Below, in pieces: positions 1-64,000 of a stretch of DNA of 64,000 bases. Source of the stretch: Procambarus clarkii (taxonomy: Eukaryota; Arthropoda; Malacostraca; Decapoda; Cambaridae). Below the pieces are notes generated by a model. The model ran no database searches. It was not told where the DNA came from and was given only the letters and a program-made list of their open reading frames with translations. How positions within the stretch are numbered: position 1 is the first letter of the stretch; every line of letters starts with the position of its first letter. The DNA is taken from NCBI RefSeq assembly GCF_040958095.1, contig NC_091193.1, forward strand, positions 33,156,614-33,220,613. Direction: 5' to 3'. Both the position numbers and the translations under genes were made by a program.

Positions 1-540
1 GGGTGAAATGTTTGAGGCCATGGTTGGCTAAAGTCAGTCTGATTGTGGGAGTTGAACTGAGAAGTCCTCTGGATCCCCGTTTGCGGCAGTAGCGAAGTGT
101 AGCAGACAGCTATGCGAGAACCTGATGTGATCTTAGTGACCAAGTTAAGTCTGCAGTATGTGAGTATTGAATGAAAGACTAACTGGGTGTGGAGCGTTGT
201 AGTAATCATTCCGTATTAGGGACTTAGGCGGAAGTTACGAGTGTGGGTGGTGACCGCGGAGGTCAAGTGGTCTATGGGTATTGGAAGTGTATTGACCTAA
301 TAGAGTATGTTAATATGTTATTATTTGTCAGTGTCTATTCTTTGTAATTAAATGACAAAACCCGACGGCCTTTAATTACCTTCCATATGTTCATTCATTG
401 TGTTCCAGTACAAACCTAGTGGTACGCCTCAAGGGTCTGGTGTGTGTAGGAGTATAGGTGGTAGTAACGGTTGCTGAGGCAAGGTGTTATGTGTTGTGTA
501 ATCGCTGTGTTCGGAATGAACCGGGGTTCAGCGTCACGAC
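1..540. other. Non-coding leader, nothing recognised
   Basis: No open frame of gene-like composition and no repeat family that I recognise. It runs into the GC-rich minisatellite at about 541. Confidence 0.5.
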
Positions 541-1650
541 ACGGGTATAGGCTGAGTCAGGCCCGGGTATAGGCTCAGACAGGCCCGGGTATAGGCCCAG
601 ACAGGCCAGGATCCAGGCCCAGAAAGGCCCGGGTCCAGGCCTTGACAGGCCCCGGTCCAGGCCCAAACAGGCTCGAGTCCAGGCCCAGACAGGCTCGAGT
701 CCAGGCCCAGGTATAGGCCCAGACAGGTTCGAGTCCAGGCCCAGACAGGCTCGAGTCCAGGCCCAGACAGGCTCGAGTCCAGGCCCAGACAGGCCCAGGT
801 ATAGGCCCAGACAGGCTCGAGTCCAGGCCCAGACAGGCTCGAGTCCAGGCCCAGACAGGCTCGAGTCCAGGCCCAGACAGGCTCGAGTCCAGGCCCAGAC
901 AGGCTCGAGTCCAGGCCCAGACAGGCTCGAGTCCAGGCCCAGACAGGCCCGGGTCCAGGCCCAGACAGGCCCGGGTCCAGGCCCAGACAGGCCCGGGTAT
1001 AGGCCCAGACAGGCCCGGGTCCAGATCCAGAAAGGCCCGGGTCCAGGTCCAGAAAGGCCCGGGTCCAGGTCCAGAAAGGCCCGGGTCCAGGTCCAGAAAG
1101 GCCCGGGTCCAGGTCCAGAAATGCCCGGGTCCAGGTCCAGAAATGCCCGGGTCCAGGCCCAGAAATGCCCGGGTCCAGGTCCAGAAATGCCCGGGTCCAG
1201 GTCCAGAAATGCCCAGGTCCAGGTCCAGAAATGTCCAGGTCCAGGTCCAGAAAGGCACCGGGTATAGGCCCAGACAGGCCTGGGTATAGGCCCAGACAGG
1301 CCCGGGTATAGGCCCAGACAGGCCCGGGTATAGGCCCAGACAGGCCCGGGTCCAGGTCCAGAAAGGCCCGGGTCCAGGTCCAGAAATGCCCGGGTCCAGG
1401 TCCAGAAAGGCCCGAGTCCAGGTCCAGAAATGCCCGGGTCCAGGCCCAGACAGGCCCGGGTCCAGGCCCAGACAGGCCCGGGTCCAGGCCCAGACAGGCC
1501 CAGACAGGCCCGGGTCCAGGCCCAGACAGGCCCGGGTCCAGGCCCAGACAGGCCCGGGTCCAGGCCCAGACAGGCCCGGGTCCAGGCCCAGACAGGCCCA
1601 GACAGGCCCGGGTCCAGGCCCAGACAGGCCCGGGTCCAGGCCCAGACCTG
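541..1650. repeat. 22-bp GC-rich minisatellite, about 50 copies
   Basis: Tandem array of a 22-bp unit: AGGCCCAGACAGG followed by a variable 9-bp block, mainly CCCGGGTCC, CTCGAGTCC or CCCGGGTAT. An alternative half-unit GTCCAGAAAGG or GTCCAGAAATG forms a block in the middle (about 1020-1430). Because 22 is not a multiple of 3, the repeat cycles through all frames without stops, so long Pro/Gly/Trp-rich open frames appear on both strands (minus 534-1790, plus 1386-1763). I treat these as repeat artefacts. Variants are clustered in runs, which suggests local amplification. Confidence 0.95.
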
Positions 1651-2028
1651 GTTTTCCCTCTTGGAGTTGGAGTTGGTTTTGTTTGTGGATTAGGAATGAG
1701 GGAAGAGGCGGGCTGGATGAGGCAGTTTATGTCTTTGGAAATATTTGTAATCATTTTATTTAGAGATGAGTGTGAGCAGAAATGACACACTATAGTAGTA
1801 ATTTATAGTGAAGATAATAATGTATTTTCCAAATGAGAAAAAATTATGCGAGGCGAAAACTGGCATAATACATGCCAGATAAAAGTAGGTTGGCAACAAC
1901 TCCACAATAAAAGATTTGGTTGTGGAGGAGATTCCCGCCCGAAGGTCGGGCCATCTTGGCGCGCAGATTGAACGCCCCTGGCTGGACTTTCTTTCCACAC
2001 CTCGCCTGGAGCTCATCTTTGAATTCAG
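1651..2028 (+). other. Spacer, possibly 5' region of the following LINE ORF1
   Basis: AT-rich sequence, then a GC-rich stretch from about 1920 containing GGCCATCTTGGCGCGC, which resembles a YY1-type site. Such sites occur in the 5' UTR promoters of some LINEs. It lies directly upstream of the gag-like frame at 2029. Its promoter role is inference only. Confidence 0.3.
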
Positions 2029-2894
2029 ATGGCTTTTTTGGGCCAGTGTGTGCTCACTGCAGCTACCCAGGGCCTCACAGCACCGGGGGAGGCCGGAGCC
2101 TCCCTAATGGACGCCTCCCCGAGCGGGGGCGCCATGTACGTTGACAGCAAGTCCCAGAGAGGAAAACGTCTGCTGGAAAATGAGTCGGCTGATGCTGCGC
2201 CAGAGGGAGATGCTAAGAGAATGTCTTTGCCTCCAGAAGACCTTTCTCTTGTGGTACCTCATTCCTCGTTTGTGGTTGTCCTAATCCAGTCAGAATCAGC
2301 TCAGTGCGTGGTTGCAAATCCTCGTACCTTAGGTGCAGCAATTGAGCCTTCGGTATTGTGGTCACATTGCCTGCCTGAGACCATACGTACCCTGGGTAGG
2401 GGTGCAGCACTGAAGCTACACATAAAAAAGGAGGCTCTATCACACATCCGTGTATCCGACATTATTAAGTTGGGGGACTGGCCTGTCAGGTGCCGACAGG
2501 TATTGTCGCAGGAGCAGTGTCGGGCCCGGTATGGGAAGATTGGCCCAATGACCAGAGTGTTGATGTGGATAACATCCAGACCGCTCTGCATGTGTTAGGG
2601 GGTGCATCAGCGGGATTATTGGAAGTTACCAGGATTCACGGAGCAGCATGCCCGACATCCATGGTCTGTTTAAAGTTCGATGGGCCCCTCCCTGATCGGG
2701 TGGCACTACACAGGACCTCGTATCAGGTCCAGCCCTACAATTTCCCTGTGTTACGATGTTACGCTTGTTATCTATTGGGCAATAGTCGCCTCGCCTGCCA
2801 TAATGAAGCACACTGTGCAAACTGCGGCAAAACAGGCCATACAGACAGATATAACGGTGGGTGCAACTTCAGGGGAAGGTCAAGCTTCCCATGA
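2029..2894 (+). pseudogene. LINE ORF1 (gag-like, zinc-knuckle) fragment, frameshifted
   Basis: Two overlapping plus-strand frames make one protein. 2029-2598 supplies an acidic/basic N-terminus and a globular middle region. From about 2490 the sequence continues in another frame to 2894, ending with two zinc-knuckle-like clusters; the second, CANCGKTGHTDRYNGGC, fits CX2CX4HX5C and the first is degenerate. This is the order seen in ORF1 gag-like proteins of Jockey/CR1-group non-LTR retrotransposons, which bind the element RNA. A single frameshift between about 2490 and 2560 splits it, so it is a pseudogene. No ORF2 follows; about 100 bp downstream the sequence becomes AT-rich and unrelated. 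It is not closely similar to the other ORF1 proteins in the window. Confidence 0.7.
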
Positions 2895-2960
2895 CCTTGG
2901 AGTCATTGGAGATGGGTTTGTGGATAACCTGACCTAGCAGTTTATGCCTTTGGGGAGATC

Positions 2961-3018
2961 TCCCCCCCCCCTGGCATATATGCATTAATGATATATAGAT
3001 ATATAATGCATATGCCAG
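2961..3018. repeat. C-run and AT-rich palindrome
   Basis: A 10-11-base C run (2962-2971) is followed by an imperfect inverted repeat, CTGGCATATATGCATTA pairing with TAATGCATATGCCAG around an ATATATAGAT loop. Confidence 0.7.
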
Positions 3019-3340
3019 CCAGTCCAAGCCTAATCTTAAGATAATTCTCCTATCTCTCAATTTATTCTTTACCTACTCTTCATAGCAAGTCTTTGTCACC
3101 CACATTGAACAATATTCTAAGTCTTCACTACCCCAAAACTTGCCTCACCACCCAGCTTTTACCTTACCACACACCTTTGCTACCCATTATTTGGTTTGGA
3201 TTAAACATTCAAGGTTAAATGTTTGCCTTTGATCACCTAGCAGCAATTGAGGATACAGATGTAAGCTGATTGGAGAGTCGCGTTCCGAGTGTAAACTAGT
3301 AGAACGTAAGTCAAGAAACTGATCCAGTGATCCAGTAGTA
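3019..3340. other. Non-coding, nothing recognised
   Basis: C/T-rich simple sequence without gene-like frames or recognisable repeats. Confidence 0.4.
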
Positions 3341-3460
3341 TGATCCACAATAGACTTGAGAATGGTCCAGGACGGACCGAAACGTCGCCGTCCCTTCACC
3401 TTCTAGTGTGTGGTCTGGTCAACATACTTCAGCCATGTTATTGTGACTCGTCGTCTGCAC
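3341..3460 (+). repeat. Interspersed repeat (GGTCCAGGACGGACCGAAAC family), copy 1
   Basis: About 120 bp around ACTTGAGAATGGTCCAGGAC and GGACCGAAACGTCGCCG, then CACCTTCTAGTGTGTGGTCT and a GTTATTGTGACTCGTCGTCT end. The same block recurs inverted at 4802-4945. From memory this motif is very common in crayfish genomic sequence. The transposition class is unknown. Confidence 0.75.
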
Positions 3461-3861
3461 ATGATCCAGTAATTTGTTCCGCAAATTCACAACCCAGTTA
3501 CCAAACCAGTATTTACCCAGGTATTTCCTAAATCTAAACTTATCTTCATTTAAAGCCTTATCAATAGCTTCCTTGTTATGCTCATTCATCCACTTGTACA
3601 CTTCAATCATGTCACGTTAAGGTTTTTCCAACATCTCTTTATACGGAAGCTTTCTAATTTGCGGGATTAACTTTGTCATCCTAACTGACGTGTTCTAGTG
3701 AATTATGTCCATTCTTTAGCATGGCGACCAAAACTGAACGGCATAATCTAAATGGGACCTAAAAACAATACGTTAATAAACCCAGCCGACTTATTGCTAA
3801 CTCTTCTATAAATAAATCTATGGGAAAGAAAAGCTCTCAGCCTGCTAACAAGAGTGTACAA
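3461..3861. other. Non-coding, nothing recognised
   Basis: AT-rich sequence with short frames only. The 3419-3610 minus-strand frame covers text such as YKWMNEHNKEAIDKALNEDK but has no support beyond openness; it may be part of an unidentified old repeat. Confidence 0.35.
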
Positions 3862-3947
3862 ATCCACAAGGGCCGGGACGAGGATTCAAACCTGCATCCG
3901 AGAGCATCCCAGACGCTGCCGTAATCGACTGAGCTACGACATGGTCA
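3862..3947 (-). repeat. tRNA-like SINE head
   Basis: On the minus strand GTAGCTCAGTCG matches the Pol III A box exactly, and GGTTTGAATCC lies about 35 bp downstream as a one-mismatch B box. The arrangement is that of a tRNA-derived SINE head rather than a functional tRNA gene: the acceptor stem does not close and the B box is mutated. Confidence 0.65.
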
Positions 3948-4183
3948 AAAAGAGTTGAAACCGAAGTTCTACTGAACTTAATGGATCCTAAACCCCATCC
4001 GAGGCACAAACCAGTGTTAGTGTAACAAGAATGTGAAGTTTTCTACGTCCATCTAGTTCCACCCGCTCCTCCCCAGAACTAGTTGTTAAATAAGCACTTT
4101 ACCTTGACTCTTCTGATCCAACACTTGTCCACACGTGTCACACTCCTGAAAAAATATTTTTTACATATATTAAGGGCAAGCAT

Positions 4184-4232
4184 AAGTAATTATCAAAAGA
4201 ATGCACCAAACCAGGAAGGCTATGTAGCACCA
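4184..4232 (-). mobile_element. 49-bp 3'-end fragment of the copy-2 LINE family
   Basis: AAGTAATTATCAAAAGAATG followed by CACCAAACCAGGAAGGCTAT repeats, with only a few differences, the last 50 bp of the full-length LINE at about 16,238-16,290. In element orientation it is the extreme 3' end, as expected for a severely 5'-truncated insertion or a parasite that borrowed this 3' end. Confidence 0.7.
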
Positions 4233-4801
4233 GGGTAAGTATAAACAGTTTATTTCAAATACAATCGAGTAGGAAAATACAATTATGAATTTCAAGAACA
4301 CTGGAACCAATCACTGGAATAGGTGAAATTGCAATGGAGATTAATTACAGATTGTATCAACAATAGCGAGTAGGCAAGACTGATAAGACTGCAATAGCCT
4401 AACGGAATACATTTTTGTCTCTGACTCATGAGGCTATGGTTAAGCATCAATGTTCTTTTAAAGTTACATAGAAACACATTATCTTATTAGGGTCTTCCAC
4501 TAAAAACAAACCTTTAGCTAACCTTAGATAAACGTACTGTGTATTATTAATTTATTTAGTTGTTTATTGGCCTAAATTATATAAATAACATGCTTAAAAC
4601 CTCTTAAGTACAGTATATGGTCTCTGAGCACCAAACCAACGTTAGAAGCCTAGTGATTACATTGTCAAAAATTACCATTTACAGGTGAAACCATTTCATA
4701 TCGCAGAGTAAACAAGATGGAAACAATTATCTTCCACATTTATTTGCACAATTGCCATCCTGATATGACCACTCCATCGCCCCAGTCGTTAACACAATAA
4801 G
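4233..4801. other. Non-coding AT-rich sequence
   Basis: No gene, RNA or repeat family recognised on either strand. Confidence 0.4.
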
Positions 4802-4945
4802 TGCAGGCGATGAGTCACAATAACGTGGCTAAAGTATGTTGACCAGACCACACGCTAGAAGGTGAAGGGACGACGACGTTTCGGTCCGTCCTGGACCATT
4901 CTCATGTCGACTTGAGAATGGCCCAGGATCGAAATGTCGTCGTCA
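4802..4945 (-). repeat. Interspersed repeat, inverted copy 2, folded back on itself
   Basis: Reverse-orientation copy of the repeat at 3341-3460. It extends past that copy into an inverted half, so 4869-4945 forms a hairpin: a GACGACGTTTCGGTCCGTCC arm faces an arm containing GGATCGAAATGTCGTCGTC, with the loop around TGTCGACT. Confidence 0.75.
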
Positions 4946-5101
4946 ACACACTAAACAATCTAGGGTGGCTTGTTGCTAAACATTACAAGTCACCTTTACC
5001 TTAGCTACAAGACACGTTGTGCATATTATCAAACTACCTTTAATGTCATAATGCAGCAGTTTGCGCGCTCAAAATACAGATAGACAAACTCCTCAGGAAC
5101 C
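4946..5101. other. Non-coding, nothing recognised
   Basis: Short AT-rich stretch between repeats. Confidence 0.3.
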
Positions 5102-5180
5102 GTAGGGGAACCTTTGACAAGCCGCCGGCTTCCTGTTGCCGTAGAGGGCACTATGGACAAATGGTGGCCCTCTGGTAAAT
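5102..5180 (+). repeat. Dispersed repeat pair, copy 1
   Basis: Shares GAACCTTTGACAAGCCGCCG, TCCTGTTGCCGT and GGTGGCCCT with 6069-6130 in the same order and orientation (there ACCTTTGACAAGGCGCCGCC, TCCTGTCCCCGT, GGTGGCCCT). An old direct dispersed repeat of unknown class. Confidence 0.6.
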
Positions 5181-5740
5181 ATAAGTCAATATTACCTAGG
5201 AGTTATGATGCACCAGCCATTAAACATCTGGGACTCACAGTTAATATGAAAACAATCCTTAAGAATAGTTAAACGAATCTTTGACTTAAATGAACAACAT
5301 TGAATATTCAACTGTACGAGTCTCTGTTGTGGTCCCATCTGGCCTACTGTGTCCAAATATGGAAACCTCACTTCAAAAACACATCAATAATTTTCCGCTT
5401 TGGAGAAAGTTCAAGACAGCAACAACAATCATGCCAGAACTTGTTCAACTGTCACTACCACGAATCTTTGAAGGATTAACACTATAAATGTTTAAATTGT
5501 TATAGATTTTGATAGATTACCCTATAAATTTTCCTAGAAATTATCTCCTTAATATTATCTGTTAGATTAAGGCCCTGCCCGAAGCGCTATGCGTACTAGT
5601 GGCTTTACAAGAATGTAAACACATCATGCCATGTACTCTCAGAAACCCAATGTAACTTCTTGTAGATATATAAATAAATAAATAACAGCCGAGGCCTTTG
5701 TAATACTATTTTAATGCATTGCTTTATACTTTGTAAAGTC
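5181..5740. other. Non-coding AT-rich sequence
   Basis: Only small open frames (for example plus 5290-5487, 65 codons) with no recognisable similarity. Confidence 0.4.
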
Positions 5741-5859
5741 TTTTAGAGAAGTGCTTTGTATTTATAACCTCCAACTTGGTCAGTATTACAAATTAAAAAA
5801 AAAAAATGATAATACTGACCAAATTGGAGGCTATTAATACAGACCACTTCTCTAAAATG
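5741..5859. repeat. 119-bp foldback with about 49-bp arms
   Basis: Left arm 5741-5788 (TTTTAGAGAAGTGCTTTG ... CAACTTGGTCAGTATTA) is the near-perfect reverse complement of 5810-5859, around a loop of about 20 bp rich in A. It resembles a small MITE or foldback element. No flanking target duplication was identified. Confidence 0.85.
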
Positions 5860-6068
5860 TCATATTTGACACAGACAGGCTGGACAACAGCTTCAAGCTC
5901 AACAAGCCACAATGTAACACAGAAAATAGATGTGTTGTTTCCCCCATAGGATTATTAACCCATGAACCCGCTCAACCACTCAAGTCGTAAATGCCGAGTC
6001 ATTCCTCTTGTTCACAATATACACAAGACAAATCCTCAATAAAATAAGGGGGGAGGGAGTAGGAAGGC
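5860..6068. other. Non-coding, nothing recognised
   Basis: No feature seen apart from a short G-rich patch at about 6047-6058. Confidence 0.3.
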
Positions 6069-6130
6069 TGACCTTTGACAAGGCGCCGCCGTCCTGTCCC
6101 CGTCGAGGCCACTGTAGATGGTGGCCCTTA
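6069..6130 (+). repeat. Dispersed repeat pair, copy 2
   Basis: Direct repeat of 5102-5180 with about 80% similarity by eye. Confidence 0.6.
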
Positions 6131-6196
6131 GGTCAATTCATCATACGAGCCCTTCTCCTTCCATCATTCTGAATCATGCTCATCGTACTAACCTGC

Positions 6197-6232
6197 ACCC
6201 CCCTAATCCCCCCCCCCACCACCACCACCACC
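6197..6232. repeat. Poly-C/(ACC)n low-complexity tract
   Basis: C runs followed by four to five ACC triplets. Confidence 0.85.
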
Positions 6233-6316
6233 TTCACACAATCTGTGGCCAAAATTTCTAGTTTCATTCAGATTTTCATCAAAATATGTCGAAGATTTCT
6301 CTTTAGGTTGTTTTAA

Positions 6317-6565
6317 GGGGCCTGACCGCCGAGTGGACAGCGCTTCGGATTCGTAATCCTGAGGTTCCGGGTTCGATCCCCGGTGGAGGCTGAAATAAAT
6401 GGGCACTTTCTTTCACCCTGATGAACCTGTTCACCTATCTGTAAATAAGAACCTGGGAGTTGGACAGCTGCTATGGGCTGCTTCCTGGGGATGTATAACA
6501 AAAAGAAGGCCTGGTCGAGGACCGGGTCGCGGGGACGCTAGGCCCCGAAATCATCTCAAGATTGA
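6317..6565 (+). repeat. tRNA-derived SINE, Thr(CGT)-like head
   Basis: The head is tRNA-like with a perfect B box (GGTTCGATCCC) and an anticodon arm whose 7-base loop reads TTCGTAA, anticodon CGT. The body carries the blocks AAATGGGCACTTTCTTTCAC, AGAACCTGGGAGTTGGACAG, GGGCTGCTTCCTGGGG, GGCCTGGTCGAGGACCGGGT and CCCCGAAATCATCTCAAGAT. The same body follows different heads at 38,952-39,203 and 43,623-43,870. Confidence 0.9.
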
Positions 6566-7015
6566 TGGCTAGCTACTGGCATGGCTATTAAGGCCACCAC
6601 AAGCGCCCTAATGACTTAACTAACGGGTACACCTATGGCTGCCACCTGACAATCACCTCTATATTTTGTCTAAATACATAAAATATACAAAATAATAAGG
6701 AATAACAACATAAAACATACCCCGAACAATCCTTTCTATATAAAGATATCTGCAACACAAATTTATTTGCACACTGGTAATCAACGTGACCCTTGCCAGG
6801 CGGCGGCTGGTCGACAACTGAGCCACACGTTAAGAAGCAGGGCTCCCAGACGGGCCACTCACCCTTACTCACCATAATATCTAAACTGTCAACCTCTAAT
6901 ACAGTTAAGCATCTGACCACCAGAGGCGCTAATGCTCCCCTGTTATTACGCCATCCATATAATAATTACTCTCATTATTCATTGCAACGTTTAAATACAT
7001 TCATGTTGTGTAGTA
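6566..7015. other. Non-coding, nothing recognised
   Basis: Mixed AT-rich sequence; open frames below 100 codons on both strands, none recognised. Confidence 0.35.
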
Positions 7016-7135
7016 GTGACAGTGTCAGACCTCGAAGGAAGAATTGAAACATCCTTCTGAAGATGTATTATTAAATACGAAAATACTTAAGGAAATTCCT
7101 GTTTCAATTCTTCCTTGGTGTTCTGACACTGTCAC
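7016..7135. repeat. 120-bp inverted repeat with 35-bp arms
   Basis: 7016-7050 (GTGACAGTGTCAGAC ... GAAGAATTGAAAC) pairs with 7101-7135 around a 50-bp AT-rich loop. Foldback or MITE-like; termini GTGACAGTGTCAGA. Confidence 0.85.
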
Positions 7136-7549
7136 ATTTTTCATCACGTGTTAATTGTCTTGTGATTTACACTCAGATTTTGTAGTGTATATACGACAAC
7201 TTCAGGAAAGTAATGAGTAGCGGATTTAGTCTAAACAATAATATATGCGCTTTGTTTTTAGTGCCAAATTATCTGGCAAATATACATTTGGAGATGTAGC
7301 CTAATCCTCGCTATCCAACGTGACAGCAGCAAACACTTGCAATACTTTACCAACACCAGCGGACCTTGATATAAACCTAAATGGAAATAAATAATGGGTC
7401 ATTCCTGAACTCGTTCAAAAAATGTGCCGAAAAGGAGAAATAAATAAAAAAGGGAACTAGATGAACGAAACATATAGTTTAATGAGCTTTGATAACTATG
7501 CAAACCCTCTTGAGAAGGTCTAAATCTATGAACATCATTGATTATGATA
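7136..7549. other. Non-coding, nothing recognised
   Basis: AT-rich; no gene, RNA or repeat family recognised. Confidence 0.4.
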
Positions 7550-9516
7550 TATCTTCTTCTTCTTGAGAATAGGTGCAGTTTGCATGAAGGGTTAACCCTC
7601 CCGATGACTGCACCAGGAAAGACGTAAGGAGACGCGTTGACGGTTAGGAGGAGAAGAAAGTCAAAAGCGGTAGATGTGATGGGCCGTAGAGAGAGGAGAG
7701 GCGACGAAAACAGAGGCGAACGTTAGAGGAGACACCCCGCACCGGGGGGCGGGGCGTCGTGGTCACGGTGGCATCTGACCCACGCACGCCTTAGCAGTGT
7801 GCGCAAGACGGGAACTAATACTTCTCCGGAAACTTGTGTATCGGAAAGCGCAAGCAGTACGCTTCCCAAATCACCCGCAGGTCAGCAGGCAGCCGGCCAC
7901 CAGACAGCGCCCTCGACTGAGACATCCTATCCGGCACCCTGTACACAAACTCCTTCACCCGCGACACCCAGACAGTGGACGAGCACCACGGGATCGGAAG
8001 CACCCGGGCATCTCGATAAGGGCCCAACTCCGGACCCTCACAGGGCACGACCCCAGCAGACGGGACTAGGCAACCCCCAGACCGGAGCAAGGAAGGAGGG
8101 GATACAGCAGGAGATGCAGGCGCGGCACTGACCCCACCACCGGGCACAGGAGCCGAGGCCCCCTGGCGCACATCTTTCCGCAACATCACGACGAGGTCCC
8201 GATCATCAGGGACAAACCCCCACTGCGGAGATCCAACAGCAGGAGACGCAGGAGGAGAGGCACAGGTAGCAATTTCGGAGCCCTTCACAGCACCATCATC
8301 CTCGGCGGGGGGCGCCAGATCACCATACTCCCCCACCTCTTCCCAAGGTACACCACGAAGGGGAGACACACTCCGAGCCCGCCACGAACGCTTCGAGACA
8401 GGTCGCACCACACCACGCCCACCAGGCCCCGCCGCAGGCACGGCCACCATCTTCACATCCACACAGGCCACACCCGCACCGTCCGAAGAGTCCACAGAGG
8501 CCACATCACCCACACTGTCCACATCATCCAGGGAAACAGCCTCAGAACACCGACGCGCGCGCTTCTGCAAAGGGATGGAAAGAGCAGAACTACAGTCACC
8601 AACACACACAGGCACGGCAGGCACCTCCCCATGCCGAAGCACCCCCTCTAAAACAGCAGAACCCGCGTTCCCAGGAGCCGGTATCACATCCACAGGCGGG
8701 GGCGGGACATGGACCTCCACCGGGACATCCTGCACTACTCGCAGCTCAGGCGACGGCCCGACACCCACACACACCGGCTCAACAACCCCAGGGGCCACAG
8801 CAGTCACCAGACGCGTCGCACAGGCCGTAGAATTCGCCTCAACAGGCGGAGCAGTAGACAGACAATCAGGCGCCTCAGGCACCGCACCTACTCCGTCCTC
8901 AGAACCGCCCGAACGTAACAAGGGCGGGAAATCCTCCGCACGAAAAACATGCACCCGACCAGCTGCTCCCACGTCGCACGCTGCAGCCAGATGACCCTCG
9001 TGACCACACCGATAACAGGTGCGCGGTTGACCCCGATACTGGCAGCGGAGCGTGTAACCCAACACGGACATCGACGATGGTACACTACACTTCAGCGACA
9101 TTGTCAGGGTGCGGGAGCCGTCAAGCATACCAACACAGTGCCCGGCAACGACCTTGGACCTTGTTCCAACGAACACTTAACACTGTCCCAAATCGCTCAA
9201 AACAGGAGGTTAAAAAGTCGTCCTGAAATTCGAAGGGGGCACCATGCACCGCCACAGACGTTAAGGTGACACTAAGATTCACCACCTTAACTGAGCCAGC
9301 TGAATCAGGGAGAGGGTAAACACGCCCCTCACAACGCTCGAGAAACGCCTGAAAGGCAGCCTGGAGGCGGAACTTGACCACAGCACGGTTGCCCTGAAGC
9401 AGCTGGATGCCCACCAGGTCCGACAGCTGCACATGAAGCACGTCCACCAGGGCGACACTAACCAATGGATGGTCCACCGGCACCGTAAACGCTAGACCAG
9501 CTGACGCTAGACCAGG
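7550..9516 (-). mobile_element. Retroelement Z fragment (RRM/CCHC ORF1 and 3' UTR)
   Basis: Minus-strand element piece. Its ORF1 is described separately. Below 7815 is a GC-rich 3' UTR of about 260 bp, ending in an AAGAAGAAGAAG tail next to ATATATC (plus-strand TCTTCTTCTTCTTGAG at about 7554). The N-terminal coding part is missing: it is joined at 9516/9517 to LINE copy 1 in the same orientation. No RT follows ORF1. Confidence 0.65.
7815..9516 (-). pseudogene. Z ORF1: RRM-like plus CCHC gag-like protein, truncated and frameshifted
   Basis: The reading frame enters from the junction at 9516 and runs to about 9121-9176, where a frameshift moves it into the 7815 frame. The first part matches Y and X ORF1: a VDVLHVQ region, then an RRM-like stretch with VAVHGAPFEFQDD and FERFGTVLSV. 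The second part has one zinc knuckle, CYRCGHEGHLAAAC (CX2CX4HX4C), then a long Pro/Ser/Ala/Val linker, a conserved GSPQWGFVPDDRDLVV block with KDVR, and the family C-terminus WEAYCLRFPIHKFPEKY. These features indicate RNA binding, as in ORF1 of non-LTR retrotransposons. The missing N-terminus and the frameshift make it inactive. It is a diverged relative of X and Y. Confidence 0.75.
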
Positions 9517-10658
9517 ACCGGTGAAACATTGGGAACGAACTTACCCGCTATCTTGCGGATACGCTTCCAGATCTGGGTCAGAGGGGTTTCAGACGTAAGT
9601 GTTGAGACATAAGATGCCCAACATTCACGTTTAGCCGTACGGATGGCCCTACGGGCCACCGCACTCGCTTTCCGAAAGAAAAGAAAAGAATCGGTCGTCT
9701 GCCTACGGCGGTACCTCTTCCAGGTTGCACGCTTACAGCGGACAGCCCGAGCACAGTCCGCATTCCACCAGGGAACGCACTTCTGTGGACCCCGAGAGGA
9801 AGAGCGAGAAATAGAGCGGAGGGCAGCGTTGAAGACAGTGTCATGAAAAAGGAGGAGAGCGCGAGGGAGAGGCAGAAGGGAGAGGTCAGAGAGAGCAGCA
9901 CTGAGGGTAAATAGGGTCCAGTCCGCCTTAGCAAACTGCCACCTAGGGAAAGAGAGGGAAGGGCGAAAAGAGAAAAAGGAAACAAGGATGGGGAAATGAT
10001 CACTTCCATGGAGGTCATCAAGAACCTGCCACGTGAAATCTAAGCAAAGAGAAGAAGAGCAGAGAGAAAGATCAAGACAAGAAAGGGTGCGAGTCCGAGA
10101 GTCCAAATGAGTGGGCTCACCAGAATTCAGAAGAGACAGGGAAGAAGAGAGGAGAAACGGCTCAAGAAGGCGACCCCGGGTATTCGTCAGAACGTCACCC
10201 CAAAGAGAATGACGACAATTGAAGTCACCCAGCAGGAGCACAGGCTCCGGCAAGGAGTCTAGGAGGTGTTTCAAATTAGGAAGAGAGAGCGGGACACTCG
10301 GGGGGAAATAAATGGAACAAACTGTGTACCATTTCCCCACAAAGATACGAGCAGCAGAACAATGAAGAGGCGAAGGAAAAAGTAAAGGAACAAAGGGAAC
10401 ATCAGCACGAATCAAGAGAGCAGAAGAATTAGAAGCCCCAGCAACGGCTGGGGGGGGGGGGGAGAGAAAGGAATAGCCACGAAAACGACCAGGACGAGCA
10501 CCAAGCATCGGCTCCTGGAGACAGACACAAAGGGGCGAAAACTGCGAAATCAGAAGTTGGAGCTCGAGGAAATTGGCGTAATAACCTCGAACGTTCCATT
10601 GAAGAATGGACAACGACGAGAAGAGAAAGGACAAAAACAGAGAACAAGGAAGAAACAA
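9507..10658 (-). pseudogene. LINE copy 1 ORF2: apurinic-type endonuclease domain, RT missing
   Basis: 383 codons starting at the ATG 24 bp after the ORF1 stop. Endonuclease motifs are visible: QWN at residues 20-22, QE at 48-49, GDFN at 144-147 and SDHFP from 219. Together they form the metal-dependent active site that nicks target DNA in APE-type non-LTR elements. A basic W-rich linker follows (CVPWWNADCARAVRCKR), then IWKRIRKIAGKFVPNVSPVL, after which a stop arises at the junction with element Z. The 13-C run encoding PPPP (13 G on the plus strand at 10,450-10,462) keeps this domain in frame, unlike copy 2. The normal protein of about 1,240 residues has lost RT and RNase H, so this copy cannot be autonomous. 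Confidence 0.85.
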
Positions 10659-13048
10659 AGGCGAAAGAGCAACAGAGCACGTTAAAGAATATCAGGGTCA
10701 GCAAAGTCAGGGTTAGGGGGCATGGGTAAACTGAGCAAAGACGGAGGGAAGGAAACGGGAGAACAGATCAGAGGTGGGCGGGCGGGGTCCGGAGGAGGAG
10801 GAGACAACAGAGAGGAGCAGTCAAGGACAGCAGCAGGAAGAGGGGGAGTAGAAAGAGGGGAGCGCACCCCAGCAAGAGCAGCAACCGAAAGGGAAGCAGG
10901 GGCCAAAGAAACCTCCATAGCAGGAACAGGGGGCGCAATCACTGAAACGGGAGGGGAAGGAGCAACAGTGCCAGAAGTAGGAGCTGAGGAAGAAAGCGAT
11001 GCCTTCTTACCCGCCGGGGAGGAGGAAGGAGAGGAGCCAGGCTTATGCTTCTGACTTAAAGAGACAGGTGTCCCAGCAACTACGTACCGGGCAACGGATT
11101 CCAGGGTCTCAACAGGAGAAGCTGAACGAGAGCACACACGACGGCCGTTAGGAGAGCGATGGACATCCGCCTGCACCGACAGGCGGCGGGAAGAGCCGAT
11201 AGATGGAGGAAGAGGATGGGAAGGAGGATCGGAGCGGGACGAGGAAGAAGACACAGGAGACATGACAGACCGGGTAGAAGGAAGGGGAACCCCAGACAGA
11301 GGACCAGGAGGGGGACCCCTCGGGACAGAACACAAAGGGACAGAGGAGGGGGCAGTGGGCGTATCAGGGTCCAAGGCCCGGAAACGGTTGTGAGTCTGAG
11401 GAAGGGGGGAAGGACGAGGAGAGGAAGAGCGCAACACGCGAACATAAGAGATGTTAGTATAAGGCGGGAGCCGGCGAACCTGGCGCCTCGCCTCAGGAAA
11501 AGATAAACGCTCCCGATGCTTCAGGTTGAGGACGGCTGCCTCAAGCTTGTAATGGACACTCCGACTTAGAGTGACCTTCACCCCCACACAAAGGACAGAG
11601 AGAGACAGTCCCAGAGCAGCGGAGGGCACCATGCCCAAACCTCCAGCACTTGTTACAAAGTCGAGGAGAAGGAATATACTCCTGGACAGAGCACCTAGCA
11701 CCAGCAAGAATGACAGAGGATGGAAGGGTCCGACAATCAAAGGTGATCTTCACAACGCGAAGGGGTTGACGGCGACGACCACGAGGGGGACGAGTAAACG
11801 AGTCAACCTGGAGGACAGAATGGCCTTGGGCATCAAGGATATGCCGAATATCATCGTGGCAATCCTGCAGATTCCGAACACCGGTTGCAACATGGGGTGG
11901 GAGGAGAATAGTGCCAACACTGGCATTCATCTGAACGTTCTTGGAGACCCGAACAGGGATCTCGCCAAGGCAAGACAAGGCTGCCAAGCGGGAAGCTGCA
12001 TCCTGAGAAGGAGCAGGAACGACACGTGTACCGAGACGAGTGGGGTTGAAAGTAACAGACGCATCCACGGAATCTACAAGATGCCGATGGAGGGAGAAAT
12101 CGTCAGGAGGCGCAGAATCAAGAGGGAGGAGATCAAAGTATTTGGCCCATGAAGCAGGACCAAACAAGGCCTGATACGCATCAGCACGAGAAGGAATCGA
12201 GCGAGTGCGGCCGTGTCGAGGACGGCGGTGAGAACCCCCTAGAGAGAGAGGGGTTAAAAGGCGCAGTAGTCACAACGAGAGACTTAGCCGCACCAGGGGA
12301 CGAAGTGGTCACCACCGGGGGCTGGAGGCTCGACCCAACCACAGAGGAGGGAGGGTTGCTGGGGGAAGAAGTCAGGACGGTCAAAGGAGGAGCAAGGTCG
12401 GGGCCCAACACAGCGGGAGCTACAGAGCCCGGTCTTCCAATACAGGCCGACTCGGGGGCTTGGTCGCCCACCCCACGAGCCTGAGAGGGTACAACGGAAA
12501 CATTCAACTACATAGAAACGAAGAAAGAAATTCATCCACGAATGTGCCCCCATACCCACCATGGAGCCACAATTAGAGGAAGGACACCCAACAGGAAGCT
12601 ATCGCCGATCATGCCGGGGCCCCCTAGGGGTGCGTCGTGAGTATACGCCCCACAAACGCCACCTTAAGAACCGTCAGTCCATCGAGATCGGGTTCAGCGA
12701 CGAAAGGGGGATTGACAATAAAAGGTTCCCCTCGCTCGAGACGTTGGGTACTACAGTTCTACGGGTGCAAGAGTATGCCTCCTCAAGCACCCGGGCGTCA
12801 AAATAGAAGAAGTCCAAAGAAAGATCCAAAACAAGCAAAAGGTCGGCAGGAAACGACAAGCAGATAGGAGAAGAGGGGGGAGAAAAACGAAACATAAGGA
12901 AAAGGAAAAGCGATCCGGCACAATTAGAGAAGACAGCAGCAGGAGTGCAAGGCCAGAAAAGAACAGAGGACTGTCCCACGGAGCATCACACTCCAGCGGC
13001 CGTCCACGAAGCCCCCTCACGACGCCAACGGGCCGGATGGGGAGGGGG
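9517..13048 (-). mobile_element. LINE copy 1: 5' half only (5' UTR, ORF1, endonuclease)
   Basis: Minus-strand copy of the same family as the full-length element at 16,236-22,539. Its 5' end is near 13,048, where the two copies stop matching (GGGGAGGGGG in both). It matches through the 5' UTR, ORF1 and the endonuclease part of ORF2, then stops abruptly inside ORF2 after CCGGTCCT (sense) at 9517, where element Z begins. The RT and RNase H regions and the 3' end are absent. Loss of the 3' half is the opposite of ordinary 5' truncation. Confidence 0.85.
10682..12507 (-). pseudogene. LINE copy 1 ORF1 (gag-like), broken
   Basis: Homologue of the 643-residue ORF1 of copy 2. It is split into three frames: 12181-12507 (Pro/Ser-rich N-terminus), about 11560-12240 (globular part and the first two zinc knuckles, CNKCWRFGHGALRC and CPLCGGEGHSKSEC) and 10682 to about 11,559 (Pro/Ser-rich C-terminal half). 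The first break is one extra T (plus-strand A/T context at 12,240) beside an AG repeat. The second is a 65-bp deletion between 11,559 and 11,560 relative to 20,977-21,041 of copy 2, with a 3-bp CAC microhomology; it removes the third knuckle. The protein would bind element RNA; this copy is dead. Confidence 0.85.
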
Positions 13049-14050
13049 TGATGTAATATAAGAGAGACTTTGAGTTATTGTTAACAAGTTAACTTGTGTT
13101 AAAGGAAACAAGTGTTGATGATTAACGTAGAGTACCATCATGCAACTCCTTGCAGGGGTTGCAAAGTGTGTTCACATTAGGTTGTGATAGGGGGAGTCAC
13201 TGTTGGACTACCCACCTAGTTACGTGGGTCTCTCATGTTATGGTTGGAGGACCCTTAAGATTGTGATTATAGTATCTGTTACCGTGAAGCCGTGACAATA
13301 TTGATTGCAAGCTTGTGTCATCAGTGGGCATCCATCATTGTTCAGTTAGTTCACTGGACAGCCCGAAGTGTCAGCAAGATGGAGACTGCTGTCATTTCTC
13401 GAGGGGCTGTTGAATAGCTGTGTTGCAATTGCCACTGGATGGACATTAACGTAACGAGTCACTCTCTGTAGTGTAACTTAGTCTGTGATATTTTTTTGAT
13501 TTGCAATATTGCGTCATCAGTGGGCACACCTGTGTTCAGGTTAGTTCAGTATGCAGCCGCACAGCAAGGGTTGCTATTTAGCTGTTTGTTATAGTGCCAC
13601 TGGATGGACATTAACGTAACGTAAACTCGATAATGTAGTAGTTTAGTCTCTTGTTATTAATAAATTGTTTATTTTATAGAAAACGGTCTTTGATGTCAAC
13701 CCTTCAACCATTCTTTTCCACCCATGTTCTGCTTTGTACGATTGAATGTTGATGTGATCTTTTGATATGACGGCTGTTTTTGGGAATTCGAATTCCAATT
13801 CATAGCGCTACATCAAATATAAATATTTGATTGTGAGAACCAATTGGTTACCCTTTATTAGTTTTAACGTCCTGTTTAACTAGGAGGAACCAGCGGCCTA
13901 TGTGGACAGGTTTTCACCCTAGTGGTGGAAGCCTGGCGGTTTGCTCCCGCTTTTCCTTTTCTATTGGACTCATGCTTAACTGCCGTGAGCAGCCTTTAAA
14001 CTTGTAGTCCACCTCCTAAGGAAGGTAGGCGTAGAAAGAAATCTCACACT
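13049..14050. other. Non-coding flank with two-copy 196-bp repeat
   Basis: Two direct copies, about 13,318-13,455 and 13,514-13,625, share GTCATCAGTGGGCA, TTCAGTTAGTTCA-like text and CACTGGATGGACATTAACGT. No gene is recognised. The ATTAACGTAACG ends recall the TTACGTTA-rich DNA at 22.55-23.4 kb. Confidence 0.55.
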
Positions 14051-14118
14051 GTCCCTGAGAATCACAGAACACCTAAGTGAAATTTGTCCCTGAGAATCAC
14101 AGAACACCTAAGTGAAAT
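14051..14118 (+). repeat. 35-bp tandem duplication
   Basis: GTCCCTGAGAATCACAGAAC plus ACCTAAGTGAAAT occurs at 14,051-14,083 and again at 14,086-14,118, perfectly repeated. Confidence 0.95.
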
Positions 14119-14640
14119 AGGTCACCTTACAAGTTCAGTCATCATAGTCTCCAACCCACCCGGCCTGGAACAGGCCTGGTATGGCTGCGGGCATCTCGAC
14201 AAGCGATCTATCTATCGCTGTCCTGCTCAATGTGTCAGATGTACAGTTCCAGTGGTATATATGGGGGGACAGGGAGCTATGCTCCGCCTTCCAGGAGATA
14301 GCCGTCTGGCTATCTACCTACCCCACCTAGACAGCTGCTTGTTTGAAGGAAACACAGCCAACCGGCTGCAAATTATCAGCTTAGCAGAAGCAAGGTCACG
14401 TCACACGACCTGACCCTTACTCAATCTGTGAGTATTAAATCTCTAAAGATGTGATTTCTTAAGCACTAAGGGCCGACAAACTATCGATACCAATATCCTA
14501 TGTGACTTAACTCTCGTTTTATGTCAAATAATATACAAAACCCATTTATGTTGTTACAATATAATAAATCACGAACATTTACTCAGAAGCAGCGAACGCT
14601 GTTAAGATGAGTTTATGGACACATAAATGACGAAAGATGA
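14119..14640. other. Non-coding; unrecognised 110-codon open frame
   Basis: A plus-strand frame (14,084-14,413) has mixed composition with several Cys residues but no motif that I recognise. It may be chance or an old repeat. Confidence 0.3.
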
Positions 14641-15425
14641 ACAATTAGCCAACAAGACAAGCCGATCTGCAGCCCACCGGAACCCTACCCACCCTACTCT
14701 CCCCACCACTCCTTCCCAAATCACCATCCCCCCCCAACTCAGACTTTCTATCCCTCCCCCCCCCCCCCCCCCGCTGATTCTACCCTCATCAACTCCCCTG
14801 CCCCTTCCCCCCACCCCTCAGGCACCCAATTCCTCCTGCTACATCACACCTTTCAATGCACCTATCTGCCAAACCCATACCCTGCCCAAATATACCTTCC
14901 CCTCCCACTCTCCGTCCTATCCCCAACAACTCAGATGCCCTTTTGGCTTCCATTGCATCCAATCCCATCTGCTCCATCCCACCCTCCAATGCCCCCTCCT
15001 CCCCTCCGCCCTCTTCCCCCGCCTCCCTCTTCCTCGCTTATACCCCAAAACCCATGCCTTCCTCTGATTCCCCCCCCCCTTTACTAATATAACCTGTCTT
15101 CCACTCACCCCCCCCTCATTCTCCATTCTCCCCTCTTCTCCCTACCCCCTCTCCTGTTCTCCCCCCCCCCTCTCAACCTCTCTCTGACTCTCAGCCTCAC
15201 TCTACCTCTCAACCACCCTATGCTTTTCAGACCCTCTCTACCCCAGAAGTCCCTCAGACCTCCTCCTGACCCACAGAGAAAGGGTGAATTCTGATGCCAG
15301 AATTTCCAAGAAGAGTTTCAAGGTGTAGTACACCAGTGCTGATGGTATTTCCAATAAAGTAGAAGAGATAAAAAAAAGAGTTAGTGAGGCAGATCCTGAC
15401 ATAGTTGCAATAGTGAAAATGTGAG
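14640..15425 (+). mobile_element. 5' fragment of a CR1-like LINE (ORF1 remnant and start of ORF2)
   Basis: A C/T-rich, Pro/Ser-coding stretch with long C runs (14,640-15,270) leads into a clear endonuclease start. From about 15,325 the frame, after one in-frame stop, reads YTSADGISNKVEEIKKRV and ends near DPDIVAIV. This is the typical first beta-strand and helix of a CR1-like ORF2 endonuclease. The match ends at about 15,425, close to the point where copy C begins (33,745). Only the 5' end of the element remains, so its 3' half was lost or moved. Confidence 0.65.
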
Positions 15426-16222
15426 AGTTTAAGGGAATTGAAATGAGGAATTGAACTCGGAAAATCTCTAAAAAATTTCTTTAGTTCTTTTAACCTTTAC
15501 TCCTGTCGTAATATTCAATTAGGTCGCCCGAGGAAGGACTTGCTTAGCTAACACACCAGTGTAGTAAGCAGCTCATTCCTCATTTTTGGACTATTTATGA
15601 ACAATTGACTAGGCGCGAGCAAACGCCGAGACCCCAAAAAGCTTGAAATCCCCTCCACTTGGCCGTCGACCTTTGCCATTCGCCGAAGCGAATCTAATGA
15701 GTAGGTCCTGGGCTCTGGGCTCTCACAACAATAATCTATTGTTGTGTCGAGTCGAGTCGAGCTGTTGTGAATAGTCGAGTGTGACAGAACACTTGCTTAA
15801 CAATAATAATGTGTGGGGTGTAACGAAAAGATAGTGTTCAACATAACAACTTAGTTTATTCAATAAAGTACTAACTACTACAACAAAAAACAAAAGAAAT
15901 ATCAACGACGTTACTCTAAATCCTTCCTGTGACACTATCAATGACAGCTAGACACCAGCCCCTCGGACTGCATAATGAACTAACTCGAACATAAGCGTGA
16001 CCACAGAGGGATCAATCAAGCAAGACACAGATCTATAATCACACCTGCAACTCTGACACAGTAGGTTCTGAGACACGTCTCCAGTAACCTCCTAACTGTT
16101 CTACGCCTCTGTGCAGTCTACACCTGCAATAGCGGTTGCAAATGCAATCAAATCAGTAGCCTGTCAATGATACATCAATGACTAATGGGTTCACTGGCAA
16201 CTCCAGCAACCCTTCCACAGTT
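15426..16222. other. Host DNA left of full-length LINE, no gene
   Basis: AT-rich sequence with a perfect small hairpin at 15,724-15,746 (CACAACAATA / TATTGTTGTG around ATC) and a short GTCGA tandem. It rejoins 22,553 onward in the pre-insertion locus. Confidence 0.5.
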
Positions 16223-16235
16223 AATCTTTACGTTA
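16223..16235. repeat. 13-bp target site duplication, left copy
   Basis: AATCTTTACGTTA is identical to 22,540-22,552 and immediately borders the LINE 3' end. Confidence 0.95.
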
Positions 16236-16317
16236 GTAAGTAAGTAATTATCAAAAGAAGGCACCAAACCGGGAAGGCTATGTAGCACCATCAAATACGC
16301 AAAATAATCAGAGGGCG

Positions 16318-19300
16318 CTAAATATCACCAAGGATGCCAATACGAGAACAAAAACGCATAAGGCGAACGATATCAAAAGTATCCGAGTCACCAAGAATTC
16401 TATCGAGGGACAGGTGACCGCGAGGGGCGGTCGGAAAGCAAGACACACGCTCGTCCTGGAAGTCAGGACATTCAAGAAGGACATGCACGACCGTAAGAGG
16501 GACAATGCAACTAGGACAATAAGGAGCAGGGCGGCGCTCCATCAAGTGACCATGGGTTAAGCGAGTATGGCCAATACGCAACCTCGCTAGAGCTGTTTCC
16601 CACCGCCGGTTACGGTGGAAGGAGGACGGCCACGAGGAAACACAACATTTAAGAGTACGTAGCTTGTTACCAGTAACAGACAACCAAGAAGCCTGCCAAC
16701 GGGTAAGGACTGAGGAATGGATAACCGGGTAAAAGTCGGAATACGGAATGCCTTTACGAGAGATGGGACAAGAGCGGACAGCTTCCTTAGCGGCAGCATC
16801 CGCACGCTCATTTAAAGACACGCCAATATGGCTGGGAACCCAACAAAACTCAACCGACTTAAATTTACTGTGAACGAGAAACAGCCAATGCTGGATCTCG
16901 ACAACTACCGGATGAACTGGATTAAAGCACCCGAGAGCCATGAGGGCACTACGAGAGTCAACAACAACCACAAAGGAAGACTGACAACGAGAAAGCAGGA
17001 GACGAAGAGCATAGAGAATAGCATAAAGTTCCGCTGTAAAGATGCTAGTCTCCGGAGGCAAGCGACACATATAAGTGCGATCAGGAAAAACAACAGAGTA
17101 GCCAACACCGTCCGCTGACTTAGACCCATCGGTGAAGACAGAAACGGAGCGGGAGTGAGAAGAAAAGTGCTCGAGGAAAAGGCGTTTTAGAACTGTAGGA
17201 GGGGTAAAAGCTTTAGTGATACGAGTCAAGGATGTACAAAACCGCGGAAGAGGGACCCTCCACGGGGGCAAAGAAGGAACAACACGAGGAGAAACATCAG
17301 AAATACGAACGGAGAGAGAATCCTGCAGGCGAGATAACCGGACAGAAAGAGGGAGGTGGTGAAGAGGAACAGGGACCGCAGGAGGGGTAAAAGTTAAAGC
17401 ACGCCAGAGACGAGAGGAAGGATGTTGCAAGGACCGCGCAAGATAGCGAAGACAGTAGCGATCACGGCGGTCCTGGAGAGACAGGAAGCCAGTGTCAACA
17501 TACAAGCTAAGGACGGGAGTCGAACGAAAGGCACCAGAACTGAGGCGCAACCCAGTATGGTGCAAAGCATCAAGACGGCGAAGAGTAGAAGGAGAAGCAG
17601 ACGAGTAAGCAGGGCAACCATAATCGAGCTTAGACAGGACGAGAGAGGAATGTAAAGCAAGGAGAGTGCGCCTATCTGCCCCCCAAGAAGTATGGGACAA
17701 GACCCGAAGGAGGGTAAGGGACTTAGAGCACTCAACACGGAGGTAAGAGATATGGGGAGACCAAGACAAACGAGTGTCAAGGAATAACCCCAAAAGCTTC
17801 GCGGAATCTTTGTATTCAAGGGGATGACCATAAAGTGACAAAGAGGGACGAAGAACAACCCGTTTCCGCGTAAAAGTCATGGCACAAGTCTTAGAAGTAG
17901 AGAACTTGAAGCCATGACCTGTGGCCCAAGACGACACGGCATCAATCGCAAGTTGAAGCCGGCGTTGAAGGAGAGGCGAATCATCACCCTGACAACAAAG
18001 GGTAAGATCATCGACATAGAGAGCGGAGAAGACACCAGAAGGAAGAGAGGAAAGAAGACCATTGAGGGCAACCAGAAAAAGAGTAGTGCTCAGAACACTA
18101 CCCTGGGGCACACCTTCGTACTGCTGAAAAGGGGGAGAGAGCGCGGTACCAAGGCGCACCCGAAAGGAACGACGAGAGAGGAAGCTGCGGAGAAAGAGAG
18201 GGAGATGACCACGAAGGCCAAAAGAATGAAGTTGAGATAGGATATGATAACGCCAAGTGGTGTCGTAAGCCTTTTCTAGGTCAAAAAGGACGGCAACAAC
18301 GGAGGTCTTCGCAGCAAAAGCAGTACGTATATAGACCTCCAAGTTCACCAGGACATCTGTCGTGCTGCGGCACTTGCGGAAACCAAATTGAGAAGGGGAG
18401 AGGAGGTGATGGTGTTCCAGGAACCACATCAGACGAACGTTAACCATACGTTCAAAGAGTTTGCAGACACAACTTGTGAGAGCAATAGGGCGAAAGTCCT
18501 TAGGGGAAGTACCCAGAGACCCTGGTTTGCGAACAGGGAGGACAACGGCATCGAGCCAGTCCTCAGGGACTGACGACGACTCCCAGATCCGATTATACAG
18601 ACTCAGTAAAAACTGAGACGTGCTCGGAGGGAGATGGCGAAGCATCTCATAATGAATACCATCGGAGCCCGCCGCCGTAGAACCGCAGAGGGCCAGGGCA
18701 GAACGAAGTTCAGAGAGAGAGAAGGGATCATTATAGGGAAGCTGAAGATGAGTGCAGAAATCTAAAGGACGAGACTCAAGGACAGGTTTACGAAGAAGGA
18801 AAGATTGGGGAAGATGAAGACCAGAGCTAACAGAAGAAAAGTGGGAACCCAGTTCGGAAGCGACCTGCAACGGGTCCGCCACAAGAGTATCATGGAGGTG
18901 AAGGACCGGTGAAACATCGGGAACGAACTTACCCGCTATCTTGCGGATACGCTTCCAGATCTGGGCCAGAGGGGTTTCGGACGTAATTGTCGAGACATAA
19001 GATGCCCAACATTCACGTTTAGCCGTACGGATGGCCCTACGGGCCACCGCACTCGCTTTCCGAAAGAAAAGAAAAGAATCGGTCGTCTGCCTACGGCGGT
19101 GCTTCTTCCAGGCTGCACGCTTACAGCGGACAGCCCGAGCACAGTCCGCATTCCACCAGGGAACGCACTTCCGTGGACCCCGAGAGGAAGAGCGAGGAAT
19201 AGAGCGGAGGGCAGCGTCGAAGACAGTGTCATGAAAAAGGAGGAGAGCGCGAGAGAGGGGCAGAAGGGAGAGGTCAGAGAGAGTAGCACTGAGGGAAAAC

Positions 19301-20048
19301 AGGGTCCAGTCCGCCTTAGCAAACTGCCACCTAGGGAAAGAGAGGGAAGGGCGAAAAGAGAAAAAGGAAACAAGGATGGGGAAATGATCACTTCCATGGA
19401 GGTCATCAAGAACCTGCCATGTGAAATCTAAGTAAAGAGAAGAAGAGCAGAGAGAAAGATCAAGACAAGAAAGGGTGCGAGTTCGAGAGTCCAAATGAGT
19501 GGGCTCACCAGAATTCAGAAGAGACAGGGAAGAAGAGAGGAGAAACGGCTCAAGGAGGCGACCCCGGGTATTCGTCAGAACGTCACCCCAAAGAGAATGA
19601 CGACAATTGAAGTCACCCAGCAGGAGCACAGGCTCCGGCAAGGAGTCTAGGAGGTGTTTCAAATCAGGAAGAGAGAGCGGGACACCCGGGGGGAGATAAA
19701 TGGAACAAACTGTGTACCATTTCCCCACAAAGATACGAGCAGCAGAACAATGGAGAGGCGAAGGAAAAAGTAAAGGAACAAAGGGAACATCAGCCCGAAT
19801 CAAGAGAGCAGAAGAATTAGAAGCCCCAGCAATGGCTGGGGGGGGGGGGGGGAGAGAAAGGAATAGCCACGAAAACGACCAGGACGAGCACCAAGCATCG
19901 GCTCCTGGAGACAGACACAAAGGGGCGAAAACCGCGAAACCAGAAGTTGGAGTTCGAGGAAATTGGCGTAATAACCTCGAACGTTCCATTGAAGAATGGA
20001 CAACGACGAGAAGAGAAAGGACAAAAACAGAGAACAAGGAAGAAACAA
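16318..20048 (-). CDS. LINE ORF2: endonuclease, reverse transcriptase, RNase H (homopolymer frameshift)
   Basis: The enzyme of target-primed reverse transcription: nick, cDNA synthesis and RNA removal. I place the start at 20,048, 24 bp past the ORF1 stop, because SILQWNVRGYYANF and QEPMLG are in that frame. A 15-G run (plus 19,838-19,852; 13 in copy 1) then shifts the frame. The 1,262-codon open frame beginning at 20,106 reads the first 90 or so residues wrongly. Downstream, endonuclease GDFN and SDHFP are present. RT follows with FRPIALTS, FDLEKAYDTTW (near 18,280), GVPQGSVLSTTLF (near 18,100) and the catalytic YVDD (near 18,013). RNase H has VFTDGSKSADG (near 17,130), TAELYAI, DSRSAL and NERADAAAKEA. 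A CPSC...H...C zinc motif lies near 16,515. Expected length is about 1,242 residues once the run length is allowed for. Confidence 0.92.
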
Positions 20049-20071
20049 AGGTGAAAGACCAACAGAGCACG

Positions 20072-22003
20072 TTAAAGAATATCAGGGTCGGGATCAGGGT
20101 CAGCAAAGTCAGGGTTAGGGGGCATGGGTAAACTGAGCAAAGACGGAGGGAAGGAAACGGGAGAACAGATCAGAGGTGGGCGGGCAGGGTCCGGAGGAGG
20201 AGGAGGAGGAGGAGGAGGAGACAACGGAGAGGAGCAGTCAAGGACAGCAGCAGGAAGAGGGGGAGTAGAAAGAGAGGAGCGCACCCCAGCAAGAGCAGCA
20301 ACCGAAAGGGAAGCAGGGGCCAAAGAAACCTCCATAGCAGGAACAGGGGGCGCAAGCACTGAAACGGGAGTGGAAGGAGCAACAGAGCCAGAAGGAGGAG
20401 CTGAGGAAGAAAGCGAAGCCTTCTTACCCGCCGGGGAAGAGGAAGGAGAGGAGCCAGGCTTACGCTTCTGACTTAAAGAGACCGGTGTCCCAGCAACTAC
20501 GTACCGGGCAACGGATTCCAGCGTCTCAACAGGAGAAGCCGAACGAGAGCACACACGACGGCCGTTAGGAGAGCGATGGACATCCGCCCGCACCGACAGG
20601 CGGCGGGGAGAGCCGATAGACGGAGGAAGAGGATGGGAAGGAGGATCGGAGGGGGACGAGGAAGGAGACACAGAAGACACGACAGACCGGGTAGAAGGAA
20701 GGGGAACCCCAGACAGAGGACCAGGAGGAGGATCCTTCGGGAGAGAACCCAAAGGGACAGAGGAGGGGGCAGTGGGCGCATCAGGGTCCAAGGCCTGGAA
20801 ACGGTTGTAAGTCTGAGGAAGGCGGGAAGGACGAGGAGAGGAAGAGCGCAACACGCGAGCATAAGAGATATTAGCATAAGGCGGGAGCCGGCGAACCTGG
20901 CGCCTCGCCTCAGGAAAAGATAAACGCTCCCGGTGCTTCAAGTTGAGGACGGCTGCCTCAAGCTTGTAATGGACACACGCACGGGAGAAGGAAGGATGGG
21001 CCTCACCGCAGTTGAGGCAACGAGCCTGGGGAGAAGCGCACTCCGACTTAGAGTGACCTTCGCCACCACACAAAGGACAGAGAGAGACAGTCCCGGAGCA
21101 GCGGAGGGCACCATGCCCAAACCTCCAGCACTTGTTGCAGAGCCGAGGAGAAGGAATGTACTCCTGGACAGAGCACCTGGCACCAGCAAGAATGACAGAG
21201 GGTGGAAGGGTCCTACCATCAAAGGTAATCATCACAACCCGGAGGGGTTGACGGCGACTACCACGAGGGGGACGAGTAAACGTGTCCACCTGGAGAATAG
21301 AATGGCCCTGGGCAGCGAGGATATGTCGAATATCGTCGTGGCAGTCGCGTAGGTCCCGAACACCGGTCGCAACATGGGGCGGGAGCAAAATAGTGCCAAC
21401 ACTGGCATTCAACTGGACGTTCTTCGAGACCCGAACGGGGGTCTCGCCAAGGCAGGATAAGGCAGCCAAGCGGGAAGCAGCATCCTGAGAAGGAGCAGCA
21501 ACGACACGCGTACCGAGACGAGTGGGGTTAAAAGTAATGGAGGCATCCACGGAATCAATGAGATGTCGATGAAGGGAGAAATCGTCAGGAGGCGCAGAAT
21601 CAAGAGGGAGGAGATCAAAATATTTGGCCCACGAAGCGGGACCAAACAAGGCTTGATAGGTAGCAGAACTGGAAGGAATCGAGCGAGGGCGGCCGTGACG
21701 AGAACGGCGGTGAGAACCCCCAGAGAGAGAGGGGTTAAAAGGCGCAGTAGTAACAACTAGAGAAGGAGCCGCGCCAGGGGACGAGGTAGTCACCACTGGG
21801 GGCTTGGGGCTCGACCCAACCACAGAGGAGGGAGGGGAGCCAGGGGAAGGAGTCAGAGAGGCCAAAGGAGGAGCAAGGTCGGGGCCCAATGCAGCGGAGG
21901 CTACAGAGCCCGGTCTTCCAATACGGACCGACTCGGGGGCTTGGTCGCCCACCCCACGAGCCTGAAAAGGTAAGCCAGAAACAGCCGAAACAGGGGTTAT
22001 CAT
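20072..22003 (-). CDS. LINE ORF1: gag-like protein with three zinc knuckles
   Basis: Intact 643-residue frame. A Pro/Ser/Val-rich N-terminus (1-115) leads to a globular domain (about 118-285: ALFGPASWAKYFDLLPLD ... VQEYIPSPR). Three knuckles follow: CNKCWRFGHGALRC (289-302), CPLCGGEGHSKSEC (309-322) and CLNCGEAHPSFSRAC (329-343). Next come a helix (VHYKLEAAVLNLKHRERLSF) and a long low-complexity Pro/Ser tail ending in a DPDPDPD repeat. Its role in the family is to coat element RNA and chaperone it with ORF2. The P-run and the DPD repeat are longer than in copy 1, so both are unstable microsatellites. ORF2 begins 24 bp downstream, which suggests reinitiation or coupled translation. Confidence 0.93.
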   Translation of the reverse strand: MITPVSAVSGLPFQARGVGDQAPESVRIGRPGSVASAALGPDLAPPLASLTPSPGSPPSSVVGSSPKPPVVTTSSPGAAPSLVVTTAPFNPSLSGGSHRRSRHGRPRSIPSSSATYQALFGPASWAKYFDLLPLDSAPPDDFSLHRHLIDSVDASITFNPTRLGTRVVAAPSQDAASRLAALSCLGETPVRVSKNVQLNASVGTILLPPHVATGVRDLRDCHDDIRHILAAQGHSILQVDTFTRPPRGSRRQPLRVVMITFDGRTLPPSVILAGARCSVQEYIPSPRLCNKCWRFGHGALRCSGTVSLCPLCGGEGHSKSECASPQARCLNCGEAHPSFSRACVHYKLEAAVLNLKHRERLSFPEARRQVRRLPPYANISYARVLRSSSPRPSRLPQTYNRFQALDPDAPTAPSSVPLGSLPKDPPPGPLSGVPLPSTRSVVSSVSPSSSPSDPPSHPLPPSIGSPRRLSVRADVHRSPNGRRVCSRSASPVETLESVARYVVAGTPVSLSQKRKPGSSPSSSPAGKKASLSSSAPPSGSVAPSTPVSVLAPPVPAMEVSLAPASLSVAALAGVRSSLSTPPLPAAVLDCSSPLSPPPPPPPPPDPARPPLICSPVSFPPSLLSLPMPPNPDFADPDPDPDIL

Positions 22004-22539
22004 CTTGACGAAATTACGAATTCACTCACGAATGTGCCCCCACACCCACCACGGAGCCACAATTAGAGGCAGGACACCCAACAAGAAGCTATCGCCGATC
22101 TTGTCGGGGCCTCCTAGGGGTGCGTCGTGAGTATACGCCCCACAAACGCCACCTTAAGAAACCGACAGTCCGTCGAGATCGGGTTCAGTGACGAAGTGGG
22201 GATTGACAATAAAAGGTTCCCCTCGCTCTCGACGTCGGGTACCGCAGTTCTACGGGTGCAAGAGTATGCCTCCTCAAGCACCCGGGCGTCAAAGTAGAAG
22301 AAGTCCAAGGGAAGAACCAGAACGAGCAAAAGGTCGGCAGGAAACGGCAAGCAGATAGGAGAAGAGGGGGGAGAAAAACGATACAGAAGGAAAAGGAAAA
22401 GATGCCCAGCAGAATTGGAGAGGACGGCAGCAGGAGCACAAGGCTAGAAAAGGACAGAGGACTGTCCCAAGGAGCATCACACTCCGGCAGCCGCCCACTA
22501 AGCCCCCAGACGGCGACAACGAGCCGAGCGGGGAGGGGG

Positions 22540-22552
22540 AATCTTTACGTTA
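22540..22552. repeat. 13-bp target site duplication, right copy
   Basis: AATCTTTACGTTA borders the 5' end of the LINE (GGGGAGGGGG on the plus strand). Confidence 0.95.
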
Positions 22553-23398
22553 ACACTCCGTCCCACGGACGATCAACAATCAATAACAATTGATTTACGT
22601 TAATAACAAAGTAACATTTATGTTAATAACAAGGTGACATTTACGTTAACTTAATAAACTCTTACAACTGTCACTAATAACGTGGAAATTACACAACACT
22701 CTACTCGTCGAGCATTCAGTGAGTAAATCTCATTAATCCCTGTAGTTCCAGACAGCTGATTAATCTCTTAACTAGTTACGTTAATTTACGTTATTGTACG
22801 TTATCGGCTACTATCGCTCAACGATAGTTAACCCTGATTTTACAATGTCCAAACTGCTAAGAGAACGGTAATCACTCGTGATGACCCTTAGAGCAATTAA
22901 TTACTATCCTCAAGATCAATAATTAATCAATAAAATACGCAACCTTTCACATTAGCTCAGCAATTTACATTAAGGTATGAATTCCGTTCGAGCCTTCCAT
23001 ACTCAGACCAATTCAGGTGATTAAGGGCGCTAATCACCATGTTTACGTTATTCTAAAATGACGTTACTCTTCCCACGAGTCAATTAAGTGCCGGTACTTC
23101 CAGACAGATTAATAACGACATTACGTTAATGGAACAATGGAGCCTTCGAGTGAGTCGATCAACACGGATCGAAGTTAATTACTTTGACTTCCTGAAACAC
23201 GTCAATTACCCGGCCCACTGACCGTTAATTATTACGACAGACAATACTCTAATTTCTTGTCTGACTGATGGCTAGGCTACCCTGAGACTACCGTAGCTGC
23301 TTGCAGTTAAGATAATTAACTCAAAACGTATTCTACGTTACTCAAATTGTCAAAGAAATTCTCTTAAAGCAATGGGTGTTCCCTTGGTTACGTTATAT
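22553..23398. other. Non-coding DNA dense in ACGTTA motifs
   Basis: No gene. TTACGTTA or close variants recur about ten times (for example at 22,590, 22,635, 22,776-22,803, 23,040, 23,113, 23,334 and 23,389). The left part is the right flank of the LINE insertion. Confidence 0.6.
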
Positions 23399-26300
23399 AT
23401 AATTTTTTTTTATAAAAGAATTACACAAGGTCCAACATGAAGCAACAATTACATAACACAGGACAAAAAGAACTAAAAAGGGAAAACCCTAAACGGGCAT
23501 GAGAACGACCACATAAAACAGAAACGTTACAGATAAATCACACAAGAGACAAATAACATAAAACAGTTGGCACACGAATACAAACACAGGTGCAGAATAG
23601 TATAAAACACCACCAGGCCGCGACCTACTGGCAGAGGCAATATACAAAATCTCAGTAAATAAGAAAATAAAAATACAGCAAATACATAAACAGGGAAATA
23701 CAAACGGTAAGAACATAAATAGCAGAAATAATGTATACATAATAAATCAATGCACACGCACACACACGTCGTACACAACCACATAAGCAGGACAAGGCAA
23801 AAGCACATGGCACATGAAAGAGACAAATAATGGCAAAAAGAACACCCAATGCACAGGAACAGTAATACAAAAATCCCTACAAATTAAAAAGGGGTGAACA
23901 GTAATGTACAAAGACAGACGCGCAACAAGCGCCCATACCCGAACGAACATAACAAAGTAAACAAACCCACACAGGGCAAACTAGATGGCCCACGCAGGAG
24001 CCAGGAAAGAATCACACCTACACACAAACATACCAAAACAATCACATCCACAAAACCGTAAGTACAGAAATACAAAAAGAGAACACACAAACAAGCCCGG
24101 CCCAACCCAGACACAGGTGCAAAATAGTACATAACATTAACAGGCCTCCGAAACCCCTGACAAAGAGGTAAAAATACATAACTACAGGAAACAATAAAAA
24201 ATAAAAACAGCGAAATACATAAACAGTGAAATACAAACAGAAATAACAAAGAACAGAAATGTAGTACAAATAATAAAGCAATACATGAGGCCAAGAAAAG
24301 AAACACACGCACACAAGCAACATACACAATCCCACTGCCCACCACCCCAACACAAAACACGGGGTGTGCGCAGTGACACGCAAGAAATATCACCAAACAC
24401 CCACAACCGCACACAACCACACCACAAACACGTATAAAAGGCAAGCGCAACAAAACAGGCCATGCATGGGGCAAGAACATCATCCACACCGCCCACACTC
24501 ACATACAAGGACACCCACCCGTGCACGCAGGCACCGTGGAAACATCACGCACAACACAGACAGAAACCAAACACACCAATCACTCATACTTCTCCGGGTA
24601 CTCCTGAGCTGGAAACAGTAAGCAATAAGCTTCCCAAAGAAGTAGGTCAACGTCAGGAATTGGACGTCCACGAGGCGCAATAGGCCGAGGCATCAAATCT
24701 GGCACATCCAAGACCCAGATGGTAGATGGGCACCAGGGAACAGGACGCACCAGGTCATCACAGTCATAGACCACAGTTGCCTCGGGGCCGACCACCTCGC
24801 CGGACGAAAGGATGAAAGGGAAGGGAAGCCCCTAGGAAGCTTGTCACAGGGCTGCACACCAGGAAGCACACCGGACTGCACGGCAGGCCGCACACCGGCC
24901 CGCCCACTAGGGTGTGCACCCCGGTCGACGCCAGACATCGCATTGAGGCCCACGGAGGGTGGCTCCGCAGGGGCCCCAGCGCTCCCACCAACCGGAACAG
25001 GAGCAGAGTCCCCCCGCCACACATCCTTCAACAACACCACTACAAGGTCGCGATCACCAGGGGCAACCGCCCACTGAGGGGAGCCACCAGCTGGAGGCAC
25101 AGCATCCAACACAGAAGGCACCACCGGAGGCAACACAGCGTCGGCCACAGTGTCATCGTCTATCGCATCACGCTCCTCTGCCCACGACCGGCGAGGCGAC
25201 TCACTCCGAGCCGAGCGACGGCACTTAAAAACAGGCCGCAGATCTTTGGAACTGTCACCCCCAGCAAGCGGTGCCCCAGAAGAACCAACAACAGGCGGCC
25301 CCAAAGCCAGGGGCAGCACTAACGCGCAGGACAGTAGCCTCAACCGCACGGGGCAAAAAGCCACTACCACGCCCGGATACTGGAAACGGAGAAGGATCAG
25401 ACACAGCAGGCGGGAGAGCACAGTCCAGCACACGTGAGGTATCCTGCATGGACGACAGCGCCGGCGCAGGCTAATAGGCATAAGAGAGCGAGGAATCCGC
25501 CGAAGGCGACGAGGTAGCCGAGGCAGAGAGCAGGGGGGAGGGCTCACCCACCACAACCCCGACAACCCTGGCACGCCCGGGGACCGGAAACGGAGAATGA
25601 GCAGGCTCAGCAGGCGGGAGAGCACACTTCAGCACACTGGAGGCATCCAACACGGACGACAGAGCTGGCACGGGAGAAGACGGACCGGAGAGCGAGGAGA
25701 CCACCGAAGGCGACGAGGGAGACGATGACGAGGCAGAGGGCGGAGCAGAGGCCAGGGTTGGAGCAGGGGGCAGGGGAGAGGGCTCACCCACCACAACCCC
25801 GGCAGCCCCAGGAAGCAGACGATCGTCGGCAGGGGAGTCAGGCACCACCCCTACAGCAGCATCCAAGGCCCCCACGGAAGCAACCGGCCGCGGATGCACC
25901 TCCGCAACCACCAAACGACGAAGACCTGAAGCAGGAGCCACCAGGTCCACAGAGCTTACCGGTGCGGCAGACATACCAGGGCCAGACAAATCAGGGTCAG
26001 ATGGAGCACCCGCCGAAACCGCCGCAGGAACCACACCAGGCACCAGGACAGAGCGAGTAGGCGCCGAGGAAGCCCCATGCTCAGACAAGCAGGGGAAGTC
26101 ACCCTCCAAGAAAACCGAAGGAGCCTCAGCATGAGGAGCTTCACAGCCAGCCGCCACATGGCCCTCAGCACCACACCGGGAACAGGTCCGTGTCTGGCCC
26201 TGATAAAAGACCCGGAGCGAGAACCCATGATACAAAACTCTGGACGGAATGGGTGTCGTAAACCGCAAAATGAGTGCCCGTACATATCCCACGCAGTCGG

Positions 26301-26827
26301 CCCGCACTCAAAGTGTTGAAGCGGTGAACCACCACCACACCGTATCGTGTAAACACGGACTTCAGCTCGTCCACAGGGAAAGTCACCGGCACACCATGAA
26401 TGCTCACATACTGCACGGCCCCCCAGGGATCCGAAAACTCCACAGACACAGCCGATGCAGGAATAGGAACTGTGCGGGCATCCCAGCGCGCCACAAACTC
26501 CCGGTACAGCAGACTCGAGTTGAAGGACACCGCCGCCCTAGTAGGTGAGAGCTTTTTCAGCCCAAGCAAATCAAGAACGTCCACATGGAGCACATCTATG
26601 ATCGCAATCTCCACCAGCGGCCAGTCCACAGCCCCAGAAAAGTCTAAGCACGCCGTGTCAATCCACTGAACGCGGGAAACACCACCAACAACCATACCAC
26701 CGGCCGCCGGGTCCTCCGGCCAGCGGGCGCACCGCCCCACAAACCACACCCGCCTCCACTCAATGACAAGCAACAACTGGCAGGGCAGGCGGGCACGTCT
26801 TGACCCCCTGGCGGCCAGTGAGCGAAT
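23399..26827 (-). mobile_element. ORF1-only retroelement X
   Basis: Minus-strand element. From the right: a short 5' region (GGCGGCCAGTGAGCGAAT, 26,800-26,827), an ORF1 pseudogene (26,695-24,580), then a 3' UTR of about 1.18 kb rich in CA/AC on the plus strand, ending in an A-rich tail (plus-strand TTTTTTTTTATAAAAG at 23,403). The 3' UTR contains a diverged internal direct repeat (CACAGGTGCAGAATAGTA at about 23,585 and CACAGGTGCAAAATAGTA at about 24,111). No RT, integrase or protease is found. A clear target duplication was not identified for X. Confidence 0.6.
24580..26695 (-). pseudogene. X ORF1: RRM-like plus CCHC protein, several breaks
   Basis: The start at 26,695 gives MVVGGVSRVQWIDTACLDF, matching the Y start. 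The first frame holds the RRM-like region (YVSIHGVPVTFPVDELKSVF, then TRYGVVVV). A frameshift near 26,290 leads to the frame with the knuckle CSRCGAEGHVAAGC. That frame ends at a TAG at 25,471, beside a diverged tandem duplication of about 203 bp (LKCALPPAE versus LDCALPPAV). A second frame (about 25,300-24,830) holds SSKDLRPVFKCRRSARSESP and GGSPQWAVAPGDRDLVV. A further shift near 24,800 leads to the family C-terminus LLLWEAYCLLFPAQEYPEKYE. The product would be an RNA-binding gag-like protein; this copy is inactive. Confidence 0.75.
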
Positions 26828-26841
26828 CCCTACGATATATT
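26828..26841. repeat. 14-bp target site duplication of Y, left copy
   Basis: CCCTACGATATATT is identical to 29,341-29,354. It lies between the 5' end of X and the A-rich tail of Y. Confidence 0.9.
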
Positions 26842-29340
26842 TTTTATTTATTTTTTTTTATTTATATTTTTACATGCAAGCATGCGATTTAAATTACAAT
26901 AAAACATAAAATTAGAAACATAACAGAAAACAAGAAACCGCCGGCCAGAAGGACCGACAGAACAACAAGTACCAAAACTGGAAAGGGTACAGGAAATGCA
27001 GAATACACAGGTTACAAAATAGTGAACAAAACAGAAAACAATCACAAACAAGCATGCAATGCAAGCAAAACAAGAACATAGCAACAAGTTAAAACATTTT
27101 AGCAGTATGAAACAAAACAGAAGCGCCGGCCTGAAGGACCGACAACAAAGCACAACAGTATGAACAAAATGAAACATAATAAAAAATACAATAAAATAGC
27201 ACACCACACAACCAGCCAATAACAAACAAAAAAATAAAAAAAAAAAGATACAAATAAAAGACAAACACCACACGTAAGCATAAAATAAAACACATAGGGC
27301 ACGGTAATAACACAACATATATACATGAAGACTAACCCACACACCAAACCACCCGCCTCGCCACAAACAAGGGGAGGGTCACGGACGCAAACTACCGAAA
27401 GGCAAACAGCCAGCCAGAAGGGCACACAGCACAAAATTAAGCACAAAAGTAGAAAATCATCAGACATACTTGCCCGGAAACACGTCCCGAGGGAATTGTA
27501 CATGGAACGCCTCCCATCACAACCACTGCCAAGGGCCCTGACCATCCACCGGGGACGCCATATCATCTGGGACATTGGCAACAAACACCCTCAAACAGGG
27601 CACCCAAATGGTATCACTCCTGATCCGAGTGATCGGCACACGCTCCCACACCAATGGAACTGCCCCACCCTGAAAGTCCAGCGCCTCCTCGCAGATCGGT
27701 AACAGAGCAATCCGCGCCCAGTGACCCAACGGCATCACAGACTCCGGTAACACAGTCCCCAAGTCCCCAACGGACATCCTCAGAGGAGGGAGCCGGACAG
27801 AAGGCACCACCACAGGGGCACCAACGTCCACGGGCACACCACCGGACGACCGCCGGGATACTGAACTGCGCACATCCTTCCACAAGGTCACCACCAGGCC
27901 ACGCCCAACCCCTTCACCCCCACCATCCCTGGCAGCGGAGGCCACCACGCCCCACCGCGGAGTGGCCCCCGGTGGAGAAGAAACATCAGGCACACCCGAG
28001 ACACAGGCACCAACGTCAGCAGACACATGGACTTCCGCCACCACTAACTTCGGAGCCAGCGACGCATCCGGAACCACTCCATCCACACCCGAAGACCCAC
28101 AGTCACTAAATTCCCCAACATCAGCCCAGGCAGACGACGAACGCCGGGAACGTTTGGGCACCGGCCTGAGATCGTCAGAGCCGGAAGCTGACTCAGAAAC
28201 ACGGGCCCCACTAGCCGGACGAACTGACGCCCGCCGCAGAACAGCAGCAGCCTCGACCATAGGGGAAACTGGACCACACACATCAGGGGCCCCCACAGCC
28301 ACCCCAGCACCCAGCACAGACGGGACCCGAGGCGAGGATGCAGGGCCAGGCGCAGCAGCTGAAGTCGGGTGTGCACACGGCGATGCCTCACAGGGAGCAA
28401 CAGGAAGGTCCACGGGCGCAACAGCGACAGGAGCAGGAGTAGCATCCGACGGCACCGCAACATCCGGAGGAGGGTCGATGACAACCGGGGGAATGTCGGG
28501 CGACTCAGGGGGAGCCTCAGCAACGAACGGGACGCGCACCTCCTCACCCCCGGAGTCCTCGTCCAGAGGGAGCAGCGGGAAATCCTCTTCCCGGAACAAG
28601 TTGACTTGAGCAATCGGGGCCGCATCGCACCCAGCAGCCTGATGCCCCAACAGGCCACACCAGAAACAGGTACGAGGCTGCCGGGCATAGTATACCCGGA
28701 CGTAGTACCCCAGAAGCCGGACCGAAGATGGAATATCCGACCGCAGGCGCATCCCCAAGGTGCGAACGTTCGTCCGCCTACCTGCATACCTCCCAGAGGA
28801 GAGCGTGTTGACCCGCACACTGATGACCGCTCCAAACCGCTGAAAGTAACGCCGGAGGACGTCCTCGGGAAACTCCAGGGGCGCCCCATGCACACTGACA
28901 TACGTCAGTGCACCACTACGGTCCGAGATGGATACAGAGCCGGCACCACCTGGCAGTGACAACGAACGTCCCTCGTAACGACGGAGAAAATCATGGTACA
29001 CCTCCTCCGTCATGAACTTGATGACAACCTGGTGGGCAGTTACAAGCTCAACACCGTAAACGGCCATCACAGGGACACGGAGCATGTCGCACATGACCAT
29101 TTCAATAGCCGCATATCCAGCACGACCAGTGAACTCCAGGCCCACGGAGTTCACGCGCTTAACAGGAGGAAGGGGACCACCCATGGCAAGCTCGCCACGT
29201 CAACACAACACGCAGCCAGCAACAACAGCAGGGGGGGGGGCAGAGACGCCCACACCCCCTGGTGACGAAGACAGCGAACACCCCAAACTACCAGCGGCCA
29301 GACGACACGTCTGTACCCCACGGCAGCGCCAGGTGGACTC
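26842..29340 (-). mobile_element. ORF1-only retroelement Y, complete with target duplications
   Basis: 2,499 bp between perfect 14-bp repeats. In sense: a 5' UTR of about 155 bp, ORF1 (29,184-27,460), a 3' UTR of about 620 bp with a diverged internal repeat (GCCGGCCAGAAGGACCGACA at about 26,942; GCCGGCCTGAAGGACCGACA at about 27,125), and an A-rich tail (plus-strand TTTATTTATTTTTTTTTATT at about 26,845). This is a complete retroposed unit carrying only an ORF1, comparable in layout to mammalian HAL1 elements. It would need RT supplied in trans. Confidence 0.8.
27460..29184 (-). pseudogene. Y ORF1: RRM-like plus CCHC gag-like protein with one premature TGA
   Basis: 555 codons open from 29,184 to a TGA at 27,517-27,519. 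Reading past this codon in the same frame gives WEAFHVQFPRDVFPGKYV and a second TGA at 27,460, homologous to the C-terminus of X and Z. The protein is therefore either truncated by 19 codons or read through. Domains: an N-terminal helical region (1-90); an RRM-like fold (about 93-163, with YVSVHGAPLEFPED and FQRFGAVISVRV); the zinc knuckle CFWCGLLGHQAAGC (173-186); an acidic/Pro-rich linker; DDLRPVPKRSRRSSS, a basic block; and GLVVTLWKDVR. The predicted function is binding element RNA. No partner RT gene lies nearby in this family. Confidence 0.8.
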
Positions 29341-29354
29341 CCCTACGATATATT
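29341..29354. repeat. 14-bp target site duplication of Y, right copy
   Basis: CCCTACGATATATT borders the Y 5' end. Confidence 0.9.
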
Positions 29355-29679
29355 AATTGCCTCGCAATCACCTCACTGAATACTGGACATCGATGTCCTA
29401 CCAGATAACAGGAGAATATAAAACCCAAGTACTCCTCTTCAGCCGAGTTCACCCACGACAATGATAAATCACACTAACAAATTACAGTGATTTAAAATAA
29501 CAATAGTAGCGATTTACGTTACAATCCGGTTGTAATTATAATACTGCAGAAACCTAGTAAATAACCCTCAGAGCTTGAATCCTCTAGAACACGACTCCAC
29601 AATGATTTACTGAACTGCAAAACACCCCAGGTGATTGATCAACACTAGCAACATTCACCATCAATGACAACCCCTATGC
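29355..29679. other. Non-coding host flank
   Basis: AT-rich, with a TTTACGTTACAAT motif at about 29,513 as in the 22.6-23.4 kb flank. No gene. Confidence 0.4.
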
Positions 29680-30549
29680 GGATCCTCCAAGAGGAACACA
29701 CAGGATCCTCCAAGAGGACCTGAACAGGTTGCAGAGATGGTCAGAGAAATGACTACTAGAATTCAACACGAGCAAATGTAAAGTTATGGAAATGGGACTA
29801 GGAGATAGGAGACCAAAGGGAGAGTACACAATGAAGGGAAACAGCCTACCTGTAACGATGCGTGAAAGAGACCCGGGGGTGGACGTAACACCAAATCTAT
29901 CTCCTGAGGCACATATAAATAGGATAACGACAGCAGCGTACTCTACACTGGCAAAAGTTAGAACATCATTCAGAAACCTAAGTAAGGAGGCATTTAGGGC
30001 GCTTTACACTGCCTACGTAAGGCCAGCCTTAGAGTATGCCGCCTCATCATGGAGTCCCCATCTGAAGAAGCATATAATGAAACTGGAAAAGGTTCAGTGG
30101 TTTGCAACGAGACTCGTCCCAGAGCTACGAGGGATGGGGTATGAAGAGCGCCTGAGGGAACTGTGCCTTACGACACTAGAAAGAAGAAGGGAGAGGGGGG
30201 ACATGATAGGAACGTATAAGATACTCAGAGGGATTGACAGAGTGGACATAGACGAAATGTTCACACGTAAAAGTAACAGAACGAGGGGACATGGATGGAA
30301 GCTTGAAACTCAGATGAGTCACAGAGATGTTAGGAAGTTTTCTTTTAGCGTGAGAGTAGTGGGAAAATGGAATGCACTTCAGGAACAGGTTGTGGAAGCA
30401 AATACTAGTCATAATTTTAAAACCAGGTATGATAGGGAAATGGGACAGGAGTCATTGCTGTAAACAACCGATGCTCGAAAGGCGGGATCCAAGAGTCAAT
30501 GCTCGATCCTGCAGACACAACTAGGTGAGTACAACTAGGTGAGTACACA
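29680..30549 (+). mobile_element. CR1-like LINE copy A, 5'-truncated
   Basis: Begins inside the RT thumb region. Its first bases are a 23-bp tandem duplication starting GGATCCTCCAAGAGG (29,680 and 29,703). A TGG-to-TGA nonsense codon lies at 29,750. From 29,786 an open frame of 225 codons runs to 30,463 with VTPNLSPEAHINRITTAAYS, YVRPALEYAASSWSPHL and RDVRKFSFSVRVVGKWNAL, the conserved C-terminal region of CR1/L2-type ORF2. The 3' UTR (GGCGGGATCCAAGAGTCAAT) ends in two AACTAGGTGAGTAC units and then ACACAC. Non-functional. Confidence 0.85.
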
Positions 30550-30706
30550 CGGAACGTGCACTAAATCAAACTATATTAGTACACTGCCCAACACTTACTG
30601 TTGCAAATGACCCCAGTGCTCTAATTATCACTTAGAACATTGGTCCACACATTGCAATCACCTCAGTAAATAACACACTATAACACTGGGCTTCGTGACA
30701 CTACGT
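30550..30706. other. Short non-coding spacer
   Basis: Nothing recognised. Confidence 0.4.
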
Positions 30707-30721
30707 ATATATGTATGTATG

Positions 30722-30755
<34 letters not shown>

Positions 30756-30777
30756 TGTATGTATGTATGTATGTATG

Positions 30778-30858
<81 letters not shown>
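30707..30858. repeat. (TATG)n followed by (TA)n microsatellite
   Basis: About 18 TATG-type units (30,711-30,780), then about 38 TA dinucleotides. Open frames on both strands here are artefacts. Confidence 0.98.
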
Positions 30859-30861
<3 letters not shown>

Positions 30862-31153
30862 CACATTTGTCACGACCCTGGGAACACAAGAAAATTACCA
30901 CAATCTGGATATCACTCCACAATAATCCACAACCAGGAAGTCCCCGGTGTTACACACTCACTTACCTTGTGCACTTTAGTAACCACTACTGGATTTCCAC
31001 ATCTGCAAAAAGAATTTCACGAAATGGACAGGAATCATTAATCATCAAAATGAATTCCCTCAAGAATCCCACCAGGGTGGAGCAGAAATATTCTGTGTAA
31101 ACTTGTTCCCGTGTGTATCACTCACACACACACACACACGCACGTACACACAC
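30859..31153. other. Spacer ending in an AC-rich microsatellite
   Basis: No gene. 31,122-31,153 is CA-rich and directly precedes copy B. Confidence 0.5.
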
Positions 31154-32464
31154 ATTGAGCACCTGGAGAGCATTGGGTTTGTAAACAAGCACCAACATGG
31201 GTTCTGGACAGGGAAATCATGCCTAACAAACCTTTTAGAATTCTATGATGAAGTAACAAGGATAAGGCAGGACAGAGAAGGCTGGGCAGACTGCATATTT
31301 CTTGACTGCCAAAAGGCCTTTGATACGGTACCGCACATGAGACTGCTATACAAACTTGAGAGGCAGGCAGGAGTAAGCGGAAAGGCCCTAGTATGGGTGA
31401 AGAACTACCTAACAGGAAGGAGCCAGAGGGTAATGGTAAGGGGCGAAAAGTCGGACTGGCGAACAGTAACAAGTGGAGTACCTCAAGGATCGGTGCTGGG
31501 ACCAATCCTCTTTCTAATTTACGTAAATGATATGTTTACAGGAGTGGAATCATACATGTCAATGTTTGCAGATGACGCAAAATTAATGAGAAGAGTTGTG
31601 ACAGACGAGGATTGTAGGATCCTCCAAGAGGACTTAAACAGGCTGCAGAGATGGTCAGGGAAATGGCTACTGGAGTTTAACACCAGTAAATGTAAAGTTA
31701 TGGAAATGGGATCAGGTGACAGGAGACCAAAGGGGCAGTACACAATGAAGGGGAACAGCCTACCTATAACGATTCGAGAAAGAGACCTCGGAGTGGATGT
31801 GACACCTAATCTAACTCCTGAGGCACATATAAAATAGGATAACGACAGCAGCGTACTCTACACTGGCGAAAATTAGAACTTCATTCAGAAACCTAAATGA
31901 GGAAGCTTTTAGGGCGCTTTACACTGCCTACGTGAGACCCGTCTTAGAGTATGCCGCGCCATCATGGAGCCCCCACCTGAAGAAACACATAAAGAAACTG
32001 GAGAAGGTTCAGAGGTTTGCGACGAGGCTTGTCCCAGAGTTACGAGGGATGAGATATGAAGAGCGGCTGAAGGAACTGAACCTTACGACACTTGAGAAAA
32101 GAAGGGAGAGAGGAGATATGATAGGGACATATAAAATACTCAGGGGAATTGACAAAGTGGAAATAGATGAAATGTTCACACGTAATAACAACAGAACGAG
32201 GGGACATGGGTGGAAACTGGAAACTCAGATGAGTCACAGAGATGTTAGGAAGTTTTCTTTTAGCGTGAGAGTAGTAGAAAAATGGAATGCACTTGGGGAA
32301 CAGGTTGTGGAAGCAAATACTATTCATACTTTTAAAACTAGGTATGATAGGGAAATGGGACAGGAGTCATTGCTGTAAACAACCGATAGCTAGAAAGGCG
32401 GGATCCAAGAGTCAATGCTCGATCCTGCAAGCACATATAGGTGAGTACATATAGGTGAGTACAC
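31154..32464 (+). mobile_element. CR1-like LINE copy B: reverse transcriptase, 5'-truncated
   Basis: The frame begins in the RT fingers (NKHQHGFWTGKSCLTNLLEF) and is open to 31,837. It shows FLDCQKAFDTVPH (first catalytic Asp), SGVPQGSVLGPILFLIYVND and FADDAKL (the catalytic DD pair). An AAAA run at 31,831-31,834 (AAA in copy A) adds one base and shifts the frame; the protein then continues as RITTAAYSTLAKIRTSFR through 31,932-32,378 to the stop. Apart from this single-base change the RT half is intact. The 3' UTR and the ATATAGGTGAGTAC double tail lead into ACACACAC. It was probably inserted into the AC microsatellite that also borders its 5' side. Confidence 0.88.
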
Positions 32465-33239
32465 ACACATGTATGTCTGTCTACACCAGACCAAGTCCCA
32501 CTGGACTGACAAGATGACAACAAGGGTGATAATCTCGTGCGTCCACACTTCACTTCACCTCTACAGGTACTCTTAGTGACAATGCGATGGAACACCTGAC
32601 CATGAATTCAGGCTTAGAGAAATATAATCACCAGAAACACACACACAAGGTACTTACTCTCACACAACCGGCTACATACACTCATACAATCGTCCTACCA
32701 TACAACAGGCACCTGCTGTAGTTGACTGACTCAAGGCGGAGGAAGCTGGCTGGCGTGGTACCTCACGTGGTATCGTTCGTACAGAGATGACTTAGCGCGT
32801 CTTTCGAACCCTCCATCACAACACACGGCTCGGTTCGCACCCCCGACCCACCGGTGAAGCGCATGTTCATACACAGATGACGCACACAACGTATAGTCAT
32901 ACCCAAACATGGAAAATCTGCCTTAAAACACTGACACGAATTTTCCCATTACCATCGACTGCTACAGAGCACTAACAGGAATTAGAATGGCTATATTCAC
33001 TGGAGTCGGGATTTACGAGTTTGTTGTTGCTCGTATGCAAATTACCCACCTCCCAGATCTCTACCCACTGTACACAATGTCTCTCTCCCTTTCGAACGAG
33101 GACTTCGGCCGGATTCTGCTGCGGTCGATGTCGTAGACGAAGCAGAAGAGTAGTCAAGCCACTACGATGCCCTATACTCAATTTGGGCGAGTGAGCACAG
33201 CTAGCGTCATGTCAAGGTGGTGGCTGCTTCCAGAATGAG
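32465..33239. other. Non-coding, nothing recognised
   Basis: Mixed sequence with short frames; no gene or repeat family recognised. Confidence 0.4.
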
Positions 33240-33430
33240 TTCCTTGAGGCAGGGACCAGGGACGCCGCCGGTTCCCGCATCCTCCTCGAAAGAACCAATC
33301 AGAGGGAGACACACAGGTGCCTACCTCTCTCAACCAATCAGCGACGGTGTAGCATGGCCTTAGGACGACTTCAAGATGGCCGCTCCAACATGGCGGCCCA
33401 AGATGGATGCCTGCCGTTCCCATGGCGACG
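33240..33430. promoter_or_regulatory. Possible promoter: two CCAAT boxes and YY1-type sites
   Basis: GC-richer than its surroundings. AACCAATCAG occurs twice (about 33,293 and 33,333), 40 bp apart. About 40 bp further are AAGATGGCCGC, AACATGGCGGC and AAGATGG (33,372-33,406), the last two close to the YY1 consensus AAGATGGCGGC. CCAAT boxes upstream of YY1-type sites is an arrangement of some TATA-less promoters. A 69-codon plus-strand frame starts at the second ATGGCGGC, and a 101-codon minus-strand frame overlaps. Neither is recognised, so direction and target are unknown. Confidence 0.35.
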
Positions 33431-33744
33431 ATGCTGGAGCTAGCGGGAGGCCCACGCTCACACCATGCAGCTGGCGGTTCCAAGCAAATCTTATCTTAAT
33501 CCAAGCTTTCAATGAAAAGATGCTATTAATATATGTCTGTCCACAGACGTGCTACCCGGCCTGGGTGGCATATCTGGAATGCTGATGACTGGGGCTCTCA
33601 CATGAGTCCAAACTCAAGATGTTTCGGGTACTGGTTACCAAACTTAAGTCCGCGCACTTAACAAGTGCACTTAAGAAGTGTATTGGCTGCCACAGGCAGA
33701 AGAGCACCATTGTAAGTGAACTGGTGCACCATTCCCCTCACAGA
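33431..33744. other. Non-coding, nothing recognised
   Basis: No feature recognised between the promoter-like block and LINE copy C. Confidence 0.35.
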
Positions 33745-36700
33745 AAAGTAAAATAAATGACATGATCTCGGATGCAATCTTTCCAGTGAGGTACCAAGTG
33801 ATAAGAAAATATAGGACACAGAGCTAGGGAGGGGGAGTGGCACTCCTAATAAAGCGGAAATGAAAGTTTGAAGACCTGGAAAATCCAGGTACTAATGAAA
33901 GCACAAGCTTTCATTAGACTCTGACAGCAGATGGGAATAAGATTGTGATTTTGATAATCTACAATCCCCCATCACACAGTAGAAGGCCCGGGCATGAGTA
34001 TGACGACAACAACAAGGCATGCATAGATGAGCTGCAGAAGGCACCACCAACAACACACAAAATGAGAGCGAAACTTCTGGTCATGGGGGGAACTCAATCA
34101 TGGAGAGATCAGCCGGAAATCTAGGAATTTCCGTGGTGGGGAGGAAACGTTGGGAGCAAAAGTAGTAGACGTTATAGACAGGAATTTCCTAATACAGCAT
34201 GTGAAGGAAGACACAAGGGAAAGTGGAGGGGGAATACACCGAGCCTATTAGACATGATTTTTACCCAGAACGTAGAAGACATCGAGAATTTGGAATATAA
34301 AATAATTCCATTAGCCAGTGACCATTATGTCCTAGTCTTTGACTACATGATGGAACTTAAGATTATGACCACGAGACAAGAGATCTGGGAAAGGAGAGTT
34401 GACTACAAGAAAGGGGATTACTGGGGGATAAGGGAATACCTGGGTGAAGTGCAGTGGGAGGAAGAAATTAGAGGAAAAACAGTCCAAAATATGATAGCCC
34501 TAGTCGTTATACCAGGGGAATAACCAGGAGAGTATACCAGGGGAATAACCAGGAGAGTATACCAGGGGAATAACCAGGAGAGTATACCAGGGGAATAACC
34601 AGGAGAGTATACCAGGGGAATAACCAGGAGAGTATACCAGGGGAATAACCAGGAGAGTATACCAGGGGAATAACCAGGAGAGTATACCAGGGGAATAACC
34701 AGGAGAGTATACCAGGGGAATAACCAGGAGAGTATACCAGGGGAATAACCAGGAGAGTATACCAGGGGAATAACCAGGAGAGTATACCAGGGGAATAACC
34801 AGGAGAGTATACCAGGGGAATAACCAGGAGAGTATACCAGGGGAATAACCAGGAGAGTATACCAGGGGAATAACCAGGAGAGTATACCAGGGGAATAACC
34901 AGGAGAGTATACCAGGGGAATAACCAGGAGAGTATACCAGGGGAATAACCAGGAGAGTATACCAGGGGAATAACCAGGAGAGTATACCAGGGGAATAACC
35001 AGGAGAGTATACCAGGGGAATAACCAGGAGAGTATACCAGAAGATAAAGGAGGAGATTTCCTCCTGGAAATACCAGGAGGCTGAAGAGAGATTTATACTA
35101 ACAGTAAAGAGAAAAAAAGTTATAATATCCCATGGTTTAATAGACATTGTCAGGAAGCAAAAATGAGAAGCAAGAGGGAGTCGAGGAAGCACAGAAGACA
35201 AAGAACAGAGGACAGGAGGATTAGATCCAACAAAGCTTGGAACGATTACATTACCAATAGAAGGGTATCGAAAACAAATTCTAAGAACGATATTGCGATG
35301 AGAGCGAAAAATCAACCTAAAATACTACACAGCCATATAAGAAGGAAAATGTCGGTGAACGACCAAGTGACAAAAACAAGGTAAACAGAAGGGAGCATAT
35401 ACGGAGAGTGACAACGAAATCTGCGAGGCACTGAATGCCAGCTTCCATGGAGTGTTCACAACCGAGCCTGAGCAGCTCCCATTGTTAGAAGAGATTACCC
35501 TAGATGAAAGACTATCAGATATAGAGGTGACAGCAGAGGAGGTAATGAAACAGCTGACAACACTGAATGCAACTAAAGGAGGTGGACCGGACTATGTATC
35601 ACCGTGGATACTAAAAGAGGCAGTGCAGGCCCTCAGCGTGCCTCTGGCAAGGATCTATAATGAGTCACTTATAACGGGGAGAGTTACCCAGTTGCTGGAA
35701 GAGGATGAATGTGGTACCAATTTTTAAGAAAGGGTAAGGCTAAGACTTGTTGTACAGCTAGAGAGCATTAGTTTTGTAAACAAACATCAACATGGGTTCA
35801 GGGAAGGGAAATCATGCCTAACAAACCTTCTGGAATTCTATGATAAATGACAAGAATTAGTCAGGACAGGAACGGATGGGCAGACTGCATATTTCTGGAC
35901 TGACAAAAAGCCTTTGATACAGTATTGCACATGAGACTGCTATTCAAACTTGAGAGACAAGTAGGAGTAAGCAGAAAGGCCCTAGCATGGGTAAGGAACT
36001 ACCTAACAGGCAGGAGCCAGAAAGTAACGGTAAGGGGCGAGAAGTCAGACTGGCGAGCAGTAACAAGTGGAGTACCTCAAGGATTGGTGCTGGGACCAGT
36101 TATATTTTTAATATACGTAAATGACATGTTTACAGGAGTAGAGTCCTATATGTCGATGTTCGCGGATGAGGCAAAATTAATGAGAAAAGTTGTGACAGAT
36201 GAGGATTGTAGAATCCTCCAAGAGGACTTGAACAAGTTGCAGAGACGGTCAGGAAAGTGGCTACTACTTGAACACAAGCAAATGGGTTAAGGTATGTTAT
36301 CCCATTTCCAAAATTATGGAAATGGGATTAGGTGATAGGAGCCCAAAGGGACAGTACACAATGCAACTGTGAAGATTCGAGAAAGAGACCTGGGAATGGA
36401 TGTAACACCTAATCTAACTCCTGAGGCACATATAAATAGGATAACAACAGCAGCGTACTCTGCACTGGCAAAAGTTTCAGAACATCATTCAGAAACCTAA
36501 GTAAGGAGGCATTTAGGGCGCGTTACACTGCCTATATGAGGCCAGTCATAGAGAATGTTATGCCATCATGGAGTCCCCACCTGAAGAAACACATAAGGAA
36601 ACTGGAAAAGGTTCAGAAGTTTGCGGCTAGGCTCGTCCCAGAGTTACGAGGGATGGGGTATGAAGAGCGCCTAAAGAAACAGAACCTGACGACACTAGAA

Positions 36701-37064
36701 TAAAGAAGGAAGAGGGGAGATATGAAAGGGGCATATAAAATACTCTGGGAGATTGGCCGAGTGGAAACAGAATTTTTTTTTCACTGTACACTAACAGAAC
36801 GAGGGGTCATGGGTGGAAGCTGGAAACTCAGATGAGTCACAGAGATGTTAGGAAGGTTTCTTTTAGCGTGAGAGGAGTGGAAAAATTAAATGAAGTTAGG
36901 AGCAGGTTGTGGAAGCAAACTCTATTCATAATTTTAAAACTAGGTATGATAGGAAAATAAGACAGGAGTCATTGCTATAAACAGCCGGTGGCTAGAAAGG
37001 AGGGATCCAAGAGTCAATGCTCGATCCAGCAAACACAAATAGGTGAGTACAAATAGCTAAGTAC
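33745..37064 (+). mobile_element. CR1-like LINE copy C: near-complete ORF2, heavily mutated
   Basis: Begins in the endonuclease (NDMISDAIFPVRYQVIRK at about 33,755, then GGVALLIK, and YNPPSHSRRPGHEYDDN at about 33,962). It continues through SDHYVLVFDY (34,315), a linker interrupted by a 25-bp minisatellite (34,505-35,039), RSKRESRKHRRQR (35,165), the RT N-terminus (TEPEQLPLLEEITLDERLSD at about 35,460) and, after a deletion near 35,740, the RT core (QHGFREGKSCLTNLLEFYD; TSGVPQGLVLGPVIFLIYVN). The catalytic pair reads FADEAKL, so the second Asp has become Glu. Many frameshifts and stops are present. The 3' end has the AAATAGGTGAGTAC tail and then ACACACAC. Confidence 0.85.
34505..35039. repeat. 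25-bp minisatellite inside LINE copy C, about 21 copies
   Basis: Unit ACCAGGGGAATAACC plus AGGAGAGTAT, almost perfectly homogeneous. Both borders are LINE coding sequence: the left frame ends at CAAAATATGATAGCCCTAG and the right resumes at AGATAAAGGAGGAGATTTCC. The array therefore arose inside the element after or during insertion. The minus-strand 271-codon frame over it is an artefact. Confidence 0.95.
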
Positions 37065-37080
37065 ACACACACACAGATGT

Positions 37081-38272
37081 GTGTATGAGAGATGGGACTT
37101 CGTGACACACTACCAACATGGGTTCAGGGAGGGTAAATCTTGCGTCATAAGTGTAATAGGATTCTACGATCAGGTGACAAAGATTAAACACGAAAGAGAA
37201 GATTGGGCAGACGGCATCTTCTTGGGCCGTCGGAAAGCCTTTGACACAATACCCCATAAAAGGCTGGCACATAAATAGGAGAAACAGGCAAGAGTAACTG
37301 GAAGGGTGCTCCAGTGGGTAAGGGAGTACCTAAGCAATAGGAAACAGAGAGTTACTGTGAGGAGTGAGACCTCAGATTGGCATGAAGTTAAACGCGGAGT
37401 CCCACGGGGTTCTTTACTCGGACGTATCCTGATTTGTATATACGTAAATGATCTCCCAAAGGGTATAGACTCATTCCTCTCAATGTTTGCCGACTAGTCA
37501 AAATTATGAGAAGGATTAAAATAGAGGAGGATAGCATGAGCTTCAAGAAGACCTAGACAAATTGAAAGTCAAATCTCTCAAATTGAAAGAGAGTCAGAGA
37601 GAAAGACATGGGGGTTGATATCAGGCCAGACTTGTCATCTGAAGCCCATATCAAGAAGATAACATCAGCGGCATACGCCAGGTTGGCTAACATAAGAACG
37701 GCATTTAGAAACTTGTGTAAGGAATCATTCAGAACCTTGTATACCACTTATGTCAGACCAATCCTGGAGTATGCAGCTTCAGCATGGAGTCCATATCTTG
37801 TCAAACATTAGACTGAACTGGATAAGGTTCAAAGGTTTGCCACCAGACTAGTATCCGAACTGAAGGGTGTGAGCTACAAGGCGAGACTATGGGAATAAAA
37901 CCTCACGTCGCTGGAAGAGTTAGAGAGAACACGATCACCACATACAAGATTCTCAAAGGAATTTATAGGGTAGATAAAGACAGGCTATTTAACACCAGAG
38001 GGCACACGCACTAGGGGACGCAGGTGGAAACTGAATGCCCAAATGAGGCACAGAGATATTAGAAAGAACTTTTTTAGTGTCAGAGTAGTTAACAAAAGGA
38101 ATGCATTAGGCAGTGATGTGGTGAAGGTAAACTCCATATTGAGTTTCAAATACAGATATGACAGAGCACAATATGCTCAGGAATCTGTACACAGGTTGGT
38201 TGATTGACAGTTGAGAGGCGGGACCAATGAGCCTACGCTGAACCCCCGCAAGCACAACTAGGTGAGTAAGCA
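37081..38272 (+). mobile_element. CR1-like LINE copy D, older and diverged
   Basis: Follows copy C after a short CA microsatellite. The RT is recognisable as THYQHGFREGKSCVISVIGF, RKAFDTIPHKRLAHK, RSETSDWHEVKRGVPRGSLL, YVNDLPKGIDSFLSMFAD and, after a break, YVRPILEYAASAWSPYL. There are in-frame stops after AHK and FAD, and frameshifts near 37,500-37,620 and after 37,811. The 3' end has AACTAGGTGAGTA followed by AGCACACAAAC. It belongs to a subfamily distinct from A-C. Confidence 0.8.
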
Positions 38273-38437
38273 CACAAACGCACAAATATATATATAATGG
38301 TAAAATATTGTTTAATATCACAACATGTTGAAACAGTACGAGCTTCTTGAATGCGTAAGAAATAGCTTCAGTATTGAATGCAAGTGGATAATTTCCGAGC
38401 GAGCTTCCTGCCCTCCACGTCTGCCCAACTTGAAGTA
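38273..38437 (-). other. Probable 3' UTR side of the ENPP-like gene
   Basis: Between the stop codon at 38,438 and the end of LINE copy D. It carries a short TA run. No polyadenylation signal is assigned. Confidence 0.35.
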
Positions 38438-38629
38438 TCATTTGCTGAGACTAGTGCCATCAGTGCGGAGTCTGTTCCACCAGCTCTCATCTCCCCAGAT
38501 ATTAGAATGGATTCTCAGTTGCAGTCGCAGGCGATCTTCATCTTGCATATCCGGGAAGACCTGCAGGCCAGCGATCATCTCCACGTCGCGCACCTTGGCG
38601 CTGTTCTCTCGCGCGTAGCTCCGGCCGTC
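38438..38629 (-). CDS. ENPP-like gene, last coding exon
   Basis: The minus strand has a strong acceptor (TGACCTGCCCTACAG, exon starting at 38,629) followed by 63 codons and TGA at 38,440-38,438. The peptide contains DGRSYARENSAKVRDVEMIA then GLQVFPDMQDEDRLRLQLR and ends SLSK. ARVRDVE-type text followed by an aromatic FPD and an LRL helix is the hallmark of the C-terminal end of ectonucleotide pyrophosphatase/phosphodiesterases. There the inactive nuclease-like domain closes the protein. The exon is phase 0 and joins cleanly to the exon at 48,946-49,096 (NCL then DGRS). It lacks the W-x-E-E stretch of vertebrate ENPPs, which I believe is usual in arthropod paralogues. Confidence 0.75.
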   Translation of the reverse strand, partial: DGRSYARENSAKVRDVEMIAGLQVFPDMQDEDRLRLQLRIHSNIWGDESWWNRLRTDGTSLSK

Positions 38630-38951
38630 CTGTAGGGCAGGTCACAGGTATTAGTATTCTGGGCTCCTGCTTAAATGAAAATATGTCGTGAGCGTGAAAA
38701 CACGACACAGCTGCAGTATACATCACACAGGAACACGGCTACATAAGCTATCATTACATAACAGGTAGAACAATATAACAAAGTTGTAGACAGAATCACT
38801 TCAACACTTTGGAACACCAGAGACGGAGGATGCTTTTTGGTGATGGGAGGAGATGGGCAGAGAAAGGGATAGGGAAGGATAGATGAGACATGGGGGAGAT
38901 TGGCTAAAAGTGGGGAGAGACCCGGGCCAAACAGGGACACCCCCCTCCCTC

Positions 38952-39203
38952 CCTATCTTGAGGTTATCTTGAGATGATTTCGGGGCTTTTAGTGTCCCCG
39001 CGGTCCGGTCCTCGACCAGGCCTCCACCCCCAGGAAGCAGCCCGTGACAGCTGACTAACACCCAGGTACCTATTTTACTGCTAGGTAACAGGGGCATAGG
39101 GTGAAAGAAACTCTGCCCATTGTTTCTCGCCGGCGCCTGGGATCGAACCCAGGACCACAGGATCACAAGTCCCGCGTGCTGTCTGCTCGGCCGACCGGCT
39201 CCC
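38952..39203 (-). repeat. tRNA-derived SINE, Thr(TGT)-like head
   Basis: Same body as 6,317-6,565 and 43,623-43,870, inverted. The head has a perfect B box (GGTTCGATCCC) and anticodon loop CTTGTGA, reading TGT. Confidence 0.9.
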
Positions 39204-39367
39204 TTAGCAATATATAATTTATTAACATAAACAATAATGTAAACAATGCATCATCATCATAACAGAAATGCTTTCAACCAAAAATACATTTACAGGAATA
39301 AACAGTTTAAGGTCCCGAAGCTCTCCTGATACAACCAGTACCAGGTGACCTCACAGCTTCTATTTTC

Positions 39368-39640
39368 CTGACCTCTGTATCACTGTAGGTGACTGACCTC
39401 TGTATCACTGTAGGTGACTGACCTCTGTATCACTGTAGGTGACTGACCTCTGTATCACTGTAGGTGCCTGACCACTGTATCACTGTAGGTGCATGAGCAC
39501 TGTATCACTGTATATGTCGTACCACTGTATCCCTGTAGGTACCTGACTACTGTACCACTATATATACTGGACCACTGTGTCACTGTTGGTGCGTGGCCAC
39601 TGTATCATTGTAGGTACCTGACCACTGTATCAGGTACCTA
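39368..39640. repeat. Degenerate 25-bp minisatellite, about 10 copies
   Basis: Unit CCTCTGTATCACTGTAGGTGACTGA. The first four copies are nearly identical and later ones drift (CCACTGTATC...). Confidence 0.9.
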
Positions 39641-40965
39641 CAAAGAGCTTGACAAACTTTGGATGCGACGGAAGTGCGTCCGTGAGCTCCGGAGATTGGA
39701 GGATCTGGGGGCCTCGCTCAGTGGATTTTGAGCAGCCATCGCAGTCTACAATTGTCGCAGAGGACCAGTATACTCCTGAGGAGTACCAGAAGCCGAGTTT
39801 AGTGAGAAAAGAAGGCCAAGAACTCGTCGGCAACGGGAGGAAAGCGGTGACTTAGGAGATCAAGTTGGCCCCCGTGAGTTCACCTTGGTATGACAAGCAG
39901 TGCTGCAGTGACTGGGTCACATCTACTGAGATTCTGGAGGGAAGACACCGTCTCTAGATCCAAGAGAAAATGTCTCGTTGAAGGAGCGAGTGTGTACAGT
40001 GACAGGCTCAGTGACCACTGGTTGAACCAGTTTGAAAAACCTGAACTCAGGGAAGTAGTACGGTGAAGACGCTATTTCTCCACGACACCTGAGGGCCTGT
40101 AACACGCTGCCAGAACGCCGTGGAGTAGCGACCTCCGAACGGTGAACCTTCTACCATTAGCAGCGGTTTCACCCGTGGTTTGACTAAAGGGCTCCCAGGG
40201 CGATCAGTGGCACCCGGGTGAGTGGGAGCAGAGACGTGAGGCAGTGAGTATTGGTATGGTCCTCATCTTAGGGACCAAGTGACTCTAGTAAGCCACGTGA
40301 GTCAAACAGACTAACCTCTTCCGCAGCCCATCCCCCTGTAACACTGGCCACTGTCAGCCTCTCATGACCTCTTGTCTATCGTCTCTCTAACTTTCTATGA
40401 CATGGATCAGCCATGAGGTGAGCCAACTAGAACTCTGCTTCTCAAAGAGAGATCGTCGCTGCTCTCACTCGTGGGTTGGTCTTTCTCTTCCGTCTCAATT
40501 CTAAGCTTGTACTGTACGAGGGCAGACTGCTCTCTCTCTCTCTCACTCCTCGTGACGACTACCGACCCATCCCGCGGTAGACTGTCATGAGTGACCTCTC
40601 ATTGAGCTACAGTTTGTGAGAAAAGTAGCTCCCTCAAAAACTTCCATCACCCATAAATTCCTTAATACAACCAGCAGTAATAAATCACTGTTGTTGTTGT
40701 ATTAATCAACACAAATTAAATTATATTAGTTAGCTCTGAAGGGATGGCATACACGACAAATTTTCTTTATAAAACGAGCAATTAATGTTGTCATGTTGCC
40801 TTATTATCTCACACACAAAATATTATTTCTTAATTTAACTCTAAAGCAACAGTCTTTACTGTTGCTTTAACAGGTTATTAATGAGAATGTATCTGGGGAG
40901 GCGTCCCTGGAGGAGGGGAAGGAGACGTTTACTGTTGCTCAAGCAGCAGCAGCACCTGCAACTAC
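39641..40965. other. Intronic sequence without recognised gene
   Basis: A plus-strand frame to 39,731 reads YKELDKLWMRRKCVRELRRL, of coding-like charge pattern but unrecognised; another overlaps at 39,649-39,855. A CT microsatellite lies at about 40,530. It may contain an old retroelement. Confidence 0.35.
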
Positions 40966-41580
40966 CACATGGTCCGTGAGGAGACCAAGGACGTCATTAC
41001 CACACATGGTCCGTGAGGAGACCAAGGACGTCATTACCACACATGGTCCGTGAGGAGACCAAGGACGTCATTACCACACATGGTCCGTGAGGAGACCAAG
41101 GACGTCATTACCACACATGGTCCGTGAGGAGACCAAGCACGTCATTACCACACATGGTCCGTGAGGAGACCACGGACGTCATTACCACACATGGTCCGTG
41201 AGGAGACCAAGGACGTCATTACCACACATGGTCCATAAGGAGACCAAGGACGTCATTACCACACATGGTCCGTGAGGAGACCAAGGACGTCATTACCACA
41301 CATGGTCCATGAGGAGACCAAGGACGTCATTACCACACATGGTCCGTGAGGAGACCACGGACGTCATTACTCCACATGGTCCATAAGGAGACCAAGGACG
41401 TCATTACCACACATGGTCCGTGAGGAGACCAAGGACGTCATTACCACACATGGTCCATGAGGAGACCAAGGACGTCATTACCACACATGGTCCGTGAGGA
41501 GACCAAGGACGTCATTACCACACATGGTCCGTGAGGAGACCAAGGACGTCATTACCACACATGGTCCGTGAGGAGACCAC
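40966..41580. repeat. 37-bp minisatellite, about 16-17 copies
   Basis: Unit ACATGGTCCGTGAGGAGACC plus AAGGACGTCATTACC with a few point variants (CCATGAGG, CCATAAGG, ACGGACG). Confidence 0.97.
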
Positions 41581-41639
41581 GGCAGCTAAACTGTACGATA
41601 ATCCTCAGTAAGAAATTCCTGTCAATTAGTTTTCATTCG

Positions 41640-43445
41640 GTAGAACCTAAGAGATTAACCCTCCCAGCTTGTGAAGGGTAGAACATAAGAGATTAACCCT
41701 CCCAGCTTGTGAAGGGTAGAACATAGAGATTAACCCTCCCAGCTTGTGAAGGGTAGAACATAAGAGATTAACCCTCCCAGCTTGTGAAGGGTAGAACATA
41801 AGAGATTAACCCTCCCAGCTTGTGAAGGGTAGAACATAGAGATTAACCCTCCCAGCTTGTGAAGGGTAGAACATAAGAGATTAACCCTCCCAGCTTGTGA
41901 AGGGTAGAACCTAAGAGATTAACCCTCCCAGCTTGTGAAGGGTAGAACATAAGAGATTAACCCTCCCAGCTTGTGAAGGGTAGAACCTAAGAGATTAACC
42001 CTCCCAGCTTGTGAAGGGTAGAACATAGAGATTAACCCTCCCAGCTTGTGAAGGGTAGAACATAGAGATTAACCCTCCCAGCTTGTGAAGGGTAGAACAT
42101 AGAGATTAACCCTCCCAGCTTGTGAAGGGTAGAACATAAGAGATTAACCCTCCCAGCTTGTGAAGGGTAGAACATAAGAGATTAACCCTCCCAGCTTGTG
42201 AAGGGCAGAACATAGAGATTAACCCTCCCAGCTTGTGAAGGGTAGAACATAGAGATTAACCCTCCCAGCTTGTGAAGGGTAGAACATAGAGATTAACCCT
42301 CCCAGCTTGTGAAGGGTAGAACATAGAGATTAACCCTCCCAGCTTGTGAAGGGTAGAACATAGAGATTAACCCTCCCAGCTTGTGAAGGGTAGAACATAA
42401 GAGATTAACCCTCCCAGCTTGTGAAGGGTAGAACATAAGAGATTAACCCTCCCAGCTTGTGAAGGGTAGAACATAGAGATTAACCCTCCCAGCTTGTGAA
42501 GGGTAGAACATAGAGATTAACCCTCCCAGCTTGTGAAGGGTAGAACATAAGAGATTAACCCTCCCAGCTTGTAAAGGGTAGAACATAGAGATTAACCCTC
42601 CCAGCTTGTGAAGGGTAGAACATAAGAGATTAACCCTCCCAGCTTGTGAAGGGTAGAACATAGAGATTAACCCTCCCAGCTTGTGAAGGGTAGAACATAA
42701 GAGATTAACCCTCCCAGCTTGTGAAGGGTAGAACATAAGAGATTAACCCTCCCAGCTTGTGAAGGGTAGAACATAGAGATTAACCCTCCCAGCTTGTGAA
42801 GGGTAGAACATAGAGATTAACCCTCCCAGCTTGTGAAGGGTAGAACATAGAGATTAACCCTCCCAGCTTGTGAAGGGTAGAACATAAGAGATTAACCCTC
42901 CCAGCTTGTAAAGGGTAGAACATAGAGATTAACCCTCCCAGCTTGTGAAGGGTAGAACATAAGAGATTAACCCTCCCAGCTTGTGAAGGGTAGAACATAG
43001 AGATTAACCCTCCCAGCTTGTGAAGGGTATAACCTAAGAGATTAACGCTCCCAGCTTGTGAAGGGTATAACCTAAGAGATTAACGCTCCCAGCTTGTGAA
43101 GGGTAGAACCTAAGAGATTAACGCTCCCAGCTTGTGAAGGGTAGAAGCTAAGAGATTAACGCTCCCAGCTTGTGAAGGGTAGAAGCTAAGAGATTAACCC
43201 TCCCAGCTTGTGAAGGGTAGAAGCTAAGAGATTAACGCTCCCAGCTTGTGAAGGGTAGAACATAAGAGATTAACGCTCCCAGCTTGTGAAGGGTAGAACA
43301 TAAGAGATTAACGCTCCCAGCTTGTGAAGGGTAGAACATAAGAGATTAACGCTCCCAGCTTGTGAAGGGTAGAACATAAGAGATTAACGCTCCCAGCTTG
43401 TGAAGGGTAGAAGCTAAGAGATTAACGCTCCCAGCTTGTGAAGGA
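41640..43445. repeat. 36/38-bp minisatellite, about 48 copies
   Basis: Unit TTAACCCTCCCAGCTTGTGA plus AGGGTAGAACATAAGAGA. Two length classes exist: ACATAAGAGA (38) and ACATAGAGA (36). They alternate irregularly. After about 43,020 the array switches to TTAACGCTCCC units with ACCTAAG or AGCTAAG variants. There are no unique spacers, so it is not CRISPR-like. Confidence 0.97.
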
Positions 43446-43622
43446 GTGTATTAGTGGGGCAGAATGTCATCTATACACTCCACTCTTTTAAACAAATAAT
43501 TTATTAGTAAGTTAAAAGTTAATCAATTTAATAAACAAATAAATAATAAGAACTAAAATAAATTATCAAAATAACACTGGTAAATTTCTCACAACATTAC
43601 AAGAAAGGCAATGTTGTTGTTA

Positions 43623-43870
43623 GGGGCCTGGTAGCCTGGTGGATAGCGCGCAGGACTCTTAATTCTGTGGCGCGGGTTCGATTCCCGCACGAGGCAGAAA
43701 CAAATGGGCAAAGTTTCTTTCACCCTGAATGCCCCTGTTACCTAGCAGTAAATAGGTACCTGGGAGTTAGTCAGCTGTCACGGGCTGCTTCCTGGGGGTG
43801 GAGGCCTGGTCGAGGACCGGGCCGAGGGGACACTAAAGCCCCGAAATCATCTCAAGATAACCTCAAGAGA
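43623..43870 (+). repeat. tRNA-derived SINE, Lys(CTT)-like head
   Basis: Head with perfect B box (GGTTCGATTCC) and anticodon loop CTCTTAA, reading CTT. Body as in the other two copies, ending GATAACCTCAAGAG. AAGGCAATGT occurs at 43,605-43,614 and 43,870-43,879, a probable 10-bp target duplication set slightly outside the head. Confidence 0.9.
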
Positions 43871-43913
43871 AGGCAATGTCGGCTCTCGTGACGTGAGGTG
43901 AGGTGAGGTCGTG

Positions 43914-43988
43914 TTGGGGCGGAGGGATCTGAACCGGCGTTCTGCTGATTCTCAGACATCTGCCTTAACCCATTAAGCCATGATATGA
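43914..43988 (-). repeat. tRNA-like sequence, Leu(GAG)-like
   Basis: The minus strand has a perfect A box (TGGCTTAATGG), an anticodon loop CTGAGAA and a near-B box (GGTTCAGATCC). Acceptor pairing is poor and no determinants of function were checked, so it is probably another SINE head. Confidence 0.5.
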
Positions 43989-44094
43989 CTAGAGCCTACT
44001 TACCTGTATCTGTACTAAATTCCTTGGGAGGTCTTGGAGGCACGAACCGGTTCACATCCAGGATTTTATGAACGCCCCGCATACAATGCATTGC

Positions 44095-44200
44095 TTGTAC
44101 CATATCGTGGTGTAGTGGTCTAAGGTGGTTGCTTCCAAGTACCAAGAACATTGATTCGAATTCTCCTCATAACTCCTACTGATTTTCTCAATGATACGTC
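44095..44200 (+). repeat. tRNA-derived SINE of a second type
   Basis: TGGTGTAGTGG matches the A box; GATTCGAATTC is a weak B box. Its 3' block CTCCTACTGATTTTCTCAAT is shared with 46,190-46,375. Confidence 0.6.
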
Positions 44201-44231
44201 ACGTTAATATGATTTCTTTGTCCATTTGAAG

Positions 44232-46120
44232 AGAAATGTTTTAGGTGAACTCTTGGACCACAGCGAGAGTGCATGAGGGGGGGATGTTTAGGTGAACTCT
44301 TGGACCACAGCGAGAGTGCATGGGGGGGGGGGGGAATGTTTAGGTGAACTCCTGGACCACAGGGAGAGTGCATGGGGGGGGGGGGATGTTTAGGTGAACT
44401 CCTGGACCACAAGGAGAGTGCATGGGGGGGGGGGGGATGTTTAGGTGAACTCCTGGACCACAGGGAGAGTGCATGGGGGGGGGGGATGTTTAGGTGAACT
44501 CCTGGACCACAGCGAGAGTGCATTGCGGGGGGGATGTTTAGGTGAACTCTTGAACCACAGCGAGAGTGCATGGGGGGGGGGATGTTTAGGTGAACTCTTG
44601 AACCACAGCGAGAGTGCATGGGGGGGGATGTTTAGGTGAACTCTTGAACCACAGCGAGAGTGCATGGGGGGGATGTTTAGGTGAACTCTTGAACCACCGC
44701 GAGAGTGCATGGGGGGGATGTTTAGGTGAACTCTTGAACCACAGCGAGAGTGCATGGGGGGGGGGGATGTTTAGGTGAACTCTTGAACCACAGCGAGAGT
44801 GCATGGGGGGGGGGATGTTTAGGTGAACTCCTGGACCACAGCGAGAGTGCATTGCGGGGGGGGGGGATGTTTAGGTGAACTCTTGAACCACAGCGAGAGT
44901 GCATGGGGGGGGGGATGTTTAGGTGAACTCTTGAACCACAGCGAGAGTGCATGGGGGGGGGATGTTTAGGTGAACTCTTGAACCACAGCGAGAGTGCATG
45001 GGGGGGGATGTTTAGGTGAACTCTCGAACCACAGCGAGAGTGCATGGGGGGGGGGATGTTTAGGTGAACTCCTGGACCACAGCGAGAGTGCATTGCGGGG
45101 GGGGGATGTTTAGGTGAACTCTTGAACCACAGCGAGAGTGCATGGGGGGGGGGGATGTTTAGGTGAACTCTTGGACCACAGCGAGAGTGCATGGGGGGGG
45201 GGGATGTTTAGGTGAACTCCTGGACCACAGGGAGAGTGCATGGGGGGGGGGGATGTTTAGGTGAACTCCTGGACCACAGCGAGAGTGCATGGGGGGGGAT
45301 GTTTAGGTGAACTCCTGGACCACAGCGAGAGTGCATGGGGGGGGGATGTTTAGGTGAACTCCTGGACCACAGCGAGAGTGCATGGGGGGGCATGTTTAGG
45401 TGAACTCTTGGAAAAAACTCTTGGACCACAGGGAGAGTGCATGAGGGGGGGATGTTTAGGTGAACTCTTGGACCAGAGCGAGAGTGCATGGGGGGGGGGG
45501 ATCTTTAGGTGAACTCCTGGACCACAGCGAGAGTGCATGAGGGGGGGGATGTTTAGGTGAACTCTTGGAAAAAACTCTTGGACCACAGGGAGAGTGCATG
45601 AGGGGGGGATGTTTAGGTGAACTCTTGGACCACAGGGAGAGTGCATGGGGGGGGGATGTTTAGGTGAACTCTTGGAAAAAACTCTTGGACCACAGGGAGA
45701 GTGCATGAGGGGGGGGGGATGTTTAGGTGAACTCTTGGACCAAAGGGAGAGTGCAGGGGGGGGGGGATGTATAGGTGAACTCTTGGAAAAAAAGCTCTTG
45801 GACCACAGGGAGAGTGCAGGGGGGGGGATGTATAGGTGAACTCTTGGAAAAAAAGCTCTTGGACCACAGGGAGAGTGCAGGGGGGGGGGATGTATAGGTG
45901 AACTCTTGGAAAAAAAGCTCTTGGACCACAGGGAGAGTGCATGGGGGGGGATGTTTAGGTGAACTCTTGGAAAAAACTCTTGGACCACAGGGAGAGTGCA
46001 TGAGGGGGGGGGATGTTTAGGTGAACTCTTGGACCAAAGGGAGAGTGCAGGGGGGGGGGATGTATAGGTGAACTCTTGGAAAAAAAGCTCTTGGACCACA
46101 GGGAAAGTGCATGGGGGCAT
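44232..46120. repeat. G-tract minisatellite, about 39 copies of about 48 bp
   Basis: Unit GATGTTTAGGTGAACTCTTG, GACCACAGCGAGAGTGCAT and a G run of 6-12. From about 45,400 many units gain an insert GGAAAAAACTCTTGGACCAC that duplicates part of the unit. All G runs are on the plus strand (C runs in the ENPP sense strand). Open frames on both strands are artefacts. Confidence 0.97.
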
Positions 46121-46177
46121 TGCGTCAAACCCTGGCTTGGCTTCAGTTAGAAGCCTCAGAAGCCCTAGAGGATTCAG

Positions 46178-46293
46178 TTGAATCCCAGGTTGCATTGCTT
46201 TTACCATGTAGAGATGGAGTTGTCTGCCGTGATCGCTTGGGAGCACCAAGAGCATAGGTTCGAATCCTCTCCATGGCTCCTACTCATGTTCTC

Positions 46294-46324
<31 letters not shown>

Positions 46325-46340
46325 TTAAAGATAATAATAA
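46178..46340 (+). repeat. tRNA-derived SINE with (AAT)n tail
   Basis: Perfect B box (GGTTCGAATCC at about 46,257), 3' block CTCCTACTCATGTTCTCAAT, then about ten AAT units. Same SINE type as 44,095-44,200. Confidence 0.75.
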
Positions 46341-46524
46341 TAAAAAATATTCTTAAGAACATGATACAGCAGTGAATTAGTTGTTACAGAAAACACATGT
46401 TAAATAAAGCCATTAATACATAAAGTGTTTTGTGTATACTTATACATAATAGACCTTGAGAGTAAGTTACGGTTATATTGACGAACCGCCTCGGTAAGCT
46501 GCAAGTTTATTGTTCCTATACTGG
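46341..46524. other. Short intronic spacer
   Basis: AT-rich, nothing recognised. Confidence 0.4.
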
Positions 46525-48675
46525 TAAGTTAACAGTGTTGATGTTAGTAACAGGTAAGTTAACAGTGTTGATGTTAGTAACAGGTAAGTTAACAGTGTTG
46601 ATGTTAGTAACAGGTAAGTTAACTGTGTTGATGTTAGTAACAGGTACGTTAACAGTGTTGATGTTAGTAACAGGTAAGTTAACAGTGTTGATGTTAGTAA
46701 CAGGTACGTTAACAGTGTTGATGTTAGTAACAGGTACGTTAACAGTGTTGATGTTAGTAACAGGTAAGTTAACAGTGTTGATGTTAGTAACAGGTAAGTT
46801 AACAGTGTTGATGTTAGTAACAGGTAAGTTAACAGTGTTGATGTTAGTAACAGGTAAGTTAACAGTGTTGATGTTAGTAACAGGTAAGTTAACAGTGTTG
46901 ATGTTAGTAACAGGTAAGTTAACAGTGTTGATGTTAGTAACAGGTAAGTTAACAGTGTTGATGTTAGTAACAGGTAAGTTAACAGTGTTGATGTTAGTAA
47001 CAGGTAAGTTAACAGTGTTGATGTTAGTAACAGGTAAGTTAACAGTGTTGATGTTAGTAACAGGTAAGTTAACAGTGTTGATGTTAGTAACAGGTAAGTT
47101 AACAGTGTTGATGTTAGTAACAGGTAAGTTAACAGTGTTGATGTTAGTAACTGGTAAGTTAACAGTGTTGATGTTAGTAACAGGTAAGTTAACAGTGTTG
47201 ATGTTAGTAACAGGTAAGTTAACAGTGTTGATGTTAGTAACAGGTGAGTTAACAGTGTTGATGTTAGTAACAGGTAAGTTAACAGTGTTGATGTTAGTAA
47301 CTGGTAAGTTAACAGTGTTGATGTTAGTAACAGGTAAGTTAACAGTGTTGATGTTAGTAACCGGTAAGTTAACAGTGTTGATGTTAGTAACAGGTAAGTT
47401 AACAGTGTTGATGTTAGTAACAGGTAAGTTAACAGTGTTGATGTTAGTAACAGGTAAGTTAACAGTGTTGATGTTAGTAACAGGTAAGTTAACAGTGTTG
47501 ATGTTAGTAACTGGTAAGTTAACAGTGTTGATGTTAGTAACTGGTAAGTTAACAGTGTTGATGTTAGTAACAGGTAAGTTAACAGTGTTGATGTTAGTAA
47601 CAGGTAAGTTAACAGTGTTGATGTTAGTAACAGGTAAGTTAACAGTGTTGATGTTAGTAACAGGTAAGTTAACAGTGTTGTTGTTAGTAACAGGTAAGTT
47701 AACAGTGTTGATGTTAGTAACAGGTAAGTTAACAGTGTTGATGTTAGTAACAGGTAAGTTAACAGTGTTGATGTTAGTAACAGGTAAGTTAACAGTGTTG
47801 ATGTTAGTAACAGGTAAGTTAACAGTGTTGATGTTAGTAACAGGTAAGTTAACAGTGTTGATGTTATTAACAGGTAAGTTAACAGTGTTGATGTTAGTAA
47901 CAGGTAAGTTAACAGTGTTGATGTTAGTAACAGGTAAGTTAACAGTGTTGATGTTAGTAACAGGTAAGTTAACAGTGTTGATGTTAGTAACAGGTAAGTT
48001 AACAGTGTTGATGTTAGTAACAGGTAAGTTAACAGTGTTGATGTTAGTAACAGGTAAGTTAACAGTGTTGATGTTAGTAACAGGTAAGTTAACAGTGTTG
48101 ATGTTAGTAACAGGTAAGTTAACAGTGTTGATGTTAGTAACAGGTAAGTTAACAGTGTTGATGTTAGTAACAGGTACGTTAACAGTGTTGATGTTAGTAA
48201 CAGGTAAGTTAACTGTGTTGATGTTAGTAACAGGTAAGTTAACAGTGTTGATGTTAGTAACAGGTAAGTTAACTGTGTTGATGTTAGTAACAGGTACGTT
48301 AACAGTGTTGATGTTAGTAACAGGTAAGTTAACAGTGTTGATGTTAGTAACAGGTAAGTTAACAGTGTTGATGTTAGTAACAGGTAAGTTAACAGTGTTG
48401 ATGTTAGTAACAGGTAAGTTAACTGTGTTGATGTTAGTAACAGGTACGTTAACAGTGTTGATGTTAGTAACAGGTAAGTTAACAGTGTTGATGTTAGTAA
48501 CAGGTAAGTTAACAGTGTTGATGTTAGTAACAGGTAAGTTAACAGTGTTGATGTTAGTAACAGGTAAGTTAACAGTGTTGATGTTAGTAACAGGTAAGTT
48601 AACAGTGTTGATGTTAGTAACAGGTAAGTTAACAGTGCTGATGTTATTAACAGGTAAGTTAACAGTGTTGATGTC
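46525..48675. repeat. 30-bp minisatellite, about 72 copies, bearing splice-site-like motifs
   Basis: Unit CAGGTAAGTTAACAG plus TGTTGATGTTAGTAA, exceptionally homogeneous; the commonest variants are GGTACG and AACTG. The plus strand carries CAG/GTAAGT, a perfect match to the 5' splice-site consensus, in nearly every unit. The minus strand carries TTACTAAC, containing the ideal branch-point sequence TACTAAC. Because 30 is divisible by three and the unit has no stops in one frame of each strand, frames of 756 (plus) and 742 (minus) codons result. I regard them as artefacts. Confidence 0.98.
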
Positions 48676-48945
48676 TATTTGTTGCCAGGTCTGTAGGTAC
48701 GTGCAGATTCCATATGAACACAGAGGGGATCGAACGCTGATCAATTAGGGATCTAAAGGGGATCCCGCAAGACCTGAGGGCGTGGATGACCCACATGGAT
48801 CAGAGTGTATAATTAAAATTATACACCGTCAGGTACACGTGGGCCACCGTGTTTACCTTATGAAACATAAACATGTACATGGTATTATGTGAGGTAGATG
48901 AGGTGAGACAATTACTGCCAGGGAGTGAGTGAAGGCGTGACTGAC
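48676..48945. other. Intron sequence next to ENPP exon
   Basis: Contains a small hairpin, GTGTATAATT / AATTATACAC, at about 48,806-48,828. Its right end is the donor GTCAGT (minus strand). Confidence 0.6.
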
Positions 48946-49096
48946 CAGACAGTTAGTGAGGGCCAGGTCCTGGGGGTAGACGAAGGCCAGAGCGTCCAGC
49001 TGAGAGTGGGGGCACTGGTCCAGCTGCACCACCGGCGCCAAGCAGCGGGTCACGACCAGGAACACGTGGGTCGGCACCACCAGTCCTCCGCCCTCG
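48946..49096 (-). CDS. ENPP-like gene, penultimate coding exon
   Basis: 151 bp on the minus strand. The acceptor GTGTGCCTACAG precedes the exon at 49,096; the donor CTG/GTCAGT follows 48,946. The peptide is EGGGLVVPTHVFLVVTRC, then LAPVVQLDQCPHSQLDALA and FVYPQDLALTNCL. The V-P-T-H-x-F-x-V-(x)3-C start, the DQCP Cys and the ALAFVYP strand match the nuclease-like domain of ENPP proteins. These are secreted or type II membrane enzymes that hydrolyse extracellular nucleotides or lysophospholipids with a zinc-dependent N-terminal catalytic domain. That catalytic domain is not in the window: no upstream exon was found between here and 64,000. It joins in phase 0 to the exon at 38,438-38,629. Which ENPP paralogue this is cannot be told. 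Confidence 0.78.
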
Positions 49097-49141
49097 CTGT
49101 AGGCACACAACACGTCATCCATTAAGGTGTATATCACGGTG

Positions 49142-50016
49142 GGTCCAGCATGGTCAAGAGCGGCCCCGTATAGCATGGTCAAGAGCGGCCCCGTATAGCA
49201 TGGTCAAGAGCGGCCCCGTATAGCATGGTCAAGAGCGGCCCCGTATAGCATGGTCAAGAGCAGCCCCCGTATAGCATGGTCAAGAGCGGCCCCGTATAGC
49301 ATGGTCAAGAGCGGCCCCGTATAGCATGGTCAAGAGCGGCCCCGTATAGCATGGTCAAGAGCGGCCCCGTATAGCATGGTCAAGAGCGGCCCCGTATAGC
49401 ATGGTCAAGAGCGGCCCCGTATAGCATGGTCAAGAGCGGCCCCGTATAGCATGGTCAAGAGCGGCCCCGTATAGCATGGTCAAGAGCGGCCCCGTATAGC
49501 ATGGTCAAGAGCGGCCCCGTATAGCATGGTCAAGAGCGGCCCCGTATAGCATGGTCAAGAGCGGCCCCGTATAGCATGGTCAAGAGCGGCCCCGTATAGC
49601 ATGGTCAAGAGCGGCCCCGTATAGCATGGTCAAGAGCGGCCCCGTATAGCATGGTCAAGAGCGGCCCCGTATAGCATGGTCAAGAGCGGCCCCGTATAGC
49701 ATGGTCAAGAGCGGCCCCGTATAGCATGGTCAAGAGCGGCCCCGTATAGCATGGTCAAGAGCGGCCCCGTATAGCATGGTCAAGAGCCGCCCCGTATAGC
49801 ATGGTCAAGAGCGGCCCCATATAGCATGGTCAAGAGCGGCCCCGTATAGCATGGTCAAGAGCGGCCCCGTATAGCATGGTCAAGAGCGGCCCCGTATAGC
49901 ATGGTCAAGAGCGGCCCCGTATAGCATGGTCAAGAGCGGCCCCGTATAGCATGGTCAAGAGCGGCCCCGTATAGCATGGTCAAGAGCGGCCCCGTATAGC
50001 ATGGTCAAGAGCGGCC
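49142..50016. repeat. 25-bp minisatellite, about 35 copies, beside the ENPP exon
   Basis: Unit CATGGTCAAGAGCGG plus CCCCGTATAG, nearly perfect (one AGCAGCCCCC and one CGCCCC variant). It begins 46 bp upstream of the exon acceptor, so it occupies the region where the branch point would lie. Confidence 0.97.
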
Positions 50017-50104
50017 CCCTTACCCCCTGAAGGGCCGGGTGGCCGGAGTGGGAAGGACATGTATAATTAAAACCTGTTAAACTATCTATATTTCTCTCCA
50101 TAAA
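50017..50104. other. Unique spacer
   Basis: Between the 25-bp array and the ACC-rich array; nothing recognised. Confidence 0.4.
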
Positions 50105-50470
50105 CATTACTATCATCTCGACTATCACCACAACAACTACCACCACCACTACAACTACCATCACCACCACAACTACCACCACCACCACAACTACCACCAC
50201 AACAACTACCACCACCACTACAACTACCATCACCACCACCACAACTACCATCACCACCACCACAACTACCACCACTACAACTACCATCACCACTACAACT
50301 ACCATCACCACCACAACTACCACCACTACAACTACCACCACCACTACAACTACCATCACCACCACCACAACTACCACCACTACAACTACCACCACCACCA
50401 CCACTACAACTACCATCACCACCACCACAACTACCACCACTACAACTACCACCACCACCACCACTACAAC
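50105..50470. repeat. ACC/ACT-rich minisatellite, left of the palindrome
   Basis: Imperfect units built from CAACTACCACC and ACTACAACTACCATCACC on the plus strand. It ends CCACTACAAC exactly at the palindrome border. Val-only and Gly/Ser frames on the minus strand are artefacts. Confidence 0.97.
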
Positions 50471-50482
50471 AGTAGTAGGGAT

Positions 50483-50534
50483 GACATGCCACAGACGATA
50501 TTTTGTTTCTGGGAAATATCGTCTGTAGCATGTC
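50483..50534. repeat. Terminal hairpin, left tip
   Basis: GACATGCCACAGACGATATT (50,483-50,502) pairs with AATATCGTCTGTAGCATGTC (50,515-50,534) with one mismatch, around a 12-base loop, 12 bp inside the palindrome end. Confidence 0.93.
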
Positions 50535-53500
50535 AGGGTTTTCAGGCAAATTTAGAAATATCGTGTGTAGCATGTCAGGGTTTTCAGGTGAATTTGGGGA
50601 GTCACAGACTTGGGATTAAGGATTTCTTATGAGTGAGTAATTTCCGAGATTTTAGAAGTATGGAATTCTTATGAGAAAAATAATTTCCGAGACATAGAAG
50701 TTTGTTAAGGCCTTATGGGAGAAATTCAAATATCGTGTGTAGCACTTTAGGGTTTCCAGGAGAACTCTACGGACATGTTTTACATGTTTTCAACTTAGAA
50801 AATCCGTCTGTGTAAGCCATAGTTTTCATGTAAATTTTGAAAATCACATGTGTAAGTCATGGTTTTCAGGGTTTCGTACATCACACCCCCTCCCTCCCCC
50901 CTTACCTCGCAATCTCTCGCGTCACCTTTATTTACTTTACGCCCGGACAGCCAGACGACTCTTATCATATCTTATCTCCATAATATCTCTACCGTCCCTC
51001 CTCTCTCTCTCTCTCTCTCTCCTCTTCCTATTTCCTTACAACTATTTTCAGAGTTTCAAATAATCATAGAAGTTTATTTATATGTTTATGACCGAATTTG
51101 TAAAAGGACCATTTTCAGAGAATATTGTCTTAGATGTTTTGTTAAGGAAAACAGGCAACTTATCCATAACATTTAGTTTTATATCCATTTACGGCTATTT
51201 CATCTGTAAAGACCAAATTGATCAGAGCCCAGTTTATACCGAAAATTCGCCAGAGTCTACTTTGAGAGCAATATTCGTCAGAGGCAGTTTTAGCTCATAT
51301 TTCATCAGAGACCATTTTATACCTAAAAATGAACAGAGTCCACTTTGTCAGCAAAATTAGTCAGAGACAGTACTTAGCTCATATTTCATCAGAGTCCAGT
51401 TTTCTAGCAAAATTCGCCAGAGTCTACTTTGTGCCAAAATATTCAGAGTCCAGTTCATGATCGAAATTAATCAGAGTCCAGTTTTCTAGCAAAATTCGCC
51501 AGAGTCTACTTTGTGCCAAAATATTCAGAGTCCAGTTCATGATCGAAATTCATCAGAGTCCAGTTTTCTAGCAAAATTCGCCAGAGTCTACTTTGTGCCA
51601 AAATATTCAGAGTCCAGTTCATGATCGAAATTAATCAGAGTCCAATTAAAGACCCAAATTTGGCAGAGACCACATTTTCGCTACTAGCAGTCCAATCCCC
51701 CTGAAATTTTAAACAGTCATATTTCAGACGTAGTAAATAAGATCAAGTCAGTTACAGAGCTCCAGCTCTTGTCCCCCTGTATTTGCATATTTTCTCTATA
51801 TTCACTGTGTTCTTCGTATTCTCATCCGTGTTCACTCCATGTTCTACAAATGTTCACAGTCCCATTCAGTTCATATTTTCACAAGTATCTCCATTTTTTC
51901 TGTAATCTTTCTCTTAGTCTCATTATGTTCTCTACAAAGTCTAGTCATATTTTCTATGTACATCATATGTTCTCTTTACAACTTTTATACTCAATATTCA
52001 TGCTAACTTCCATATTTTGTGTTCTTTGTCAATATTCATGTTCCTCTACAAGTTCATGTTCCTCACAAGATCACTTCGTTTTTCACCTTCACTTACATGT
52101 TTTCTACATTCTTTGTCATATTCTCCATGTTCTTCACAAGTCCATTGTTCATTCTTTGTATTCCCTATTCTCCTTATCATGTTTTCATGTTCTCTGTAAG
52201 TTCATATTCCCAGCATGTTCACTGTATTCATCAACTTTTCTTACATGTGTTCTTTACCATGTTCCCCATATGTTCTCTAGGTTTTCCCCTTACATGTTAT
52301 TTAACGTTCCTTAACTAAAAAAAATCTTTCGCCAATCAACTAAAACATAGTCACTTTCGTCATTTCTCAACTAAACTTATTATCCAGTCAACTAAAAATT
52401 GTCAAAGGAATCTTTCCAACACTGTTCATAACTAAACTTATTCCCTAGTCATCAGAAAATAACCGTGTTCTTCATGTTTCATTGTCATTTCATAACTAAC
52501 TTTATCCATAGTCAAGTAAGAAAATATAGTCAAAGATATCTATCATCGTCGTTCTTAACTGGCATTATACTTTGTGGAGCACTAAAAAATAGTCAAATGT
52601 AACTTTTTCAACACTTTCATAACTAAACTTATTATCCAGTCAACTAAAAATTGTCAAAGGAATCTTTCCAGCACTGTTCTTAACTAAACTTATTCCCCAG
52701 TCATCAGAAAATAACCGTGTTCTTCATGTTTCATTGTCATTTCATAACTAAAATTATCTGCCAATCATCAGAAAAAGTCATGTTCATCATGTTTTGGTTT
52801 TTGCTCAACTAAAAGTATTCATCGGTCAACTAAAAATAGTTACTTCATCATGTTTCCTTGTCATTTCTTAACTGAAATATCACTTCTCTCATCTGAAAAT
52901 AGTCAGGATTAACCTCATTCAACACCGTTCTTAACTAAAACAGCCTTTCGCTTAGCTAAAAATTGTCAAAGGAATCTTTTCAGCACTGTTCATAACTAAC
53001 TTTATCCATAGTCAAGTAAGAAAATATAGTCAAAGATATCTATCATCGTCGTTCTTAACTGGCATTATACTTTGTGGAGCACTAAAAAATAGTCACTGTC
53101 GTCATATTTTGTCTTTTTCCTCAACTAAAAGAGTCAAATGTAACTTTTTCAACACTTTCGTAACTAAAATTATATGTCGCTAAGTAAGAAAAATAGTCAA
53201 AGGTGCTCTCCGTTACACCAAAGTTACTCTTCGAGAAATCAAAGACACTCTTCAATACATTAAGGACTTACTCAAAGACACCAAAGTTACACTCTAAGAC
53301 ATCCTTCGAGACATCAAAGACATCCTTTAAGACTTCAAGGGCACTCTTCGAGATATCAAAAGACACTCTCAAACACTCAAATTTACTCGCATCCTCAAAG
53401 TTATTCTCAGAGTCATCAAAAAGTTAATCTCAGTCATCAAAATGCTATTCTCTAAGTAGCCTTTCGTTCATCAGAGAAACTTTCTAAGACATCTTCGTTC

Positions 53501-55261
53501 ATTAAAGTTAATCTCAGAGGCATAAACGTTATTCTTGGAGCTATCAAAATTAATCTCTAAAACAACAAAAGTTAATCTCTGTCATCAAAGTTAATCTGCA
53601 AGATATCTTCGAGACATCAAAGTTACTTTTCATTACATCAAAGACGCATTCAAATACTACCCATGTTCTCAGAAGTCATTCTCTAAGCCATCAATGTTCT
53701 TCTCTAATACATAAAAGTTATTCTCAGAGTCACCTTCGTTCGTCAGAGAAACTTTCAAAAACATCTTTGTTCTTCAAACTTGTTTTCAAAGTCATCAAAA
53801 GTTAATCTAAGACATCTTCTTTCATCAAAGTTATTTTCAGAGACATCTAAAGTTATTCTCAGAGCTATCAAACTTGTTCTCAGAGTCATCAAATGGTATT
53901 CTCGAAGTCATCAAAGTTATTTTCAGAGACATCTAAAGTTAATTTCTATGTTATAAAGTTATTCTCAGAGACATCTAAAGTTAATCTTGGTCATCAAAGT
54001 TATTTTCAGAGACATCTAAAGTTAATTTCTATGTTATAAAGTTATTCTCAGAGACATTTAAAGTTAATCTTGGTCATCAAAGTTGTTCTCTAAACATCAA
54101 TGTTGTTCTCCAAGACATCAAAGATGTTCTCAAAATCATAAAAGTTATTCCCAGAGCTAACAAAATACTACTCATGTTCTCAAAGACATTCTCCAATTCA
54201 TCAATGTTGTTTCAAAGACATCAAAGTTAATCTCAGAGTTATCCAAAGACATTCTCAAAGTCATCTAAAGTTATTCTCTAAGACATCAAAGTTATTCTAA
54301 GAGTTATCAAAAGTTATTCTCAGTCATGTTATGTTATTCTCTAACTCACTTCCATTCATCAAAAGACATTCTCTAAGCCCTCAAAGTTATTCCCAGAGTC
54401 ATCAAAAAGTTATTCTTCAAAACATAAAATTTGCTCTGTAAGATATCTTCGTTCATCAAACTTATTCTCAGAGATATCTAAAGTTATTCTCAGAACAATC
54501 AAAAGTTATTCTAAGACAACAAAGTCTTTCTCAGAGTCATCAAAGTTATTCTCAGAGTCACCTTTGTTATTCAAAGAAGCCTTCTGAGACATCCTCGTTC
54601 AACAAAAACTGTCCTCAGAGCCATCAAAAAGTTAAATACAGTCGTCAAAGTTATTCTCTAAGTATCTTTTCGTTCATCAGAGAAGCTTTCTAAGACATCT
54701 TTGTTCATCCAAGTTGTTCTCTAAGACATCAATCTTGTTCTCTAAGACATCAAAGATGTTCTCTAAATCATAAAAGTTAATCTCTAAGTTACCTTCGTTC
54801 ATCAGAGAAACTTTCCAAAACATCTTCGTTCATCAAACTTGTTTTCAAAGTCATCAAATGTTATTCTCGAAGTCATCAAAGATATTTTCAGAGACATCTA
54901 AAGTTAATTTCTATGTTATAAAAGTTATTCTCAGAGACATCTAAAGTTAATCTTGGTCATCAAAGTTGTTCTCTAAACATCAATGTTGTTCTCCAAGACA
55001 TCAAAGATGTTCTCAAAATCATAAAAGTTATTCCCAGAGCTATCAAAGTGATCTTTAGTTCATCTTCGTTCTCCAAAAAGTTATTCTCTAAGACACCTTC
55101 GTTCATCAAAGAAACTCTCCTTCTTCCATCATGTTATTCTTTAAGACATCTTCAGTCATAAAATTTTCTCTCCAAAATGTAACTAGTTCAGCTTTTCATA
55201 CCAAGCCTGCACTTGTTAAAATATATTTTCGCAGTCACTTTACCCTAAAACTGTTCTCTGA

Positions 55262-55975
55262 ACTATCCTAACTTAACTTACCTTACCTTACCTATCTTAC
55301 CTAACTTTACCTATGTTACCTTACCTTACCTACCTTTTCCTAACTTATCCTGCTTAACCTATCTTACCTAACTTTACCTATGTTACCTTACCTTACCTAC
55401 CTTTCCTAACCTAACTTTACCTACGTTACCTTACCTTACCTACCTTTCCTATCTTATCCTGCTTAACCTATCTTACCTAACTTTACCTATGTTACCTTAC
55501 CTTACCTACCTTTCCTAACTTAACCTGCTTAACCTATCTTACCTAACTTTACCTATCTTACCTAACTTTACCTATCTTACCTAACTTAACTTTCATAACC
55601 TAACTTTACCTATCCTAACATAACTTACCTTACCTTCCCTATCTTACCTAACTTTACCTATCCTAACATAACTTACCTTACCTTCCCTAACTTAACCTAA
55701 CTTTACCTATCCTAACATAACTTACCTTACCTTCCCTAACTTAACCTAACTTTACCTATCCTAACTTAACTTACCTTTCATAACCTAACTTTACCTATCC
55801 TAACATAACTTACCTTACCTTCCCTATCTTACCTAACTTTACCTATCCTAACTTAACTTACCTAACTTATTCTGCTTAACATAACTTACCTTACCTTCCC
55901 TATCTTACCTAACTTTACCTATCCTATCCTAACCTAACTTGTCTTACCTAACTTAATCTTACTTTCCCAAACTGA
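55262..55975. repeat. Degenerate CCTAA/CCTTA telomere-like tract, left arm
   Basis: About 700 bp of ACCTAACTTTACCTATCTT-type text, loosely built from the arthropod telomere hexamer relative CCTAA (TTAGG on the other strand) but never a clean array. The C-rich strand is the plus strand. Confidence 0.8.
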
Positions 55976-56662
55976 TGTATCCTAACTTATCTAGTCCAAC
56001 CAGACATGATCTAACTTAAGTATTCCTTCTTGTCTTTGTGTTTCGTCAATCATTGTCTCATATTCATTTACTCATTTCATTAGTTAATTTCTCAAATGGT
56101 CACTTATGCATTTCAAGTGCTATTTGTTAGAGATTGGATATTTAAGCATTTCAAAGAATTATAATTTCTCAAATGGACGTTTTGCATTTCAAGTGCTATT
56201 TGTTAGAGATTGGATATTTAAGCATTTCAAAGAATTTTTGTTATATATGGGCATTTACTCATTTCAAGGGATAATTTCTCAAATGGACGTTTTTGCATTT
56301 CAAGTGTTATTTGTTTAAGATTGGGTATTTAACCATTTCAAAGGATTTTTGTTATATATGGGAACTTACTCGTTTCAAGGGCTAATTTCTCAAATGGTCA
56401 TTTTTGCAGATCAAGGGTTATTTGTTAAAGTTCATCAAGTTGCCCATAAGTTGTATTAGTAGGTTCTATCTTATGTTCTTATTTCCCAACCCCTTAACCT
56501 AACCTCTTGTAATCTTAGTGTATTTAGTAGGTTCTATCTTATGTTCTTATTCCCCAACCCTTTAACCTAACCTTTCAGATGTAGTTTGTTGAATATATTA
56601 TCCTTTTCCTAACCTTTCAGATGTAGTTTTGTTTCTCCTTTTTGTATATTTTTACCCAAACC

Positions 56663-57102
56663 CACCATCCCACTTAACCTTCTTTCCTTCTTTTATTTTG
56701 TTTTCACATATAAGTTCATTCTTTATCTTAGTAATAATAAAATTACAATAGTAAAGAATCAGATCTACTAAGACTTGAATTTGAGAAACAAGAGCTCAAG
56801 GGAGTGAGAGCATGAAAGAAGAGCAAGGAGTAAGAGAGAGGGGCGGAAGAAAATGGGACCAAAGAAGAGAGAATGAGAGAGAGTGTGGGCATGGGAGCAC
56901 TAAGACTTGAATTGAGAAAAAGAAAAACTAAGTGAATGAGAATGAGGGTGTGAGAATGGGAGCAATAAGACTTGAATTTGAGAAACAAGAGAGCATTTGA
57001 GCAAATGAGGGAGAGAGAGGGGGAGGAAGAGAGAGAATAAGGGAGAGAGATAGAAAAGGAGGGTTAGAAGGAGTAGGAGAATCAAAGTAAAGAAGGAAAG
57101 AT
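56663..57102. repeat. 440-bp asymmetric spacer of the palindrome
   Basis: Not self-complementary. Mostly purine-rich (GAGAGAG) on the plus strand. Contains three copies of a TAAGACTTGAATTTGAGAAA motif (about 56,769, 56,900 and 56,967), two of them followed by ACAAGAG. No coding potential recognised. Confidence 0.85.
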
Positions 57103-57789
57103 GGTTTGGGTAAAAATATACAAAAAGGAGAAACAAAACTACATCTGAAAGGTTAGGAAAAGGATAATATATTCAACAAACTACATCTGAAAGGTTAGGT
57201 TAAAGGGTTGGGGAATAAGAACATAAGATAGAACCTACTAAATACACTAAGATTACAAGAGGTTAGGTTAAGGGGTTGGGAAATAAGAACATAAGATAGA
57301 ACCTACTAATACAACTTATGGGCAACTTGATGAACTTTAACAAATAACCCTTGATCTGCAAAAATGACCATTTGAGAAATTAGCCCTTGAAACGAGTAAG
57401 TTCCCATATATAACAAAAATCCTTTGAAATGGTTAAATACCCAATCTTAAACAAATAACACTTGAAATGCAAAAACGTCCATTTGAGAAATTATCCCTTG
57501 AAATGAGTAAATGCCCATATATAACAAAAATTCTTTGAAATGCTTAAATATCCAATCTCTAACAAATAGCACTTGAAATGCAAAACGTCCATTTGAGAAA
57601 TTATAATTCTTTGAAATGCTTAAATATCCAATCTCTAACAAATAGCACTTGAAATGCATAAGTGACCATTTGAGAAATTAACTAATGAAATGAGTAAATG
57701 AATATGAGACAATGATTGACGAAACACAAAGACAAGAAGGAATACTTAAGTTAGATCATGTCTGGTTGGACTAGATAAGTTAGGATACA

Positions 57790-58503
57790 TCAGTTTGGGA
57801 AAGTAAGATTAAGTTAGGTAAGACAAGTTAGGTTAGGATAGGATAGGTAAAGTTAGGTAAGATAGGGAAGGTAAGGTAAGTTATGTTAAGCAGAATAAGT
57901 TAGGTAAGTTAAGTTAGGATAGGTAAAGTTAGGTAAGATAGGGAAGGTAAGGTAAGTTATGTTAGGATAGGTAAAGTTAGGTTATGAAAGGTAAGTTAAG
58001 TTAGGATAGGTAAAGTTAGGTTAAGTTAGGGAAGGTAAGGTAAGTTATGTTAGGATAGGTAAAGTTAGGTTAAGTTAGGGAAGGTAAGGTAAGTTATGTT
58101 AGGATAGGTAAAGTTAGGTAAGATAGGGAAAGTAAGGTAAGTTATGTTAGGATAGGTAAAGTTAGGTTATGAAAGTTAAGTTAGGTAAGATAGGTAAAGT
58201 TAGGTAAGATAGGTAAAGTTAGGTAAGATAGGTTAAGCAGGTTAAGTTAGGAAAGGTAGGTAAGGTAAGGTAACATAGGTAAAGTTAGGTAAGATAGGTT
58301 AAGCAGGATAAGATAGGAAAGGTAGGTAAGGTAAGGTAACGTAGGTAAAGTTAGGTTAGGAAAGGTAGGTAAGGTAAGGTAACATAGGTAAAGTTAGGTA
58401 AGATAGGTTAAGCAGGATAAGTTAGGAAAAGGTAGGTAAGGTAAGGTAACATAGGTAAAGTTAGGTAAGATAGGTAAGGTAAGGTAAGTTAAGTTAGGAT
58501 AGT
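57790..58503. repeat. Degenerate TTAGG-like tract, right arm
   Basis: Mirror of 55,262-55,975: GTAAGTTAGGTAAGATAGG-type text with the G-rich strand on plus. Confidence 0.8.
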
Positions 58504-61500
58504 TCAGAGAACAGTTTTAGGGTAAAGTGACTGCGAAAATATATTTTAACAAGTGCAGGCTTGGTATGAAAAGCTGAACTAGTTACATTTTGGAGAGAAA
58601 ATTTTATGACTGAAGATGTCTTAAAGAATAACATGATGGAAGAAGGAGAGTTTCTTTGATGAACGAAGGTGTCTTAGAGAATAACTTTTTGGAGAACGAA
58701 GATGAACTAAAGATCACTTTGATAGCTCTGGGAATAACTTTTATGATTTTGAGAACATCTTTGATGTCTTGGAGAACAACATTGATGTTTAGAGAACAAC
58801 TTTGATGACCAAGATTAACTTTAGATGTCTCTGAGAATAACTTTTATAACATAGAAATTAACTTTAGATGTCTCTGAAAATATCTTTGATGACTTCGAGA
58901 ATAACATTTGATGACTTTGAAAACAAGTTTGATGAACGAAGATGTTTTGGAAAGTTTCTCTGATGAACGAAGGTAACTTAGAGATTAACTTTTATGATTT
59001 AGAGAACATCTTTGATGTCTTAGAGAACAAGATTGATGTCTTAGAGAACAACTTGGATGAACAAAGATGTCTTAGAAAGCTTCTCTGATGAACGAAAAGA
59101 TACTTAGAGAATAACTTTGACGACTGTATTTAACTTTTTGATGGCTCTGAGGACAGTTTTTGTTGAACGAGGATGTCTCAGAAGGCTTCTTTGAATAACA
59201 AAGGTGACTCTGAGAATAACTTTGATGACTCTGAGAAAGACTTTGTTGTCTTAGAATAACTTTTGATTGTTCTGAGAATAACTTTAGATATCTCTGAGAA
59301 TAAGTTTGATGAACGAAGATATCTTACAGAGCAAATTTTATGTTTTGAAGAATAACTTTTTGATGACTCTGGGAATAACTTTGAGGGCTTAGAGAATGTC
59401 TTTTGATGAATGGAAGTGAGTTAGAGAATAACATAACATGACTGAGAATAACTTTTGATAACTCTTAGAATAACTTTGATGTCTTAGAGAATAACTTTAG
59501 ATGACTTTGAGAATGTCTTTGGATAACTCTGAGATTAACTTTGATGTCTTTGAAACAACATTGATGAATTGGAGAATGTCTTTGAGAACATGAGTAGTAT
59601 TTTGTTAGCTCTGGGAATAACTTTTATGATTTTGAGAACATCTTTGATGTCTTGGAGAACAACATTGATGTTTAGAGAACAACTTTGATGACCAAGATTA
59701 ACTTTAAATGTCTCTGAGAATAACTTTATAACATAGAAATTAACTTTAGATGTCTCTGAAAATAACTTTGATGACCAAGATTAACTTTAGATGTCTCTGA
59801 GAATAACTTTATAACATAGAAATTAACTTTAGATGTCTCTGAAAATAACTTTGATGACTTCGAGAATACCATTTGATGACTCTGAGAACAAGTTTGATAG
59901 CTCTGAGAATAACTTTAGATGTCTCTGAAAATAACTTTGATGAAAGAAGATGTCTTAGATTAACTTTTGATGACTTTGAAAACAAGTTTGAAGAACAAAG
60001 ATGTTTTTGAAAGTTTCTCTGACGAACGAAGGTGACTCTGAGAATAACTTTTATGTATTAGAGAAGAACATTGATGGCTTAGAGAATGACTTCTGAGAAC
60101 ATGGGTAGTATTTGAATGCGTCTTTGATGTAATGAAAAGTAACTTTGATGTCTCGAAGATATCTTGCAGATTAACTTTGATGACAGAGATTAACTTTTGT
60201 TGTTTTAGAGATTAATTTTGATAGCTCCAAGAATAACGTTTATGCCTCTGAGATTAACTTTAATGAACGAAGATGTCTTAGAAAGTTTCTCTGATGAACG
60301 AAAGGCTACTTAGAGAATAGCATTTTGATGACTGAGATTAACTTTTTGATGACTCTGAGAATAACTTTGAGGATGCGAGTAAATTTGAGTGTTTGAGAGT
60401 GTCTTTTGATATCTCGAAGAGTGCCCTTGAAGTCTTAAAGGATGTCTTTGATGTCTCGAAGGATGTCTTAGAGTGTAACTTTGGTGTCTTTGAGTAAGTC
60501 CTTAATGTATTGAAGAGTGTCTTTGATTTCTCGAAGAGTAACTTTGGTGTAACGGAGAGCACCTTTGACTATTTTTCTTACTTAGCGACATATAATTTTA
60601 GTTACGAAAGTGTTGAAAAAGTTACATTTGACTCTTTTAGTTGAGGAAAAAGACAAAATATGACGACAGTGACTATTTTTTAGTGCTCCACAAAGTATAA
60701 TGCCAGTTAAGAACGACGATGATAGATATCTTTGACTATATTTTCTTACTTGACTATGGATAAAGTTAGTTATGAACAGTGCTGAAAAGATTCCTTTGAC
60801 AATTTTTAGCTAAGCGAAAGGCTGTTTTAGTTAAGAACGGTGTTGAATGAGGTTAATCCTGACTATTTTCAGATGAGAGAAGTGATATTTCAGTTAAGAA
60901 ATGACAAGGAAACATGATGAAGTAACTATTTTTAGTTGACCGATGAATACTTTTAGTTGAGCAAAAACCAAAACATGATGAACATGACTTTTTCTGATGA
61001 TTGGCAGATAATTTTAGTTATGAAATGACAATGAAACATGAAGAACACGGTTATTTTCTGATGACTGGGGAATAAGTTTAGTTAAGAACAGTGCTGGAAA
61101 GATTCCTTTGACAATTTTTAGTTGACTGGATAATAAGTTTAGTTATGAAAGTGTTGAAAAAGTTACATTTGACTATTTTTTAGTGCTCCACAAAGTATAA
61201 TGCCAGTTAAGAACGACGATGATAGATATCTTTGACTATATTTTCTTACTTGACTATGGATAAAGTTAGTTATGAAATGACAATGAAACATGAAGAACAC
61301 GGTTATTTTCTGATGACTAGGGAATAAGTTTAGTTATGAACAGTGTTGGAAAGATTCCTTTGACAATTTTTAGTTGACTGGATAATAAGTTTAGTTGAGA
61401 AATGACGAAAGTGACTATGTTTTAGTTGATTGGCGAAAGATTTTTTTTAGTTAAGGAACGTTAAATAACATGTAAGGGGAAAACCTAGAGAACATATGGG

Positions 61501-63231
61501 GAACATGGTAAAGAACACATGTAAGAAAAGTTGATGAATACAGTGAACATGCTGGGAATATGAACTTACAGAGAACATGAAAACATGATAAGGAGAATAG
61601 GGAATACAAAGAATGAACAATGGACTTGTGAAGAACATGGAGAATATGACAAAGAATGTAGAAAACATGTAAGTGAAGGTGAAAAACGAAGTGATCTTGT
61701 GAGGAACATGAACTTGTAGAGGAACATGAATATTGACAAAGAACACAAAATATGGAAGTTAGCATGAATATTGAGTATAAAAGTTGTAAAGAGAACATAT
61801 GATGTACATAGAAAATATGACTAGACTTTGTAGAGAACATAATGAGACTAAGAGAAAGATTACAGAAAAAATGGAGATACTTGTGAAAATATGAACTGAA
61901 TGGGACTGTGAACATTTGTAGAACATGGAGTGAACACGGATGAGAATACGAAGAACACAGTGAATATAGAGAAAATATGCAAATACAGGGGGACAAGAGC
62001 TGGAGCTCTGTAACTGACTTGATCTTATTTACTACGTCTGAAATATGACTGTTTAAAATTTCAGGGGGATTGGACTGCTAGTAGCGAAAATGTGGTCTCT
62101 GCCAAATTTGGGTCTTTAATTGGACTCTGATTAATTTCGATCATGAACTGGACTCTGAATATTTTGGCACAAAGTAGACTCTGGCGAATTTTGCTAGAAA
62201 ACTGGACTCTGATGAATTTCGATCATGAACTGGACTCTGAATATTTTGGCACAAAGTAGACTCTGGCGAATTTTGCTAGAAAACTGGACTCTGATTAATT
62301 TCGATCATGAACTGGACTCTGAATATTTTGGCACAAAGTAGACTCTGGCGAATTTTGCTAGAAAACTGGACTCTGATGAAATATGAGCTAAGTACTGTCT
62401 CTGACTAATTTTGCTGACAAAGTGGACTCTGTTCATTTTTAGGTATAAAATGGTCTCTGATGAAATATGAGCTAAAACTGCCTCTGACGAATATTGCTCT
62501 CAAAGTAGACTCTGGCGAATTTTCGGTATAAACTGGGCTCTGATCAATTTGGTCTTTACAGATGAAATAGCCGTAAATGGATATAAAACTAAATGTTATG
62601 GATAAGTTGCCTGTTTTCCTTAACAAAACATCTAAGACAATATTCTCTGAAAATGGTCCTTTTACAAATTCGGTCATAAACATATAAATAAACTTCTATG
62701 ATTATTTGAAACTCTGAAAATAGTTGTAAGGAAATAGGAAGAGAGAGAGAGAGAGAGAGAGAGAGGAGGGACGGTAGAGATATTATGGAGATAAGATATG
62801 ATAAGAGTCGTCTGGCTGTCCGGGCGTAAAGTAAATAAAGGTGACGCGAGAGATTGCGAGGTAAGGGGGGAGGGAGGGGGTGTGATGTACGAAACCCTGA
62901 AAACCATGACTTACACATGTGATTTTCAAAATTTACATGAAAACTATGGCTTACACAGACGGATTTTCTAAGTTGAAAACATGTAAAACATGTCCGTAGA
63001 GTTCTCCTGGAAACCCTAAAGTGCTACACACGATATTTGAATTTCTCCCATAAGGCCTTAACAAACTTCTATGTCTCGGAAATTATTTTTCTCATAAGAA
63101 TTCCATACTTCTAAAATCTCGGAAATTACTCACTCATAAGAAATCCTTAATCCCAAGTCTGTGACTCCCCAAATTCACCTGAAAACCCTGACATGCTACA
63201 CACGATATTTCTAAATTTGCCTGAAAACCCT

Positions 63232-63283
63232 GACATGCTACAGACGATATTTCCCAGAAACAAAATATCGTCTGTGGCATGTC
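63232..63283. repeat. Terminal hairpin, right tip
   Basis: Mirror image of the left terminal hairpin (GACATGCTACAGACGATATT facing AAATATCGTCTGTGGCATGTC). Confidence 0.9.
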
Positions 63284-63295
63284 ATCCCTACTACT

Positions 63296-64000
63296 TACAA
63301 CTACCATCACCACCACAACTACAACTACCACCACCACTACAACTACCATCACCACCACCACAACTACCACCACTACAACTACCACCACCACTACAACTAC
63401 CATCACCACCACAACTACCACCACTACAACTACCACCACCACTACAACTACCACCACTACAACTACCACCACCACTACAACTACCATCACCACCACCACA
63501 ACTACCACCACTACAACTACCACCACCACCACCACTACAACTACCATCACCACCACCACAACTACCACCACTACAACTATCACCACCACCACCACTACAA
63601 CTACCATCACCACCACCACAACTACCACCACTACAACTACCACCACCACTACAACTACCATCACCACCACCACAACTACCACCACTACAACTACCACCAC
63701 CACTACAACTACCACCACCACAACTACCACCACTACAACTACCACCACCACTACAACTACCATCACCACCACAACTACCACCACTACAACTACCACCACC
63801 ACTACAACTACCATCACCACCACCACAACTACCACCACTACAACTACCACCACCACTACAACTACCATCACCACCACAACTACCACCACTACAACTACCA
63901 CCACCACTACAACTACCATCACCACCACCACAACTACCACCACTACAACTACCACCACCACTACAACTACCATCACCACCACAACTACCACCACTACAAC
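63296..64000. repeat. ACC/ACT-rich minisatellite, right of the palindrome
   Basis: Same unit and same orientation as 50,105-50,470 (ACTACAACTACCATCACCAC), running to the window end. The poly-Val minus-strand frame of 286 codons is a repeat artefact. Confidence 0.97.

Follow-up and report, generated by a model that had tools for sequence, protein, structure and literature searches.

The palindrome at positions 50471-63295 of the window (the 64,000-nucleotide stretch of DNA analysed here) is very probably a foldback derivative of a Maverick/Polinton element, non-autonomous and inserted recently. We base this assignment on its Maverick termini, on 6-bp target duplications and on the homology of its terminal repeats to elements that carry polymerase and integrase genes. 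It is classed as a non-autonomous derivative only, because no recognised Maverick genes occur within the palindrome.

Structure and sequence content of the palindrome

The position of the palindrome, the length of its arms and its 440-nt spacer had been reported in a first-pass annotation of this DNA, and all were exact on recomputation (Table 1). The arms align over 6,193 columns with 1 mismatch and 1 gap. The gap, a single nucleotide in the CT run near 51021, had been described as the only difference between the arms. That difference was confirmed, but one substitution had been overlooked, where the left arm has C at 55634 and the right arm T at 58131 (in left-arm sense). Judged from its length of 6.19 kb, so nearly perfect an inverted repeat lies far outside what chance would produce. 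So few differences imply a recent origin, homogenisation of the arms or both, in agreement with the earlier interpretation.

Table 1. Positions of the palindrome, its parts and its insertion site in the window.
Feature	Position	Strand	Remark
ACC/ACA/ACT-type target array, left part	50121..50464	+	triplet repeat
Target-site duplication TACAAC, left copy	50465..50470	+	6 is the sole exact length at the arm ends
Left arm of the palindrome	50471..56662	+	6,192 nt
Terminal (AGT)2 motif, left arm	50471..50476	+	read from the sequence; motif of vertebrate Mavericks reported in PMC8097293
Left-arm stretch homologous to Maverick terminal inverted repeat	50471..51036	+	80%, 587 columns
CT microsatellite near the inner edge of the Maverick-homologous stretch	51001..51021	+	1 nt unlike the other arm
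Inner left arm, tandem-repeat-rich, without recognised genes	51037..56662	+	repeat periods, Pfam scan
Asymmetric spacer (loop)	56663..57102	.	440 nt; homologous across copies
Right arm of the palindrome	57103..63295	-	6,193 nt
Right-arm stretch homologous to Maverick terminal repeat, ending in (ACT)2	62730..63295	-	mirror of 50471-51036
Target-site duplication TACAAC, right copy	63296..63301	+	same basis as left copy
ACC/ACA/ACT-type target array, right continuation	63302..64000	+	orientation unchanged

Each arm consists mostly of blocks of tandem repeats, with periods of ~82, 61, 21/42, 19/29 and 38/111 nt in its inner part. The open frames of the palindrome are short (the longest has 208 aa), and the seven that were scanned from arms and spacer, including the longest, gave no Pfam match. 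Likewise, neither the arms nor the spacer contain a long gene-like frame for polymerase B, integrase or capsid genes. Outside the palindrome, neither the arm nor the terminus was found again in the window. The window does contain retrotransposons, with Pfam matches to endonuclease, reverse transcriptase and RNase H.

A high-copy family with common termini

The palindrome is most likely a member of a high-copy family, of which this genome of 4 Gb has about a thousand copies. A 23-mer from the loop had 1,276 exact matches in the 4.03-Gb assembly that contains the window (636 forward and 640 reverse), and its reversed control had none. The number of elements is somewhat below 1,276, because some of the matches pair up at ~355 nt (3 such pairs in the first 100 places listed), and the count leaves out copies in which the 23-mer is altered.

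A query with the outermost 1.5 kb of the arm gave at least 92 matches in the genome (best 40 of 5,300 candidates scored). Among these, 13 plus/minus pairs were recognised (set 1), 12 of them spaced 12-15 kb and one, on the unplaced contig C394, spaced 24.5 kb. AGTAGT was present at both ends in 12 of the 13 pairs; the left one of C8b was not found. The termini of the element in the window read 5'-(AGT)2//(ACT)2-3'. A loop-centred query returned matches that were 98-100% identical, the window included (best 40 of 1,592 candidates), and among the matches listed most places also showed mirrored arm edges. From the remaining matches of this query we took 10 elements (set 2). Both ends lay within the fetched pieces in 7 of them, one or both ends lying outside in C49n, C3 and C35. 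All seven complete elements had AGTAGT ends, and they spanned 12,540-13,145 bp.

In three pairs of copies (C32a/b, C72a/b and C8a/b), both members lie on one chromosome and have the same target site, as they would after a segmental duplication, and each pair resembles duplicates of one insertion. The pieces of C394 indicate two palindromes within a larger palindrome. C394 was also considered as a gene-bearing copy and rejected, its frames of at least 150 aa being one repeat-like frame present three times. Exact patterns of the terminus and two arm motifs had no match in viral_contigs, and an exact pattern of the subterminal motif had none in genome_contigs.

Gene-bearing Maverick relatives in the same genome

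DNA polymerase B family 2 (PF03175) had at least 95 matches at 91 places in the genome (91 of 1,428 candidates scored), often within open frames of 1,250-1,300 aa, and no match in 14 control genomes. In two polymerase-bearing families, the similarity between two copies of the family begins exactly at AGTAGT. In one of them (C35/C24) the sequence that follows is unlike the palindrome. The other (C16/C40) opens with the same 25 bases as the palindromic copy C32a, and positions 1-566 of the window arm (50471-51036) align with the first 578 bp of this family at 80% (587 columns, E 4.3e-144). For the 16 further palindrome ends compared, the best matches to the repeat of this family had E values of 1e-18 or lower, some of them over part of the repeat.

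Gene-bearing elements of 13.4-13.5 kb begin with AGTAGTAGGGATGG (two read). The lengths derived from their mirrored repeats were 13,539 bp (C16), 13,545 bp (C40), 13,542 bp (C57) and 13,368 bp (C5). Each of these four has a 1,298-aa frame that matches part of the PF03175 model with ~43 bits, which is over the cut-off. A 6-bp duplication was found in 4 of 4 checked, although that of C5 lies within a CA run and also fits 4. In C16, the one element checked for further genes, the inside piece contained an integrase core (rve, 6.9e-9) and a chromodomain (4.2e-6).

The repeat of the C16 element extends to ~925 bp, but its match to the palindrome breaks off shortly beyond the CT run. The adjoining stretches of this element (1.8 kb on its left side, 1.5 kb on its right) gave no match when compared with 7 palindrome arms. 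Conversely, the inner 5.6 kb of the arm had no match to the fetched inner pieces of the gene-bearing Maverick examined.

Evolution and homogenisation of the arms

In 9 elements, the two arms were compared over their first 5.6 kb. Within elements, arm identity ranged from 97.4% (C8a) to 99.98%, whereas between elements it was 86.9-97.1%, with a median of 90.8% (36 pairs). The two arms of one element were sister tips in all 9 cases, with a support of 1.0 (0.85 for the window). Furthermore, the loops of the 8 other elements, some of which were fetched in part, are homologous to the loop of the window. Since arms agree within elements and differ between them, and since the loops are homologous, the simplest history suggested by these alignments is that one ancestral palindrome multiplied and that its arms would have been made alike in or after each round.

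We favour homogenisation linked to replication, which may have proceeded by panhandle copying or repair, as may also happen in adenoviruses. A less probable but still plausible alternative is ordinary gene conversion between the arms after integration, without a role for the replication of mobile DNA. Long near-perfect chromosome palindromes are homogenised by gene conversion. In line with this alternative, the terminal repeats of gene-bearing elements, which lie 12 kb apart, are unlike in 2 of 6 polymerase pairs, where the two ends differ in their similarity to the query (95/92% in C307 and 92/99% in C16:15706915-15720274). In the other 4 pairs (C16, C40, C57 and C5), however, the similarity to the query is the same at the two ends, which is what homogenisation linked to replication would produce.

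The C8 duplicates have 189 arm differences, all present in both duplicates and none new, with 212 gapped columns. The C32 duplicates have 1 common arm difference and 29 single ones, with 82 gapped columns. The arm divergence in the window (1 substitution per 6,192 sites) is unusable for an estimate in years, because homogenisation would reset the clock.

It seems improbable that each palindrome was formed anew by snap-back copying of a non-palindromic parent, in which case the identity of the arms would reflect recent formation. Such an origin could explain why arms are nearly identical within elements while elements differ, and snap-back defective genomes are known for AAV (accessible parts of PMC8235507). 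Yet, independent events should have produced different junctions, whereas all 8 other elements compared have homologous loops, as do the 40 scored matches of the loop query. Moreover, a non-exhaustive look found no non-palindromic parent with these inner arms.

Insertion site and target duplications

The palindrome is an insertion into an array in direct orientation, and not a fold-back artefact. The first-pass annotation had described the flanking array as being in register, and indeed the ACC/ACA/ACT triplets run on past the palindrome in the same direction. A fold-back read would have turned the flank around too. Removal of the element and one TACAAC gives a 30-mer that the two flanks contain 15 times (4 + 11). 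If the boundaries are shifted by up to 6 nt, only 5-bp matches result, and no other length fits at the arm ends. A random 6-bp match within this array has a probability of 0.055 (5.5%), and therefore the duplication in the window is by itself weak to modest evidence.

Across the copies, 6-bp duplications prevail. Set 1 and the window together comprise 11 independent insertions, 8 of which have a duplication of exactly 6 bp (the window, C49, C32, C8, C12, C70, C72 and C16). Deviating lengths were found in C29 (7 bp) and C55 (a 4-bp match), while C394 is located in an AT run where the duplication is uninformative. In set 2, exact 6-bp duplications with differing sequences occurred in all 7 testable elements of the 10. 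Hence, the two sets combined have a 6-bp duplication in 15 of 17 informative insertions. The insertions outside arrays carry weight, because duplication matches come easier in arrays. All 7 insertions without tandem arrays on both sides (C49, C8a, C23, C58, C8n, C89 and C4) have exactly 6 bp, and both deviating insertions are located in arrays. According to the accessible parts of PMC8097293, vertebrate Mavericks have 5'-(AGT)2//(ACT)2-3' ends and perfect 6-bp target duplications.

These observations leave hardly any probability for an assembly or sequencing fold-back, in which an arm would have been read a second time along the complementary strand, so that its copy would not exist in the genome. 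The near identity of the arms would fit such an error, as would the unplaced contig C394, in which the palindrome extends beyond the element ends into the flanks. In the window, however, the flanks are uninverted and the 6-bp duplication lies exactly at the arm ends, which bears out the earlier doubt about a hairpin-read artefact, and the copies elsewhere have other target sites. The first-pass annotation had not recognised the palindrome as a transposon with Maverick termini and a target duplication, nor as one of a large family.

A foldback of the Mutator or P superfamily (like Tetris, Tm1 or Galileo) would have a similar architecture of very long, tandem-repeat-rich inverted repeats and a short non-coding middle, but it is just as improbable in view of the prevailing 6 bp, compared to 8-10 bp in Tetris and 7 bp in Galileo, and of the termini and outer 566 bp, which belong to a Maverick with polymerase and integrase.

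Tandem arrays flanked 10 of the 17 palindrome insertions on both sides (300-nt flanks), namely 8 of the 10 tested in set 1 and 2 of the 7 in set 2. The gene-bearing elements were located in arrays at 4 of 4 ends (left flank only, both families). As a control, arrays were found in 17% of 300 random pieces from positions 1-50000 of the window, which is the rate of a single array-rich window and not a genome-wide rate. A common preference for arrays would fit a common integrase, perhaps through its chromodomain.

Possible mode of movement and significance

Because the palindromes and the resident Mavericks have common ends and a common duplication length, and because the latter have open polymerase and integrase frames, the palindrome was presumably moved in trans by the resident Mavericks. 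These would supply the integrase and a protein-primed polymerase. The element may be copied as linear DNA, with a displaced strand able to form a 6-kb hairpin. Both arms would be equalised in each cycle as this hairpin is repaired or copied through, and the copied product would then integrate, often within tandem arrays.

One could speculate further, although we consider this rather unlikely as a whole, that the palindrome is a gene-free satellite of Mavericks, with a size set by the capsid of the helper and with arms that are reset by hairpin copying, and that it may out-replicate its helper. The palindromes measure 12.0-14.8 kb (mostly 12-13 kb, one 14.8 kb), compared to 13.4-13.5 kb for the putative helper. 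This likeness in size suggests a constraint by packaging in a capsid, but could perhaps be due to chance. The 1,276 loop 23-mers stand against the at least 95 polymerase matches at 91 places, in which several families are mixed.

Here, a foldback structure is combined with the ends of a Maverick, a virus-like element that carries a polymerase, and the genome also contains a family of candidate helpers. This raises the questions of whether helper-dependent Maverick satellites are size-selected by the capsid, and how the inverted repeats of linear replicons remain identical. In addition, the family scatters many near-perfect palindromes of 12-13 kb across the genome, which could provide material for inversions and duplications, and which are a trap for assemblers.

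Comparison with known systems

In the literature on Mavericks and foldbacks that was accessible to us, with thin coverage of subscription journals, we found no foldback or palindromic Maverick; this absence is weak evidence. The accessible parts of PMC8097293 describe intact vertebrate Mavericks of 12,723-24,620 bp with inverted repeats of 46-1,447 bp (mean 402 bp). The palindrome resembles them in its (AGT)2//(ACT)2 termini, its 6-bp duplication and its length of 12.8 kb, which is within their size range. In contrast to these elements, it has no recognised polymerase, integrase or capsid gene, and its repeats of 6.19 kb are more than four times as long as the maximum reported there.

The palindrome also resembles the snap-back defective genomes of AAV, by analogy, as palindromic, gene-poor and helper-dependent DNA (accessible parts of PMC8235507). 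Those genomes are parvoviral, however, and are not integrated by a Maverick integrase, whereas the loops of the palindrome are homologous in all copies compared.

Most foldbacks seem to belong to the Mutator superfamily, with exceptions such as Galileo (accessible parts of PMC4079207 and PMC4168063). Galileo is a P element of Drosophila, classified by its P-type transposase, with mostly 7-bp duplications and with repeats that lengthen through tandem expansion and the recruitment of internal sequence (PMC4168063). The palindrome shares its foldback structure and long repeats, but a 7-bp duplication was found in C29 only, 1 of the 17 informative insertions. With the Mutator foldbacks Tetris and Tm1, the palindrome has in common the long inverted repeats rich in tandem repeats, the short non-coding middle and the lack of coding capacity (for Tetris: PMC4079207, as far as accessible). 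It differs from Tetris, which has duplications of 8-10 bp, in both duplication length and termini. Moreover, no autonomous copy of Tetris was found according to the same source, whereas the palindrome has gene-bearing relatives in the same genome, with which it has its terminal repeat in common.

Insertion sites

Tandem arrays host 10 of the 17 palindrome insertions whose flanks were examined, and all four gene-bearing Maverick ends (4/4, left flank) also lie within such arrays. In the control, which sampled window 1-50000 at random, 17% of the pieces fell in arrays, a rate that describes an array-rich region rather than the genome. The flank pieces compared were L009-L034, L065-L084 and L085-L088, plus window 50121-50470 and 63296-64000. 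Possibly, the integrase has a preference for arrays.

Tandem arrays and retrotransposon frames in the window, and palindrome copy pairs with matching target flanks elsewhere in the assembly
Feature	Position	Strand
Array, 30-nt unit, 72 copies, 98% alike	46523-48674	
Nearly perfect array, 38-nt unit	41639-43444	
Nearly perfect array, 37-nt unit	40966-41579	
Nearly perfect array, 25-nt unit	49147-50018	
Nearly perfect array, 25-nt unit	34508-35040	
Degenerate TTACC/CTAAC-type run inside each palindrome arm	55272-55949 and mirror	
Longer retrotransposon frame (endonuclease, reverse transcriptase, RNase H)	16321-20169	-
Shorter retrotransposon frame (endonuclease)	9510-10691	-
Inverted pair	C32:21235958-21249055, 21434771-21447891	
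Direct pair	C72:29942768-29955702, 29965097-29978030	
Direct pair	C8:53069210-53084019, 53350853-53365693	

Duplicated copies

Both copies of each pair lie on one contig, which may signify either segmental duplication or duplicated assembly. On the unplaced 201-kb contig C394 (pieces L025, L035-L037 and L026), a larger palindrome of ~25 kb apparently encloses two palindromic elements and extends into their flanks. The structure may reflect a fold-back during assembly, or else an inverted duplication that truly exists.

Related elements and repeats

A second polymerase-bearing Maverick family (C35:7204320, L085; C24:42797597, L086) shares the AGTAGT start, but has a different terminal repeat. 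The two terminal repeats of the gene-bearing Maverick C307:204325-217732 are 95% and 92% similar to the query, and those of C16:15706915-15720274 are 92% and 99% similar. Perhaps both elements are recombinants.

The two retrotransposon frames are related to each other. Frames on both strands of the 30-nt array stay open for >700 codons. The TTACC/CTAAC-type run of the arms, without matching simple telomere repeats, is similar to them.
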